The notes beneath the pieces were generated by a model, which made no database searches, had not been told where the DNA came from, and worked only from the letters and a program-made list of their open reading frames with translations. Position numbers and translations under genes: made by a program. A stretch of 64,000 nucleotides of DNA from Rhizophagus irregularis (Eukaryota; Glomeromycota; Glomeromycetes; Glomerales; Glomeraceae), in NCBI RefSeq assembly GCF_026210795.1, contig NC_089429.1, positions 3,286,001 to 3,350,000 of the forward strand. The letters run 5' to 3'. Shown here piece after piece: positions 1-64,000 of this stretch; the stretch's first letter is position 1; the number at the start of each line of letters is the position of its first letter.

Positions 1-466
1 AAAATTTATAAATGTTTCACAACCTGCTTTTATTATATAATGATTTTTGCCAAAGGAGTTTGTAAAATAACATCACATTAACTGGCATGTCTTTATTAAA
101 TATATGTTAACAAAAAACATATGGGCTGATTTGTTTACTTTGCATTAAAAAGAGTTATTGAATTGATTTGCACAATTTTCGTTACTTAAAATTGTTTTGT
201 AATACCAAAAAATTATCTGATTGATGATCACTTGACTAAATAATAAGTTGAACAAAAATTTACATTTGCAAAACTTAAATTATTAAATGTAAAAGAGCTG
301 TGAAAAAACCCATTTCACTAATAAAAAATCCATTTCTCATATATATGGAATTTTTAACATATATTATTAAAAAGTAAGTATATTTTAATAAAATATAAAG
401 TAAAATAAAAATTTATATAGTCTTAGTAGCTATAAATGTTTATAAAAGTATAATAAAAATATCATA

Positions 467-988
467 CATCAGGAAATTTGTTTAGGCGTAATTTAGTGTA
501 ATATTTCGAAGGTGGTGTAAAATTTCGAAATATTACACTAAAAACGTAATATTACAAAAGTTTACGCTCTTAAATTTGAATAATTATAGTAATTTAAGAA
601 TATCTCGCTATCTACTGATCCAATTAAGACGATCTATAGCTCATTGGAATCAGCTCATCAAGACGAATCGAATGGTAGTAAAATCGTATCTTTACGTTTG
701 ATAGATGACTTTCTATTAATTTAAAACTTTACTGCATACTATAAAGCGTTCTATCAACTGTAGAAATGCGAATTTACTACCATTCGATCCGTCTTGATGA
801 GCTGATTCCAATGAGCTATAGATCATCTTGATTGGATCAGTAGATAGCGAGATATTCTTAAATTACTATAATTATTCAAATTTAAGAGCGTAAACTTTTG
901 TAATATTACGTTTTTAGTGTAATATTTCGAAATTTTACACCACCTTCGAAATATTACACTAAATTACGCCTAAACAAATTTCCTGATG
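467..988. mobile_element. Palindromic (fold-back) MITE with TA duplication
   Basis: The two halves are inverted complements over almost the full 522 bp: CATCAGGAAATTTG at the left end and CAAATTTCCTGATG at the right, with matching interior. It is flanked by TA (465-466 and 989-990). The homologous block at 23440-23450 reads straight through ATATCATATAAAAGAT on the complement, without the insert and with a single TA, which is the empty site. The interior holds the module with ACGAATCGAATGGTAGTA that also occurs in other MITE families of this window. A TA duplication suggests a Tc1/mariner/pogo-type mobiliser, by inference. Confidence 0.85.
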
Positions 989-1041
989 TATAAAAGATAG
1001 TATCATAATAGATATTTTCAAACAATAAAAATAATTATTTT

Positions 1042-1390
1042 ATGTTGGAATTTGTATTACCATCTTTAGACGCAAATATATCAAGATTCACTAATCCGTT
1101 TTCTATAATTTTAGGCTCGTTGGAAAGCCCTTATTCTGGACTTTATAGGCGAAAAAAGAGCTCACCGATTGAATCATTAGATCCAGAGATATTTACGTTT
1201 AAAGTTGAGGTACGAACTTTTTAACATGCTTAAATGCAAATATCTTGGGATCCACTGATCCGTTTTTTATAAATTTAGGCTCTTCGGAAAGCCCTTGATC
1301 TGGTCTATATGAGCGAAAAAAGAGCTTGCCAATTAGATCATTAGATCTGGAGATATTTATGTTTAAAGTTGAGATACAAATTTTTAATAT
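1042..1390 (+). repeat. Pair of diverged ~165-bp direct repeats
   Basis: Two successive blocks (about 1050-1216 and 1225-1390) share the same order of words: AAATAT, GATCCGTTTT, TTTAGGCTC, GGAAAGCCCTT, GCGAAAAAAGAGC, GAGATATTTA. The same pair occurs inverted in copy 2 at about 23040-23395. This is internal structure of the TIR element and is non-coding. Confidence 0.6.
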
Positions 1391-1655
1391 ATATAGTAAG
1401 TGCTAAGAATTATATTAATTTAAAAGAAATATTTACCAACTTATAGTATAATAACATTAAATAAAAGTTTTTTAATACTCACCTCCAATTTACTGTATAT
1501 TATATAGTATTTTATATAATAAAAATGTAATAAAATCAATATTTTAATTAAAGGTAGACAAATTAGCCTATATGATTTTTTTATTATATGCATAGGTGTA
1601 ATGAATACTATAAAAAAATAATTACGTAAAATTTATATAATATAAGTTAAGATAA

Positions 1656-1835
1656 AAATCACCAGTGGTAAATTAGAATTTAAAAATAATAAAAATCACC
1701 AGTGGTAATTAAAATTAAAAAATTACCAGAGGTAAATTAAACATAAAAATCACTAATGGTGAAATTAACATTTAAAATTATTAAATTCACCAATGGTGAT
1801 TAAAATTAAAAATTCACCAGTGGTAAAATCCAAAT
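1656..1835. repeat. Minisatellite with CACCAGTGGT core
   Basis: Six diverged copies of a unit of about 25-45 bp containing AATCACCAGTGGTAAATTA, spaced by A/T-rich filler. The core CACCAGTGGT is nearly self-complementary. There is no coding signal. Confidence 0.7.
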
Positions 1836-2627
1836 AAATTCTAAATTATTATATTATAATCATCTAATTTATTGTATAAAGGTTATATAAATAATTAAAA
1901 TCAGAAATTTAATTAGGATAATATATAAGATTAATTTTAACCTAAAGTGATTTAACCTGAATAATTTAACCTATTAGTAAATTTTCAACAAAAAAATGTA
2001 AATTATGATTACAATAAAAATAAGAGATATTATCAAAAATATAAGAAAAGTTGGTTATTTATTATATTATACTTTATAATTTTAAATAAATAACATTTAT
2101 ATAAAGTGAAATAATTTTTTTTTTTAAAAAAAAATGATATAAAATATAAATTTTAGGAGGGTAATAAAGCATTTTTTTATTGATTTTAATGGTAAAATAA
2201 TATAATTTTTTTATTGAATATTATTTTCAATTATAATTACATTTATTATATTATTTATTAGAATTGTTTTATTAAAACAAAAATATTAATGCTACTAAAA
2301 TTATTCTTAAAAAGTCTGAAAAGTCTATAATGAAAGTGCTAAAATATATTTATTATAAAAAAACCAGATAATACCAACTACCAAGAAACAATATATATTT
2401 AAATTTATTAATTAATATCACATCAGATGACCTTGATGTGGCTGATTGTCACACGTCGACAAATCAAAATGAAGGATGTTATAATGATCAGATGAGAACC
2501 CCTTTTATACGTGACCAAAAAATTTTTTTGGTTCATATAAAATAAACATATCAACCCGAACAGGAAAAAGAGAAAGAAGTCTGCCTCATCAGATCCCTCA
2601 CCGTTTTATTTCACATCATACATAAAA
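1836..2627. other. A/T-rich intergenic DNA and DEF1-like 5' region
   Basis: No gene was seen. The last ~200 bases before the ATG at 2628 are less A/T-rich (CACACGTCGAC, GAACCCCTTTTATACGTGACC) and probably hold the promoter and 5' UTR of the downstream gene. No specific regulatory site can be named with confidence. Confidence 0.4.
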
Positions 2628-5600
2628 ATGGGTTCATACGACTATGATACACAGCGAACGAATCCGGCAGGAGTCGGACATAAGAATAATCACGCTGCCA
2701 CAGAAGTAGCGGAGACAGAAGAAGTAAAGCATCTGAAATCTCAATATAAAAACGAATTGACGAAACTACAAGAAATAACTACTGAATGGTCAGAAGCAGA
2801 TTTGCTCTTTGCCTTGCAAGAAAATCAAGGAGACCTTGAGGTTACAATTAATCGAATCATGGAAGGTTAGTCTTTAATTTTTACCAAAAGTACAATAACT
2901 GCAAAGAGAATTATTTTGATTTTAAATTCGCACAAGAATTTTCATGATAGTCTTATTATTCTAACGATTGCGTTTCAGAAAAACAATAATTAATTTTTTA
3001 CCTAAACTATAATTATTATGAAATTATGAATGAGAGTAGTATTATAAGCTTTTTATTTAATCGTAATTTGTTATATAATAGAAGTTGATCGATACTGGAC
3101 ATGTAGAAGCAATTCATTTTTTTTATGACATTTATAGTTCCTTAAACAATAAATAATAGACTAGAGATAAATTAAAAAATTTTATATTGCATGATCTCAA
3201 TTACAACGAAAAGAATTTTTTATTTAACTTGAAACTAAGATTTCTTTATTTTATTCCCTTTTTTTTAATAGGCCACATCTCTAAATGGGGTGAGGTTAAA
3301 TCTCGAAAATCTAAGAAAGAACATAGTAGTAAGAATAAACAAAGTGGACAACAATTTGGTAACGCTCAACGTGGACATCAGAAAGGTGGTTATAGTGACC
3401 GTGGCAGGGCCCGCGGTGGTAAGTAAATTTTAAATAACATGTGTAAAATATCATATTTTATCAAAGGCGATTTTGAAATATCATTTTGTTTATTTTTGTT
3501 TAGAGGGTGGACGTAGCGGAAGAAATAGTGATCGTACTCGAGGGTCAAGAAGAGAAAACGGTTCAGGCATGTTATTTATTTAAAATTAAATAATTTATTT
3601 CTGATATTATAATTCTTTTTTCTTTTTTTCCGGAAATAGGAGGCTATACTCGACCTCCACGTCAACAAAATGGGACCAATCACGATGATACAAACAACAT
3701 CACCCACGGTAAGGCATGGGGCACTGATAATACCAGTAGCTCCAGAAATAACAACAATGATAGCAACGATAATACTAGCACTTGGACAACTGAAAATGTT
3801 ATTGGAGATTGGTCTACCGATATTACAGCCCAAGGTGGTTCATGGTCAGCTGAAAATCCAGCAGAAAATGCCAAAAGTAGTTGGGCCAGTGATAGTATTG
3901 ACAAAGCTCAGAGTAGTCGGAGCAAAGAAAATCCTACGGACGGATGGAGTGGTGATAATACCCAACAGAGTGTTAAAGGTGTTCGGACAGCTGATGCAAC
4001 AGAAAGTAATAATATCAGTACGGATAATAATATTGCGACAAGTCGAGATATAGACAAAGCTACTGATAGCCTAAAACATAATCGAGATTCCAACGTTGCA
4101 AAGGATAATTGGGACACTGAACATCCTAAAGATAATTGGGGTGTAGAAAATGATAGTTGGGCTGCAGATAATCCGAAAGATAATTGGGGCTCTGACGATT
4201 TTGGAGTTGATACAACTAAGAATGGTAAAAATGTGAAGGAAGTTTCAAAATCTCCAAACACTGTAATGAAATCTGTAGCTCCTACAAAATCACCAGTTTC
4301 AAATAGTTTACGGACAATTCCTCCTAAGCCCAAGGCATCTTGGGCTCAAATTGTGAAGTGTGTTTTCGATCATGTCTTCATTAAATGTTTACAATGTAGT
4401 TTTTATAATATAAATATATATATATATAAAATATATGTATATATATAATTATATATTAATCTTTTTTTTAATCATATATTATTAATATGTCGGTTGTTAG
4501 ACCTGAATCAAAACCCGAACCGAAACCTGAATTATTATCCACACCTATACATAAGAATCCTGAAATCGTAAAACCAGTGTCTCCACAGATATCGAAATCT
4601 CCAAATCCTGTACAATCTCCTCAGGCGCCAAAATTAGAGTCAGCCATTGCTCTTCCACAGGAATCATTAGGTACATCATCGGTGATAACTACAAAGGCTG
4701 AAGAAATGAAAGAATATGCTAGAGAAGTTACTTCTCCTGAAGCGCCAACCGCTACCATTGTAACATCATCTACACCTGTTGTAAATGTTTCACCACGCGC
4801 AAAAGAAGTTTCTCCTCCGGGTCTTAAAGCTAAAACGAGTACAGCTACGCGTAGATTGAAGCAAGATACTCCTGTTGTAATGCCTAATACAGGCGCGGGT
4901 TTGGAAAGAGTTGGTGTACAATTTGGAAGTTTAAGCATATCGAATAATAATAATGTGGAAGAATCATCAGAGACTGAACCGCAAATTGTACCTCAGGTTA
5001 AGACTGAAGAACGATCATCTGTATCAGTTGAAACCTCACCTCAACCGCAAACTACTCCAATTCAACAGCAACAACAAATAATCCCGCAACAATCGGTTCA
5101 GCAATTACAACAAGTGTCACAACAACAAGTGGCCCAGCAAGCGACACAACAGTTGCAACAGCCAACTACACAACTGCAACAACAATTACAGCCGCCACAG
5201 TCATCTCAACCACAATCTTCAACTCTTTCACAATCAAATTCTATTAATAGACTTCCTACAACGTCTGCTCAAGCATTACCATCATCGGTCAGTAGTGCTC
5301 CAACTGGGGCGCTCGCGAATGCCCCGAATCAAAACTTCAATCCTTCTAATCCTTCTTACTTCAAGCAGCAACAAGATCAATCATCTTATTTGAATCAACA
5401 ACATCATTTAGGGTTAACAGAGCCAATTAGTGCTCCATATGCATCTTATCTTCCTAATCAGCCACCTAATCAACTATCCGGGTTTGGTATCGGACCTATT
5501 CCGGAATATAATACAATGTATGGACCAGATGCGCAACGCATAATGGTATGTGATGATATTAAAATTATTTTTTATTGTAACATTCTTAGCTTATTATATA

Positions 5601-6471
5601 CATTTTTTTATTATTGTAGGGATATTATGATCCAACATATGGACAAGCTTCTCCAGTTACATCAACTGGATATCAAGGTCGGGATAATAAATACACTTCT
5701 GATACAGCTAATAATACCAACAGTCAAACTAATAATCAACAGTCAACTGGCACACAACAATCAACAAATCAACAAGGAGGACAAAATCCACAACAAGCTT
5801 ATCCCCTTGGAATGCCACAATATTATCCATATTATTATTTGAACCAATTTCCTTCAGCTGCTTATCAACAATCTGGTTATGGTCAACCATATGTAAATAA
5901 ATCAATATATCCTATGTATAATCATCCGACCAAACCCGGTTCTGTTTCTGGGGCATCTCCATATGGTTATCCAACAACACCCACAACTCCCAATACTCCA
6001 CACCATTATTCCCATACTTCTAATACAGGTTACGAAGAAGTTGCCGCTGCACAGATCCATCATCATCCTGTGCCTAATGTTCTTGATTATCAAAAACCTT
6101 ATAATAGTGGTATACCTCTAAATTTTCTAGGTAATACTGGTGGTAATAATCCTCAACCTGCTGGTACTGCAAGTTCAAACTCTACAGGAGGCAAGTCTAA
6201 CAATAATGGAAGTACCGAATTAAATCCACCTACACAATATAAGCCATATCAGGATAAAACGTCTGTTAGTGCACAATCTGCAGGCGGTGTTGGACAGACT
6301 GGAACGCAGCAACATCAACAACCTAATAACCCGAATTATTATGGTCAACAGCAACAACAGGCTCAGATTTTTAATAATTATCAACAACATCCGCAGACTC
6401 ATCATCAATATTATCAGCATCATCAGGCTACTAATCGTAATCAACAACAATTCTGGACTAGCCAGAGTTAG
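2628..6471 (+). CDS. DEF1: Def1/UBAP2L-like RNA polymerase II degradation factor
   Basis: The spliced reading is join(2628..2865, 3272..3418, 3504..3566, 3640..4357, 4501..5545, 5620..6471), giving 1,020 residues; every junction keeps frame. Residues ~32-80 form a CUE/UBA-like ubiquitin-binding helix bundle ending in the hallmark stretch ADLLFALQENQGDLEVTINR, then EGHISKWGEVK across junction 1, as in fungal Def1. Next come an RGG-rich stretch (~110-165), a Trp/Asn/Asp repeat region with DNWG motifs (~290-345), a glutamine-rich segment (~570-630) and a Q/N/Y/H-rich low-complexity tail. Yeast Def1 (738 aa) recruits the elongin-cullin ligase to stalled RNA polymerase II; human UBAP2/UBAP2L are its reported counterparts. 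The RGG block is more UBAP2L-like. Intron 3 uses a GC donor (CAG|GCATGT), the only phase-compatible choice seen. It is convergent with eS1. Confidence 0.85.
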
Positions 6472-7074
6472 GTTTTTCATATGAAAATGAGGAGTATAAA
6501 AGAGGAGAGTGAGAGTTGAGAACAAATAAATTGATTGATGGTTGAAGATGTAATAAAGGTTATGTAGTTATCATTTCTTTAGAATATTTTTTTTTTATCC
6601 AGTATATTATATATATATATATTATGGTAATTGTTTATCTGTGTTAATTTTGTTAGTGGCTTATTTTTTTTTCTTTGTAAAGATATTCTTTTTCAAAAAA
6701 TACCTTCATTATATATCAAGCAATTTCAACATAATTATCTCATCCTATTCATCACAAAAAAACAATTCAAAATTACCAATGCTTTATTTTATATTATCTC
6801 TATTTGAGAATTATTAAAAAAATGTCATTATTAATGACTTGTATAAAGAACTTTTTTTAAAAAAAAAATTTATTGAAAAAATCAATTTTAAGTGTTACAT
6901 TTTTGAATGAAATTATTGTAATTATTGTATATTTTTAAGTCATAATATATTATCTTGATAAATTTAAACAAATTAAACAAATTAATGTTTACGAAATAAT
7001 AAATGTATATAAACCAATTTTTTTTTTTATTAAATCATGCAATAAGTATGCTTTTTTTCAAGTAAAAAATTTTT
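6472..7074. other. Convergent 3' intergenic spacer
   Basis: About 600 bases of A/T-rich DNA lie between the stop of the Def1-like gene and the stop of eS1 on the other strand. They hold the two 3' UTRs. Several AATAAA-like words are present on both strands, but none can be picked as the used signal. No gene, repeat or structured RNA was seen. Confidence 0.5.
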
Positions 7075-8513
7075 TTACACAGATTCTTGAATTTCTGGTT
7101 CTTTGAAATCTCCACTACCTCCCATTTTGGAACCTGTATCAATATTATCTCCATGTAATTCCATTAATTTTTGTACATCAAATTTAGGACTTTTAAGAAT
7201 TTTAACTTTACGAATGTATACCTAAAATTGCCGTGCATAAATAAATATGTTAAAATTTTTATTTTTAAGAAAATAAAATACCATTTATTTATCAATACAT
7301 ACAAATTGGAGGGGATAAATTCCCTGACACGCCTTTTCAATTTCACGACCAATTGATTCAGGTACAAATTTCAGTACTAGCTCTTTCAAATCACAAGTAG
7401 CCGCTTGTTGAGTCATAATATCAAACATTTTTTTTCGAATTTGTCGAATTTGAGATGATTGAGCATAAGTAGTTTTTCGAACTTGATTGGGTCGTCTTTT
7501 TGTAAAAGCAATTGCGAAAAGACGCAACAAGTAACCATCTGTTGTCTTTACGTCAACGTGAGCTTCGATGAGAGACTAATACAATAGGTCGCAATAAAGT
7601 TAGGTATTAATTTATTTAAAATTATCCTCATATTTAAATAAATATTAAGAACACCTAAACGTACCTGCCATTTCTTGACCAGAGATCGAAGTTTATCGGA
7701 GGTAAAGTCCATACCATGAAAATTGGTTAACAGGTTTTTACCTTGTACCTCATCAACTCTAAGTTTTATCTTACGAAAAGCTTGTTCTTCATCTTTATTC
7801 AAATCTGCTAAAGAGACTTCGAACACACGACCCTTTAAGGCGTCGTTGGCGTTTTCTTTAGTATAATTAGTAATTAGTTCTCATTTCAAGTGATATAAGC
7901 AATCTCTCGATTTTTTTTTTGATTGATTACTTACTTAAACCTTGCGTACGGTTAACAAGGGTCTTTCCAATATTACGAACTTCAAAAATCGAAGGAGCCT
8001 TTACATCATACCAATCTTTTCTAGTAAAAGGATCAACGCTAAAAATATTTTTGTGAAAATAATTTTTTTGATTTAGTAATATAATTAATCTTTGAAGGTT
8101 TTGTAATTTGATAAAATTATGAGAAATGGAATCAACGCATAATAATTGAATTTAAAAATAAATAAACTTAGATATATCAGGGATGATAATTTAAAATAAT
8201 AATTTCTTTATTAGTTGATTCTCGGATATAATTTTTCTACAGACTTACATTTTCTTTTTTAACCCCTTCTTTCCTTTACTAAGTCGTTTATTCTTTACAA
8301 TTCAAAGAATGAAATTATCAATAAACTGGATGTACATTCATTAAATAATAATTTAAGATGGATGGATTGTCTACCTTGCCAACGGCTAAGTAATTTCGCC
8401 CAACCAGCAAAAAAAATTTACGTCCAACCCACAAAAAAAAAATGAAATTATTTATTTTTTTTTTATTTTTTTTTTTAAAAAAAAAAAATAAAAATGTAAA
8501 ATTACAAACCCAT
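7075..8513 (-). CDS. RPS1: 40S ribosomal protein eS1 (S1/S3A)
   Basis: Read as complement(join(7075..7221, 7303..7575, 7665..7855, 7935..8038, 8249..8292, 8375..8385, 8510..8513)), giving 257 residues, against 255 in yeast. Recognisable eS1 blocks in order are [125 protein letters not shown] and LMELHG. It is a core protein of the small subunit at the mRNA exit platform. The start was chosen because ATG-G (8510-8513), an 11-nt exon (8375-8385) and the exon beginning AATAAACGA join in frame to MAVGKNKRLS, the conserved N terminus. An intron just after the ATG is common in ribosomal protein genes. It is divergent from MED20. Confidence 0.93.
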
Positions 8514-8740
8514 GCTGAAAGCTCTACACAAATACGAGTATATAAAAGTGTTTAAAGAGCTGGAAGAGGAGGAAATTTTTACCTGTTAATCTTAATCTTA
8601 TATATTAACCAAGCACTAAAGTTTGATTGGAGGATCAATGGTCCCGTGCTATAATATGATATTATTGGCTATTATATTGAACAAAAAAAATTTTCCGCAT
8701 GACATAGCTAAGCTTTCGAAACTTCAAAGGAAAAATAACA
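8514..8740. promoter_or_regulatory. Divergent promoter between eS1 and MED20
   Basis: A 227-bp spacer separates the two divergent ATGs and must contain both promoters and 5' UTRs. It includes T/A-rich words (ATAATATGATATTATTGG) near its middle. No ribosomal-protein motif can be named. The assignment rests on gene orientation alone. Confidence 0.6.
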
Positions 8741-9561
8741 ATGGGTGTAACAAGGTATCTGTTTTTATTGTCATTAACACATTTAGCTGATAACTAATTT
8801 TGTTTTATAATAGTGTGTTATTATGGAAAGATAGTAATGGCCAAGGAATGATGAAATTTCATGAACGAATAACAACTACTTTACTCGGGAGTGCAAAAGA
8901 CAAATGGGCTATACAAGTTAAATTATATCGAGATATCAAAAGTACAGGAACTGGTAAATTTATGTATACAACTGAATTCTATAACACCAATAAAATTTAT
9001 TGCTTGATAGACGACGTAATTGTTGAGGCTGAACGTGAAATGGAAAACATTCTTGAAAAATTAAAAAATTTATGGCTTCTTAGACAAACCATAGTTTATG
9101 ATGTTTGTTAAAAAATTTTTTTTTTCTATCTTTTTTTATTTATGCTTAAATTATTTTCTTTGACATGCAATACTAATTTTAAATTTAATTCAGGGCAATA
9201 CATATATTATTGGCGATTTCTTAATTCGTGTTGCATATCCTAAAACCACTAATTCTAATTACAAAGGAATGCTGGTGGAGGTTGGATTCAGTTTAATATT
9301 TTTAACATATAAATATACATATCATTAATAAAATTATTTTAATTCAAGGTTGAATATACTTCAACAATTAATCCTCATGTAGCAGCACCTATTTTACATG
9401 AATTTATTGAAATGTTAAAACCACCAGAAATTGACATTGTAAAATGGGAACCTGATGATGAACATTCTTTTTCAAAAATTGGATTATCTGAAGATGCTTT
9501 TACTAGAGCACATACTGATTATCAATATATGATGTTATTCAAAATGGAAAATTTGTTGTAA
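8741..9561 (+). CDS. MED20: Mediator complex subunit 20
   Basis: Exons join(8741..8754, 8814..9102, 9194..9280, 9349..9561) give 200 residues; all introns are GT-AG and keep frame. MED20 (yeast Srb2) is a head-module subunit of Mediator that pairs with MED18 and binds the RNA polymerase II-TBP machinery. Family features seen are the N-terminal MGVT, the central sequence FMYTTEFYNTNKIYCLIDD, and the DFLIRVAYP ... GMLVEVEY strand pair ahead of a C-terminal helix (APILHEFIEML). The length is close to the human protein (212). The first exon carries only 14 coding bases, so the start depends on splicing to 8814; MGVTS is the expected N terminus. There is no sign of damage. Confidence 0.88.
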
Positions 9562-10249
9562 AATTAAAAATAATCATTTAAGATATCACTTGTTTACTAT
9601 TATAATTCATACTTTTAAGAAAAAAAAATAAAAAATAAAAAAATCAGTAATTATATTTTAAGAATTTTATTACTTATAACCAGTAATAATTATTAATTTA
9701 ATAGTATTTTTTTATCAAAAATTAGATGGTAAAAATAGAAAATAGAAAGGTATTATATATTAAACCCTATAAAATAAACAATTTCTTTAAAATTTTTAAT
9801 AAACAATAAACTTCTATAATATAATCTTTTAAAAATTAACTTATTACATTTAAATTTAATCTTATTAAAAAATTTTAAAGTTTAAATAAATACTAATTAA
9901 AAATTAGAAATTAATAAGATAATTATTAAATGATAATTTCAAATACAGGTTTTCAAAAGTAAATTTTCTATATTGATCATTTAATGTTGGGCAGAATTAA
10001 ATTTAACAAAAAAAGAAAAAAAAGAGAATTTGTTAAATAAATCAAAATCAATTTTAATACTTCAAGTAAACTTATAAAACAGACAAAAATACATATACCA
10101 CATATTTTTTTAAAATTATATTTATTAAAATTTATTTTTACATAACTTTTAATAAAGCATGATACATGTATGAACACATCCATGTAATTTAAGAAATTTT
10201 CTTATTAAATATATATTTTAAAAATTAAAAAATATATTTTATTAAAGGG
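9562..10249. other. A/T-rich intergenic DNA
   Basis: This is the MED20 3' flank. It is very A/T-rich with homopolymer runs. I see no gene, repeat array or RNA here. Confidence 0.5.
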
Positions 10250-10251
10250 TA

Positions 10252-11213
10252 CAGTCAACTCTCTTTATAGTCACACATTTGGGACAGTTATATTTGGTGA
10301 TTATAAAGAGATGTGACTATATAAAAAATTTCTTATATTTGTATATCATAATTCTGGCCAAAAATTAACATAATTTTGGTTAGAATTATATTTAAAACTT
10401 TATTGTATCATAACTCTGTCAATATTAATCGTAGAGAGAAATGATCTTACTACCATTCGATTCGTCTTAATGAGATGGTTCTAATGGTGTAAAATACATT
10501 AAAATCCAATCATTAGATTAATTTTCAAAATTAAAAAATATTAATGCTTTTTGTGTAATAACTCTGCCAATATTGATCCTAGAGAGACGATCTTACTACC
10601 ATTCAATTCGTCTTGATGAGATAAATTTAATGGTATAAGATACATCGAAATTCAATTACTAGATCAATTTCCAAAAATTAAAAAATATTAAATGGTTTTT
10701 AAGTAGTAACTCTGTCAATATTGATCACAAAGAGATGAGTTTACCACCATTCGATTCGTCTTGATGAGGCGATTTCAACGAGCTATTAATCATCTTTTTA
10801 TAATCACTAGGTACTGAAAAATTTAGCAAAATGTTAAGTGGCGCAGTGAACGTAAATCAAAAAATATTATAATGCTGATGTTTAACATTTTGTTGAATAA
10901 CTCATCAGCTAGTGATCATAAAAAGATAAAATTACTACCATTTGATTCGTCTCAATAAGATGATTCTAACAAGCTATGGTACATCTTTATACGATTATTA
11001 GATGCCAAGTTATTTAATATATTTCATTATATACTGTAATTATAAACAGTTTTTTTTAATATAAGATTTTTGAGGATAAGTGTGATAGTGACTATAGATA
11101 TATTGTGACTATATAGGATAGATTTTAATAATAAAGTGTTTTGAACATTCAACTGGTGTAACTATATAGTAGAATGTGACTATAATGGAAGTGATTATAG
11201 AGGGAGTTAACTG
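10252..11213 (+). mobile_element. pogo/Tigger-like MITE, copy 1
   Basis: This is a 962-bp non-coding element with terminal inverted repeats CAGTCAACTCTCTTTATAGT and, at the far end, GAGGGAGTTAACTG. It is flanked by TA (10250-10251, 11214-11215). CAGT-type ends with TA duplication are typical of the pogo/Tigger branch of Tc1/mariner. The interior is built of several diverged copies of a module with CATTCGATTCGTCTTGATGA followed by GAGCTAT-like and GATCAxTAG words. The second copy, at 15922-17025, is in the opposite orientation. There is no transposase, so it is non-autonomous. Confidence 0.85.
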
Positions 11214-11215
11214 TA

Positions 11216-11446
11216 CTACAAAAATTGCGATATCCAACTTGTCATCCTTCTTATCACCTGAGTGATCATCAATTTTTAAAATTAGTAACACCAAGCCACC
11301 ATGACGATCAAATTTTCCAGTATCCCCCCATCCCCCAAAGAAAATAAAATTATACTGAAAAAAACAAACAAGAAAAACAAAAAGCCAAAAATAAAAACAT
11401 AAACCTCAGGAAAACTCAAAGTACAATGAGAAAAACCTGAGTAAAC
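11216..11446. other. Spacer between MITE and CACTG element
   Basis: No gene is certain. On the minus strand, about 11216-11320 stays open and reads GGLVLLILKIDDHSGDKK, which is less A/T-rich than its surroundings and could be a decayed exon. It is cut by the MITE at 11213, and I do not recognise it. Confidence 0.25.
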
Positions 11447-12540
11447 CACTGGTTAAAATTAATGCTATCAGGTACATATCGGTACTATATATCAGTGACT
11501 AATCAGATACATATCAGACATTTATTACATATCAGGTACCTGATATGTAACATATTAAATATGCCTAAAAATCGAATTCCCAATATCTAAACAATTAGTC
11601 ACTGATATGTAATACTGAATCAATCTTACACATATCGCAAAATATTTATTTATTGTATTTGTATTATATAATCCAAAGAGGTATATTAAAATTATTACTA
11701 AAAAAAGTATTTTAATATTAAAGATAATCGTTTATTCATATAAAACCCCTTATTTTCAATTTTTTTTTATTTTTTCTGATATCACGAATAACTGACAAAA
11801 ATATTAAAAATATACATATTTTATTTTAAAATTAATTGGATTGAATGTTCAAATTAATCTTACATACAACTTTATTTTAATCAATTCACACTGGTCGAAT
11901 GAAGGGCTACCGGGTAAATTTCATATACCCGATAGCCCTATTATATGTTTTCGATTTTAACCTGAATGGCAGCTGATCGATCCACCCGATTTGTGACCGG
12001 TTCTCGGCGCAGATCAGGTATAAGTCATGTGACTTTCAGGTTAGAACATAACGGTAAAGTGCTATATGAATATCGGGAGAATTTCAGCAATCCGATATTT
12101 CTCCGAACTATTTATAATATTAGATGTATATTTGCTACATCGAAACCCGAAACTTATTATTTATTCATTTATATATACTATATATTATTCATTTATTTAT
12201 TTATTTAACATAATAACATATATATATATTTATTTTATTATTATATTTTTAAAAATTATATTCGTTAATTTATCCTATTCTATCTATCTACATTATGTTG
12301 TTAATGGTTTGGAATATTATTCCAGTTGGTTCGATTCCAACAAACAACTATTTTTCCCAAAGTTTTTATGCCAACTCTTCCGAACTATTGCCTACTAATA
12401 CCAAACGAATTAAGCAGAAGATGGATATTAGATTGTGGTGGATTAGGTTGATTTTGACTTGGTAAAATTGTGAGTGAAATATTATTTCGTTCTCTATAAA
12501 AAAAGAACGTTTAGTAAACGTTCTTAACGAAAAATATTAA

Positions 12541-14990
12541 AAAAAATAAGTTCTGGTACCTTGTGTCAATTTCATCTTGAGCGAATTACCTACAAGAAAA
12601 CGAAAAAAGTAACGTTAAAAATGTTACAAAAAAAAATAGAAAAACCCTTCTATTTACCTTTCGTCCAAAGTCCAGTTCGTAATCTTGTCTGGCGTTCCTA
12701 CTTAAAAAAGAAAGAAACGTTAGTACGTTTCTTTAAAACAATTAAACACCATACACCGCATTATCCCATATACCTAAGTCCAGGTTCTCCCAAATTCCTA
12801 GGAGTCCGGTAATCTAAAAAAACAAAAAAGAAATGTTAATACGTTTCTTTAACATAATTAAACACCAACGCTATACACTTCCCCATATACTTTACCGGGT
12901 TCTTCCAAATTCCTAGGAGTCCGGTAACCTAAAAAAATGAAAAAAAAGAAACGTTAATACGTTTCTTTAATACAATTAACGCCATACACTCCTCCCATAT
13001 ATTTTACCAGATTCTTCCAAGTCCGGTAACCTAAGAAAATGAAAAAAGAAACGTTAATACGTTTCTTTAACACAATCAAACGTCATACGCCACCCATATA
13101 TTATACCGAGACTTCCAAGTTCCTAGGAGTCCGGTAACCTAAAAAAATTGAAAAAAAGAACGTTGATACGTTTCTTTAACAGCCCCCATATATCTAAATC
13201 CGATTTATTGAAAAAAAAATATTTAGTTTCGACAAAAAAACTTACCGAATTTAAATACCGAGCTCAACAAATCCTACAAAAAAAGAAAAAGAAACGTTAA
13301 AACGTTTCTTAATAAAAAAATAAAGTTTCGTAACGATTTTCGTTACGAAACTTACCATTTCGACCTTAGAGTACCGGAGCGGCGGAGCCTACAGATTCTA
13401 CAAAAAAAAAATAATAAGAACGTTAGAAACGTTCTTTGAAAAATAAAAAAAATATTGAAAGTTTGAAACTTACCCTCTCTTAGGCCTTAGCATCCCAGTC
13501 CGGTATAAAAGTCGAAGGGAGCCTACAAAAATAAATAAAGAAACATTAGTAACGTTTCTTTAAAAAAAAAAATAAAAAAAAGAATCGAAGTTTCAAAACG
13601 AAACTTCGAAACCTAACCGAAATCCAATATCCAGAGAGTATCTACAAAAAGAAGAAACGTTAATATAACGTTTCTTACAAAAAAAAGAATAAAAAAAGAT
13701 TGTTTCGCAACGTTTAAACTTACCGTTTCGAAACACCGAGCCGAACACTTGAACCTACAAAAAAAGAGAGAAACGTTAATATAACGTTTCTCAAAGAAAA
13801 AAATTTTTTTAAGTTTCGTAACGTAACTAAATGTCGCGAAACTCACCGTCATTTCGAATTTCACAAGGCCGAAATACTTGAACCTACAAAAAAAGAGAGA
13901 AACGTTAATATAACGTTTCTTACAAAAAAATAAATAAAAAATAAGTTTCGCGTTGTGAAACTTACCATTCGAGGTTTGCCATTTCGAAGCTCCCCACTTG
14001 AACCTACAAAAAAAAGAGAGAAACGTCAGAATAACGTTTCTCAAACTCTCAAAGAAAAAAATTGTAAGTTTCGCAACGCGTTGCGAAACTTACCGTTCGT
14101 TTCGTTGAAAAATGAAAAAAGATATTTCGAAGTATACTTGAAGTATATCTTCGAAATGTCGAATTTAATTTCGTCCGTCTAAGGAGCCGTCCAAAAGAAA
14201 CCGAACCTAAAAGAAAAAAAACGAAACGTTAATAAACGTTTCGTTGAAAAAAAACAAAAAAAAATATATTTCGAAGTATACTTCAAGTATACCTTCGAAA
14301 TGTCGAGTAAGGAGCCGCCCAAAGAAGTCGAACCTAAAAAAGCAAAAAAAACGAAGCGTTAATAAACGTTTCGTTGAAAAAAAAAACCCAAAAAAGAAAG
14401 ACATTTTGAAGTATATATACCTTCAAAATGTCTTATTGATTTCCGTCCGTCCAAGAAGCCAAGAAGCCGCCCAAAGAAGCCGAACCTAAAAGAAAAAGAA
14501 ACGAAACGTTAATAAACGTTTCGTTAGTCGAAAAAACAAAAAAATAATTATTTCGAAGTATACTCGAAGTATACCTTCGAAATATCGAGTTCCGTCTCCA
14601 AGGAGCTGCCCAGCCGAACCTAAAAAAGCAAAAAAACGAAGCGTTAATAAACGTTTCGCTAGTCGAAAAAATAAAAAAATAAATTATTTCGAAGAAGTAT
14701 ACCTTCGAAATGTCGAATTCCGAACCTATACCTTCGGCGTTCTGGACCTAAAAAATAAAAAAGAATATTAGTGCTAACGTTCATTAAAACAAATAAAAAA
14801 AAATTTTTTGCTTACTCCGGAAGACTGGAACTAATTTAGATACCGGTATATGTCTTCGGCTTCCTTAAAGTCTCCAAGAGTCCGGCGTTTCCTTCAAAAG
14901 AAAAGAAGTCCGGAGACTACTAAAGTGAAACTTTTTAATCCGTTTCTGCATGTTGCAGATTATATTCCGAACGTTGGACGAGCTTGCCAG
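12541..14990 (-). repeat. Tandem array of exon-intron-like units with hairpins
   Basis: At least 18 units spaced about 80-150 bp each contain a hairpin of the type GAAACGTTAATATAACGTTTC (examples near 12948, 13655, 13899, 14223, 14637). Many have a second hairpin beside it (AAGTTTCG...CGAAACTT or TTTCGAAGTATACTTC). On the minus strand each hairpin lies between a GTAAGT-like word and TTTTTTTGTAG, as in an intron; the pieces between are richer in G+C. Proximal units (12541-13200) are more decayed, with at least one donor GT changed to AT near 12990. The array fills most of the 3.5-kb element. Confidence 0.75.
13264..14333 (-). CDS. Micro-exon gene, partial reconstruction, unknown function
   Basis: Putative exons on the minus strand are 14293-14333, 14094-14206, 13966-14003, 13847-13883, 13724-13754, 13618-13641, 13474-13522, 13356-13397 and 13264-13273 (lengths 41, 113, 38, 37, 31, 24, 49, 42, 10 to the stop). 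Donors are GTAAGT (most), GTGAGT, GTTAGG and GTATAC; acceptors are T-rich, ending GTAG or TTAG. Joined, they give one open frame of 127 codons ending in TGA at 13264-13266, through eight junctions of mixed phase. Two exons encode related peptides (DFFGRLLTR and VSFGRLLRR) in the same frame, which supports translation. The upstream unit (14395-14480) also encodes FFGRLLGF but joins out of phase, so the 5' part is broken or misassigned. No domain is recognised and the start is unknown. Confidence 0.5.
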
Positions 14991-15476
14991 AAGTTAGAAA
15001 TTTGATTTCGAGTTAAATATTTGGTTCTTCAAAAGGTGTGATAAAAATTTATTTATTTAAAGTATTGTAAGAAAAAAGTTAAAAAAAAATTAACTTTAAA
15101 GTGTAAAAAAAAAAAAGTTTATCAATTAAAAAAAAGATCGAAGATTTTTGTGGGAATAGAAATAATTACATGCCGTAAATTATTCCAATGACCTATCAGA
15201 CTACTGATAGGTATAATAAAATTTTCTTGTCTTTAAAAAATCAGATTTTTTTCATAAAATATTATTAAACATTTCGGATTACCGATACTTGTAAATGTTT
15301 AATATTGCCTATCATGCCATATCGGGTTTCTGATTATTTCCTGATATTTGACCAATACGTTATTACCCGATATTTCATCATTTGACCAGTGTCATATAAA
15401 TGCCAATTGATAAGAATAACCTAATAAAAGTATTTAATTATAATATTTAATTATTTTTATGTTTTTTTACCCCCCT

Positions 15477-17290
15477 TTTTTTGCTTTTTTTGTTTTTTTT
15501 ATTTTTTATTTTTTTATTTTCATATTCATCATTAATTCATTATGATATTCGTCACTTTCTTCATCTTGATCAGTATTATAATCATATGTTGGAATTTCAT
15601 TTGTTGAACGATTAAAACTTTTAAGAGTTTTATCAGTCAGACACCAATTTGGTATATTCACTGGAGGCATACTTATTGTTGTTTTACATCTTTGAACTCT
15701 TTTAATTTTTAGAATTTGAGGTTTTTTCCTAACGGTTGGATCAATCTAATCATGTAATAAATGCTGAAGCTTTAATAAATAATTACTATTAATAAATAAA
15801 ATAAATAAAATAAAAAAAAATAATCATAAATATATAGTATATACTGCAGAAGAACACCACCATGTTTCATATATATGAATTGACATTGTCTTTTCTTTAA
15901 CAGCAGATTCTTCACCAATTACAGTCAATTCCCTCTATAGTCACTCCCGTTATAGTCACATTCTACTATATAGTCACACCAGTTGAATGTTCAAAACACT
16001 TTATTATTAAAATCTATCCTATATAGTCACAATCTATCTATAGTCACTATCACACCTATCCTCAAAAATCTTATATTAAAAAGAACCGTTTATAATCACG
16101 GTTATATAAAGAATATATTAAATAACTTGGCATCTAATAATCGTACAAAGATGTATCATAGCTTGTTAGAATCGTCTCACTGAGACGAATCGAATGGTGG
16201 TAGTTTTATCCTTTTCCTTTGCTATTGTTTACGGCCAGACCACCCATTGCCTCTTATGAGACTAATCTCGGGTCTGTGTCCTATCATCTTCAATAGGCAA
16301 CCATTAAACCGAGTACTTAATTCCTCAGGTAACAGCAGTTTTATCCTTTTCCGACCACTGGCTGACGAGTTATTCAACAAAATGTTAAACATCGGCATTA
16401 TAATATTTCTTGATTTACGTTTACTGCGCCATTTAACATTTTGCTAGATTTCTCGGTACCTAGTGATTGTAAGAAGACGATTTATAGCTCGTTGGAATCG
16501 CCTCATCGAGACGAATCGAATGGTGGTAAGCTCATCTCTCTGTGATCAATATTGACGGAGTTATTACTTAAAAACCATTTAATATTTTTTAATTTCGGAA
16601 ATTGATCTAGTGATTGGATTTCGATGTATCTTATACCATTAGATTCGTCTCATCAAGACGAATCGAATGGTAGTAAGATCGTCTTTCTAGGATCAATATT
16701 GGCAGAGTTATTACACAAAAACCATTAATATTTTTTTAATTTCGGAAATTAATCTAGTGATTGGATTTCTATATATTTTATACCATTAGAACCGTCTCAT
16801 CAAGACGAATCGAATGGCGGTAAGATCATCTCTCTACGATTAATATTGGCGAAGTTACGATACAATAAAGTTTTAAGTATAATTAATTAAAAAGTCTAAA
16901 ATTATGTTAATTTTTGGCCGGAATTATGATATACAAATATAAGAAATTTTTTATATAGTCACATCTCTTTATAATCACCAAATATGGACTGTCCCAAATG
17001 TGTGACTATAAAGAGAGTTGACTGTATATCATTTTCTTCATCAGAATCAGTTTCCTTCCACTCCTCCGAATGATAACCAGATTCCTTAAGAACTGCATGC
17101 CTCCTTCTCCGGGTATCTACAAATATATTTATCATTATTTTCTATTAAATAGTTTGCCGTTTGAGCTTTTCTTTTTTTTTCTAATAATAATAAATAATTA
17201 TAAAATTAAATAAAATTAACTAAATTCCCACTTCATATTAATAAAATGGTTACTAATGTCCATAGTTCTTGAATTCTTCTTTAATCTCAC
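15477..17290 (-). pseudogene. CACTG-element accessory gene, truncated copy
   Basis: This is the minus-strand copy of the gene at 34046-44128. Homologous exons read MPPVNIPNWCLTDKTLKSF, then IDPTVRKKPQILKIKRVQRC, then a piece with IRRYPEKEAC-like sequence, and finally the K/R-rich exon ending at 17290. It is split by the pogo-like MITE (15922-17025) and cut off in mid-exon at 17290, so it has no start. Where the 34-kb copy has lost an A in a run (near 34285), this copy keeps the frame, which helps locate the mutations. Confidence 0.65.
15922..17025 (-). mobile_element. pogo/Tigger-like MITE, copy 2
   Basis: A 1,104-bp element of the same family as 10252-11213, in the opposite orientation: CAGTCAATTCCCTCTATAG at the left end, GAGAGTTGACTG at the right. 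TA duplications are at 15920-15921 and 17026-17027. The paralogous DNA at 34481-34500 reads CACCAATTATATCATTTTC with one TA, a clean empty site. A ~150-bp segment around 16205-16350 (ACGGCCAGACCACCC...) has no match in copy 1 and accounts for the greater length. Confidence 0.9.
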
Positions 17291-17640
17291 AGGTCGAATA
17301 GTGTCAAATCAGTCAACAATCAGTCACAAATCGGGTACCCGATTTGTGTATGGTTGCCAACTGATTTTCTCAACCGGGTGCCAACCGGGTGCCAGTCGGA
17401 GTTCCCGATTGGTTGTCAATTTCATTGCAAAATCCGACGCCAATCAGGCCCAGTCCTGTTGGCGCATGACTGATGACCGATTGGTATCAGATATACACCT
17501 GATTGTTGACCGATTATTGACTGGTTTATGTCTGATTGGTAACCGATTTATTTTGTTTAATCTGACACCAACCAGGCATTTGACGGATTAGTGACGGATT
17601 GCCGACGGATTGCTGACCGGTTGCTTTCCAATTTAGCCTG
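17291..17640. repeat. Subterminal-repeat region of a CACAGG-type element
   Basis: It starts at the point where the accessory-gene homology breaks (CACAGGTCGAATAGTG). It contains the palindrome AAATCGGGTACCCGATTT and many CCGATTGGT / GACTGATGACCG words in both orientations. This resembles the subterminal decoration of the CACTG elements, and the terminus CACAGGTC is the complement of GACCTGTG at 52597-52604. The far end is not certain. Confidence 0.45.
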
Positions 17641-17819
17641 CACTGAATATTTGATTATGGCCCGCATTATACATTTTTTGTAATTATTTGAATTTATAAA
17701 ATTTACCGCACAATTTATACAATTTAAAATGATCACGTTTGATTATATAAATGTATTTTATTATTAACATAAAAATATATAGATATATTGCATTGTATAC
17801 AATAATACTACTAATTTTA

Positions 17820-20815
17820 CAAGCGAAAAATTGGTACATATTCGTTTCTGATTGCCGAAAGCAATGAAATTTGTATCATATTAATATCTTTAAAATATAA
17901 AGTCAGAAACGAAGATCAGAATGAACCTACTGTACATTGTTAAAGCTAAAATAGTGCCCAATCGGTAACGCTTTGATGTATAAAAGATCATTTGATGCAC
18001 ATACAACTCTTCCGCTATTAAGTTTTGGACCACATGCCGTCTCATCTCAAACATAATCGTATGGTTGTAATTCAGGTACATTTGAAAAAAATGAAATTGA
18101 CACATCATTAAAGCCTGAATAGTGTTCAAAAGTTTATCAAAATCGGTAGGTACATTTTCGTTTCTGATCGCTGAAAGCAGAAGTCAATTTGAAAAAAAGA
18201 GATTTGCATCATATTAACATCGTTAAAAAAGTTGTGCTAAAAAGAAAAATCGGTACGAACCTATATCATTAAAAGCTTAAATAGTCCTAAAAGTTAATCA
18301 AAATCGGTAGGTACATTTTTGTTTCTGATTGCTGAAAGCAGAAGTTGATTTGAAAAAAAAGAGATTTGCATCATATTCACATCTTTAAAAAAAGATAGAA
18401 ACAAAAATTGGAATAAACCTACATCATTAAAAGCTTAAATTGTGCTAAAAGTTAATCGAAATTGGTAGGTACATTTTCGTTTCTGATTGCTGAAAGCAGA
18501 AGTCAATTTGAAAAAAAAATGAGATTTGCGTTATATTAAAATCTTTAAAAAAAAATTAGAAACAAAAATCGGTACGAACCTACATCATTAAAAGCTTAAA
18601 TGGTACCTAAAAGTTCATCGAAATTGGTGGGTACATTTTCGTTTCTGATTGCTGAAAGCAGAAGTCAATTTGAAAAAAAATGAGATTTGCGTTATATTAA
18701 AATCTTTAAAAAAAAGTTAGAAACGAAAATCGGTATGAACTTACATCATTAAAAGCTTAAATGGTGCTTAAAAGTTCATCAAAATCGGTGGGTACATTTT
18801 CGTTTCCGATTGCTGAAAGCAGAAGTCGATTTGAAAAAAAATGAGATTTACGTCATATTAAAATCTTTAAAAAAAGTTAGAAACGAAAATCGGTACGAAC
18901 TTATATCATTAAAAGCTTAAATGGTACCTAAAAGTTCATCAAAATCGGTAGGTACATTTTCGTTTCCGATCACTAAAAGCAGAAGTTGATTTGAAAAAAA
19001 AGAGATTTGCATCATATTCACATCTTTAAAAAAAGTTAAAAACAAAAATCAAAATGAACCTACATCATTAAAAGCTTAAATAGTACCTAAAAGTTCATCA
19101 AAATCGGTAGGTACATTTTCGTTTCCAATTGCTGAAAGCAGAAGTTGATTTGAAAAAAAAAGAGATTTGCATCATATTCACATCTTTAAAAAAAGTTAGA
19201 AACAAAAATTGGAATGAACCTACATCATTAAAAGCTTAAATAGTACCTAAAAGTTCATCGAAATCGGTGGGTACATTTTCATTTCCGATCGCTGAAAGCA
19301 GAAGTCGATTTGAAAAAAAAAATGAGATTTGCGTCATATTAAAATTTTTAAAAAAAAGTTAGAAATGAAAATCGGTACGAACCTACATCATTAAAAGCTT
19401 AAATGGTACCTAAAAGTTCATCGAAATCGGTAGGTACATTTTCGTTTCTGATCGCTCAAAGCAGAAGTTGATTTGAAAAAAAATGAGATTTGCGTCATAT
19501 TAAAATCTTTAAAAAAAGTTAGAAATGAAAATCGGTACAAACCTACATCATTAAAAGCTTAAATGGTACCTAAAAGTTCATCGAAATCGGTAGGTACATT
19601 TTCGTTTCCGATCGCTAAAAGCAGAAGTTGATTTGAAAAAAAAAATGAAATTGACATCATTAAAGCTTGAATAGTGTTCAAAAGTTCATCAAAATCGGTA
19701 GGTACATTTTTGTTTCCGATTGCTGAAAGCAGAAGTTGATTTGAAAAAAAAAAAATGAAATTGACATTATTAAAGCTTGAATAGTGTTCAAAAGTTCATC
19801 AAAATCGGTAGGTACATTTTTGTTTCCGATTGCTGAAAGCAGAAGTTGATTTGAAAAAAAAAGAGATTTGCATCATATTCACATCTTTAAAAAAAGTTAG
19901 AAACAAAAATCGGAATGAACCTACATCATTAAAAGCTTAAATTATACCTAAAAGTTCATCGAAATCGGTAGGTACATTTTCATTTCCGATCGCTGAAAGC
20001 AGAAGTTGATTTGAAAAAAAAAATGAAATTGACATCATTAAAGCTTGAATAGTGTTCAAAAGTTCATCAAATCGGTAGGTACATTTTCATTTCCGATTGC
20101 TGAAAGCAGAAGTTGATTTGAAAAAAAAAGAGATTTGCATCATATTCACATCTTTAAAAAAAGTTAGAAACAAAAATCGGAATGAACCTACATCATTAAA
20201 AGCTTAAATAGTACCTAAAAGTTCATCAAAATCAGTAGGTACATTTTCGTTTCCGATTGCTGAAAGCAGAAGTCGATTTGAAAAAAAAATGAGATTTGCG
20301 TCATATTAAAATCTTTAAAAAAAGTTAGAAACGAAAATCAGTACGAACCTACATCATTAAAAGCTTAAATGGTGCCTAAAAGTTCATCGAAATCGGTAGG
20401 TACATTTTCGTTTCTGATTGCTGAAAGCAGAAGTTGATTTGAAAAAAAAAAAATGAAATTGACACATCATTAAAGCCTGAATAGTGTTCAAAGTTCATCA
20501 AAATCGGTAGGTACATTTTTGTTTCTGATCGCTGAAAGTAGAAAAAAATGAGATTTGCATCATATTCACATCTTTAAAAAAAGTTAGAAAACAAAAATCG
20601 GAACAAATCTACATTATTAAAAGCTTAAATAGTGCCTAAAAGTTCATCGAAATCGGTCTGTACATTTTCGTTTCCGATTGCTGAAAGCAGAAGTCGATTT
20701 GAAAAAAAATGAAACTTGCATTAAAAGCTTAAAAATAGTCCCAAAAGTTCAACGAAATCGGTAGGTACATTTTTGTTTCTGATCGCTGAAACAGAAACTG
20801 ATTGAATAAAAATTT
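17820..20815. repeat. ~160-bp satellite array
   Basis: About 20 tandem copies are phased by the words AAAATCGGTAGGTACATTTT, CGTTTCTGATTGCTGAAAGC, AGAAGTTGATTTG and CATCATTAAAAGCTTAAAT. GTACATTTT recurs near 18150, 18311, 18469, 18632, 18792, 18952, 19111, 19271, 19434, 19595, 19698, 19809, 19970, 20078, 20238, 20400, 20510, 20652 and 20765. Most steps are 158-163 bp, but several are ~103-111 bp because the part from AGATTTGCATCATATTCAC to ATGAACC is missing. There is no coding potential. Confidence 0.9.
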
Positions 20816-21810
20816 ATTTCATGTTGAATATCTTACAATGGTTTGATTGTAGAATTAAATAAAAATTCATCATTAGGAGTGAAAAATCGGCACATAAAGG
20901 ATGTTTCAAAAAACCATTTGTCACCTTCGTTACTGGTGAAAATGTAGTCTTTAAGCAAGTAGAATTTCATTTTAATGTGGATTCTACTAACGTACTCCTA
21001 TTGAGCGATTTCAGTTTCCTGATGTTTTCTGTTTAACCTGACAAACCGTAAAGATCTTACCATCATCGGCTAGTGAAACTGCTTTTGAATTTTTATATTT
21101 ATTTTTTGTCCAAGTGTAGAGAATATTCACTCGGTGACCGGTTCGAACTATGCTTCTTCATTCTTCTAACGAGAATTTGTCAAAAATCGAGTTTCAGATT
21201 GCTTCCAATTTGAAGAACTATCATGTTAATCATTTTAAACAAAACACGAATCTTTATCTTTCAGTGATAATATGTTCAAAAGTTCGCAAAAATATTCTCG
21301 CTCCCAAAATTTATAAAACTGAAGAAAAACCTTGTTTACCAAATTACGCACTAAAAATAAAATCACGAGATGCAAATTTGTATTTGTAAATGTAAAATGT
21401 GCTTATTTCCATATTTAGCTAATTTGGCTAGGGCTACAATAATTTCCGATCGGTATTGCGTAATCAAATGCAAGCAAATCTAGCCAATTTAATTAAACCT
21501 CAACCAACCGAAAAGTGAGGCACGCGTCAGTCGCGTCATATTAGTTTATCAGAGGCGAACACCTATTTTCGTGGATAATCATTTTTGTAGCCATCATTTA
21601 GGGCGATCAATCAGAAAACTTTGCTAAATAAAATCATATTTCAAAACCAATACTGTATATTTGCCACCTAATGGAAAAAAGGTATTAATAAATGCTAATT
21701 AATAAATCGATAATTCGAAATATATTTAAGTACTGATTAAACAACAATGCCTTATTGTTTTATATTAGGAAATGAAATTAATTTAACATTTATTTATAAA
21801 ATCTAAAACT
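20816..21810. other. Spacer between satellite and accessory pseudogene
   Basis: No gene is supported. A 79-codon open frame at 21150-21389 has no recognisable domain and ordinary A/T-rich composition; I do not call it. No element ends were found, so the left end of the outer CACTG-type element is not located. Confidence 0.35.
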
Positions 21811-24660
21811 TTATTCGTTACAAGCAGTGGACACGGCCCTTTTAAGCTCACCATTATACCCACTAATCGTCCACTTTGGTGCCCCAACAGGCTTTTTGTC
21901 ATCGGCTATATGGTCCACATATACTCGAATACGTTTGCCTCTTTTTACATCTTTGTCCAGATAACCTCGTAAAAACTTGCGAAGCTTATTTACGGTATAT
22001 AAAGGAATTAGTACAGCTTGATTTATAAATCAAATCCTTTAACATATTCATTTACAGTATCCGAACGCCAGGGCAGGTCTTTCACAATAATATTGTTATT
22101 TTCATCCGACTCTTCCGGGCTGTGATAGCAATTTTGTTTGGTAATAGGTTCCAATTCGGTTTTATTGAATTGGCCTATTAAATGATCATTATTGTTTTTT
22201 AGATTGTTGATCATTTTCGTTCTTCTTAGCCTTTTCTGTATCAATAAAATAAATAAATATGGCATTAAAAGATATTTCAGTGTCAACATACTAATTACCT
22301 CTGACCAGCGTGTGTTTTTGTGTTTCTTTTTGATTCCTTTTTTTTTCCTCTAGTTCTTTATTGTTGATTTGGTATGTATCTCGCTGGCTACGATGTCTTC
22401 TATATATAATTTGATAAAGAATATTTTCATTCACCGGGTAAACAGTAAAGTCTATGAGCTGTTTAATCGTAAAGATTATTGTTCTGGTCACGAATTCTTG
22501 TTGAGATTTGAAAGTTTTGCTTGGATCCAATCGGCCTTCTTTGGGCATTCTGCTAATATTCCAGAAAATATCTCACTAAAATAATTTATGCAGTTAATAA
22601 AATTAAATAAACCATATGGGCTGATTTGTCTACCTTTAATTAAAATATTGATTTTATTACATTTTTATTATACAAAATACTATATAATATACAGTAAATT
22701 GGGGATGAGTATTAAAAAATTTTTATTTAATGTTATTATACTATAATTTGGTAAATATTTCTTTTAAATTATCGCAGTTTTCAGAATTCTGTATACGTTA
22801 TAATTACTTGATGATTATGATTACAGGACAATAACTGGACAATTACTGGACAATTACTGAGTGATTATGATTATAGGACGATTATAGGACAATTACAGGA
22901 CAATTACCGGGCAAAATTGTCCAGTTTTTGTCCAGTAATCGTCCTATAATCATAATCTCATAATCTTTTTTATTAGATGACCTGCAGGGGGTAGCACAAT
23001 TTTGAAAAGCGCAATAATATAATTCTTAGCACTTACTATATATGTTAAAATTTTGTATTTCAACTTTAAACGTAAATATCTCCAGATCCAGTGATCCAAT
23101 CGGCAAGCTCTTTTTTCGTTCATATAGACCAGATCAAGGGCTTTCCAAAGAGCCTAAATTTATAAAAAATGGATTAGTGGATCCCAAGATATTTGCATTT
23201 AAGCATGTTAAAAAGTTTGTACCTCAACTTTAAATGTAAATATCTCTGGATCTAATGATTCAATCGGCGAGTTCTTTTTTCGCCTATAAAGTTCAGAACA
23301 AGGGCTTTCCAACGAGCCTAAAATTATAGAAAACGGATCAGTAAATCTTGATATATTTGCATTTAAAGATAGTAATACAAACTCCGACATAAAATAATTA
23401 TTTTTATTGTTTGAAAATACCTATTATGATACCATCTTTTATATGATATTTTTATTATATTTTTATAAACATTTATAGCTGCTAAGACTATATAAATTTT
23501 TATTTTACTTTATATTTTATTAAAATATACTTACTTTTTAATAATATATGTTAAAAATTCCATATATATAAGAAATGGGTTTTTTATTAGTGAAATGGGT
23601 TTTTTCACAGCTTTTTTACATTTAATAATTTAAGTTTCGCAAATGTAAATTTTTGTTCAACTTATTATTTAGTCAAGTGATCATCAATCAGATGATTTTT
23701 TGGTATTACAAAACAATTTTGAGTAACAAAAATTATGAAAATCAATTTAATAACTCCTTTTAAGTTTTAATGCAGAGTAAACAAATTAGCCCATATGCTA
23801 ACATATAAAGAAAATAAATAACGATAATTTAGAATTTTATTTACATGTAAAGCCTCTTTCAAATCTTTGTCCATTTCGTCCAAATTTTTATACCGCTTGA
23901 ATCCAACGGATTCGGTATTAATCAACGGGCCATCAGAACGTCGACGACTTAAATATTTATTACCATACTTTCTTCTGCGTCGTCACTTTCAGAATACATT
24001 CGACGATCTTTTGACTTTTTCTGGTTTATGGACTTTGCTGCACTCTCGTCATCGGAAGTTTGCTGATATTTTTTTATATTCTTTCTTTTAGCGATATTAT
24101 CCTTTTCTTCATTCTCGGAAATTCGCTGATTTTTTCTTAGATCTTTCCTTTTGACGTTATTATCCTCATCTTCGCCATCGGAAGTTCGCTGATTCTTTCT
24201 TATATCCTTTCTTTTGACGTTATTATCCTCGTCATCTATTTTGAAAATTCGCCGATTTTTTCTCGGGTCCTTTCTTTTGACATTATTTTCTTCTTCATTG
24301 ATTTCGGAAATTCACCGATTTTTTCTTTTGACGTTATTTTCTTCTTCATCGATTTCAGAAATTCACCGATTTTTCCTTAGGTCCTTTCTTTCGACGTTAT
24401 TTTCCAGACCTATAATGTAAACTGATACATCCCGAGTTGTAAAAATTCCTTGGATATGCATCACAAATTCATTACCTTTTTTACGCCTGTACCCCTTATA
24501 TTTCTCTCTTAACGAATCCGAAACGGAGGTGTCAGAATCGGTATAAGAAATTAAGCCCGAATCACATTTCGTTTGTTGGCTTGACCAGTTATAAAAAGGC
24601 TAATAATAAATAAATGTAAATAAACTAACTGGTATAGATAAACTCCAGAAATTACTTACA
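21811..24660 (-). pseudogene. CACTG-element accessory gene, outer copy, decayed
   Basis: Exon-like pieces on the minus strand: ~24600-24470 (ends GYRRKK), 24420-23950 (tandem ~26-residue repeats of the type NNVKRKDIRKNQRTSD), 23930-23846 (FKRYKNLDEMDKDLKEALH), 22575-22310 (FVTRTIIFTIKQLIDFTVYP), 22230-22023 (VKDLPWRSDTVNEYV) and 22015-21811 (ends GAPKWTISGYNGELKRAV, then TAA). Homology to the 34-44 kb gene is suggested by the intron position before an RR-rich exon with NND, by YHS.EE, by WRS and by the (G/D).P.W......LKR ending. Damage: CGA-to-TGA stops at 24312-24314 and 24363-24365, frameshifts near 22495 and 22020, and a TIR element in an intron. Function is unknown; it could be a TNPA-like DNA-binding partner of TNP2. 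Confidence 0.55.
22613..23797 (-). mobile_element. TIR element, family 'CATATGGGC', copy 2
   Basis: An inverted copy of 118-1574 with ends CATATGGGCTGATTTGTC and GTAAACAAATTAGCCCATATG-type sequence. It is 1,185 bp long and lacks the palindromic MITE; its empty site is at about 23445. It lies in an intron-like gap between two exons of the accessory pseudogene, so it was inserted after that gene. Confidence 0.75.
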
Positions 24661-24780
24661 TATTCGCTTGTTTCTATTGAACATGTTGGGCATATTAGTC
24701 AAAAAAATAAATAAATAAATAAAATAAAAGTCAGCTAATGAGTAATTGACTTCATTTTAACGCTCAGAGCTTAGTGTAAC

Positions 24781-25541
24781 TAAAATTGCCTGCCGAAATT
24801 AGGGAGTTTCGGCATGTCGAAATTGTCGAAACTATTTCGACATTTTGACATTGGCTCTCTGATTTGCCGAAATGCCGAAATAGTTTCGACATGTCGAATT
24901 GTCAAACCTAAAAATATTACGTTTCACATAATAACTAGCATCTAATGATCGTAGAAAGATGCATCATAGCTCGTTGAAATCGTCTCATAACGACGAGTCG
25001 AATGGTGGTTAGATCGTCTTTCTACGATTACTGGATGCCGAGATATTTAATGAAACGTCAAAAATCAGCATTTTGTATTTTGCGATACTGCACCATTTAA
25101 CGTTTCGCCTATTATCTCGGCATCCAGTGATCGTAAAAAGATGATTTAACCACCATTCGACTCATCGTTATGAGACGATTCCAACGAGCTATGGTGCATC
25201 TTTCTAGGATCATTGGATGCCGAGTTATTATGTGAAACGTCAAACGGCGCAGTATCGCAAAATACAAAATGCCAATTTTTGACGTTTTGTTAAATATCTC
25301 GGCATCCAGTGATCGTAGAAAGACGATCTAACCACCATTCGACTCGTCGTTATGAGACGATTCCAACGAGCTATGGCGCATCTTTCTACGATCATTGGAT
25401 GCCGCGTTATTACGTGAAGTGTAATATTTTTAGATTTCGACAATTTCGACATGTCGAAACTATTTCAGCATTTCAGCATTTCGACAGGTTTTAGTTTCGA
25501 CATTTCAACAATGGCCTGTAGAGTTTCGGCAGGCAACTTTA
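24781..25541. mobile_element. hAT-like MITE with 8-bp duplication
   Basis: A 761-bp element with ends TAAAATTGCCTGCCGAAA and, inverted, TTTCGGCAGGCAACTTTA. It is flanked by the identical 8-mer AGTGTAAC (24773-24780, 25542-25549). An 8-bp duplication and TARxG-type ends indicate hAT ancestry. The interior has pairs of the ATTCGACTCGTCGTTATGAG module shared with the pogo-like and palindromic MITEs, joined to GATGCCGAG and TTGACGTTT words. It is non-coding. Confidence 0.85.
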
Positions 25542-25554
25542 AGTGTAACTATTA

Positions 25555-25985
25555 TGCAAAATTCATTTTTTAAGTATGAAAAGAATATAAGCCCAGAGGT
25601 TAAAAAGCCAACAGATAGGCGGATAAAAGCCCAGGTGCATAAAAAGACCCAGTCATCCAAAAGGACAAACAGATAAAGTCCGGTTATATAAAAAAGCTTA
25701 GCGCGCAAAAAACCTTGAGGCTTATGAAAGGACAACGGAAAAATTTTAAATAATAAAAGCCAAGGCTTTGAAGTAAAAGCCTAAGTATGTAAAAAACTTA
25801 ACAGACTATCAGATAAAAGTCCGGTTGCATAAAAAGCCAAGGCTTCTGAAGGTAAAAATGTACGTAAAAAAACAGAACGAACAAACGGATAAAGTTCAGT
25901 TGCATAGTAAAGCAAGGCTTTAAAAGTAAAAGCCCAGGCACGTAAATATTTGAGGCTTTCGAACGGTTCTAAACAGACAATATTA
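25555..25985. repeat. Degenerate ~115-bp tandem repeat
   Basis: About four copies of a unit recognisable by GATAAAAGTCCGGTTGCATA, AAAAGCCAAGGCTT and AAAAGCCCAGGCACGTAAA. Open frames on the minus strand over it are artefacts of the repeat. It lies in what would be the divergent spacer between the accessory pseudogene and the TNP2 pseudogene of the outer element. Confidence 0.6.
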
Positions 25986-26276
25986 CTTACAAAAATTATA
26001 TAAAAGAACAAAAAGAACGCAAAATATTAAACGCGAAAAAATGAGGTTAATTTATTTTATTTGATCAATAAACCGCATGGAAAATTGCCAGTTTTTACAA
26101 TAGTAACATTGGTGTGATCTTGAATTTTAACCATAAAATGTTTACAAAAATTAGAAATAAGGTACCCTGTTACTGTAAATCATGCAATGGAAAATTAGTG
26201 GAGGAAAGGACGAGAAAGAGACACGCAGAATTAGAAGCTTAATATTTCCAGATTTGTCCGCTCAGCACATATAAAT

Positions 26277-29255
26277 ATGTCCTTTCCTAATCCTAAACCT
26301 AACGAAACTCCTGACCAATATGTCACAATGGAAATCGATGAATCTATTATTATAGAAGGATCATCAGGAAAAGTAGTAAACTCGGAAAAAGATTCGGCTG
26401 AACAAGAATTAAGAAATTTACCCGAGGTTGATAATTATGAACCCGATTTTGAATATACCTCTCAAAAAAGGTGAAGACAAGACAAGTTTCAAGAACCTGA
26501 AGCTGATCAGAATAATGAAAATCCAGGCGATGATGATGATGGTGAAAGTGAAAGCGGTATTTCTCTAGATGATGATGTCACGTTTTTGAGTGATAATGAA
26601 ACTCCAGTTGAACAATTCACTGCCCTGACTTCGACAATAATTCAGAATTTGTATATCCTAATACAAATATTAATTACGCAGATTCTTGGATACTGATATG
26701 GATATATAAGTATCAATCAAGATTTCGCTTGTCGGACGTTGCAATAGATTCCTTGATCAAGTTTTTTCAGCAAATATTAATGGATGCTAATCAGGCGAGA
26801 TTCAAAAATTTCCCATCTTCTTTATATACTGCGAGTAAGTTGTTACAAGTCGGCAACCAATCAAAAACTTACGCAGTATGTCCAAGTTGTAATAGTTTGT
26901 ATAATATTGCTGAAGTTGTGGCAGAAGAAGGATCCAAATGCACACATGTAGAGTTTTCAATGCAATTAAAAGGAAAACCTTGTGGAATGGAATTAACCAT
27001 GCAAGCCCCGCTTGGTAATAGAAATAAAAATCGTCCGAAATTGTTATTTCCCTTGCCGAGTTTGAAGTTACAAATAAACAGTTTGTACCAACGATCAGGA
27101 ATCCAGCAGCAATTAAGAAAATGGACCAATCGGCACGTTGATAATGGTATGCTAACGGATATTTACGATGGTAAAATCTGAAAAAGTTTTTCTGACATTT
27201 CAGGCGCTCCATATTTTACACCAGAAACTGCAGATTCTCACTTGGGAATTATGATCAATCTTGACTGGTTTCAGCCCTTTGAATCGTCCGCATACAGTTG
27301 TGGGGCGATATATGGAGTGGTTTGTAACCTACCACGTGAAATTAGATTCAAAAAAGAAAATATGTTGACGCTTGGTCTACTACTAGGACCGAACGAAGTT
27401 AGGTTACACAAAATTAACCATTACCTCTTCCCGATTGTCGATGAATTATTAGAGTTCTGGAATGGAATTGAAATTCCTGCCGCTGAAAGAAAAATCTGAT
27501 TAGCATTAATATGCTGTTCAAATGATATTCCTGCAGCGAGGAAGTTCTGTAGTCATATATCTGCATCAGTTAGTTGTCATAGGTGCTATAAAAGAGCAAA
27601 TTCAATTTCAAATAAATTAAATTTTGGCGGCTTTGATGATATGAGTGAGTGGTTCGTAGAGAGAAATTTACTGAAACATCGGCAGGATGCTGAGAATTGG
27701 AGGTTATGTAAATCCTAAGAAAAAAGAAAACGTCAAGTAAGTTTGACTTCTATCAGATGGACCGAATTACTTCGATTGCCGTATTTCAATCTAATAAGGC
27801 ATCTTATCATAGATCTAATGCATTGTTTATTCTTCGGAATAGCCCATTAGATAATTAAAAAATTATGGATTGATGGTAATAAGATCACCAAACATGACCT
27901 AGAATTAATGGAAAAACGAGCAAAAATCATAAAAATACCTGCAGATTTGGGTAGAATTCCAAATAAAATCATAACCGGAGATGGATTTTCTGGATTTACG
28001 GCTAATCAATGGAAATCATTTATTCTAATTTATGCTATCCCATTGATGTGGGATTTGCTCAATGAACCAGATCGAAAAATTTTGGGAAATTTTGTTAGGG
28101 CTTGTACTCTATTAATTTGTCGAATTATTGATGATAAGACATTAAGTGAAGCTCATGAACATTTGCTCAAAGTTGCAATGTTAATTGAAGAAAATTATGG
28201 TCCAGAAAGGATTACTCCAAATTTCTATTTATGTCTTCATATTGCTGATTGTTGCCGGGATTATGGACCATTATATTCATTTTGGTGTTATTCTTTTGAA
28301 AGAATGAATGGAATCCTGGGTAGGTCATTATGATGATTGTTCAATTATTTTAACTTAATATTAATCATTTTTAAATAAAATATCAACAGGCTCTTTTCCT
28401 AACAGTCATCGCCAAATTGAACCCGAACTTCTACGTATCATCATGCAGCATTGGAGACTTGATGACCTTATATCCGTTCAATCAAATAACACTAAGCTTG
28501 TTGAAGCTTTAAAGCTAATAAAGCCACGGGCAACTTCCAGAAGTTTAGCAGCCTATGATAATTTTGAATTTTCTGAGCTGTGTCAATATAGGAAAATTTT
28601 TGTTCAAGAAGTTGATGATACAATTGTCGGTAATGAGCCATTTTCTGGTGAAATGCTCACACCACGTAGAATTCAGGTTGATTTACCTGATAATATTTAT
28701 CAAATCCTGACCGATTATTATAGTAATGATTACGACTTACAATTTACAACAATTGCCGATTCGATATCATCCAGTTCAAGGGACTCGATTGTTGTACCAA
28801 ATATGATTAATCAGTTTGGCCATGTCCAAATTGCAGCAGAAATTATCAGATCAGCGATGTCATCCCGATACTTGAAAAATGCGTGTATTTTGGCAAAGTT
28901 TATCCAAGAAAACTGAGGAAATGAAACAACAGACTTATTTCCTGGCCAGGTTCAATATTATTTTGAGCATACTATCACGATATCAGGTGAATCTAAAACT
29001 CATCGATTGGCATTCGTCAGATGGTACAGACTGGCACCAAACTGACTTATACGATTTTATACAAATATCGATGAGAATGATAAAAGTTCAAATATTGAAC
29101 TTTGGCAAAATGATTTTTATGATATAAGCCGAGACTGTATAATTCCAATTCATTACATATATAGCCGATTTGTATCTAGTGAATTTGTAACTGGTAAAAA
29201 GAAGCTCGTCGCATATAAAGCTGTAATACCAATAAATAGACAATTTCATTTATAA
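26277..29255 (+). pseudogene. TNP2-family CACTA transposase, outer copy, decayed
   Basis: Homologous along its length to the better copy at 44609-48095. Order: an acidic N-terminal part (26277-26650); a CxxC zinc-binding start (VCPSCNSLYN, 26877-26907); YFTPETADSHLGIMINLDWF; NHYLFPIVDELLEFW; the NDIPAARKFCS block followed by CHRC; DLMHCLFFG (normally D-P-M-H); and CLHIADCCRDYGPLYSFW with FERMNG just before an intron at 28318-28388. The second exon runs to PINRQFHL and TAA at 29255. TNP2 is the DDE transposase of plant and fungal CACTA elements. Damage: in-frame stops near 26472, 27179, 27497, 27717 and 27848, 28914, and frame changes in the N-terminal part. Both copies share the intron site. 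Confidence 0.85.
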
Positions 29256-30397
29256 TAAATTTAAAATATAATTAAGTTTATAATAAAATAATATTTATTA
29301 AATCGCCAGTATGTTCATTTAGTTCTGAAACTCTTTCATTTCTCCTTTTTAATAAGTCTATATTTTGTCATGGTGCAAGTTATATAGACCTTTTTTGCCA
29401 AGTGCGTAAAAAAAAAAAAACTTAGGCAAAATCTCTAGTAAATTTAATTTAAAAGGAAATTTTGTGAAAAATTTTATTAAACTGATCATTGTCCAAAGAA
29501 AAAAAGTTAATTATTTATTGTTAAAAATTATTAAATGAAATGTTGTAATGTGTTATAAGAAATATAACATATGATAATAAACTTACTGATAAATGAATAA
29601 AATCAGATATAATATTGAACGGATATTAGTATTGTAAATCAATTTTTTAATTTTAATTTCTCGCAATAAACCTTTGACCAGAATTTTACTCATAGAGTGA
29701 ATATAGATAAAGAATTCATACCGATTTGCTGCTACCAATGGTACTATTAATGATGAGGTATATTTGAGAAACTCCGTTAAAATGAGCCTTTCGCGGATCC
29801 ATTCACGGAAAATGAAAATAATTCGATAAATTCCGTTATTTAATTCCGGAAATATGAGTCTTTTACGGAAAAAAGGTGGAATATAAAAAACAGATCGACC
29901 TTTTTATAGGGTTACCTAAAATGAAGAGAAAAAAAGTAGCTTTCACCCATATGCTTGCCAATAGTTATTGATTGTTGAACCATTGTATCCGAATAGAATG
30001 GTTACCATTATTTGAGTTTTGGGCTTAGTCGACACATTCGACGGAGGGATTATTATTTACGGAACTAGTATTACCTAAAAAGGGAGTTGTTTCCAAGAGT
30101 TAGTGAAACTGCGTTACCCATATGCTGATCGATAGTTGTTGAACTGAAAATGTTGAACTGTTGTATTCGAATAGAATGGGAATACAATGCAAAAAGCTAA
30201 GTAAGACTTATCCTTTGGATCCACAAGACCGGTATTTTAGCTGAGCGTTAACCCTGCAGGAACTTACCATTATTGGCTTCTTGAACTTAATACAAACGTA
30301 TAGCCCATCTTCGCTGCCCTCGTAAACCTTTCTTTATACGACTATTAAAACTTTATTTGCCGCGCTTACAGATATCTTACTTTTTATACTTCCAGAT
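29256..30397. other. Intergenic DNA with a MITE remnant
   Basis: There is no gene. The segment ~29760-29920 has GGATCCATTCACGGA words and ends TTTTTATAGGGTTACC, the same end as the Harbinger-like MITE at 54485-54683, so a decayed relative is likely. Two diverged direct repeats around 29940-30170 (CCATATGCTxxxxGATAGTTxTTGA) are also visible. Confidence 0.4.
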
Positions 30398-31636
30398 CTT
30401 ATAAATCGACGTGTTATTAATCCTGATAATCCAATTATTAATTTATGAATATCTGGTGATGGGAAAAACGTAGGACGTAAGGTTAAACATGTGATTATTA
30501 CATGTGTAATATTAGATGATATTACGAACCTGCATAAATCTGATTATCATTATACAATTATTTTATATCCAGGAACTGAAAATTACGAATTACTACAAAG
30601 AATGATAGAACCAATATCTAACGAATTAAATGATTTGGTATTGAATGGATTAAGAGATTCAAATGGTACAATATGGACAATCAATCCATATTTTAGTAGT
30701 GATTGGAAATTTATGGCAATTGTACTTGGCTTTAATGCTCCCAATTCAAAACATTTTTGCCCTTGGTGCCTTTGTACAAAAGAGAATATTGGAAATAAAC
30801 ACAAGGTTTGTGTTATTGAAAAAACTATGGATCAAATTAAGTTAAAGCCACCACCAGGGCATGTTAAATCTCCTTTACTTCAAATGATTCCTTTAAGTCA
30901 CTATGTTCCAGACGAGTTATACATAATGTTGCGAATTTGGGATAGGTTATAGGATTTAATACTACAAGAACTCAAAACACAAAATCAATTTAATGATTTA
31001 GCAAGAGCAAAGATTCTTGCCAAAATGCGTAGGATTTCAATTTTATTCAATTTTTGGCAGGAACAGGGAACGCAAAATTGGTCTTATACATCTTTAATGG
31101 GAGGAGATAAGGAAAAAGTATTAAAAAACTTTAATTTTCGAGTTGTTTTTGCTGAAGAACGTGCATTTTTAATCAACCAATTATGGAGAAATTTTTATGA
31201 ACTTTATAATAATATGAAATCTCAAAAAATTAATCCAAGTCACTTTGCAGACCAGGCAAAGCAATGGTTAGATTTGTTTCTTACTCCCTTCCAAGGTAAG
31301 CCCAATACTATTACTTTCAAGATGGGTTTATATCGTTCAAAAGATGTAACACCTTACATGCATGTTTTAGTTCACCATTTACCCGAATTTATGGAACAAC
31401 ATCAGAAGTTTGGATTAAGTGCTTTTTCATGTGCTCCTGTTAAAAAAAAAAATCACGATCAAGTTTCTGCATTTTTTCGAAAAACAATGAAAGATGGCGG
31501 AAAGGGTATAGAAAGAAAATCAGCTATTTTTGAGATTTTACATTATGAAAATAGATCGTTATATTTTGCTCAAAAGGGTACTATAGATAAATACTTCAAA
31601 CCACAACATATTCACGTTAAAAAATTAAAAAAATAA
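30398..31636 (+). pseudogene. DDE-type transposase relative (RNase H fold suspected)
   Basis: One reading frame of ~410 codons is broken only by TGA (30446-30448) and TAG (30950-30952). The first stop lies immediately before ISGDGKNVGRKVKH, the second after LRIWDRL. Visible landmarks are an acidic SGDG site, SDWKFMAIVLGFNAPNSKHF followed by CPWC, and a late HVLVHHLPEFMEQH histidine pair, then KKKNHDQVSAFFRKT. The order D, D, CxxC, HxxxH, (E) matches the layout of CACTA/Transib/RAG-type DDE enzymes with a zinc-binding insertion. The residue where I would expect the third acidic residue, just before KKNHD, is lysine (GTTAAAAAAAAAAAT). I cannot name the family. It is convergent with the zinc-finger gene at 31760-32461. 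Confidence 0.6.
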
Positions 31637-31759
31637 AATTCATGTATGTACAAAAAATATTTTTTTTGTTTTATTCATGTACAGTAAATACAATACATAA
31701 TAAATTCTAAAACTCTATTTTAGTTTTTCTAATGAATATGTTATATACATCTATGATAA

Positions 31760-32461
31760 TCAGATTTGTTGTGCACAAAATTTTAAATTAATATATCCTG
31801 CCGAAGTTCTATTATTTTTTGCATCTTCTTTACTTTTCTTATATTTCCACTCAACCGTTAATTTAGGCAAGTTAAATCTTTTTAGCCTATTTTTTAGAAC
31901 CCGATTACCATGTTGATCAGAAAGACTTTCTTGATTAGCATCTGCTTCAGCCTGCGCATCAAATAACACAACAAAAGTTTGCTAGTTATTATTAAAAAAT
32001 TTGCGTCTCCAATTTGGATTATTAAATAAATTAGCTACTTGTGTATACATGTCTGGACCTTGGAAAAAACATTTATAACTACCAGTCCTATAGTTATAAT
32101 AATGAATATAACCTTCAAAGACTCCAAAAAATAAACTTTTCAGACAAGGTAAAGAAATAGTTTGTCTACCCGACTTAGAAAAATGATCTTTTAGTTTACC
32201 TTGAATAACGTGAACAAGCTGTGCTTTGAACTCGTTTATTGCTTCTAGAGGTAATGTATACAACCCTTCATGCCGCGTATTGTATTTTTGTACAATAGTT
32301 TTATGTCGTGTTAAACCAGATTTACTTCTGTATAAAGCCTTACAAACCGTACATTCATGTAAAGTGAAGGAAGTAGTTGGTGAAGAAAGTGGAGTGGGAA
32401 TAGGATTTATTTGATTACTTTGATAGAAACTTTGAGAAAAGAAATTAACAAAAGTGTACAT
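31760..32461 (-). pseudogene. C2H2 zinc-finger protein, probable transposon partner gene
   Basis: A 233-codon frame interrupted by one TAG (31982-31984). It has one C2H2 finger near residue 36 (CTVCKALYRSKSGLTRH), then a region with GRQTISLPCLKSLFFGVFEG and YNYRTGSYKCFFQGPDMYTQ, and a basic C-terminal part (NRLKRFNLPKLTVEWKYKK). It has a single exon and lies 123 bp from the convergent DDE pseudogene; the pair interrupts the spacer between the outer TNP2 and Myb genes. It probably binds DNA, by inference from the finger. Confidence 0.6.
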
Positions 32462-32775
32462 TTTTTTTGCAAAAAAAAATATTTAAAAAATTATATAAAA
32501 TAGCAATGAAAACTTTTAGCAATTTCAATATTCTTACTTGTCAAAAACACTTGGTCAAAGGTTGGAACAATTGGTTTGGTGTCAGAACGATTGGTTAGAC
32601 ATTAAAATACGTTAAAATACATTAGAACGATTGGTTTAATCATAAAAAATTTTTTCTCCTCGTGTATTAAGGCAATACTTGCATCAGCTGATAAACCAAG
32701 TCGCAAATCACAGCTGCAGAAATCAGCTGATCAGTGGCCTTAAAAAAGGCCCAATTACAATAATACGCGCATATG
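32462..32775. other. Short spacer with GATTGGTT repeats
   Basis: It contains AACAATTGGTTTGGTGTCAG / AACGATTGGTTAGAC direct repeats and two CAGCTGAT palindromic words. No gene is present. It may be the right flank or end of the DDE/zinc-finger unit; homology to 48764 onward begins at its right edge. Confidence 0.35.
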
Positions 32776-32931
32776 ATCACAATTAAGATCAAATTACATT
32801 ATAATTATGCGTAGAAAAGTGGTATATTTTTTTACATAAATAAGGCAATTATTGAATTTTTTTTATTTATCTTTTTAACCCAATTTTTCATCATAATAAA
32901 TCAATTTTTCATCTATAATAAATGGCCAACC

Positions 32932-33479
32932 TTAATATTTTAAACGTCAACATAAATAACGTACTTTCTAACTGGCCACCAAAGCATTAATTAGGTAAAT
33001 TTGTATAAATCTTATAATAAAAAAAATGGAAAGTTAAAATAGTAACTTTATTTATATTAATTAGATACTGGCGCTTATATCATGATGTTTTTGAGAATCG
33101 TTCAATCCAAGATTATTCAATAATATGGGCAAGAATAGCAAAGAGAATAAGTAACAATTATAACTTTATTGTGACCCAAAATTATTGTCGCAATAAATGG
33201 AGGGCGTTAAAAAGAGGTGAATCTTTTACCATTTGTAATTAATTTGTGAATATTAGTAAATACTTTATTAATATATTTAATTAATAATAGATTTTGAAAA
33301 TCTGACCAGGATAAATAATGGTTTGTATATTTGAGGTTAACGTTAAATTTCTCAAACAATTCACATAAAACCAATTTTATTTATTTTAGGGAATCCTGAT
33401 AGTCACCTGATCCACTCTCCCAACAATTACAATATTCACTTTATTAATGAATTAAGCGATGAATTCTGGCTGCAAATTA
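32932..33479 (+). pseudogene. Myb/SANT-like RS protein gene, exons 1-3 (outer copy)
   Basis: Collinear with exons 1-3 of the intact gene at 49117-49930: a start MANLNILNVNINNVL, the helix-rich exon with WARIAKRISNNYNF, and exon 3 with NPDSHLIHSPNNYN. A ~10-base deletion in exon 1 (after CTGGCC) shifts the frame. Intron 3 is interrupted at 33517 by the 21-kb CACTG element; the rest of the intron and exon 4 are at 54482 onward and 54730-54893. Confidence 0.75.
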
Positions 33480-35136
33480 GTAATTAATTCGATCTTAATT
33501 ATGATACTTTGTATATACACTGGTCAAAATTGATGCTATCGGGTACATATCGGGTACCTATATATCAGTGACTAATCAGATACATATCGGACATTTATTA
33601 CATATCGGGTACCCGATATGTAACATATCAAATATGCCTAAAAATCAGATTTCCGATATCTAAACGATTAGTCACTGATATGTAACACTGAATCAATCTT
33701 ACACATATCGGGTACCAATATGCAAAATATTTATTTATTGTATTTGTATTATATAATTCAAAGAGGTATATTAAAATTATTACTAAAAAAAGTATTTTAA
33801 TATTAAAGATAATCGTTTATTCATATAAAACCCCTTATTTTCAATTTTTTTTTATTTTTTCTGATATCACGAATAACTGACGAAAATATTAAAAATATAC
33901 ATATTTTATTTTAAAATTAATTGGATTGAATGTTCAAATTAATCTTACATACAACTTTATTTTAATCAATTCGTATAAATGCCAATTGATAAGAATAACC
34001 TAATAAAAGTATTTAATCATAATATTTAATTATTTTTATGTTTTTTTACCCCCTTTTTTTGCTTTTTTTGTTTTTTTTATTTTTTATTTTTTTATTTTCA
34101 TATTCATCGTTATGATATTCGTCACTTTCTTCATCTTGATCAGTATTATAATCATATGTTGGAATTTCATTTGTTGAACGATTAAATCTTTTAAGAGCCT
34201 CGTCGGTCAGACACCAATTTGGTGTATCCACTGGAGGCATACTTGTTGTTGTTTTACATCTTTGAACTCTTTTAATTTTAGAATTCGAGGTTTTTTCCTC
34301 AGTTTTTCAACGGTCGGATCAATCCGATCATGTAATAAACGCTGAAGCTTTAATAAATAATTACTATTAATAAATAAAATAAATAAAATAATCATAAATA
34401 TATAGTACATACTGCAGAAGAACGCCACCATGTTTTATATATATGAATTGACATTGTTTTTTCTTTAACAGCAGATTCTTCACCAATTATATCATTTTCT
34501 TCATCAGAATCAGTTTCCTCCCACTCCTCTGAATGATAACCAGATTCCTTAAGAATTCGTACAAGCTCCTTCTCCGGGTATCTACGAATGTATTTATCAT
34601 TATTTTCTATTAAATAGTTTGCCGCTTGAGCTCTTCTTTTTTTTTTCTATAATAATAAATAATTATAAAATTAAATAAAATTAACTAAATTCCCACTTCA
34701 TATTAATAAAATGGTTACTAATGTCCATAGTTCTTGAATTCTTCTTTAATCTCCTCCTATCCATTTTCACTTTGTCATCTCTTTGCTTCTTTATATTGCT
34801 TACACGATGGCGTGAACACCAACGTCCATGTAACATCTTTAAGATATCACTATTCGAAACATTATACTTTTTGTTGACTAACTTATAAAGCGGTGGAAGT
34901 AATTTTGTAATTATATTTTCTTTTTCTTTCAACCACGTACGATCGCTATCGATCTCATATATATCCTTAAATTCAGAATCTACCCAGATAAAGACTTCTT
35001 TCTATAAATAATAAATAAACGTAAATATTTGGGAAAATTCAATGACAGATAATAAAAAAATACTTACTTTAATTGTTCGATACATATTTTGATTCAAATG
35101 AATAGCATTGTCTGACAAGGATGAAGATGAATAGGT

Positions 35137-35712
35137 TGTAATAACTGAAAATATAATAAATAAATGACGCAGTAAATCCTGTGGCGCAGTAGGTCACATG
35201 ATATGGTTACACAAGAAGAAATGGTTGGGAATACAAAAGTCACGTGACAAGTCACATGGCGCAGTAAATGACGGATAAACATTTAGCCGATGGATAAATA
35301 ATTAGCCAATAAAATTATATTTATAGTTTAGTTTAGTGTAACAAGAAAGTCATATGATAATACATCTTTTATTTCTTATTATTCTTAGAATTTTGATAGA
35401 GAGAAAGAGTAGTAGATAGTAGAAATGATTTTCTTAAAATGTATAAATACAAGTGGATTTCGATAGGAAATTCCGCAGTTCAATTTTTGAAAAAAAAATA
35501 AAATTTTTAATTCGCCTTTAATAAAAACTAACACATTCTTTTTGCCTTTTTCTTATGAGTAAAAAGTGCCACATTAATTATTTTAATTAATGGTTTATTA
35601 ATGTTTTGTAACTAAATTTTATTTTAAACCAAGCATAGATATTATACGAACTCAACACGTCGGTGGCAACATACGATATTTTATCTTAATATCCTATGGG
35701 CGGCGTGTCACA
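35137..35712 (+). repeat. 5' LTR of the Gypsy element
   Basis: Begins TGTAATAACTGAAAATAT and ends GGGCGGCGTGTCACA. It has three GGCGCAGTA-type words near the start (GTGGCGCAGTAGGTCACATG). It is identical in length to the 3' LTR and carries the element's promoter by definition. Confidence 0.95.
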
Positions 35713-35716
35713 TTTT

Positions 35717-35734
35717 TGGTGCATGCTCACGAGA
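35717..35734 (+). other. Putative primer-binding site
   Basis: TGGTGCATGCTCACGAGA starts 4 bases after the 5' LTR; TGG would pair with the CCA end of a tRNA. The primer tRNA cannot be named from the sequence. Confidence 0.45.
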
Positions 35735-35834
35735 AAATAAAAGATTGTTGTCTTCATACAAAATCTAAATAAGAAATAAAAGAAAAGTATATGAGAAAAT
35801 GAAAGAAAAAATTTGTAAAATTGATAAGAAAGGA

Positions 35835-35995
35835 AAGATGATATGAGAAATCATCAAAGAAATATAAGAAAGGAAAGATGATATGAGAAATCATCAAAGA
35901 AATATAAGAAAGGAAAGATGATATGAGAAATCATCAAAGAAATATAAGAAAGGAAGGATGATATGTAAAATCATCAAAGAAATGATAAGATAAGG
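35835..35995 (+). repeat. 40-bp tandem repeat in the Gypsy leader
   Basis: About four copies of a 40-bp unit (GATATGAGAAATCATCAAAG / AAATATAAGAAAGGAAAGAT), nearly identical. It lies in the untranslated leader between the primer-binding site and gag. Confidence 0.85.
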
Positions 35996-36330
35996 AAGAC
36001 TTATCTGAAATATGAGAAAAATGTTACTATATATGAAAAAGGATATAGTAAAAGTAATATTATGAAAAAGGAATATTACGGAATATATGAGAAATGAAAT
36101 ATACGATATATTGAAAAAGTATATATCAAAAAGATGAATGAAATATTCAAGATAAAAAGAAAAAGATTTAAAAATTGAATGAAAATAAAAATTTATAATA
36201 AGAAAATATTAATGAATTATAAAATGAAATGCGAGAAATAAAATAATATGAAATAGATTTGAAATAAATATTTTGGAAGTTAATATAAGAAAAAGATTAA
36301 AAGTCATTAAAAGTTTAATGTTGTGTATGG

Positions 36331-36413
36331 AACTGGGAGGACCCAGTATAAATAAGCCTTTGTTGTTGATCATATTAGTCTGACACTGGGCGGCCCCAGT
36401 TATAAATAATCCC
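36331..36413 (+). promoter_or_regulatory. Duplicated CTGGGxGGxCCCAG-TATAAATA box
   Basis: Two copies of an imperfect palindrome joined to TATAAATAA occur 53 bp apart (36333-36357 and 36386-36413). It could be a promoter, an RNA hairpin or a packaging structure in the leader. The function is a guess; the repeat itself is clear. Confidence 0.4.
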
Positions 36414-36659
36414 TAGCCCTTGATCGCAGTTTATTTGCGCAAGATATAGAAAGTTTATAAAATCGTGATTATAGATTATAAATTATATTATAGAATGTAT
36501 AAAGAAATTATAGAATCAAAGCTGGAACTTTGAAAATATTAAAATTTAAATTGTATTTTAAAAGAAGTAAAAGATAAAATAGTAATTTAAATGATGATAA
36601 AAATTTTATAAAATATAAATAAAAGTGAAATTATGAAATGTTTAAATAAATAAAAAAAA

Positions 36660-39600
36660 ATGTCTGATATATATGATGAGTTAGAAGAGATTAAGAATAG
36701 ACATGAAATAGAGAAACATAATGAACTAAGAAAGGAATATCAAGTAGACCCTTCATGTCTAAAATGTTATAGTACTGATGAAATAGAGATAGGAGATTGG
36801 TTTAAAAGATTTTGGAAGATTTTTCAAAAAGTAATATTAGAAGCGATGAGTTATAACAGAAATACATATATGAAATTAATGGAGTACATAGTACTAACAA
36901 AAAAGGATGAGGAAGAAAGTTATTCATCTAGTAGAAAGAAAAGAAATAAAGAATTTGAGAAAATAAGAAAAGAAGGAGAAAAACTGTTAGATATAGTTGT
37001 AAGGTCAATTAGGTATAGGAATAAACCAGATTATAGAAAAATAGGAATTATATCGGTAATAAAAGTAATATGTGAACATTACATACTGAGTGAAGATAAT
37101 GAGTATATATTAGACGACCGAACAGAAGAAAATTTATTAGGAAATAAGGAATTGTTAACATATAGATATATTATAGAAGATAACGAATTAGATATAAGAT
37201 TTGCAAAATTTGAAGAATGGTTAGAAAAAATAGAATCAGTAACTATTAAGAATAAAGGATATGGTACTATGAAAAATTTTAAAGAAATATTACATTTAGA
37301 AGAAAATATTGCAGAAGAAGAAAATAGAGAGAAAATCAAGAAGTTTCAGAAAAGTATAACATATCAATGGTGGGATGGAAATAAATATCCAAAACCATGG
37401 ATGAATGATGATTTAACAGATAAGATAATAGAGAAAATTGTAGAAACAAAAGGTTTTGTTGAAGAACAAAGTGACGTAGGAGAACTAGAAAGTTCAGATG
37501 ATTTAGGAGAATCAAGTTCAAATGAAGGAGATGAACATATAGAAAGAATATACAGAAATTATTGGTTAGAGAATGGTTATGAAATTGATATTGAAGAAAT
37601 AAGACGAATAATAAATTTTAAAGTAGAATATGAAATAATAAAAACTAAAGAATTTATGAGTTTTTACAAAACTATTGAAGAATTAGATGATAAAGGAATA
37701 GAAGAAGAATTAAGAATATGGCATTATATGTATACAATAGAATGTCCAACGTGTAATAAAATAATATTAAAGAAAGAAGCAATAGAAGCGGTAGAATACA
37801 ACAAAGAATTTATAGAAAGAATATGTAAAAGTTGTTATGAAAAAGAATTAGAAAATGTAAAAGATGAGAATGAATTAGATGATGAAACAGAAATAGAGAA
37901 AAGACTAGAACAGTTAAAAAATCTAATCAAAGTTTTAGAAATTGAAGTTTCCGATGGAGAATTATTAAGATTAATGAGTATGGGATATAGAAATGTTGAT
38001 ATATTAAGTGCAGACTTTATAAGAAAATTTCAAGAATATAAAAATGAATCAGAAAAAGAAATAAAGAGAATATTAGACGAATATTTAAAGAAATTTGAAA
38101 TTGAAGAAAGTGAAGAAGAAGTTGAAGAAGAAAATGATGATACAGATAATTCGGAAAAGATTGGAGAAATATTAGATCCAGAAGAATATGAGATTCGGGA
38201 AGAAAATACTGAAGATTTTAATAAAAATGAATTTGAGAATGAAAATGAAAATGTTATAAATACAGGAGGTTTTGGTTTGAATCAAAATTCAGATTCGAAT
38301 AATTTATTGAATATTAAAGATTCTGATAACGAAAGTGAAATATCTGATTATAATTTACAAGATTTATTTCAAGAAAATATATTATTAAATATGGCAACAG
38401 AAGCACAAATAAGAAGAATAGTAGAAAATGTTACAGGACTCGCACCTAATGCATTAGATAATGCATTAGGAGCAGGACAAACTTTATTAGATAGAATTCA
38501 AACTGCAGGAATGGGAGGAATAGTAGGTATGCCAACTTTTAGTGGAAAAGAAGATGAAGATGTTAACGATTGGATTAGACAATTTGAAGTAGCATTTACA
38601 GTAAGTGGAAGAACAGAAGGAAATGTTGGAGGAGGTGTATGTAGTCAAAATAAAGCAAATGTAGCAATAACATGTTTAAGAGGAACCGCATTACAATGGT
38701 ATAATGAAGAAAAAGAAAGAGTAGCAGCTAATTTAGTAAACTGGTGTGATCATAACGATGATAGAAATTTGAAAAACAAATTAATTAATAGATTTACTAG
38801 AGAAGATGTTAAAAGAAGAAAAATGATGGAATTGACAAGAACTAAACAAGAAAAAAAATGAAAGTGTTGAAGAGTATACTAGAAGATTTAGATCAATATT
38901 AAGAATTGCAACTAGAGGTCAAGCATTACATGATATGTATCAAGTAAATTATTATATTCAAGGGTTAGAACCTACATTAGGGTACCAAGTTAGAAGAAGT
39001 AGTCCAACGAATTTAAATGATGCAATTAATACAGCAAGAAGAGAAGAAGAAGCTAAAAATGAATTGATAATGAAAACAACAGGTGTAAATATAGAACAAA
39101 TAAGACAGGAAAAGAATATAGAAGAAATTTTAAAAGAAGAAACGAATAAAAAAGAAGAGAATGAAATATATAAGAAAATGCAAAAACCAGTTAATGAAAA
39201 AGATATTGATGAATTAAGTAAAGCGTTAGAACAGTTCAGAGCAGAAAAAATAGCTATGGAAGAAACGTTAAATGAAATAAAAAATCAACAAAGAAGAAAT
39301 ATAAATAGAAATACAAATACAAGAAATGCAAGGATCATGAGATGCTATGAATGCAATGAAGTAGGTCATATAAGACCAGAATGTCCACAATTAAGACAAA
39401 GAAATAATTATAGAACGCAAAATAATTTTAATAGGAATAATAATGAAAGAAGAAATAATAATAATAATAATAGAAATATAAATTTAATGGATCACGAAAG
39501 ATATTATGATAATAATAGATATAATGATAATGAATATTATAATAATCACGAAATATATAATTATGAAAAAGAAATATTTCCAACTTTAAGAAGTGGTAGA

Positions 39601-39996
39601 AAATATGGAAGAGATTTAGATAATGACTATAATGAAATGGAAATTGAAGATGTCCCAATACCACCAAAAAGAGAATATGATATGAAAATGGATATTGATG
39701 GTGAAAGAAAAGGAGGATTTTCTAATAAAGAAGATAGAGATAAAGCATATCAATCAAGAAGAAGACATAACCGATGTGAAAGATGTGGAGTAACAGGTCA
39801 TTTTATAAGAGAATGTCCAAACCCAGGAATGAAAAGAGGAAATAAAAATATTAGAGTACGAGTTAATGTACCACCAGAAAAATATGTAATGGATATGTAT
39901 AATGAAAAAGCGAATATAACATATGGACAAATTTACAATGAAAATCCAAAATTTAGAAGAATAGCTAGAAATTATAATGAAGATGATAATGCATGA
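36660..39996 (+). CDS. Gypsy gag with long N-terminal extension, frame break inside
   Basis: The frame 36660-38861 begins with ~577 residues of acidic, charged sequence containing a paired CxxC (ECPTC ... RICKSC). The retrotransposon-gag domain starts at MATEAQIRRIVENVTG (ATG at 38391), with TFSGKEDEDVNDWIRQFE. It runs out of frame at a run of eight A (38851-38858) followed by TGA. The rest of the domain (VEEYTRRFRSILRIA, YYIQGLEP) and two CCHC knuckles (CYECNEVGHIRPEC, CERCGVTGHFIREC) continue in the -1 frame to 39996. The break site reads GAA AAA AAA, a possible -1 slippery heptamer, but a one-base insertion is equally good. Gag forms the particle and binds RNA. Confidence 0.85.
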
Positions 39997-40050
39997 CTAC
40001 ACTCGGACCAACAAATAAAAAGTGCAGATAATAAAAGTGAAACTAGAGCA

Positions 40051-40563
40051 ATGAGAAGTGAAGTTATAATAAAAGGAAAATTAGTATCAATAATAATAGA
40101 TTCAGGAGCATCAGTTAGTTTAATATCAGATAGATTAAGAAAAGAATTAAATATTCCAATAATAGAAAAGAGTGATATTAGATTTATAATGGCTAATGGA
40201 ACAAGAGTTGCATCAAAAGGAAAAATAGAAATAACAATAGAAATAAATGAAAATACAAAAATGAAAATAATTATGGACGTAATTGAATCAGTAGAAAAAG
40301 AATTAATATTAGGAAATGATGTGTTAAGAGAAAAGAAAGGAATAATAGATTATAATGAAAAGATATTAATATTAAGAGAAGATGGAAAAGATATTGAAAT
40401 ACCAATAGAATATGAAAATAATGACGAAAATATTAATGACGATAATGATAGTGATGATAGTGAAGATGATGATAGTGAAAATGAATATGAAGAAACAAGT
40501 GAACGAGAAATATATTTAATAAATAATGAAGAAAAAGGACATATTATAGAGGAAAACTACTAG
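40051..40563 (+). CDS. Gypsy aspartic protease
   Basis: Retropepsin fold: flap-side start VIIKGKLVSIIIDSGASVSL with the catalytic DSGA triad, IMANGTRVASKG, and ELILGNDVLREKKGIIDY as the second conserved strand (LGxD). It is followed by a strongly acidic tail (DDNDSDDSEDDDSENEYEE). It matures gag and pol. It is an open frame of 170 codons ending 32 bases before the RT frame; in most Gypsy elements it is fused to pol, so the stop at 40561-40563 may be a defect or a frame-change point. Confidence 0.85.
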   Translation: MRSEVIIKGKLVSIIIDSGASVSLISDRLRKELNIPIIEKSDIRFIMANGTRVASKGKIEITIEINENTKMKIIMDVIESVEKELILGNDVLREKKGIIDYNEKILILREDGKDIEIPIEYENNDENINDDNDSDDSEDDDSENEYEETSEREIYLINNEEKGHIIEENY

Positions 40564-40595
40564 GTCTTGGCCATAATAATGGAGAGACATTAAAG

Positions 40596-42023
40596 ATGCA
40601 CAAAGATTGGACAGACGAAATAAAATATAAAGATTTAGAGAAATTACAAGAGAAAGAATTAAAAGATTTAGTTAAAGAATACGAAGATATTTGTATATAT
40701 GGGGATAAGAAAATAAGTAAAACAAATATAATAGAATGTAATATAAGATTGAAAGATGAAACGCCAATAAATCAAAAAGCATATAGAGAAAGTACAGAAA
40801 ATAGAGAAATAATAAAAAGAGAAATAGATAAAATGTTAAAAGAAGGAATAATACAAGAATCATGTAGTCCATGGTCGTCACCAGTAGTAATAGTAAATAA
40901 GAAGACAGGAGATAAAAGATTTTGTATAGATTTTAGAAAAATAAATCAAATGACTATAACAGACGCATACCCTTTGCCAAGGATAGACGACTTATTAGAA
41001 AAATTTAGAGTAGCAAAATGGTTTACAACAATTAATTTAGCAAGTGGATATTGGCAAATAGAGATGAAAGGAGAAGATAAAGAAAAGACAGCATTTATTT
41101 GTAGTCAAGGACTATACGAATTTAATGTTATGCCGTTTGGATTAAAAAACGCACCGGCAATATTTCAAAGAACAATGAATAAAATATTTAAAGAATATTT
41201 AGATAAATTTATGAACGTATATATAGATGATATTATAATATATTCGAAAAATTGGAACGAACATTTACAACATATAAAGATAGTATTAGAAGAATTAAGA
41301 AAAGCGGATATGATGTTAAAATTAAAGAAATGTGAATGGGCGAAAAAGAATGTAGAATATTTAGGACATATAGTAGGAACAGATGGATTAAAACCAGATA
41401 ATAAGAAAATAGAGAAGATTAAAAATTTAAAACCGCCAAAGAATATCAAACAAATAAGAGAAATAAATGGATTATGTTCATATTATAGAAAATTTGTGAA
41501 AGGATATTCAAAAATAGTAAAACCAATAATGGAATTAACGAGAAAGAATGTTCCTTTTGTATGGACAGATAAACAACAAAAAGCATTAGAAGAATTAAAA
41601 GAAAAATTAATAAATTATCCGATATTACAACATCCAAATTTTGAAAAAGAATTTATATTAATAACAGATGCATCAGGAGAAGGATTAGGAGCTATATTAG
41701 AACAATTAGATGAAAATAATAGAGAAATAGTTATTAGTTATGCAAGTAGAAGTTTAGTAAATGCAGAAAAGAGATATCCGATAACAGAATTAGAATGTTT
41801 AGCAGTATTTTGGGGAATAAAATATTTTCATAAATATTTATTTGGAAGAAAATTTAAAGTAATAACAGACCATGCAGCATTAAAAGGATTTATAAGTACA
41901 TCAAAAGTTCCTAAAGGAAGAAGAGGAAGATGGATGATGGAATTACAACAATATGATTTTGAGATAATACATAGACCAGGAAAAGAAAATAAGAATGCTG
42001 ATGCGATGTCAAGGTTAATATGA
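40596..42023 (+). CDS. Gypsy reverse transcriptase and RNase H
   Basis: 475 codons. RT motifs are SPWSSPVVIVNKKTGDKRFC, DFRKIN, YPLPRIDDLL, TINLASGYWQIEM, FNVMPFGLKNAPAIFQ, YIDDIIIYS, and LKLKKCEWAKKNVEYLGHIV. RNase H follows with LITDASGEGLGAIL, RYPITELECLAV and VITDHAALKGF. It copies the element's RNA into DNA. In the first catalytic motif the usual Asp (TIDLxSGY) is Asn (AAT at 41032-41034), which should abolish polymerisation; YIDD is intact. It ends at TGA 42021-42023. Confidence 0.95.
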   Translation: MHKDWTDEIKYKDLEKLQEKELKDLVKEYEDICIYGDKKISKTNIIECNIRLKDETPINQKAYRESTENREIIKREIDKMLKEGIIQESCSPWSSPVVIVNKKTGDKRFCIDFRKINQMTITDAYPLPRIDDLLEKFRVAKWFTTINLASGYWQIEMKGEDKEKTAFICSQGLYEFNVMPFGLKNAPAIFQRTMNKIFKEYLDKFMNVYIDDIIIYSKNWNEHLQHIKIVLEELRKADMMLKLKKCEWAKKNVEYLGHIVGTDGLKPDNKKIEKIKNLKPPKNIKQIREINGLCSYYRKFVKGYSKIVKPIMELTRKNVPFVWTDKQQKALEELKEKLINYPILQHPNFEKEFILITDASGEGLGAILEQLDENNREIVISYASRSLVNAEKRYPITELECLAVFWGIKYFHKYLFGRKFKVITDHAALKGFISTSKVPKGRRGRWMMELQQYDFEIIHRPGKENKNADAMSRLI

Positions 42024-42221
42024 GAAAGATAAAAGTTTAGAAAATAATAAATAGTAATGAATAACGAGATAAATAAAATTAAAAAATGGTTGAAAGAATA
42101 GGATTAGAAATATATATATTTATAATTCATACAAATATAAATTATCATTGCATATTATTTGAAGATAAAGAAATAAAATTTATTTTACCATTTGAAAACG
42201 AAATAGAAAATTTATTAACAA
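42024..42221 (+). other. Broken linker between RNase H and integrase
   Basis: 198 bases with stops in all forward frames. The upstream and downstream frames are in the same phase, so this is probably a decayed connection of one pol frame; no domain is lost that I can identify. Confidence 0.5.
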
Positions 42222-43445
42222 ATGGATGAAAAAGAATATGATAAAATTGTAAAGAATATAGAAAAAGAAGAAAAATACGTACAAGAAAATGGAGTTTTAT
42301 ATAAAATTAAAGATGAAAATAAATTTAGAGTAATAAGAAGATTTGAATTAGAAGGAATAATGTATATGATGCATGATCATGAATTATCAGCACATTTTGG
42401 GATTCAAGCTACATATGAAAAAGTAAAGGAAAAATATTGGTGGAAGAATATGAAACGAGATGTAGAAAAATATGTAAAAAGTTGTGATAATTGTCAAAGA
42501 AGAAATAATTCACAAGGGTTACATGAATTACATCCAATAGAAGTAAAAGAACCTTTTCATATGATTGGAATAGATGTAATAGGACCATTACCAAGAACAG
42601 AAGAAGGAAATAAATATATAGTAGTAGCAATAGATTTCTTTACGAAATGGCCAGAAGCAAAAGCAATAAAAGAAGCAAATGCAAAAGAAATATCAAAATT
42701 CATTTATGAAGAAATAATTTGTCGACATGGATGTCCAAAGAAAATACTTACAGATAATGGATCGGAATTTAATAATCAATTAACTAAAAATCTTACAGAA
42801 AAATTTAATGTTCAACATAAATTCTCGACTCCTTATCACCCTAAAACAAATGGATTAGTAGAACGATTTAATAAAACATTAATAGAATCATTGGCGAAAT
42901 TAGTAAAAGAAAAGTTAACGATATATAGAAATAGAGAATATGAAGATAAAAATTGGGATCAAAGAATAGCACCAATATTGTTTGCATATAGAAGTAAAAT
43001 ACAGAAATCAAGTAAAATGACACCATTTTATTTGACTTATGGAAGAAGAGTAATATTACCGAATGATGAAGAAGTTAAAGGAATTACAATGATTAAAAGA
43101 ATAGAACATATAATAGAAGAATTACCAATAAAAAGACATGAAGCAAAGAAGAATATTGAAAAAGCACAAGAACAACAAAAGAAATATCATGACAAAATTG
43201 GAAAACGAAAACAAAACTTTCAAATAGGAGATAAAGTATTATACTTTGATGCGGCGAAATACAAAACACATACAGGAAAACTAGAAGAAAAATGGAAGGG
43301 ACCGTATTATATACGTGAAGTAATAATAAATGGATCGTACAAAATTAAAGAATTAAATGGAAGAATTTTAAGAAGACCAGTAAATGGAGAATTATTAAAG
43401 GAATATTTTGATAGAGAAATATTTGAACCATATATAGTAATATAA
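42222..43445 (+). CDS. Gypsy integrase
   Basis: 407 codons. HHCC zinc domain (HDHELSAHFGIQATYEKVKE ... CDNCQRR). Catalytic core DDE: IGIDVIGPLPRTEEG (first D), ILTDNGSEFNN (second D), TPYHPKTNGLVERFNKTL (E). C-terminal GPY/F-type module (KWKGPYYIREVIINGSYKIK). It inserts the cDNA and leaves the AGGT duplication seen here. The frame is intact, which contrasts with the defects in gag and RT. Confidence 0.95.
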   Translation: MDEKEYDKIVKNIEKEEKYVQENGVLYKIKDENKFRVIRRFELEGIMYMMHDHELSAHFGIQATYEKVKEKYWWKNMKRDVEKYVKSCDNCQRRNNSQGLHELHPIEVKEPFHMIGIDVIGPLPRTEEGNKYIVVAIDFFTKWPEAKAIKEANAKEISKFIYEEIICRHGCPKKILTDNGSEFNNQLTKNLTEKFNVQHKFSTPYHPKTNGLVERFNKTLIESLAKLVKEKLTIYRNREYEDKNWDQRIAPILFAYRSKIQKSSKMTPFYLTYGRRVILPNDEEVKGITMIKRIEHIIEELPIKRHEAKKNIEKAQEQQKKYHDKIGKRKQNFQIGDKVLYFDAAKYKTHTGKLEEKWKGPYYIREVIINGSYKIKELNGRILRRPVNGELLKEYFDREIFEPYIVI

Positions 43446-43494
43446 TAAGTTTGAGACCCGAATTCGATTCTTAATTTATGGGACATAAATTTTT

Positions 43495-43509
43495 TAAGAG
43501 GAGGATAAA
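43495..43509 (+). other. Polypurine tract
   Basis: AAGAGGAGGATAAA lies directly before the 3' LTR, where the plus-strand primer is expected in LTR retrotransposons. Confidence 0.7.
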
Positions 43510-44085
43510 TGTAATAACTGAAAATATAATAAATAAATGACGCAGTAAATCCTGTGGCGCAGTAGGTCACATGATATGGTTACACAAGAAGAAATGGTTG
43601 GGAATACAAAAGTCACGTGACAAGTCACATGGCGCAGTAAATGACGGATAAACATTTAGCCGATGGATAAATAATTAGCCAATAAAATTATATTTATAGT
43701 TTAGTTTAGTGTAACAAGAAAGTCATATGATAATACATCTTTTATTTCTTATTATTCTTAGAATTTTGATAGAGAGAAAGAGTAGTAGATAGTAGAAATG
43801 ATTTTCTTAAAATGTATAAATACAAGTGGATTTCGATAGGAAATTCCGCAGTTCAATTTTTGAAAAAAAAATAAAATTTTTAATTCGCCTTTAATAAAAA
43901 CTAACACATTCTTTTTGCCTTTTTCTTATGAGTAAAAAGTGCCACATTAATTATTTTAATTAATGGTTTATTAATGTTTTGTAACTAAATTTTATTTTAA
44001 ACCAAGCATAGATATTATACGAACTCAACACGTCAGTGGCAACATACGATATTTTATCTTAATATCCTATGGGCGGCATGTCACA
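43510..44085 (+). repeat. 3' LTR of the Gypsy element
   Basis: 576 bp, the same start (TGTAATAACTG) and the same end apart from GGCATGTCACA for GGCGTGTCACA. It is followed by the AGGT duplication and the Ser-rich start of the accessory gene. Confidence 0.95.
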
Positions 44086-44128
44086 AGGTAGAAGATGATG
44101 AGGAAGATTCTTGATCACTATCCATCAT

Positions 44129-44608
44129 TGCCTACTTTGATTGCTTTGATTGAGAAGAGGAATTTGTGAAAAAAGATTTGTGAGCAAATTTATAGATTTC
44201 GAAGTTGTTGAGATTTGACTACGCGAATGAGTAACGCGAGATACGCGAATGAGTGATGCAAGATATGCGAACTTGATTTTAAAAAACTGCATGCGAATCT
44301 GATCCAAAAGAATAATTAAACGTTTATTTTATTTTACCAAAAACGCGAAACTGATTTTGAAATAGGAATTAAACGCAAAACTAATCTTAATCTTAAGGAA
44401 GAATTGAACGTGTATCTGATCCTAAAAGAAAGGTTGAACACGAAATTGAAGAATTGAACGTGAACTTGTTCCTGATCCTAAAAAAGTGATTGAAGAACCT
44501 GATTTTGGAAAAATTGAATTGATAATTTTTTTGAAAATTTTTTAATAAGCGTATTTCATTTAAGTAATTGTAACCTTAACTTTCTTAGCTATTTCATAAA
44601 ATACAAAA
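44129..44608. promoter_or_regulatory. Divergent spacer between accessory gene and TNP2
   Basis: About 480 bases between two divergent starts. It has short direct repeats: ACGCGAATGAGT (twice, with ACGCGAGATACGCGAAT) and GAATTGAACGTG with CTGATCCTAAAA (three degenerate copies). It probably holds both promoters of the element. No named motif is recognised. Confidence 0.45.
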
Positions 44609-47600
44609 TGAATAATAAAAAAAGTAAAATTGAAACCTTTAACTCCGTGTCTGATTTAGTAAAACACAAAAAAAGTAAAATTGAAACCTCCACCTCTGTT
44701 TCTGATTTAGTAAAACCCAGGAAAAGTAAAATTGAAACTTCTGCCTCCATGTCTGATTTAATAAAATCCAAAAAAAACTAAAATTGAAATCTCTACCTCT
44801 GTATCCGATTTAATAAAATCTAAAACGGCCAATTCAATAAAATCAAAAAAACCAAAAATGGCCGATTTAATAAAACCCAGAAAAAGGTATTTGTATCCAT
44901 GCCATTGTATTCATTGTGACGGTGCAGAGGTTGATTTTCGCACTCAAGAAAATCATACAAATGATGAAAGTTTGTGAAACTCAGAGGATACTAGGAAAAA
45001 TCAGGAAGATATTATTACAGCGAGAAAACAAAAAAGATTAATCATTATTCAAGATGTAAACTTTACAAAAAAGCGAAAAAGGGCATCAAGTTCTAATCTT
45101 GATTCTTCCCAACATAATAGTGGCTTTAATCCTTTCAATGAAGATACTGATTCATTCCAACCAAATAATAATGAAAACATACATACATTATTTTCATCAT
45201 CACCATTATTGCCAAATCCTTCTTATTTTCATGTTCCAGCACCTGATGAAAATAAGGATAACGATGAATATATATATTACAATGAAGAAGAAAAAAATGA
45301 TGATAATGAGGATGACGGTGATGAGGATGATGGTGATGAGAATAATGGTGCTGAAAATAATGGTGGTGAAGATGAAGGCGATTATAATGAAGAAGAAGAT
45401 GATGATGATGATGGAGATGATGAGGAGGAGGAGGAGGATATAGAAGAATTTTTTTCATCTCCTGAAATTGGTAATGATGAAGTATTTGTGATGGAAAGTT
45501 TAAATGATTCTATAGAAACTGAAATTATTCTATGGGTATTCAAATTTCAGTAAAGATTTAGACTTCCAGATATAGCACTTGAAGTATTAATAAAATTCTT
45601 ACATATTGTACTTACTCGTTTAGATAAATCACAATTTAAAAATTTTCCAGCATTCTTATATCTTGCAAAAAAAATGTTAAATATCTTTCAACCAAAAATG
45701 CAGTTAGCTGTATGCAACAATTGTCATAAATTGTATAATGTTAGAAATATTGTTGAATACAAAGAAGAAGGAAAAGCTGCTATTGCAAATTGCCTACATG
45801 AAGAATTCCCAGATAATCCAGTACCTAGTCGTCATAATAAATGCAACAATCCACTTTCTATTCTTAAAAAAAGAAAGGGTAAAATAATTGCTATACCTCG
45901 TATGATTTACTCTAAACCAAGTATTCGTCAGCAATTAAGTATGTTATACCAACGACCTGGGTTTGAAGATATGCTGGAATTATCAGGAATTCAAAGAGGA
46001 GGGGTTACTACCTATTCAGATATTTATAATAGTAATGTATGGAAAACTTTCCCATTTAATGGTGATACCTTTTTTACACCAGAAACTGCGACAACACACC
46101 TGGGCCTTCTCTTTAATCTTGATTGGTTTCAACCTTTCACCTATACTCAACACAGTGCTGGTGCTATTTACGCGTCTATCTGTAATCTTCCGAGAACAAA
46201 AAAGAATAAACCTGAAAATATTATTTACTTAGGTTTTTTGCCAGGACCGAAAGAAGTAAGGTTGGAACATATTAACCATTATTTAGCCCCTATTGTGGAT
46301 GAGCTTTTAGAACTCTGGAAGGGCTGGAGAGTTCCAAAGACCTACCAATATACTGAAGGTTTAGACATAAAAGTTGCATTAATTATTGGATCATCAGATA
46401 CACCAGCAACACGAAAGTTATTTGGGCATGGCTCAGCAGTAATGAAATGTCATAGGTGTGAAAAGCGTAGTACTTATAGTGAAGTTTATAAAAAAACTCA
46501 TTATGGAGGAATGCAAGAATATGATAAATGGGTAACAAATCCCATAAATCCTTTATTACATAGGCAATATGCTCATGAATGGTTGCAATGCAATTTGAAG
46601 TCCTCCAGAGATACACATTTTAAAGAACATGGTGTAAGGTGGAGCGAGTTGCTTTGCTTACCATATATGGATTCCATAAGATTTGCCGTAGTGGATCCAA
46701 TGCATTGTCTTTTTCTAGGTATAGCAAAATGGATAATCAAATCCATTTTCATTAATCAAAATAAGTTAAGCATGGAGCAACTTCGAATTGCACAAAAGAG
46801 AATGGATTATATTGAATTACCTTCTGATATCGGTAGAATCCCTCCAAAGATTGCAATTGGAAATGAAGGTTTTTCAAATTTAACTGCTGATCAATGGAAA
46901 ACCTTTATTATGATTTATTCCATGCCTATACTATGGGACATGTTAGATAATAATGATAGAAAAATCTTAGGACATTTTGTTCGAGCATGTAATCTTTTAG
47001 TAGCAAGATTTATTACAGAAGATGATCTGAGAGAAGCGCAAGAGAGGTTGAAGGACATGGCTCACCTTATAGAAAGAACATATAGGCCGGAATTTATAAC
47101 AAGCAACATACACCTTGCACTTCATATTCCCGACTGTTGCCGTGACTATGGTTCCATATATAGTTTTTGGCTTTTTCCATATGAGAGACTTAATGGATAT
47201 ATTGGTAAGATGTTTGTTGTTATATTACTATTTTTTAAAAATAAAGAATACAAATAAATCTATTATTATTATCCAGGATCATACCCTAATAGTAATCGAC
47301 AAATAAAGCCTGGACTTATACGAATCGTTCTTAAGAATACTTTAATAGATTATCATTTATCTTATAAATGGTCATCTGGTCTTCTAAAAGAATCTCTTAG
47401 TCTTATTATGCCAAAGAAAGCTGTGGGTAGTTTGGCATTTACGGCAGAAAAGGATGAATTACAATACTTTTTGTCCATGAGACATAATACATCTACGTTT
47501 TTCAAAATATATGGTACTGAGAAATTACCGGGTCAAATGCTTAATCCTTCGTGTTTCAAAGTTATTATACCTTTAGTATTGCGTAGATTTCTATGTGAAT

Positions 47601-48095
47601 GGTATTCTATATTATATGAAAAAGAATAAAATGAAATATTAGGATTTATGGACCTGGTAATTGATCAACACGCAAGATTACAAATTGGTGCTGAAATATT
47701 TGGATCTATGATTTCGGGTCATCAAGAAAAAAATGTAACTATTCTTGCAAAATGGAAAGCGTCTAATGATGATTCAGTTGATATATACCCAGGAAATGTT
47801 CAATATTATTTTGAACATACACTTAGATTACCTGAAGGACCAAGAAAACATCTTCTAGCATATGTTAAGTGGTATAAAAGTGCACCTTCCTCTGATATCC
47901 GGTTTAAACATAGATTCATAGAACCAGAGATATCAAATACCGAACTATGGCAAGCTGAATACTTTCAGGAAGGTTGTGATTCAATAATAGCTGTTCATAG
48001 AATACTATGTATGAGCTACAAAATTTAAAAGTGTGTGCGTAGGAAAAAGGAAATATTTGTCAATAATACCATTAAATAGAAAATTTAATTTATAG
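44609..48095 (+). pseudogene. TNP2-family CACTA transposase, inner copy, nearly intact
   Basis: The N terminus has four or five ~19-residue repeats of the type KSKIETSTSVSDLVKPRK, then a small Cys/His cluster (YPCHCIHCDGAEVDF), an acidic linker (45280-45450), and the TNP2 core in one long frame (45554-47206): VCNNCHKLYN, FFTPETATTHLGLLFNLDWF, NHYLAPIVDELLELW, SDTPATRKLFG followed by CHRC, DPMHCLFLG, HLALHIPDCCRDYGSIYSFW and YERLNG. An intron (GTAAGA ... CCAG, 47207-47277) precedes the second exon (SYPNSNRQIKPGL onward). Defects: A8 frameshift near 44772, TGA 44976, TAA 45551 (Ser in the other copy), TAA 47627, and a frame change near 48020 before the true end PLNRKFNL. It is the catalytic gene of the element, divergent from the accessory gene. 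Confidence 0.88.
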
Positions 48096-48763
48096 ATTTC
48101 TTTAAAAATTAACATTTCATTGTATTACATTCGATAATAAAGGTAATACGGTCATACAGAATACAATAATAAAATTTCCTTTTATAATAATTAAAATTGA
48201 TCATCACACCAAAATCATAAATTGCTAAATTTGTTAAGTGACAATATTAAATTTTGCTCGTAGACAAAGTCAAAATTAACCTTATATAGAATAAAGATCT
48301 ACCGATGATTAATTCGCGATTAATATTTAATTATGCAGACGCAAATTTTTACAATTACTTTACAATTAAAATTGATTGTATGCAAATCATGTACGAAATA
48401 TATTAACATTATTAAATAACAATCATTGGTATCATACCGCACTAATAATCAGTCGGTGTCAGTCATAATTGTATTTGTAAAAAAATAAAATTTAAACAAA
48501 GACTGATTTAATAAATTTATAAATTTTTTTCTCGTGACGTTCACTCAACTTGCAAGGAGAATATTTAATTTATTTACGCTAGATATATTATAGTTCTTAA
48601 AATTGTTTTCTGTATAATAAATTTAATGATATAATACTTGTATCATTTAATTGTGTAATACCTGTATCAATCAAACATATCAATTTATTGATTACTTTAA
48701 AACTGATTTTTTTAAGAGTATACAAAATTATTTCTCTGATTCGTAATACAGAAATAATAGAAA
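48096..48763. other. A/T-rich spacer after TNP2
   Basis: No gene, repeat array or element end was found. This is the 3' flank of the transposase up to the point where homology with 32776 begins. Confidence 0.45.
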
Positions 48764-49116
48764 TAATCACAATTAAGATCAAATCATATTATAATTATGC
48801 ACAGAAAAGTGGTATATTTTTTTACATAAATAAGGCAATTATCGAATTTTTTTTATTTATCTTTTAACCCAAGTTTTCATTATAATAAATCAATTTTTTA
48901 ACCCAATTTTTCATCATAATAAATCAATTCTTCATCTATAATAAATAATCATTTTTTTATTTTTTTATTTAATTTTATTTTTTTATTGATTTTATTTTTT
49001 TTGTTAATTTAATTTTATTTTTTTTTGTTAATTTTATTTTTTTTGTTAATTTTATTTTTTTTTGTTAATTTTATTTTTTTTTGTTAATTTTATTTTTTTT
49101 TATTAATTTTATTTTA

Positions 49117-49930
49117 ATGGCCAATCCTAATATTTTAAACGTCAACATAAATAATGTACTTTTAAACTGGCCATTTAATGCCACCAGGGCATTAATTAGG
49201 TAAATTTGTATAAATCTTACAAAAAAAAAATGGAAAGTTAAAATGATAACTTTATTTATACTAATTAGATACCGCCGCCTATATCACAATGTCTTTAAGG
49301 ATCGATCGATCCATGATCATTCAATTATATGGGCGAGAATTGCGGCGAGAATAAGCAATAATTATAATTTTATCGTTACCCAAAATCAATGCCGCAATAA
49401 GTGGCGGGCATTGAAGAGAGGTGAATCTTTTACCATTTGTAATTAATTTGTGAATATTAGTAAATACTTTATTAATATATTTAATTAATAATAGGTTTCA
49501 AAAATTTGACTAGGATTAATAATGGTTTGTATATTTGAGGTTAACATTAAATTTCTTAACCAATTCACATAAAACCAATTTTATTTATTTTAGGGAATCC
49601 TGATGGTCACCCGATCCACTCTCCCAACAATTACGATATTCGCTTTTTTAATGAATTAAGCGATGAATTCTGGCTGCAAACTAGTAATTGATTCGATCTT
49701 AATTATGATACTTTGTATATATTACTGATTCATTAAATTTATATTTACATTTTTTTCTTTTTATTTTAGACAGGTTACGCAGGGCGTACCTGCAGCAGAG
49801 AGTGGATCAATGGACCTATAGGTATAGGGAACAACGCCGGCGTCATTTCCGAAGCCGTAGCAGCAGCAGCAGCAGCAGCAGCGATCGGAGGAGAAGAAGA
49901 AGAAATAGAAGAAGAAGAAATAGGAATTAA
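49117..49930 (+). CDS. Small Myb/SANT-like protein with RS-rich tail
   Basis: Exons join(49117..49199, 49269..49420, 49594..49683, 49770..49930) give 161 residues with all junctions in frame. Residues ~28-78 form a three-helix Myb/SANT-like domain with spaced bulky residues (SIIWARIAARISNNYNFIV, QCRNKWRALKR). Residues 79-109 are the conserved NPDGHPIHSPNNYD / FFNELSDEFWLQT box. The tail is a dense Arg/Ser run (eight Ser, then RRRRRRNRRRRNRN). It is probably a nuclear DNA-binding protein; within a CACTA-type element it could be the subterminal-repeat binder, or it could be a Harbinger-type Myb partner. It is the only undamaged gene of the element, and two disrupted copies are nearby. The start is chosen because exon 1 is conserved at 32932. 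Confidence 0.75.
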
Positions 49931-50025
49931 GGTAAATACTAATTAATCATGAATTTATAATTAGATGGATATATATCACTAATGCGTAAAACTATAATCT
50001 TATTCCATGAATTTTGTGAAAAATA

Positions 50026-50225
50026 GACCTTCCCTTCCTTTCGTTTTCCCTTCTCTTCCCTTCCCTTCCCCTTCCCCTTCCCTTTCCCCTTCCCTTTCGT
50101 TTTCCCCTTTAACTTTTGTTTTCCCATTTACCTTTCGTTCTCCCTTCCCCTTCCCCTTCCCTTTCGTTTTCCCTTTTACCTTTCGTTCCCCTTTCCCTTC
50201 CCCTTACCCTTTCCCTCACTGGAAT
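50026..50225 (+). repeat. Polypyrimidine tract (C/T mirror-rich)
   Basis: About 200 bases almost purely C and T, built from CCCTTCC, CCCTTTCG and TTTCGTTTTCCC words, 80-100 bases after the Myb gene. The counterpart at 55000-55215 has the same design but different word order. Open frames over it on both strands are composition artefacts. Confidence 0.85.
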
Positions 50226-50229
50226 CGTC

Positions 50230-50769
50230 ATTTTTAATCTTTTATTTTAGTTTATTATTTTTATTATATTTTTTATTATAATAATAAACAATATTCTTAT
50301 ATCAAATTTTCTTTATTTTTTAATATAATATTGTTAATTGGTTTTTGATTTTTGGCTTATAAAAAACAACTGATAAACATAAAAGCTATGCGGGCAAACA
50401 AAAATGATAATCCTTAATCTTCATTATTATGGCCATCTAGAATCTATATAATTAAAACGTTTAGTCTGTATAAATAAATTATAATTGCGAGCCATCGCCC
50501 GTGATCTATTATAAGCTTATTAATCAATTAATACCCAATAATCATCATTGTTATTGATATATATTAACCAATTAGGATCATTATGATTACATGCATGTGA
50601 TATCTAAAAATAGATAAAATCGTGTGATTGTTTTTTGTTTATTTTTAATTTTTTTCTTATTAAAACTTACAAAGTAATAAAAAAAATGTACCCACCAACT
50701 CATTCAAAAGAAAAAAATAAAAGAAAGGAAATAATATGCCCACCTACCCACATACAAAAAAGAGAAAAG
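50230..50769. other. A/T-rich part of the repeated unit
   Basis: No gene. It matches 62197-62430 and 62712-62956 closely (AATGATAATCCTTAATCTTC, GATTACATGCATGTGATATC). Confidence 0.6.
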
Positions 50770-52050
50770 TTTCTTTTAAATAAATAGTGGATCTGTTAAG
50801 CAAGGTATGAAAATAGGATATACGCGTATTTTTCATATTTTTCTTTACAATAGTGGTTTGAGTCTTTCTTTGTGGTATAAGTGTGAATATATTTTTCAAC
50901 GGCCATGTATCTATTGCTTGTTAAATATATTTGCAATTTCTTGTCTTTCTTTGTTAGACTGTGGTATTACAATATGAAGTGTGAATATATTTTTCAACGG
51001 CCATGTATCTATTGCTTGTTAAATATATTTGCAATTTCTTTTGTAATATTTGCTTTAGCCTGGAGGAAAATGTTATGAAATAGGGCTGGATATTTTATGA
51101 CATTTTCTGCCTTCCAATTACTTTGTCCGGGGGTAGCCTGACAATTTGTCGTTGTCTGTCAGTTGTAGCAACCAGCATTTTTTTTACGATTTTAAGAAAC
51201 AAAACTCTTTCAAAAATTTAATAAAGAAAGAACTAACTTAAAAATATTATTTTATTATTCTTTACAAAACGCTGGCGCTGGAGTTATTTTTCTCTCACTT
51301 ATCAAATCCCAACATGTCCAAAGAATCATGTAGTACGCTGTGGTCTGGAACCACCCAAGATTTTTGACTACCTAGGGATGAAGTTGTAGGGTACTTGTAC
51401 CCGATAGGCTAGCCTCCTCTGACTTAGGGTCTCATTAATCGGGAGACGAGGTAGTTCCTAAGTACCTTCCACATCAAGGGCGGACATTTTTTGATACTGT
51501 GCGTCAAGGTGGTAATCCTATATCTGCGAATTCAAGAAAAAAAACTCTAAATCAAAAGAATTTGGAAGCAACACATATCAAGGTAATCTAAGCATTCTTT
51601 TTAAAAAAATTTAATCAAAAATTAATTTGGTTTATATATAGTAAACTCAAGAAAAAGAAGATCTAATCAGAAGAATATGAGAGTAACGCACATCAAGGTA
51701 ATTTAAATATTTATTTTTTTTTATTTATTAAAGAAAAATAATTAACAAGATCTATTTTCTCTTTAAACAGCAAACTTCAAAAAAGAGGTGAAATAAATAC
51801 AAAGGTATATTTTTTACTAATTTTTATTTATATTATACACTTCTTTTCTTTTTTTCTAACTTACTAACGTTTGTTTTTACTAATATATTTTACTACTAAA
51901 CATACTAATAACATTTTCTATTACTAACCATTTTTTACTAACATTTTTTTAATACTATTCTTTTTCTTTTACGAATACATTATTCATACTAATATCTTTA
52001 TTACTAAAATACTATTTCTTTCTTTTAAATATTAAACAGATAAAAATAAG
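50770..52050 (+). repeat. Block R, copy 1
   Basis: A ~1.3-kb block present three times (also 52613-53935 and 62957-64000). It contains an internal direct repeat (GAATATATTTTTCAACGGCC ... GCTTGTTAAATATATTTGC), a conserved G+C-richer stretch (51330-51500, TAGGCTAGCCTCCTCTGACT), and then three or four short blocks bounded by AAG|GTAAT and TATAG| or AACAG| like exons. Two neighbouring blocks encode related peptides (NSRKKTLNQKNLEATHIK and NSRKRRSNQKNMRVTHIK). The frames do not join at the obvious splice sites, so a spliced non-coding transcript is as likely as a gene. Confidence 0.6.
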
Positions 52051-52259
52051 CGCCATTTGTAGATAACAGATATCTAATTATTTATATAGCTATATAGAAT
52101 AATATATTTTTTTGTAATTTTTTTTATTATTAATTAAAAAACAATAAAACTTTTAGTTTAATTGAAAATAATAATAAAATTTGTGTAATAAAATTTTACT
52201 TTAGCCCGAATTAAAATTAAAAATTAATCTGAAATTATAATTTTGCCCAGATTAAATTA

Positions 52260-52604
52260 TAATATTATATGAAAAAATTATCTATCGTATTGTCAGATAA
52301 ATGTACGATATGTATCCTATATTTACCCGATATCTATATAACATGTGTCTGATATTATACTGACCAATATCTATATGATATTTATATGACATGTATAAGA
52401 TATGTGCCCGATATTATACTACCCGATATATGTGTAATATGTGCACGATATCTATAATATATATCACCGAACTTCTGCATAAACATTACAGATATCAGGT
52501 ACCCGATATGTGTGTAATTGTTGCATATCGTATACATATCATATACATATCCTACATATATCTGGTACCCGATATGCAACCGATAGCCTCGATTTTGACC
52601 TGTG
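52260..52604 (+). repeat. CACTG-type right end (variant GACCTGTG)
   Basis: Dense ATATCGGGTACCCGATAT-like palindromes and GATATGTGTxxxATAT words, ending GATTTTGACCTGTG at 52604. It is homologous to the end at 54478. Immediately after it block R copy 2 begins, so the R-plus-end tail is duplicated. Such subterminal repeats bind the accessory protein in plant CACTA elements; here that is inference. Confidence 0.65.
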
Positions 52605-52612
52605 AGTGGAGC

Positions 52613-53935
52613 TGTTAATAAGCAAGGTATGAAAATAGGATATACACGTATTTTTCATATTTTTCTTTACAATATGTTGTGGTTTGAGTCTTTCTTTGTG
52701 GTATAAGTGTGAATATATTTTTCAACAGCCATGTATCTATTACTTGTTAAATATATTTGCAATTTCTTGTCTTTCTTTGTTAGACTGTGGTATTACAATA
52801 TGAAGTGTGAATATATTTTTCAACGGCCATGTATCTATTGCTTGTTAAATATATTTGCAATTTCTTTTGTAATATTTGCTTTAGCCTGGAGGAAAATGTT
52901 ATGAAATAGGGCTGGATATTTTATGACATTTTCTGCCTTCCAATTACTTTGTCCGGGGTAGCCTGACAATTTGGCATTGTCCATCAGTTGTAGCAACCAG
53001 CATTTTTTTACAATATTATGATTTTAAGAAACAAAACTTTTTCAAAAATTTAATAAAGAAAGAACTAACTTAAAAATATTATTTTATTATTCTTTACAAA
53101 ACGCTGGCGCTGGAGTTATTTTTTCTCTCACTTATCAAATCCCAACATGTCCAAAGACTAATCATGTAGTACGCTGTGGTCTGGAACACCCGAGGTTTTT
53201 GACTACCTAGGGATGAAGTTGTAGGGTACTCCTGTCCGATAGGCTAGCCTCCTCTGACTTAGGGTCTCATTAATCGGGAGAAGAGGTGGTTCCTAAGTAC
53301 CTTCCACATCAAGAGCGAACATTTTTTGATACTGTGCATCAAGGCGGTAATCCTATATCTGCGAATTCAAGAAAAAAAAATCTAAATCAAAAGAATTTGG
53401 AACCAACACATGTCAAGGTAATTTAAGCATTCTTTTTAAGAAAATTTAATCAAAGATTAATTTGGTTTATATACAGTAAACCCAAGGAAAAAGAAGATAT
53501 AATGTATTTTCAGAAGAATATGATAGTAACGCATATCAAGGTAACTTAAATATTTATTTTTTATTTTATTAAAAAAAATATAATAACAAGATCTATTTTC
53601 TCTTTAAATAGCAAACTTCGAAAAAAGAGGTGGAATAAAACTGGAATAAATATAAAGGTATATTTTTTACTAATTTTTATTTATATTATTAATATTTTTT
53701 TTAATACTCTTTCTTTTTTCTAATCTAACGTTTGTTTCTACTAATACTACTAAACATACTAACATTTTCTATCCATTTTATTTTTCTTTTTTTTTACTAA
53801 CATTTTCTAATACCATTCCTTTTCTTTAACAATTTTGTTTAACATTATTCATACTAATATCTTTATTACTAAAATACTTTACTATTTCTATTTCTTTCTT
53901 TTAAATATTAAACAGATAAAAATATGCAGCAAATA
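52613..53935 (+). repeat. Block R, copy 2
   Basis: Collinear with 50770-52050 over its full length, with substitutions and small indels, including the same GTAA / AG-bounded short blocks at its 3' part (GTAATTTAAGC ... ATATACAG, GTAACTTAAAT ... TTAAATAG, GTATATTTTT ... TAAACAG). Confidence 0.8.
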
Positions 53936-54164
53936 AGTGAACACATTATTTTACACATAATTCTAATTTTTTATACAGCTAAAATAATTTTTATGATTTT
54001 TTGTAATTTTATTTATTTGTAATTAATTAACAATTAAATAAATAAATTAATATTATAATTGAATTTAAATTATAAATTTATTAGCATTCATATTATTGCA
54101 TTAAATAAATATTATTTTTGATATGCGTTCAATAATAAAATCAGTAAATTATAGCTATTAGCCT

Positions 54165-54478
54165 ATTAAGCCTATTAGGTATACTTCGGACATGTATATC
54201 GGCACTATCTGATAAATGTACGATATCTATCCGATATTTTACTATAATATATCGGGTATCTGATAAATCTATGATATGTGACTGATATTTGACTACCCGA
54301 TATGTATAAGATATGTACATGATGTTTACAATATATGTCACCGATTTTCTACATTTCTACTACACTTATCGGGCACCCGATATATGTAGTATTGTTAAAT
54401 ATCATACACATATATCACATATATTGCACACATATCAGGTACCCGATATGTATCTAATAACCTTGATTTTGACCAGTG
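54165..54478 (+). repeat. CACTG-element right end with subterminal palindromes
   Basis: Several ATATCGGGCACCCGATAT / AGGTACCCGATATGTAT words, ending TTGACCAGTG at 54478, followed by the duplicated ATA. It matches the left end at 33518 in design and in its last bases. Confidence 0.8.
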
Positions 54479-54484
54479 ATATTA

Positions 54485-54683
54485 CCCTGTAAAAAATCTG
54501 ATCCGTGTTTTATCTTTCCATGTTTTTTCCGTGAATGTATCATTTTCATGGAATTAATAGCCTTAAATCATGGAAATTTTCATCTCGCTAACACGGATAT
54601 CCGTGAATGTATCATTTTCACGGAATTTTTACGGAAGACACGGAGAAATAATGGAAATATTTGGATAAAAATTTTTTATAGGG
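54485..54683. mobile_element. Harbinger-like MITE with TTA duplication
   Basis: 199 bp with ends CCCTGTAAAAAATCTGATCC and, inverted, GGATAAAAATTTTTTATAGGG. TTA is duplicated (54482-54484, 54684-54686), and the unit at 49730 reads ATATTACTGATTC with one TTA. A 3-bp TTA target is typical of PIF/Harbinger. The inside is made of CCGTGAATGTATCATTTTCA direct repeats. It landed 6 bp from the right end of the 21-kb element. Confidence 0.85.
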
Positions 54684-54729
54684 TTACTGATTCGTTAAAT
54701 TTATATTTACATTTTTTCTTTATATTTAG

Positions 54730-54893
54730 ACAGGTTATGCAATGCGTACCTGCATCTGAGAGTAAATCGACAAATGTATAGGTATAGGGAATGATGCTGT
54801 CATCATTCCCGAAGCAGTAGCAGCAGTAGCAGTAGCAGCAGCAGCGATCAGAGGAGAAGAAGAAGAAATAGAAGAAGAAGAAATAGGAATTAA
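54730..54893 (+). pseudogene. Myb/SANT-like RS protein gene, exon 4 (outer copy)
   Basis: Homologous to 49770-49930: AGGTTATGCAATGCGTACCTG ahead of the AGCAGTAGCAGCAG and AGAAGAAGAAGAAAT repeats, ending TAA. Deletions put TGA after TATAGGGAA and remove part of the RHFRSRS region. Exons 1-3 of this same gene copy are 21 kb upstream at 32932-33479. Confidence 0.75.
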
Positions 54894-54999
54894 GGTAAAT
54901 ACTATATATCACTAAAGGTTTATTTTCATTCATATTTTTTATTTTTTAATTTTTTATGCATAAAACTATAATCTTATTCCATGAATTTTGCAAAAAATA

Positions 55000-55215
55000 G
55001 ACCTTCTCTTTCTTTCATTTTCCCTTTTCTTTTCTTTCCTTCCTTTCCCCTTCCCCTTCTCCTTCACTTTCATTTTCCTCTTTACCTTTTGTTCTCCCTT
55101 TCCCCTTCCCCTTCCCTTTCGTTTTCCTTTTTACCTTTCATTCTTTCCTTTCCCTTCCCCTTCCCTTTCATTTTCCCCTTCTCCTTCCCTCCCTTTCCCT
55201 TTCCCTTTCCCTCAC
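55000..55215 (+). repeat. Polypyrimidine tract, outer copy
   Basis: C/T-only tract in the same position relative to exon 4 as 50026-50225, with CCCTTCCCCTTCCC, CTCCTTC and TTTCATTTTCC words. Confidence 0.85.
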
Positions 55216-55667
55216 TAGAATCATCATTTTTAATCTTTTATTTTAGTTTATTATTTTTATTATATTTTTTATTATAATAATAAATAATATTCTTATATTT
55301 TTTTTTTTTTTTTTTTAATGATCTATATATGCTTTATTGATATTAAGTTTATATACCATACAAACAAATTATCATGAGCTATATCCATCCAGTAGGATGC
55401 GATCATCAAAATGCTATCAAAATAAATAAAATAAAATAAAATAAAATAAAGAATAAAAATAAAAGTAAAAGTAAAACAACAATAAATATAAAGTAAATTA
55501 TATATAAATATAGAAAACTAAATTTAAAAGTACAAAATAAAATAAAATAAAATAAAATAGGAATAAAAGATTAAATATTAAAAATTAAATAATACAATTT
55601 AGAATATGCTTTAAAATTGATTAAATAATCCCAAAATAAATTCACAATAAATTCCCAATAGGCTTAG

Positions 55668-57620
55668 TCATATTGTTTTTAAGTCTATCACAACATTGTT
55701 AATAATTTTTTTTGTTTTCTTATAAGCCCAACTGTACCACCAATTGTTACTAATTAACAAGCACATTTGATCATGTGCTTTTTTTCCCACCCTATGGAAC
55801 TTTGATAAAATGGGATTTTCATTTAATGAAGTTTCTGACTGCACTGACTTCTGTTCAATTGGAATATCATCTAGTACTACAATCTGATCTTCCTGTGAAT
55901 CTATTAAATTGTTCTCTTTTAGGTATTGTTTATCCTGTCTTAGATGTTTAGAATTTTGATGTGAGGATTTGTAATAGCGATCCATATTTTCAAATCTATT
56001 CAGTTTATCTTTTCTTCCAATATTTCTTGCCTTTTCCCATACCACAGTAGCATTACATCTTGGTAGCAAATTAATTCTTTAAAATGAATAATAAATGAGT
56101 CTAAAAGGGAGGCCAGAAGTAAAATGTTTTTTGATTCTGATAATCCAAATGTCTGTTTTGAAATTTTGGAAAAATTAGTGTTAATTTTAACTTCTAAAGC
56201 CAGTAAGCAGAAGTCAATGAACTTATTGTTATCATGTTGTGATCCTAGTATTTGACTTAATTTTTCACTTATAATCTTGGATGTGTTCTCTGGTGAATCA
56301 TTTAATTTTTGAATTATAGGAACTAAATCATCTTGCATTTTGTTTTTAATTATAGGCCATAGTTTCTTATTAGCATCACATTCAATAAAATGATATCTGC
56401 TTTCTTCTTTGTTAGCATTACATCTTGGACAAACAAAATCCTTGTATATATTTGGCTTTCTTTGGAGTAGGATAGTACCTATAGAAAGAAGTTTAGCAAA
56501 TAATTTAGTAATAAATATTAGATGCCAATGCTTTTTAACTGAAATACAGTTGAATCCTTTATATCTATGAATTAAATTCCAAGTTATGTTCCAGTCAATT
56601 GGTGTTTCATATTCATTTGTTTTAAGTATTGACCATTCTGCTGCCACTCTAGTATTCATTAGGGTCTTAATAAACTTCCTTAAATTATATTCAATTGGTA
56701 TCTGTTTGAAAATTGGGAAAAATCTAACTGTTCTATTACTATAATTAAATCTGTTGTTGAAATAATGGTTGCTATTGCCTGTGCTCTTGGTTAATTCATC
56801 TGCCATTTCATTCATAGCATCTCCACTATGTCCCTTAACTTTCTCTAATATCAGTTCCATCTTTTTTTCTTGTAAAAGAATGTTAATTTTAAGTAGGATT
56901 AATAAGGAATTTGTTTGCTTCAATAATTTCCTGCCCGATTTATTATGATGATTATTGATCATGCAAATGGCATTTTGACTATCTGTGTAGATCTTGATTA
57001 TTGCATTCATTGGGCTGTGAGTAGTGCCATAAAAATTGCCACCAATTCCGATCTTGTGGATGAAGGCCATAGCGATAAATTTGCTTGGGCTGATAGGAGT
57101 GGTTCATTATTGACACAAAATGTTGCACCCATATTTGTATATACTAAGTTGGGATTTTGTTTACCCATTGTTGTGGGAGTGCTTGGTGTGAGTGATCCAT
57201 CTGTGTAGTATTCTACTAATGATTTCTCTGCCAGTATATTTCTAATATCCATTAATCGCGATTTCAGTTTGTTATCTTCTATCCACCTATGAATCCATAT
57301 GTCTTGAACCGATGATAGGATGATTATGGGATCTAGTGCTGATAATGGTAGGTTATTGTTGGGGTTGATGCGTCCAATTGGTTTGAATTTATCCATTCAT
57401 AAGGGAAATTCCATCCCTGTTTATTAGGGACTTTATCTAATATCGCCACCTTGCAACATTCAGCCGTAATAGATCTTCCCATGTTCTGCCATTTAATGAT
57501 TCTATTATCATTGTATTCTGGACGATAGTTCACTAAAATCCCTTTTTTATGGTGGCGTATTTTATTAACTTTACCTATTGTCCATACATCTGATTCTGCC
57601 GATGATTCCCGTATAAAAAT
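55668..57620 (-). pseudogene. LINE RNase H and C-terminal zinc-finger part
   Basis: RNase H residues: VEYYTDGSLTP (D), STRSELVAIF (E), IIKIYTDSQNAICMI (D), EKVKGHSGDAMNEMADELTK (late His/Asp). After ~100 residues a zinc-binding motif, FVCPRCNANKEESRYHFIEC, resembles the RVT-associated finger of fungal LINEs. The C-terminal frame ends at 55668. Breaks: frame changes near 57400, 57005 and 56050, and a stop near 57630. Confidence 0.8.
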
Positions 57621-57889
57621 AGCTTATTTTCGGCGTGCATCTGGTATGATATCTTGTAAAAAGGGCCAATGGTTAACTTTGGTAATCTCTAGTTCATTTG
57701 ATACTGTTAGATTATCTATTTTGGATGTGCATAAATGAGCCACATCACAGTACCATCTAGCTGTTCTTCCTTGTACCAGAAGTAATGCTAATCTACGGTA
57801 TTGTTTCCATGTCATAAGATATGTTTCCCTAATAAATAATTGATCAATGTAAAATATTGGGTAATGTGCGCTTTGGTTGATTCTATATA

Positions 57890-58450
57890 CACTACCCTTC
57901 CAAAAGTATCCGATTAACCAATAAAGATCATATTTTATTAATAATAATTAACATTTAGTTGGCCATCCATTGTTTTTAATGCATGCTTCAATTCGGCGTG
58001 GCATGCTCTCAATTAAATTAATGTAAGTTTCAGATGGAATTCTTTCCCACTCTTCTTTTAGCTGTTATAAATCCAGTCGTGTCCTAAAATTTCCAAAAAG
58101 TACTGTTACAGACACAATTGTTTGATACAAAAATTTTAATACTGATAGCTTCATGTCCTTTCCAAAGGCCAGTAATTTGCCCACGCTCACTCAATTCACT
58201 AGTTTTTCCATTTTAAAAGTAGCTGAATGGCGCAGTAACAAAAAAAAAGCAAAGTTCAGCGTTGGCAAAATTGAGGCGTTATTATTTTTTATTGCCAAAT
58301 CTGGTACAAGTATCGTAACACAATAAAAATACATTCATTTTAATCGTTAGAACCAGGGGAATTGTTTTTTTTGAAATAAAATAATACTTTATATATTCAA
58401 TCTTGAGAAAATCAAGTTGAGCTTGGTCGGATACTTTTGGGAGGGTAGTG
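57890..58450 (-). mobile_element. Tc1-like deletion derivative inside the LINE
   Basis: 561 bp with ends CACTACCCTTCCAAAAGTAT and, inverted, ATACTTTTGGGAGGGTAGTG. TA flanks both sides (57888-57889, 58451-58452). On the minus strand 57953-58060 encodes the last part of a Tc1 transposase (LKEEWERIPSETYINLIESM, PRRIEACIKNNGW), so this is an internally deleted autonomous element. It interrupts the LINE after the RT domain. Confidence 0.9.
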
Positions 58451-60340
58451 TATGTATTTCGTAAGCTGAAACTGTTTAAAAAATTTCAGTATTAGCTCTT
58501 TCCCTCCTGTAATGCTCCAATTTGATTTGTCAATCGGATCTACTGCCATTGACATATCAAGCGTTTTTGTTATTACCAAAGCGTTAAATGAAACGTTTTT
58601 TCGAGTTTGTGGTTTTATCCAGTGCATTACATTAAGATCACAGTCAAAAATCGGATCAGTAATGAGTGATTTAAGCTGCGCGTCCCTAAGTCTGATTTGT
58701 GTTGATGTCGCCGCGTGTGAATCACTATTTAATCTAATCGTTAGATCCGTTATATTGTTAATGCAATAGTGTTTCCATGGATGATCCATACCGAATCCTC
58801 CTTCATGAAATAATAACGATGATGGTGTATTTTTAGGTAGTTTCAACCAGTTTTTTACTAACTTTATTATCGGGGCGAATACTTGGTTCCAATCATGTTC
58901 TGTCAATATCATGATTTGAGCTATATATATTAATCTGGGTATCAACACTCTATTAATTAAATATATACATTGGCCCGCTGGAACAAATTTCCTTCGGACT
59001 GTATTACAAAATTCATTGACTATTGTGGACAGACGTTGCATCCATCGTCGTCTGCTTGGTTTGTTAGAGAACCAAACACCGAGATATCTTATTTCATCAT
59101 TCGTGGCTTGAATTATTGAACGGTCCCTACCCAGTTCTATGTTTTGTTCTTGCTTTTCCACTGTCGGATTGATAATTATTAGCTCTGACTTTTTGGCGTT
59201 GATATCAATGTCATTAATCAAGTAAAACTCATTCGCTATATCCACTATCTCTTGCATCCTATACTTTGACGATTCTAGAAATATCGTATCATTCATGTAC
59301 GTACATATGGGGACCTGGAGTTTGTATTGTGTCCACGTGTTAGGATCATTTATATCGTTCGGCCAAATAAGTTTCATTTTATATCCGCTGTTTTTGGTTT
59401 GTTGTATTGCTACCAAAAGCGGGTCATAAAAAATTCGCCAAAGTAATAGTAAAAGCGCGTCACCCTGGTCTATCCCGTCATTTCTAATGAATCCATCTCT
59501 TAAACTATAAGCTGTAGTTATTCTAAGGGATCTATGATCAAAAAGGGCTATAATCCATTCAGCCATTGTTGCCAGAATGTCAATACGAAGCAAAGCTCGC
59601 TTCAGAACATCTAATCCCACAGAATCGAATGCTTTTTTCATATCCTGTGTAAGGACCCATAATTTCTTTTTGTTCTCCCTGGCGTCCTCAATAAAATTGT
59701 TAACTAAGTGTATCAGTTCATTTGTGCATTCTCTGGGTAAACCGCAACAGTTGTATCCCTGTAGTACACTGTGTTGTTTCAAGATGGAACTCAACCTGTT
59801 TGTGATCATCTTTGTTATAGTTTTCCGAAAACAATCTAACAAAGCAATAGGTCGAGTGTTCATTATGTTGTATTCAAAATTGGTGGGTTTGGATATGGGG
59901 AGAATAACCGATGTTTTCCATGCCATAGGTATTAGTCCAGTTTGTAGTGTAAGGTTTCCAAATTTGATCAATAGGAGAATTAATTCCTCAGGTAGTTGTT
60001 TAATGATTTTGTAATTTATACCGGACAACCCTGCAGCTGATTTTTTATTCAGTTCTATAACTGTGTTGTTCCATTCTTCTATTGTGATCTTTTCTGCTAT
60101 AGATTCCATTACTTCTTTGAATTTACCCGTGGGTTCATAAATATGTTGCCATTGCTAAGACATTGTGTTCAGTCGTGTGTTTCGTTTCCTAAACATGCTC
60201 GTGAAGCTATCGTCCACTGCTTTCTTAACTTCTACCGGATCTGTTGCCAGTCTCTTAGTCGAGCTTTTTAGTTCATCGTCTACTAAAGCCTTGTTTATTA
60301 CTATTTTATTGTGAGTGTTTCTATCTAATATACTGGACAA
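58451..60340 (-). pseudogene. LINE reverse transcriptase
   Basis: RT motifs in order: GLSGINYKIIKQLP, WKTSVILPISKP, TRPIALLDCFRKTITKMITN, YNCCGLPRECTNELIHLVNN, VLTQDMKKAFDSVG (catalytic D), IDQGDALLLLLWRIFYDPLL, CTYMNDTIFLESS, and IRYLGVWF. The catalytic box expected as Y-x-D-D reads YMND, so one of the two aspartates is Asn. A TAG after RLNTMS (60155) separates the N-terminal part (60340-60155) from the main frame. It is truncated by the Tc1 derivative at 58450. Confidence 0.88.
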
Positions 60341-60358
60341 CCATGTTGTTTGGTCATT

Positions 60359-61760
60359 TCACGTAATTTCTACTCGCCTGTCTAACCTGTCTTTAATGGA
60401 TTTCGCTTCTGTGGCTTTAAACTTCTTGTAATCTATTATTAGTCGGTAATTCACTTTTGATTTAAGAGTATCAAACCAATTTTTCGAAAAAATATCTTGT
60501 GATGATATGTTACACTTATTACTGTCATCGGTTGATGTAACATAATCCTGATTGTATTTGGCAATTTTTCTTGTCCATCTGGATTTAGCGTCCTCCGATG
60601 CGATCATTTGTTGATTTCCGTGGTAATAATTATGCAATAGTTTGAGCAATTTATTTGTGTGGCGTTCTGGTCTCAGCTTTTTTTTGTTATAACGCTTAAA
60701 AGAATTATGAAATCTGAAGACTTTCCTAGGAAGTTCTTTATCCGCTGCATATGTGATAATCCTGTTAAGTTTATCCCAATATTTATCTATGTCTTCCTGG
60801 GAATAATCCGCGAAATTTTCTCTATCCTCAGGGACATCTTGATCAAGAGAGTTTAGTTGATTTCTAATATTAAGTCGAAACTTTTCCCACGTTTCCGTAT
60901 CAATGTTATCACAGTCATACATTACTTTAGTGTGGGCGTTACCCGTGGGTAGTTTATTATATATTGTATTTTTCCTATTATTTCGTATAAGGTCAGAAGT
61001 GTCCATGGTTATTGTAATTATGTCATGATCGCTTTGTGTGATAAACGTTGAGGGGGTAATTGAAAAATTCAATAGATTATTACTATAGATTTCAGATACC
61101 CAGATTTGGTCTATTCTCGTGCTGACACTTTCTTTATGATAAGTGTTCCCTAATGCTTCTTTATTAAGTTTCCTATATGAATCTATAAGTCCTAATACTT
61201 CAAGATCATTAAAAAATTTGGGTCTAGAGATGTGTAGTGGGGGAGTACGATCGATATAACCATTTGAAATCATATTAAAGTCACCTAATAATATATGTAC
61301 TACGTTTTTTGATTTTTTTCGCATAGCTTTATCACACATTTCTTTCTTAAGTTTCTCCAGAGTGTCATGAAGAATGGTTATGTTTTGTAGTGCCACGTAA
61401 ATAATCCATATACAAAATATAACATTTCTAAATAAAAAGTACACTGAGAGTAAATATGATGAATGAATTTTGTGTCCTTGGTAGTGTTTGTTCCATTTCT
61501 GTGAACATATTAGCGCTACTCCTGATCCTTTTTGTTTGTTATGCTGTTTATTTGACCAATATATATGGAATTGATCCTTAAAACTGTTGGGCATTTTGAA
61601 AAAACTGTTCTTTTGGTCTAAGTTAGTTTCATTTAAGGCCAATATGTCCACCTGACTTTCTAACATCCAATTCAGTAATCCATAAAGTTTTGCATTGTCC
61701 CTTGCCAATCCGTTGATGTTGTGAGTTCCGATATGGAGTGTAAGGTATAACGCGTCTAAA
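60359..61760 (-). pseudogene. LINE AP-type endonuclease
   Basis: It begins HIGTHNINGLARDNAKLYG. Endonuclease residues follow: DILALNETNLDQK (E), HILLGDFNMISNG (D, N), TRIDQIWVS (D), TQSDHDIITI (SDH). It nicks the target strand for target-primed reverse transcription. The frame ends at TGA 60359-60361 (ACG TGA, likely from CGA), beyond which the same frame continues toward the RT. The true start upstream of 61760 is not clear. Confidence 0.85.
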
Positions 61761-62181
61761 TCTATTTTTTTTGTTCCTCATACCGAAGTCTTTGACTAAG
61801 TAAAAAACTATCAATGTTAACTAAATTAGTATTGTTATTGTTCTTGTTGCTCTGTTCTCTAATGTTCGACATTATTGTAGTATTGTTTATGTTTTTATAT
61901 ATTAAAGTAGTCCATAGTGGTTTAACTATTTGTTCCAGCCAAGTAGTTCTCTATTCTATTTTAAATTTAATGCGTCTCTATTTTTTTCTTTTGCAATTCT
62001 TCTATTCCTTGCCCGCAAGGAGTTCCCAGCAATAGTGTTTTTTTTTTCAACCTATATATAAATTGGTTGAAATTCTAATTATATTATATTAATAATTTAT
62101 TTAAATTTATTTATAAAAGATTTTTAATATTTATAAAATAATGTAATTATTAAATATAGTAGTAATTAAAATTTAGTAATC

Positions 62182-62956
62182 AATAATATTCTTATATTAA
62201 ATTTTCTTTATTTTTTAATATAATATTGTTAATTGATTTTTGATTTTTGGGCTTATAAAAAACAACTGATAAACATAATAAAAGCTATGCAGGAAACAAA
62301 AATGATAATCCTTAATCTTCATTATTATGCCATCTAGAATCTATATAATTAAAATGTTTAGTCTGTATAAATAAATTATAATTGTGAGCCATCGTCCATG
62401 ATCTATTATAAGCTTATTAATCAATTAATATCTGATGCAAAGCAACAGCTAAATTTATTCATATTGGATATTAGATGTATATTACGTATGATTATTCAAT
62501 CAGATTATTTTGAAATATAAATTTACCAACATAATTTTATTTATGTTACGTCGATGTTGTTTAAGATAATAAAAAAATAATTCTGTAATATTTAAAAATA
62601 TTAAAAATGATATAAAATTATATACATAAATAAAAAAAATTCTCAATAATCATTGATAAGTTTGTTCAATAAATAATTACATCAATAATATTATAAATCA
62701 ACTTAATTTTCCAATAATCATCATTGTTATTGATATATATTAACCAATTAGGATCATTATGATTACATGCATGTGATATCTAAAAATAGATAAAATCGTG
62801 TGATTGTTTTTTTGTTTATTTTAAATTCTTTTCTTATTAAAACTTACAAAGTAATAAAAAAAATGTACCCACCAACTCATTCAAAAGAAAAGAATAAAAG
62901 AAAGAAAATAATATGCCCACCTACTCACATATAAAAAAGAGAAAAGCCGATTTAAA
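62182..62956. other. Outer copy of the unit between LINE and block R
   Basis: Starts with the right-hand LINE duplication, then matches 50302-50520. An extra segment (62431-62711) is absent from the 50-kb copy at AATTAATAxC|CAATAATCATC; it has no clear ends and no coding. The match with 50520-50770 then resumes. Confidence 0.6.
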
Positions 62957-64000
62957 ATAAATAGTAGAGCTGTTAAGTAAGGTATGAAAATAGGATATAC
63001 ACGTATTTTTCATATTTTCTTTACAATATGTTGTGGTTTGAGTCTTTCTTTGTGGTATAAGTGTGAATATATTTTTCAACGGCCATGTATCTATTGCTTA
63101 TTAAATATATTTGCAATTTTTTGTCTTTCTTTTGTTAGACTATGGTATTACAATATGAAGTGTGAATATATTTTTCAACAGCCATGTATCTATTGCTTGT
63201 TACAATTTCTTTTGTAATATTTGCTTTAGCCTGGAGGAAAATGTTATGAAATAGGGCTGGATATTTTATAACATTTTCTGCCTTCCAATTAATTTGTCTG
63301 GGGGTAGCCTGACAATTTGTCGTTGTCCGTCAGTTGTAGCAACCAGCATTTTTTTACAATATTATGATTTTAAGAAACAAAACTTTTTCAAAAATTTAAT
63401 AAAGAAAGAACTAACTTAAAAATATTATTTTATTATTCTTTACAAAACGCTGGCACTGAAGTTATTTTTTTTCTCACTTATCAAATCCCAACATGTCCAA
63501 AGACTAATCATGTAGTATGCTGTGGTCTGGAACACCCGAGGTTTATGACTACCTAAGGATGAAGTTGTAGGGTACTTCTGCCCGATAGGCTAGCCTCCTC
63601 TAACTTAGGGTCTTATTAATCGGGAGAAGAAGTAGTTTCTAAGTACCTTTCACATCAAGGATGGACATTTTTTGATACTGTGCATCAAGGTGGTAATCCT
63701 ATATCTGCGAATTCAAGAAAAAAAATCTAAATCAAAAGAAATTGGAACCAACACATGTCAAGGTAATTTAAGCATTCTTTTTAAAAAAATTTAATCAAAG
63801 ATTAATTTGGTTTATATACAGTAAACCCAAGGAAAAAGAAAATATAATGTATTTTCAGAAGAATATGATAGTAATGCATATCAAAGTAACTTAAATATTT
63901 ATTTTTTATTTTATTAAAAAAAATATAATAAAAATATAATAACAAGATCTATTTTCTCTTTAAATAGCAAACTTCGAAAAAAGAGGTGGAATAAAACTGG
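62957..64000 (+). repeat. Block R, copy 3 (runs off the window)
   Basis: Collinear with the other two copies from GTAAGGTATGAAAATAGG to GAAAAAAGAGGTGGAATAAA, where the window ends. It is closer to copy 2 than to copy 1 in the 3' part (both have TATAATGTATTTTCAGAAG). Confidence 0.8.

Follow-up and report, generated by a model that had tools for sequence, protein, structure and literature searches.

A CACTG-ended transposon of Rhizophagus irregularis carrying a putative splicing array of micro-exons and hairpin-bearing introns

The window, a stretch of 64,000 nucleotides of the Rhizophagus irregularis genome, contains a CACTG-ended transposon whose minus strand reads as a long chain of short introns and micro-exons. 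Parsing the sequence by eye, we found 19 GT-AG introns of 66-107 nt and 18 internal micro-exons of 23-113 nt, the introns spanning 14815 down to 12494. A preliminary description had placed GC-richer pieces between related, hairpin-bearing GT...AG introns on this strand, and these are present; it had listed eight introns of 76-95 nt, but we read 19 and their lengths vary more widely. By eye, the introns have the features of spliceosomal (U2) introns: GT-AG ends, a branch-point motif 18-45 nt upstream, and a T-rich tract. The features are as follows (L numbers denote loci).

11887..11889, no strand: left target-site duplication TCA (flank comparison of copies)
11890..15391, minus: CACTG-ended transposon, 3502 nt, array on minus strand; ends from copies among L010-L028
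11890..11903, plus: left terminal inverted repeat CACTGGTCGAATGA
15378..15391, minus: right terminal inverted repeat, CACTGGTCAAATGA on the minus strand
15392..15394, no strand: right target-site duplication TCA (flank comparison of copies)
14748..14815, minus: intron 1, 68 nt, weak branch-region stem
14703..14747, minus: exon 2, 45 nt
14620..14702, minus: intron 2, type A; exon end ATTTCGAAG can pair with intron CTTCGAAAT
14575..14619, minus: exon 3, 45 nt
14486..14574, minus: intron 3, type A
14421..14485, minus: exon 4, 65 nt
14334..14420, minus: intron 4, type A; CATTTTGAAG pairs with CTTCAAAATG
14293..14333, minus: exon 5, 41 nt; first of the nine exons joined in the preliminary description
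14207..14292, minus: intron 5, type A
14094..14206, minus: exon 6, 113 nt; decayed type-A donor inside (GAAG/ATATAC)
14004..14093, minus: intron 6, 90 nt (E 4e-10)
14064..14093, minus: perfect 5' splice-site palindrome of intron 6, GTAAGTTTCGCAACG/CGTTGCGAAACTTAC
13966..14003, minus: exon 7, 38 nt; peptides found in published models
13884..13965, minus: intron 7, 82 nt
13847..13883, minus: exon 8, 37 nt
13755..13846, minus: intron 8, 92 nt
13724..13754, minus: exon 9, 31 nt
13642..13723, minus: intron 9, 82 nt
13618..13641, minus: exon 10, 24 nt; peptide joined to its neighbours in published models
13523..13617, minus: intron 10, 95 nt, GTTAGG donor; homologues in L032, L034, L035
13474..13522, minus: exon 11, 49 nt
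13398..13473, minus: intron 11, 76 nt
13356..13397, minus: exon 12, 42 nt
13274..13355, minus: intron 12, 82 nt; 5' hairpin 13323-13355 (E 3.7e-10)
13246..13273, minus: exon 13, 28 nt; contains the stop closing the 127-codon frame
13139..13245, minus: intron 13, 107 nt, weak branch-region stem
13107..13138, minus: exon 14, 32 nt, type C unit
13031..13106, minus: intron 14, 76 nt; branch-point hairpin, donor stem not significant
13008..13030, minus: exon 15, 23 nt
12929..13007, minus: intron 15, 79 nt
12896..12928, minus: exon 16, 33 nt
12814..12895, minus: intron 16, 82 nt
12774..12813, minus: exon 17, 40 nt
12698..12773, minus: intron 17, 76 nt, tandem acceptors AAG/TAG
12658..12697, minus: exon 18, 40 nt; resembles an exon of L029, L030, L033
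12590..12657, minus: intron 18, 68 nt
12560..12589, minus: exon 19, 30 nt
12494..12559, minus: intron 19, 66 nt

The ends and flanks of the element are those of CACTA/CMC-like transposons, with CACTR terminal inverted repeats and a 3-bp target-site duplication, the length found in the CACTA superfamily. The genome, which protein records indicate to be that of strain DAOM 197198, holds at least 18 copies. CACTG stands at both ends of the window copy and of 14 of the 15 other copies in which both ends were recognised, the exception, L025, having CGCTG at one end; matching 3-bp flanks border 10 of these 16 copies but not the other 6. The earlier placement of the array inside a CACTG transposon is confirmed. 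An outer long-repeat element (10250-17026) was rejected as the vehicle of the array because the ends of the other copies fall at 11890 and 15391, although arms of this sort also lie near the diverged copy L026. No open reading frame of transposase length was found within 11890..15391. Most other copies are young (11 of 15 diverge by 0.37-0.83% from the window copy), and among the young copies the density of SNPs per base was 0.049 in exons, 0.048 in introns and 0.010 in the element flanks, a polymorphism too low for a codon test and with much of its load in intron 6 and exon 7. Judged from its sequence, the window element is a putative non-autonomous CACTG (CACTA-like) transposon carrying a probable splicing array, itself one member of a genome-wide class.

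The array class is not confined to one transposon, and similar arrays lie at other sites in the genome. A strict donor-hairpin pattern had 626 genome matches, versus none for the reversed control. We opened 13 further loci (7 from similarity, 6 from pattern matches) and found arrays at all 13. Six of the loci opened had sparse matches (5 of 20 singletons and one two-match cluster, among 43 clusters); all six were arrays, and at none was there a single intron in a host gene. A hAT-like gene adjoining L029 was rejected as the owner of the array because a piece of it occurs at 10 places of which none but L029 is within 10 kb of an array site among the matches listed (for the pattern, the first 100 of 626). 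The pieces of this gene had no Pfam match when taken apart, and only a sub-threshold BED finger when joined.

The predicted introns are indirectly supported by gene models made with the aid of RNA-seq. OCT59_027914, such a model of this assembly, maps exactly onto L029 with 14 introns, and 11 of the 14 are identical to our earlier calls from sequence. RIR_jg models contain, in joined form, peptides of the window micro-exons, that of the 24-nt exon 10 among them. Gene models of this kind combine hints from RNA-seq with ab initio prediction, and where they skip exons the frame stays open, which is also what a predictor would produce. Exact mapping, with a script that permits only GT/GC-AG introns, failed for two other models where it was tried (P0019 on L030 and P0007 on L029). 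A search for spliced copies with 447 nt of joined exons gave 222 genome matches, and each match listed lay within one exon, with an overhang of at most 5 nt, so that the listed matches included no spliced copy. The parser used on the relatives demanded a GT-type donor, a T-rich body and a branch-like motif, so these features are there by construction, and confirmation of the relatives' introns therefore comes solely from the 11 shared with OCT59_027914.

The arrays appear to have grown by duplication of whole exon-intron units. Comparison of units indicated that exons were copied along with their introns, and copies of the element differ in length by approximately whole units. The type-A region is 476 nt in L028 versus 745 nt in the window copy, and a simple motif count finds 2 type-A donors in the former and 5 in the latter. 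L023 exceeds the overall length of the window copy by 152 nt. The preliminary description had proposed a gene grown by tandem copying of an exon-intron unit; the copying is supported but the gene is not.

Hairpins in this class take two positions within an intron, the donor and the region of the branch point. The branch point itself is, in most introns, in the loop or 3' arm of a small hairpin approximately 25 nt before the 3' splice site. The donor hairpin, present in many introns, is either wholly intronic (GTAAGTTTCG..CGAAACTTA) or joins the end of the exon to the start of the intron (ATTTCGAAG/GTATACTTCGAAAT). Branch-region stems that at most 1 of 60 shuffles reached were found in 15 of the 19 window introns and in 74 of 110 introns from eight arrays, with a mean of 8.5 Watson-Crick pairs in the 110 versus 4.4 in shuffles searched again in the same way. 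Because the introns are homologous and partly redundant, tests against shuffles overstate independence. A strict test of the wholly intronic donor stem (reached by at most 2 of 100 shuffles) was passed by 3 of the 19 window introns and by 60 of the 110; window introns 14-17 failed it, and in introns 2-5 the donor stem pairs the exon end with the intron start instead. In the 110 introns with 30-nt exon flanks there were 157 stems of at least 7 pairs, 67 centred on the donor, 78 in the branch region, 12 elsewhere in introns and none in exons. The hairpins noted earlier are borne out by the sequence, with the correction that the class has two positions for them per intron.

The hairpins covary. 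The GTRAGTTT kind, of 76-100 nt, comprises 31 distinct introns, and across all of them double changes occurred at 14 of 25 pairs, with 44 double-change cells versus 12.3 (sd 2.9), and the covariation score was 0.186 versus 0.107, with none of 500 shuffles as high. The proposed structure pairs at 86% versus 37-51% for slid structures, a control flattered because the structure was drawn from the same sequences. A smaller count on 25 introns (6 of the 31 omitted) came out alike, but pair types were no more numerous than in shuffles (106 of 500). An arm-swap test, in which the swapped arms were not re-optimised, gave 79% versus 53%. In 42 distinct inner sequences of at least 9 nt, among the first 100 of the 626 pattern matches listed, inner donor-stem pairs averaged 3.64 versus 0.41 when shuffled.

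Stems between exon end and intron start were studied in L042-L046, from which a generic parser yielded 3, 3, 2 and 1 introns; units were gathered by eye, 29 in a first list and then 35 including non-GT donors. In the 35 units the mean stem was 9.3 versus 4.5 with exon ends shuffled, the highest of 300 shuffles being 5.4. In L046 one unit breaks a pairing that two others keep, and the donor-stem sequence differs at the same position. An apparent covariation of exon C/T with intron G/A had a Fisher p of 0.028 when counted by eye; this claim was dropped because a recount by script (15,3;4,5) gave a p of 0.072, which is not significant. That hairpins help splicing, as had been suggested, is plausible, given that they covary and that their places are the 5' splice site and the branch point, but a stem covering the donor should hinder U1 pairing, and stems containing the donor could equally hinder the donor as help it. 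Mutation that perfects palindromes could mimic covariation.

The arrays look built for splicing and not for encoding one protein. We think it likely, from the sequences compared, that each is a splicing array, in some cases inside a transposon, grown by duplication of whole exon-intron units and constrained for splicing, not for its peptides. The rather improbable alternative is a protein-coding micro-exon gene, schistosome-like, in which alternative exon choice yields variable small proteins and OCT59_027914 (153 aa) and RIR_jg9867 (99 aa) are real. Published models do cover such arrays in this and other assemblies, P0027 is open from the exon-1 ATG through 14 introns to the last exon, and this ATG is common to L029, L030, L031, L032 and L035; in L029 and L030, however, the frame from it is only 20 codons. 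The frame of 127 codons earlier read through nine exons of the window is present, but its length is within chance: the longest stop-free run is 128 codons, and runs as long arose in 641 of 2000 exon-order shuffles, in 542 of 2000 phase jitters and in 29 of 500 dinucleotide shuffles. In seven relatives, for which only exons shorter than 60 nt were joined (14, 12, 10, 3, 13, 7 and 8 per array; L032, with few joined, tells little), 131 to 900 of 1000 jitters gave frames as long. Exon lengths are free modulo 3 (20/26/21 of 67 in relatives, 6/6/6 in the window copy), paralogous exons differ by 1 nt, and different published models assign homologous exons to at least two frames. The two related GRLL peptides pointed out earlier exist, but their likeness is expected because exons 5 and 6 are neighbouring duplicates. 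The locus has the chain of micro-exons of a micro-exon gene but does not show a protein in a constrained frame; these sequences give no sign of frame constraint, and after frame tests in eight arrays we rejected a coding gene, the earlier reading, as the main one.

Less probable again is a neutral passenger, an intron-rich stretch captured by selfish elements and expanded by slippage, with palindromes perfected by template-switch mutation and not by selection. The equal SNP density of exons and introns in young copies, the variable number of units and the decayed donor inside window exon 6 fit this reading, but the clustering of stems of at least 7 bp at the donor and branch region, with none centred in exon flanks, and the different donor-stem sequence at the same place in L046 argue against it. 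It seems quite unlikely that a mobile introner-like element inserted repeatedly into an exon already there, a reading also raised in the preliminary description: symmetrical sister introns recall fungal introner-like elements and stwintrons as these are described (PMC8469720), but the exons on either side of successive introns are homologous, so exon and intron were copied together, and the six sparse-match loci were arrays, whereas an introner would place the same intron at many unrelated exonic positions. Least credible is that there are no introns, the palindromes being DNA sites, such as subterminal repeats bound by a transposase, that look intron-like by accident. Such sites would account for short palindromic cores at regular spacing, but donor, branch-like motif, T-tract and AG recur in this order on one strand only, and the exact agreement with 11 introns of OCT59_027914 also speaks against them.

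We believe that a splicing array of this kind would work as a chain of short, intron-defined spliceosomal introns and micro-exons read from the minus strand. The hairpins may compress each intron and present its donor and branch point, which would allow splicing to proceed intron by intron where exons are too short for exon definition. Most speculatively, a heavily spliced transcript might let the RNA of the element exit the nucleus or evade silencing, and the peptides of the array might be by-products. A wider proposal, which we regard as doubtful, is that of a splicing cloak: perhaps hundreds of self-expanding transposon arrays, with modular introns defined by hairpins and splicing as their sole conserved product, whose RNA passes as host message and of which some orphan proteins annotated in this species are by-products.

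The arrays resemble several known systems in part. Introner-like elements of Capnodiales and symmetrical sister stwintrons of Hypoxylaceae, as described, are introns integrated at new gene positions, the stwintrons having terminal repeats of 45-55 nt (PMC8469720, PMC9860276). They share with the arrays sister intron families, internal inverted repeats capable of forming hairpins and intact spliceosomal signals, but here introns multiply with exons, head-to-tail and in some cases inside transposons, and, unlike in stwintrons, the hairpins are short and separate, at donor and branch point (PMC8469720, PMC9860276). Schistosome micro-exon genes are described as having very short exons in chains (3-81 bp), introns of up to 5 kbp and secreted proteins, whereas the introns here are 66-110 nt and structured, and the exons lack frame constraint (PMC10526429). 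CACTA/CMC/EnSpm and Plavaka transposons described from R. irregularis have the same CACTG terminal repeats (PMC11075540), but in the window element no transposase was found and the interior is an intron array; the main text of that paper contains no word starting with intron, exon or splic. The 3-bp target duplication is shared with the superfamily. SP7-like effector genes of Glomeromycotina include R. irregularis genes with repeats and introns, compared here by description only; as described, they have a single conserved intron, placed ahead of the first protein repeat, and no array of hairpin introns, and the published descriptions do not support identity with them (PMC11333574). We found no description of such arrays in the open-licence literature, judged by titles and the starts of abstracts.

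If RNA data confirm them, the arrays would be a new kind of genome feature. They bear on gene counts, as some of the small proteins annotated in R. irregularis, OCT59_027914 among them, stem from arrays and may not be proteins. Should the junctions prove to be used, the arrays would offer a large natural set of introns whose two reactive sites both tend to lie in covarying hairpins, and a test bed for the control of intron definition by RNA structure. They would also be a case of intron multiplication by tandem exon-intron duplication, partly inside transposons, that is distinct from introners.

The arrays consist of modular introns with their signals gathered in hairpins, and they have grown by approximately whole units without a reading frame. 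The preliminary description of the window's array had reported introns of 76-95 nt and eight junctions; the array itself stands and the numbers change to those listed here. Features of the window, which spans C1:3286001-3350000, are as follows.

11890-15391 (3502 nt): CACTG-ended transposon (W), boundaries set by comparing copies
14815 to 12494, minus strand: array of 19 GT-AG introns (66-107 nt) and 18 internal exons (23-113 nt), as read from the sequence
10250-17026: outer element with long inverted repeats, in which W is nested; it has inverted arms of about 1 kb, which hold 147-nt tandem repeats, and a 39-nt inverted repeat without mismatch (TACAGTCAACTCTC...)
18102-20794: repeat unit present 18 to 20 times, mostly at intervals of about 160 nt
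26729-31636: several consecutive ORFs of 136-203 aa, two of which (27908-28333 and 31025-31636) were tested and had no Pfam match
35000-44000: about 9 kb in which GC skew stays strong, at 0.25 to 0.54 per kb

The transposon carrying the array has moved recently. Its termini are CACTGGTCGAATGA and a near-complement at the other end, with TCA flanking both ends in the window. The assembly (146.7 Mb, 32 contigs) has at least 18 copies: 17 similarity-search matches (93-100% identity across at least 1020 of 1070 nt) plus L028, with a single end visible in L016 and L018. The 3-bp flanks matched in 10 of the 16 copies with both ends recognised and did not match in 6. Substitutions relative to W were only 0.37-0.83% in 11 of 15 complete aligned copies, indicating recent movement of the family. 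We sought a long ORF in the transposon interior and found none. One copy (L020) has a 376-nt insertion within intron 12.

Arrays of this design are also found outside the W family. Seven diverged relatives (L029-L035, approximately 69% identity) have the architecture of W, and flanking sequence was common to the pairs listed. W exon 18 recurs in L029, L030, and L033, the exon 10/intron 10 pair in L032, L034, and L035, and type-A units (described below) in L033. By-eye inspection of L029 did not find CACTG ends. The left end of the transposon matched 41 places in the genome, part of them diverged. At one diverged match (L042), a 5.15-kb CACTG element contains another array, about as in W by our reading by eye, with matches to a covariance model built on 25 array introns (R1) starting at E 8.8e-6; another (L043) shares mainly the left end with W (74% over 489 nt) and has a few R1 matches. 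The L042 locus (C5:1945000-1951500) also holds, at about 3000-3800, a tandem-repeat block around GGTGCGAAACTC and GTGCGTTTCGCAC. In the window outside the array, the best R1 match had an E of only 0.79. Near the L029 array is a decayed transposase gene with seemingly ordinary introns (L036, C8:9800-16000, minus strand), which we take to be hAT-like on the strength of its motifs and of a BED finger match below threshold; R1 had no match there up to E 0.1.

A genome search with the intron hairpin, as had been proposed, was productive. The pattern GTAAGTTTCGN{3,15}CGAAACTT had 626 exact matches, both strands summed and a few palindromic sites counted once per strand, versus 0 for the reversed donor-hairpin pattern. 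The first 100 matches listed covered about 22 Mb (43 clusters, 20 singletons), from which we infer by proportion about 290 places genome-wide, some of which may not be arrays. We opened five singletons and one two-match cluster (L044-L049) and found arrays in all six, with different exon and stem sequences in some. In L048, the array is followed by terminal sequence TACAGTCAACTCCC..., similar to that of the outer element.

Exon and intron appear, from comparison of the copies, to have been duplicated together as a unit. Three kinds of unit recur in W: type A, in which the exon ends in ATTTCGAAG or similar, type B (GTTCAAG...), and type C (GTTACCGGACT...). The type-A region is 476 nt in L028 versus 745 nt in W, about two units fewer, and L023 exceeds W by 152 nt. 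These differences of about whole units bear out growth by tandem exon-intron copying, one of two routes suggested beforehand. The other, repeated introner-like insertion, does not fit, and we reject identity with introners, because here exons multiply along with introns.

The exons show no evident frame constraint. The uninterrupted frame of 127 codons reported earlier for W does exist, but its length is ordinary by chance. In seven other arrays, with only parsed exons shorter than 60 nt joined (3 to 14 per array), between 131 and 900 of 1000 phase jitters gave a frame at least as long as the longest observed. Exon lengths modulo 3 were 6/6/6 in W (18 exons) and 20/26/21 in seven relatives (67 exons). 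In L029 and L030, the frame opened at the exon-1 ATG is 20 codons long, and published models differ over one exon, some translating it as ECRTKLRPGLWKKG and others as NAGRNYDPDFGRK. We conclude that no single protein is under evident constraint; expressed peptides are possible. The arrays thus differ from micro-exon genes, an identity we reject for want of a frame. The parts, spliceosomal introns and CACTG transposons, are already known; their combination lacks a defining feature of every intron or exon family tested, and searches restricted to open-licence papers listed no description of such arrays.

Hairpins were concentrated at the donor and the branch point. In 110 introns from eight arrays, the branch-region stem averaged 8.5 pairs versus 4.4 in shuffles, and at most 1 of 60 shuffles matched it in 74 introns (15/19 in W); kinship among introns inflates these and the other shuffle-based scores. 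Stems of at least 7 Watson-Crick pairs in these introns and their 30-nt exon flanks (n = 157) were centred on the 5' splice site (67), the branch region (78), or elsewhere in introns (12), and none in the exon flanks. Branch motifs were mostly CTAAC (48) or TTAAC (29), a median of 25 nt before the intron end; as the parser demanded a branch-like motif, only the predominance of these forms and the pairing are informative.

Pairing in the hairpins was supported by covariation. In all 31 distinct GTRAGTTT-kind introns, 14 of 25 pairs had both-side changes, the covariation score was 0.186 versus 0.107 shuffled (0/500 as high), and sliding the partner columns by 1-3 reduced pairing from 86% to 37-51%. 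A 25-intron subset had similar covariation, but the number of pair types was not above shuffles (106/500). Inner donor-stem pairs averaged 3.64 versus 0.41 shuffled (42 distinct sequences). In type-A and like units (35, gathered by eye), pairing is between the end of the exon and the beginning of the intron, with a mean of 9.3 versus 4.5 when exon ends were shuffled and fewer than 8 in 8 units. L046 has the pairings CTAAGATTC/GAATCTTAG and CCAAGATTC/GAATCTTGG, and a third unit with two outer pairs broken. Covariation of exon C/T with intron G/A was not significant on recount (p 0.072), and only 60 of 110 introns (3/19 in W) passed a strict donor-stem test.

There is good indirect evidence, from RNA-seq-aided gene models, that array introns are spliced. 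OCT59_027914, a published model of this assembly, maps letter for letter onto L029 across 14 introns (GT/GC-AG introns only, few introns preferred). Eleven are identical to our earlier sequence-only parse; of the remainder, two are skips and one uses an alternative donor within an exon. According to PMC10234402, the OCT59 models were predicted by BRAKER2 with Illumina RNA-seq, and Nanopore RNA-seq served to refine them. Peptides of W-family micro-exons, including the 24-nt exon 10, are joined in RIR_jg models, which were produced by AUGUSTUS with RNA-seq intron hints. Exact maps were not obtained for two other protein models, P0019 on L030 and P0007 on L029, and the matches listed included no spliced copy of joined W exons.

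Exon definition does not work on exons as short as 24-45 nt, and each intron would therefore have to be recognised on its own. By reducing loop length between donor, branch point, and acceptor, the hairpins could favour such recognition; conversely, sequestering the donor in a stem of 12-15 bp might delay splicing. Our preferred guess for the array's upkeep, weakly held, is that splicing may let the transposon RNA pass as host message. PMC11075540 gives R. irregularis 40 Argonaute copies, so a silencing system to evade may exist.

Published proteins matched to the arrays carry the name Rhizophagus irregularis. Examples of apparent array translations are RIR_jg9867, jg38097, jg25979, jg40384, jg16750, jg30790, and jg8708, and OCT59_027914 (the one mapped exactly), OCT59_002750, OCT59_027179, and OCT59_006107. 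Annotations of this kind are likely to yield false orphan genes in R. irregularis.
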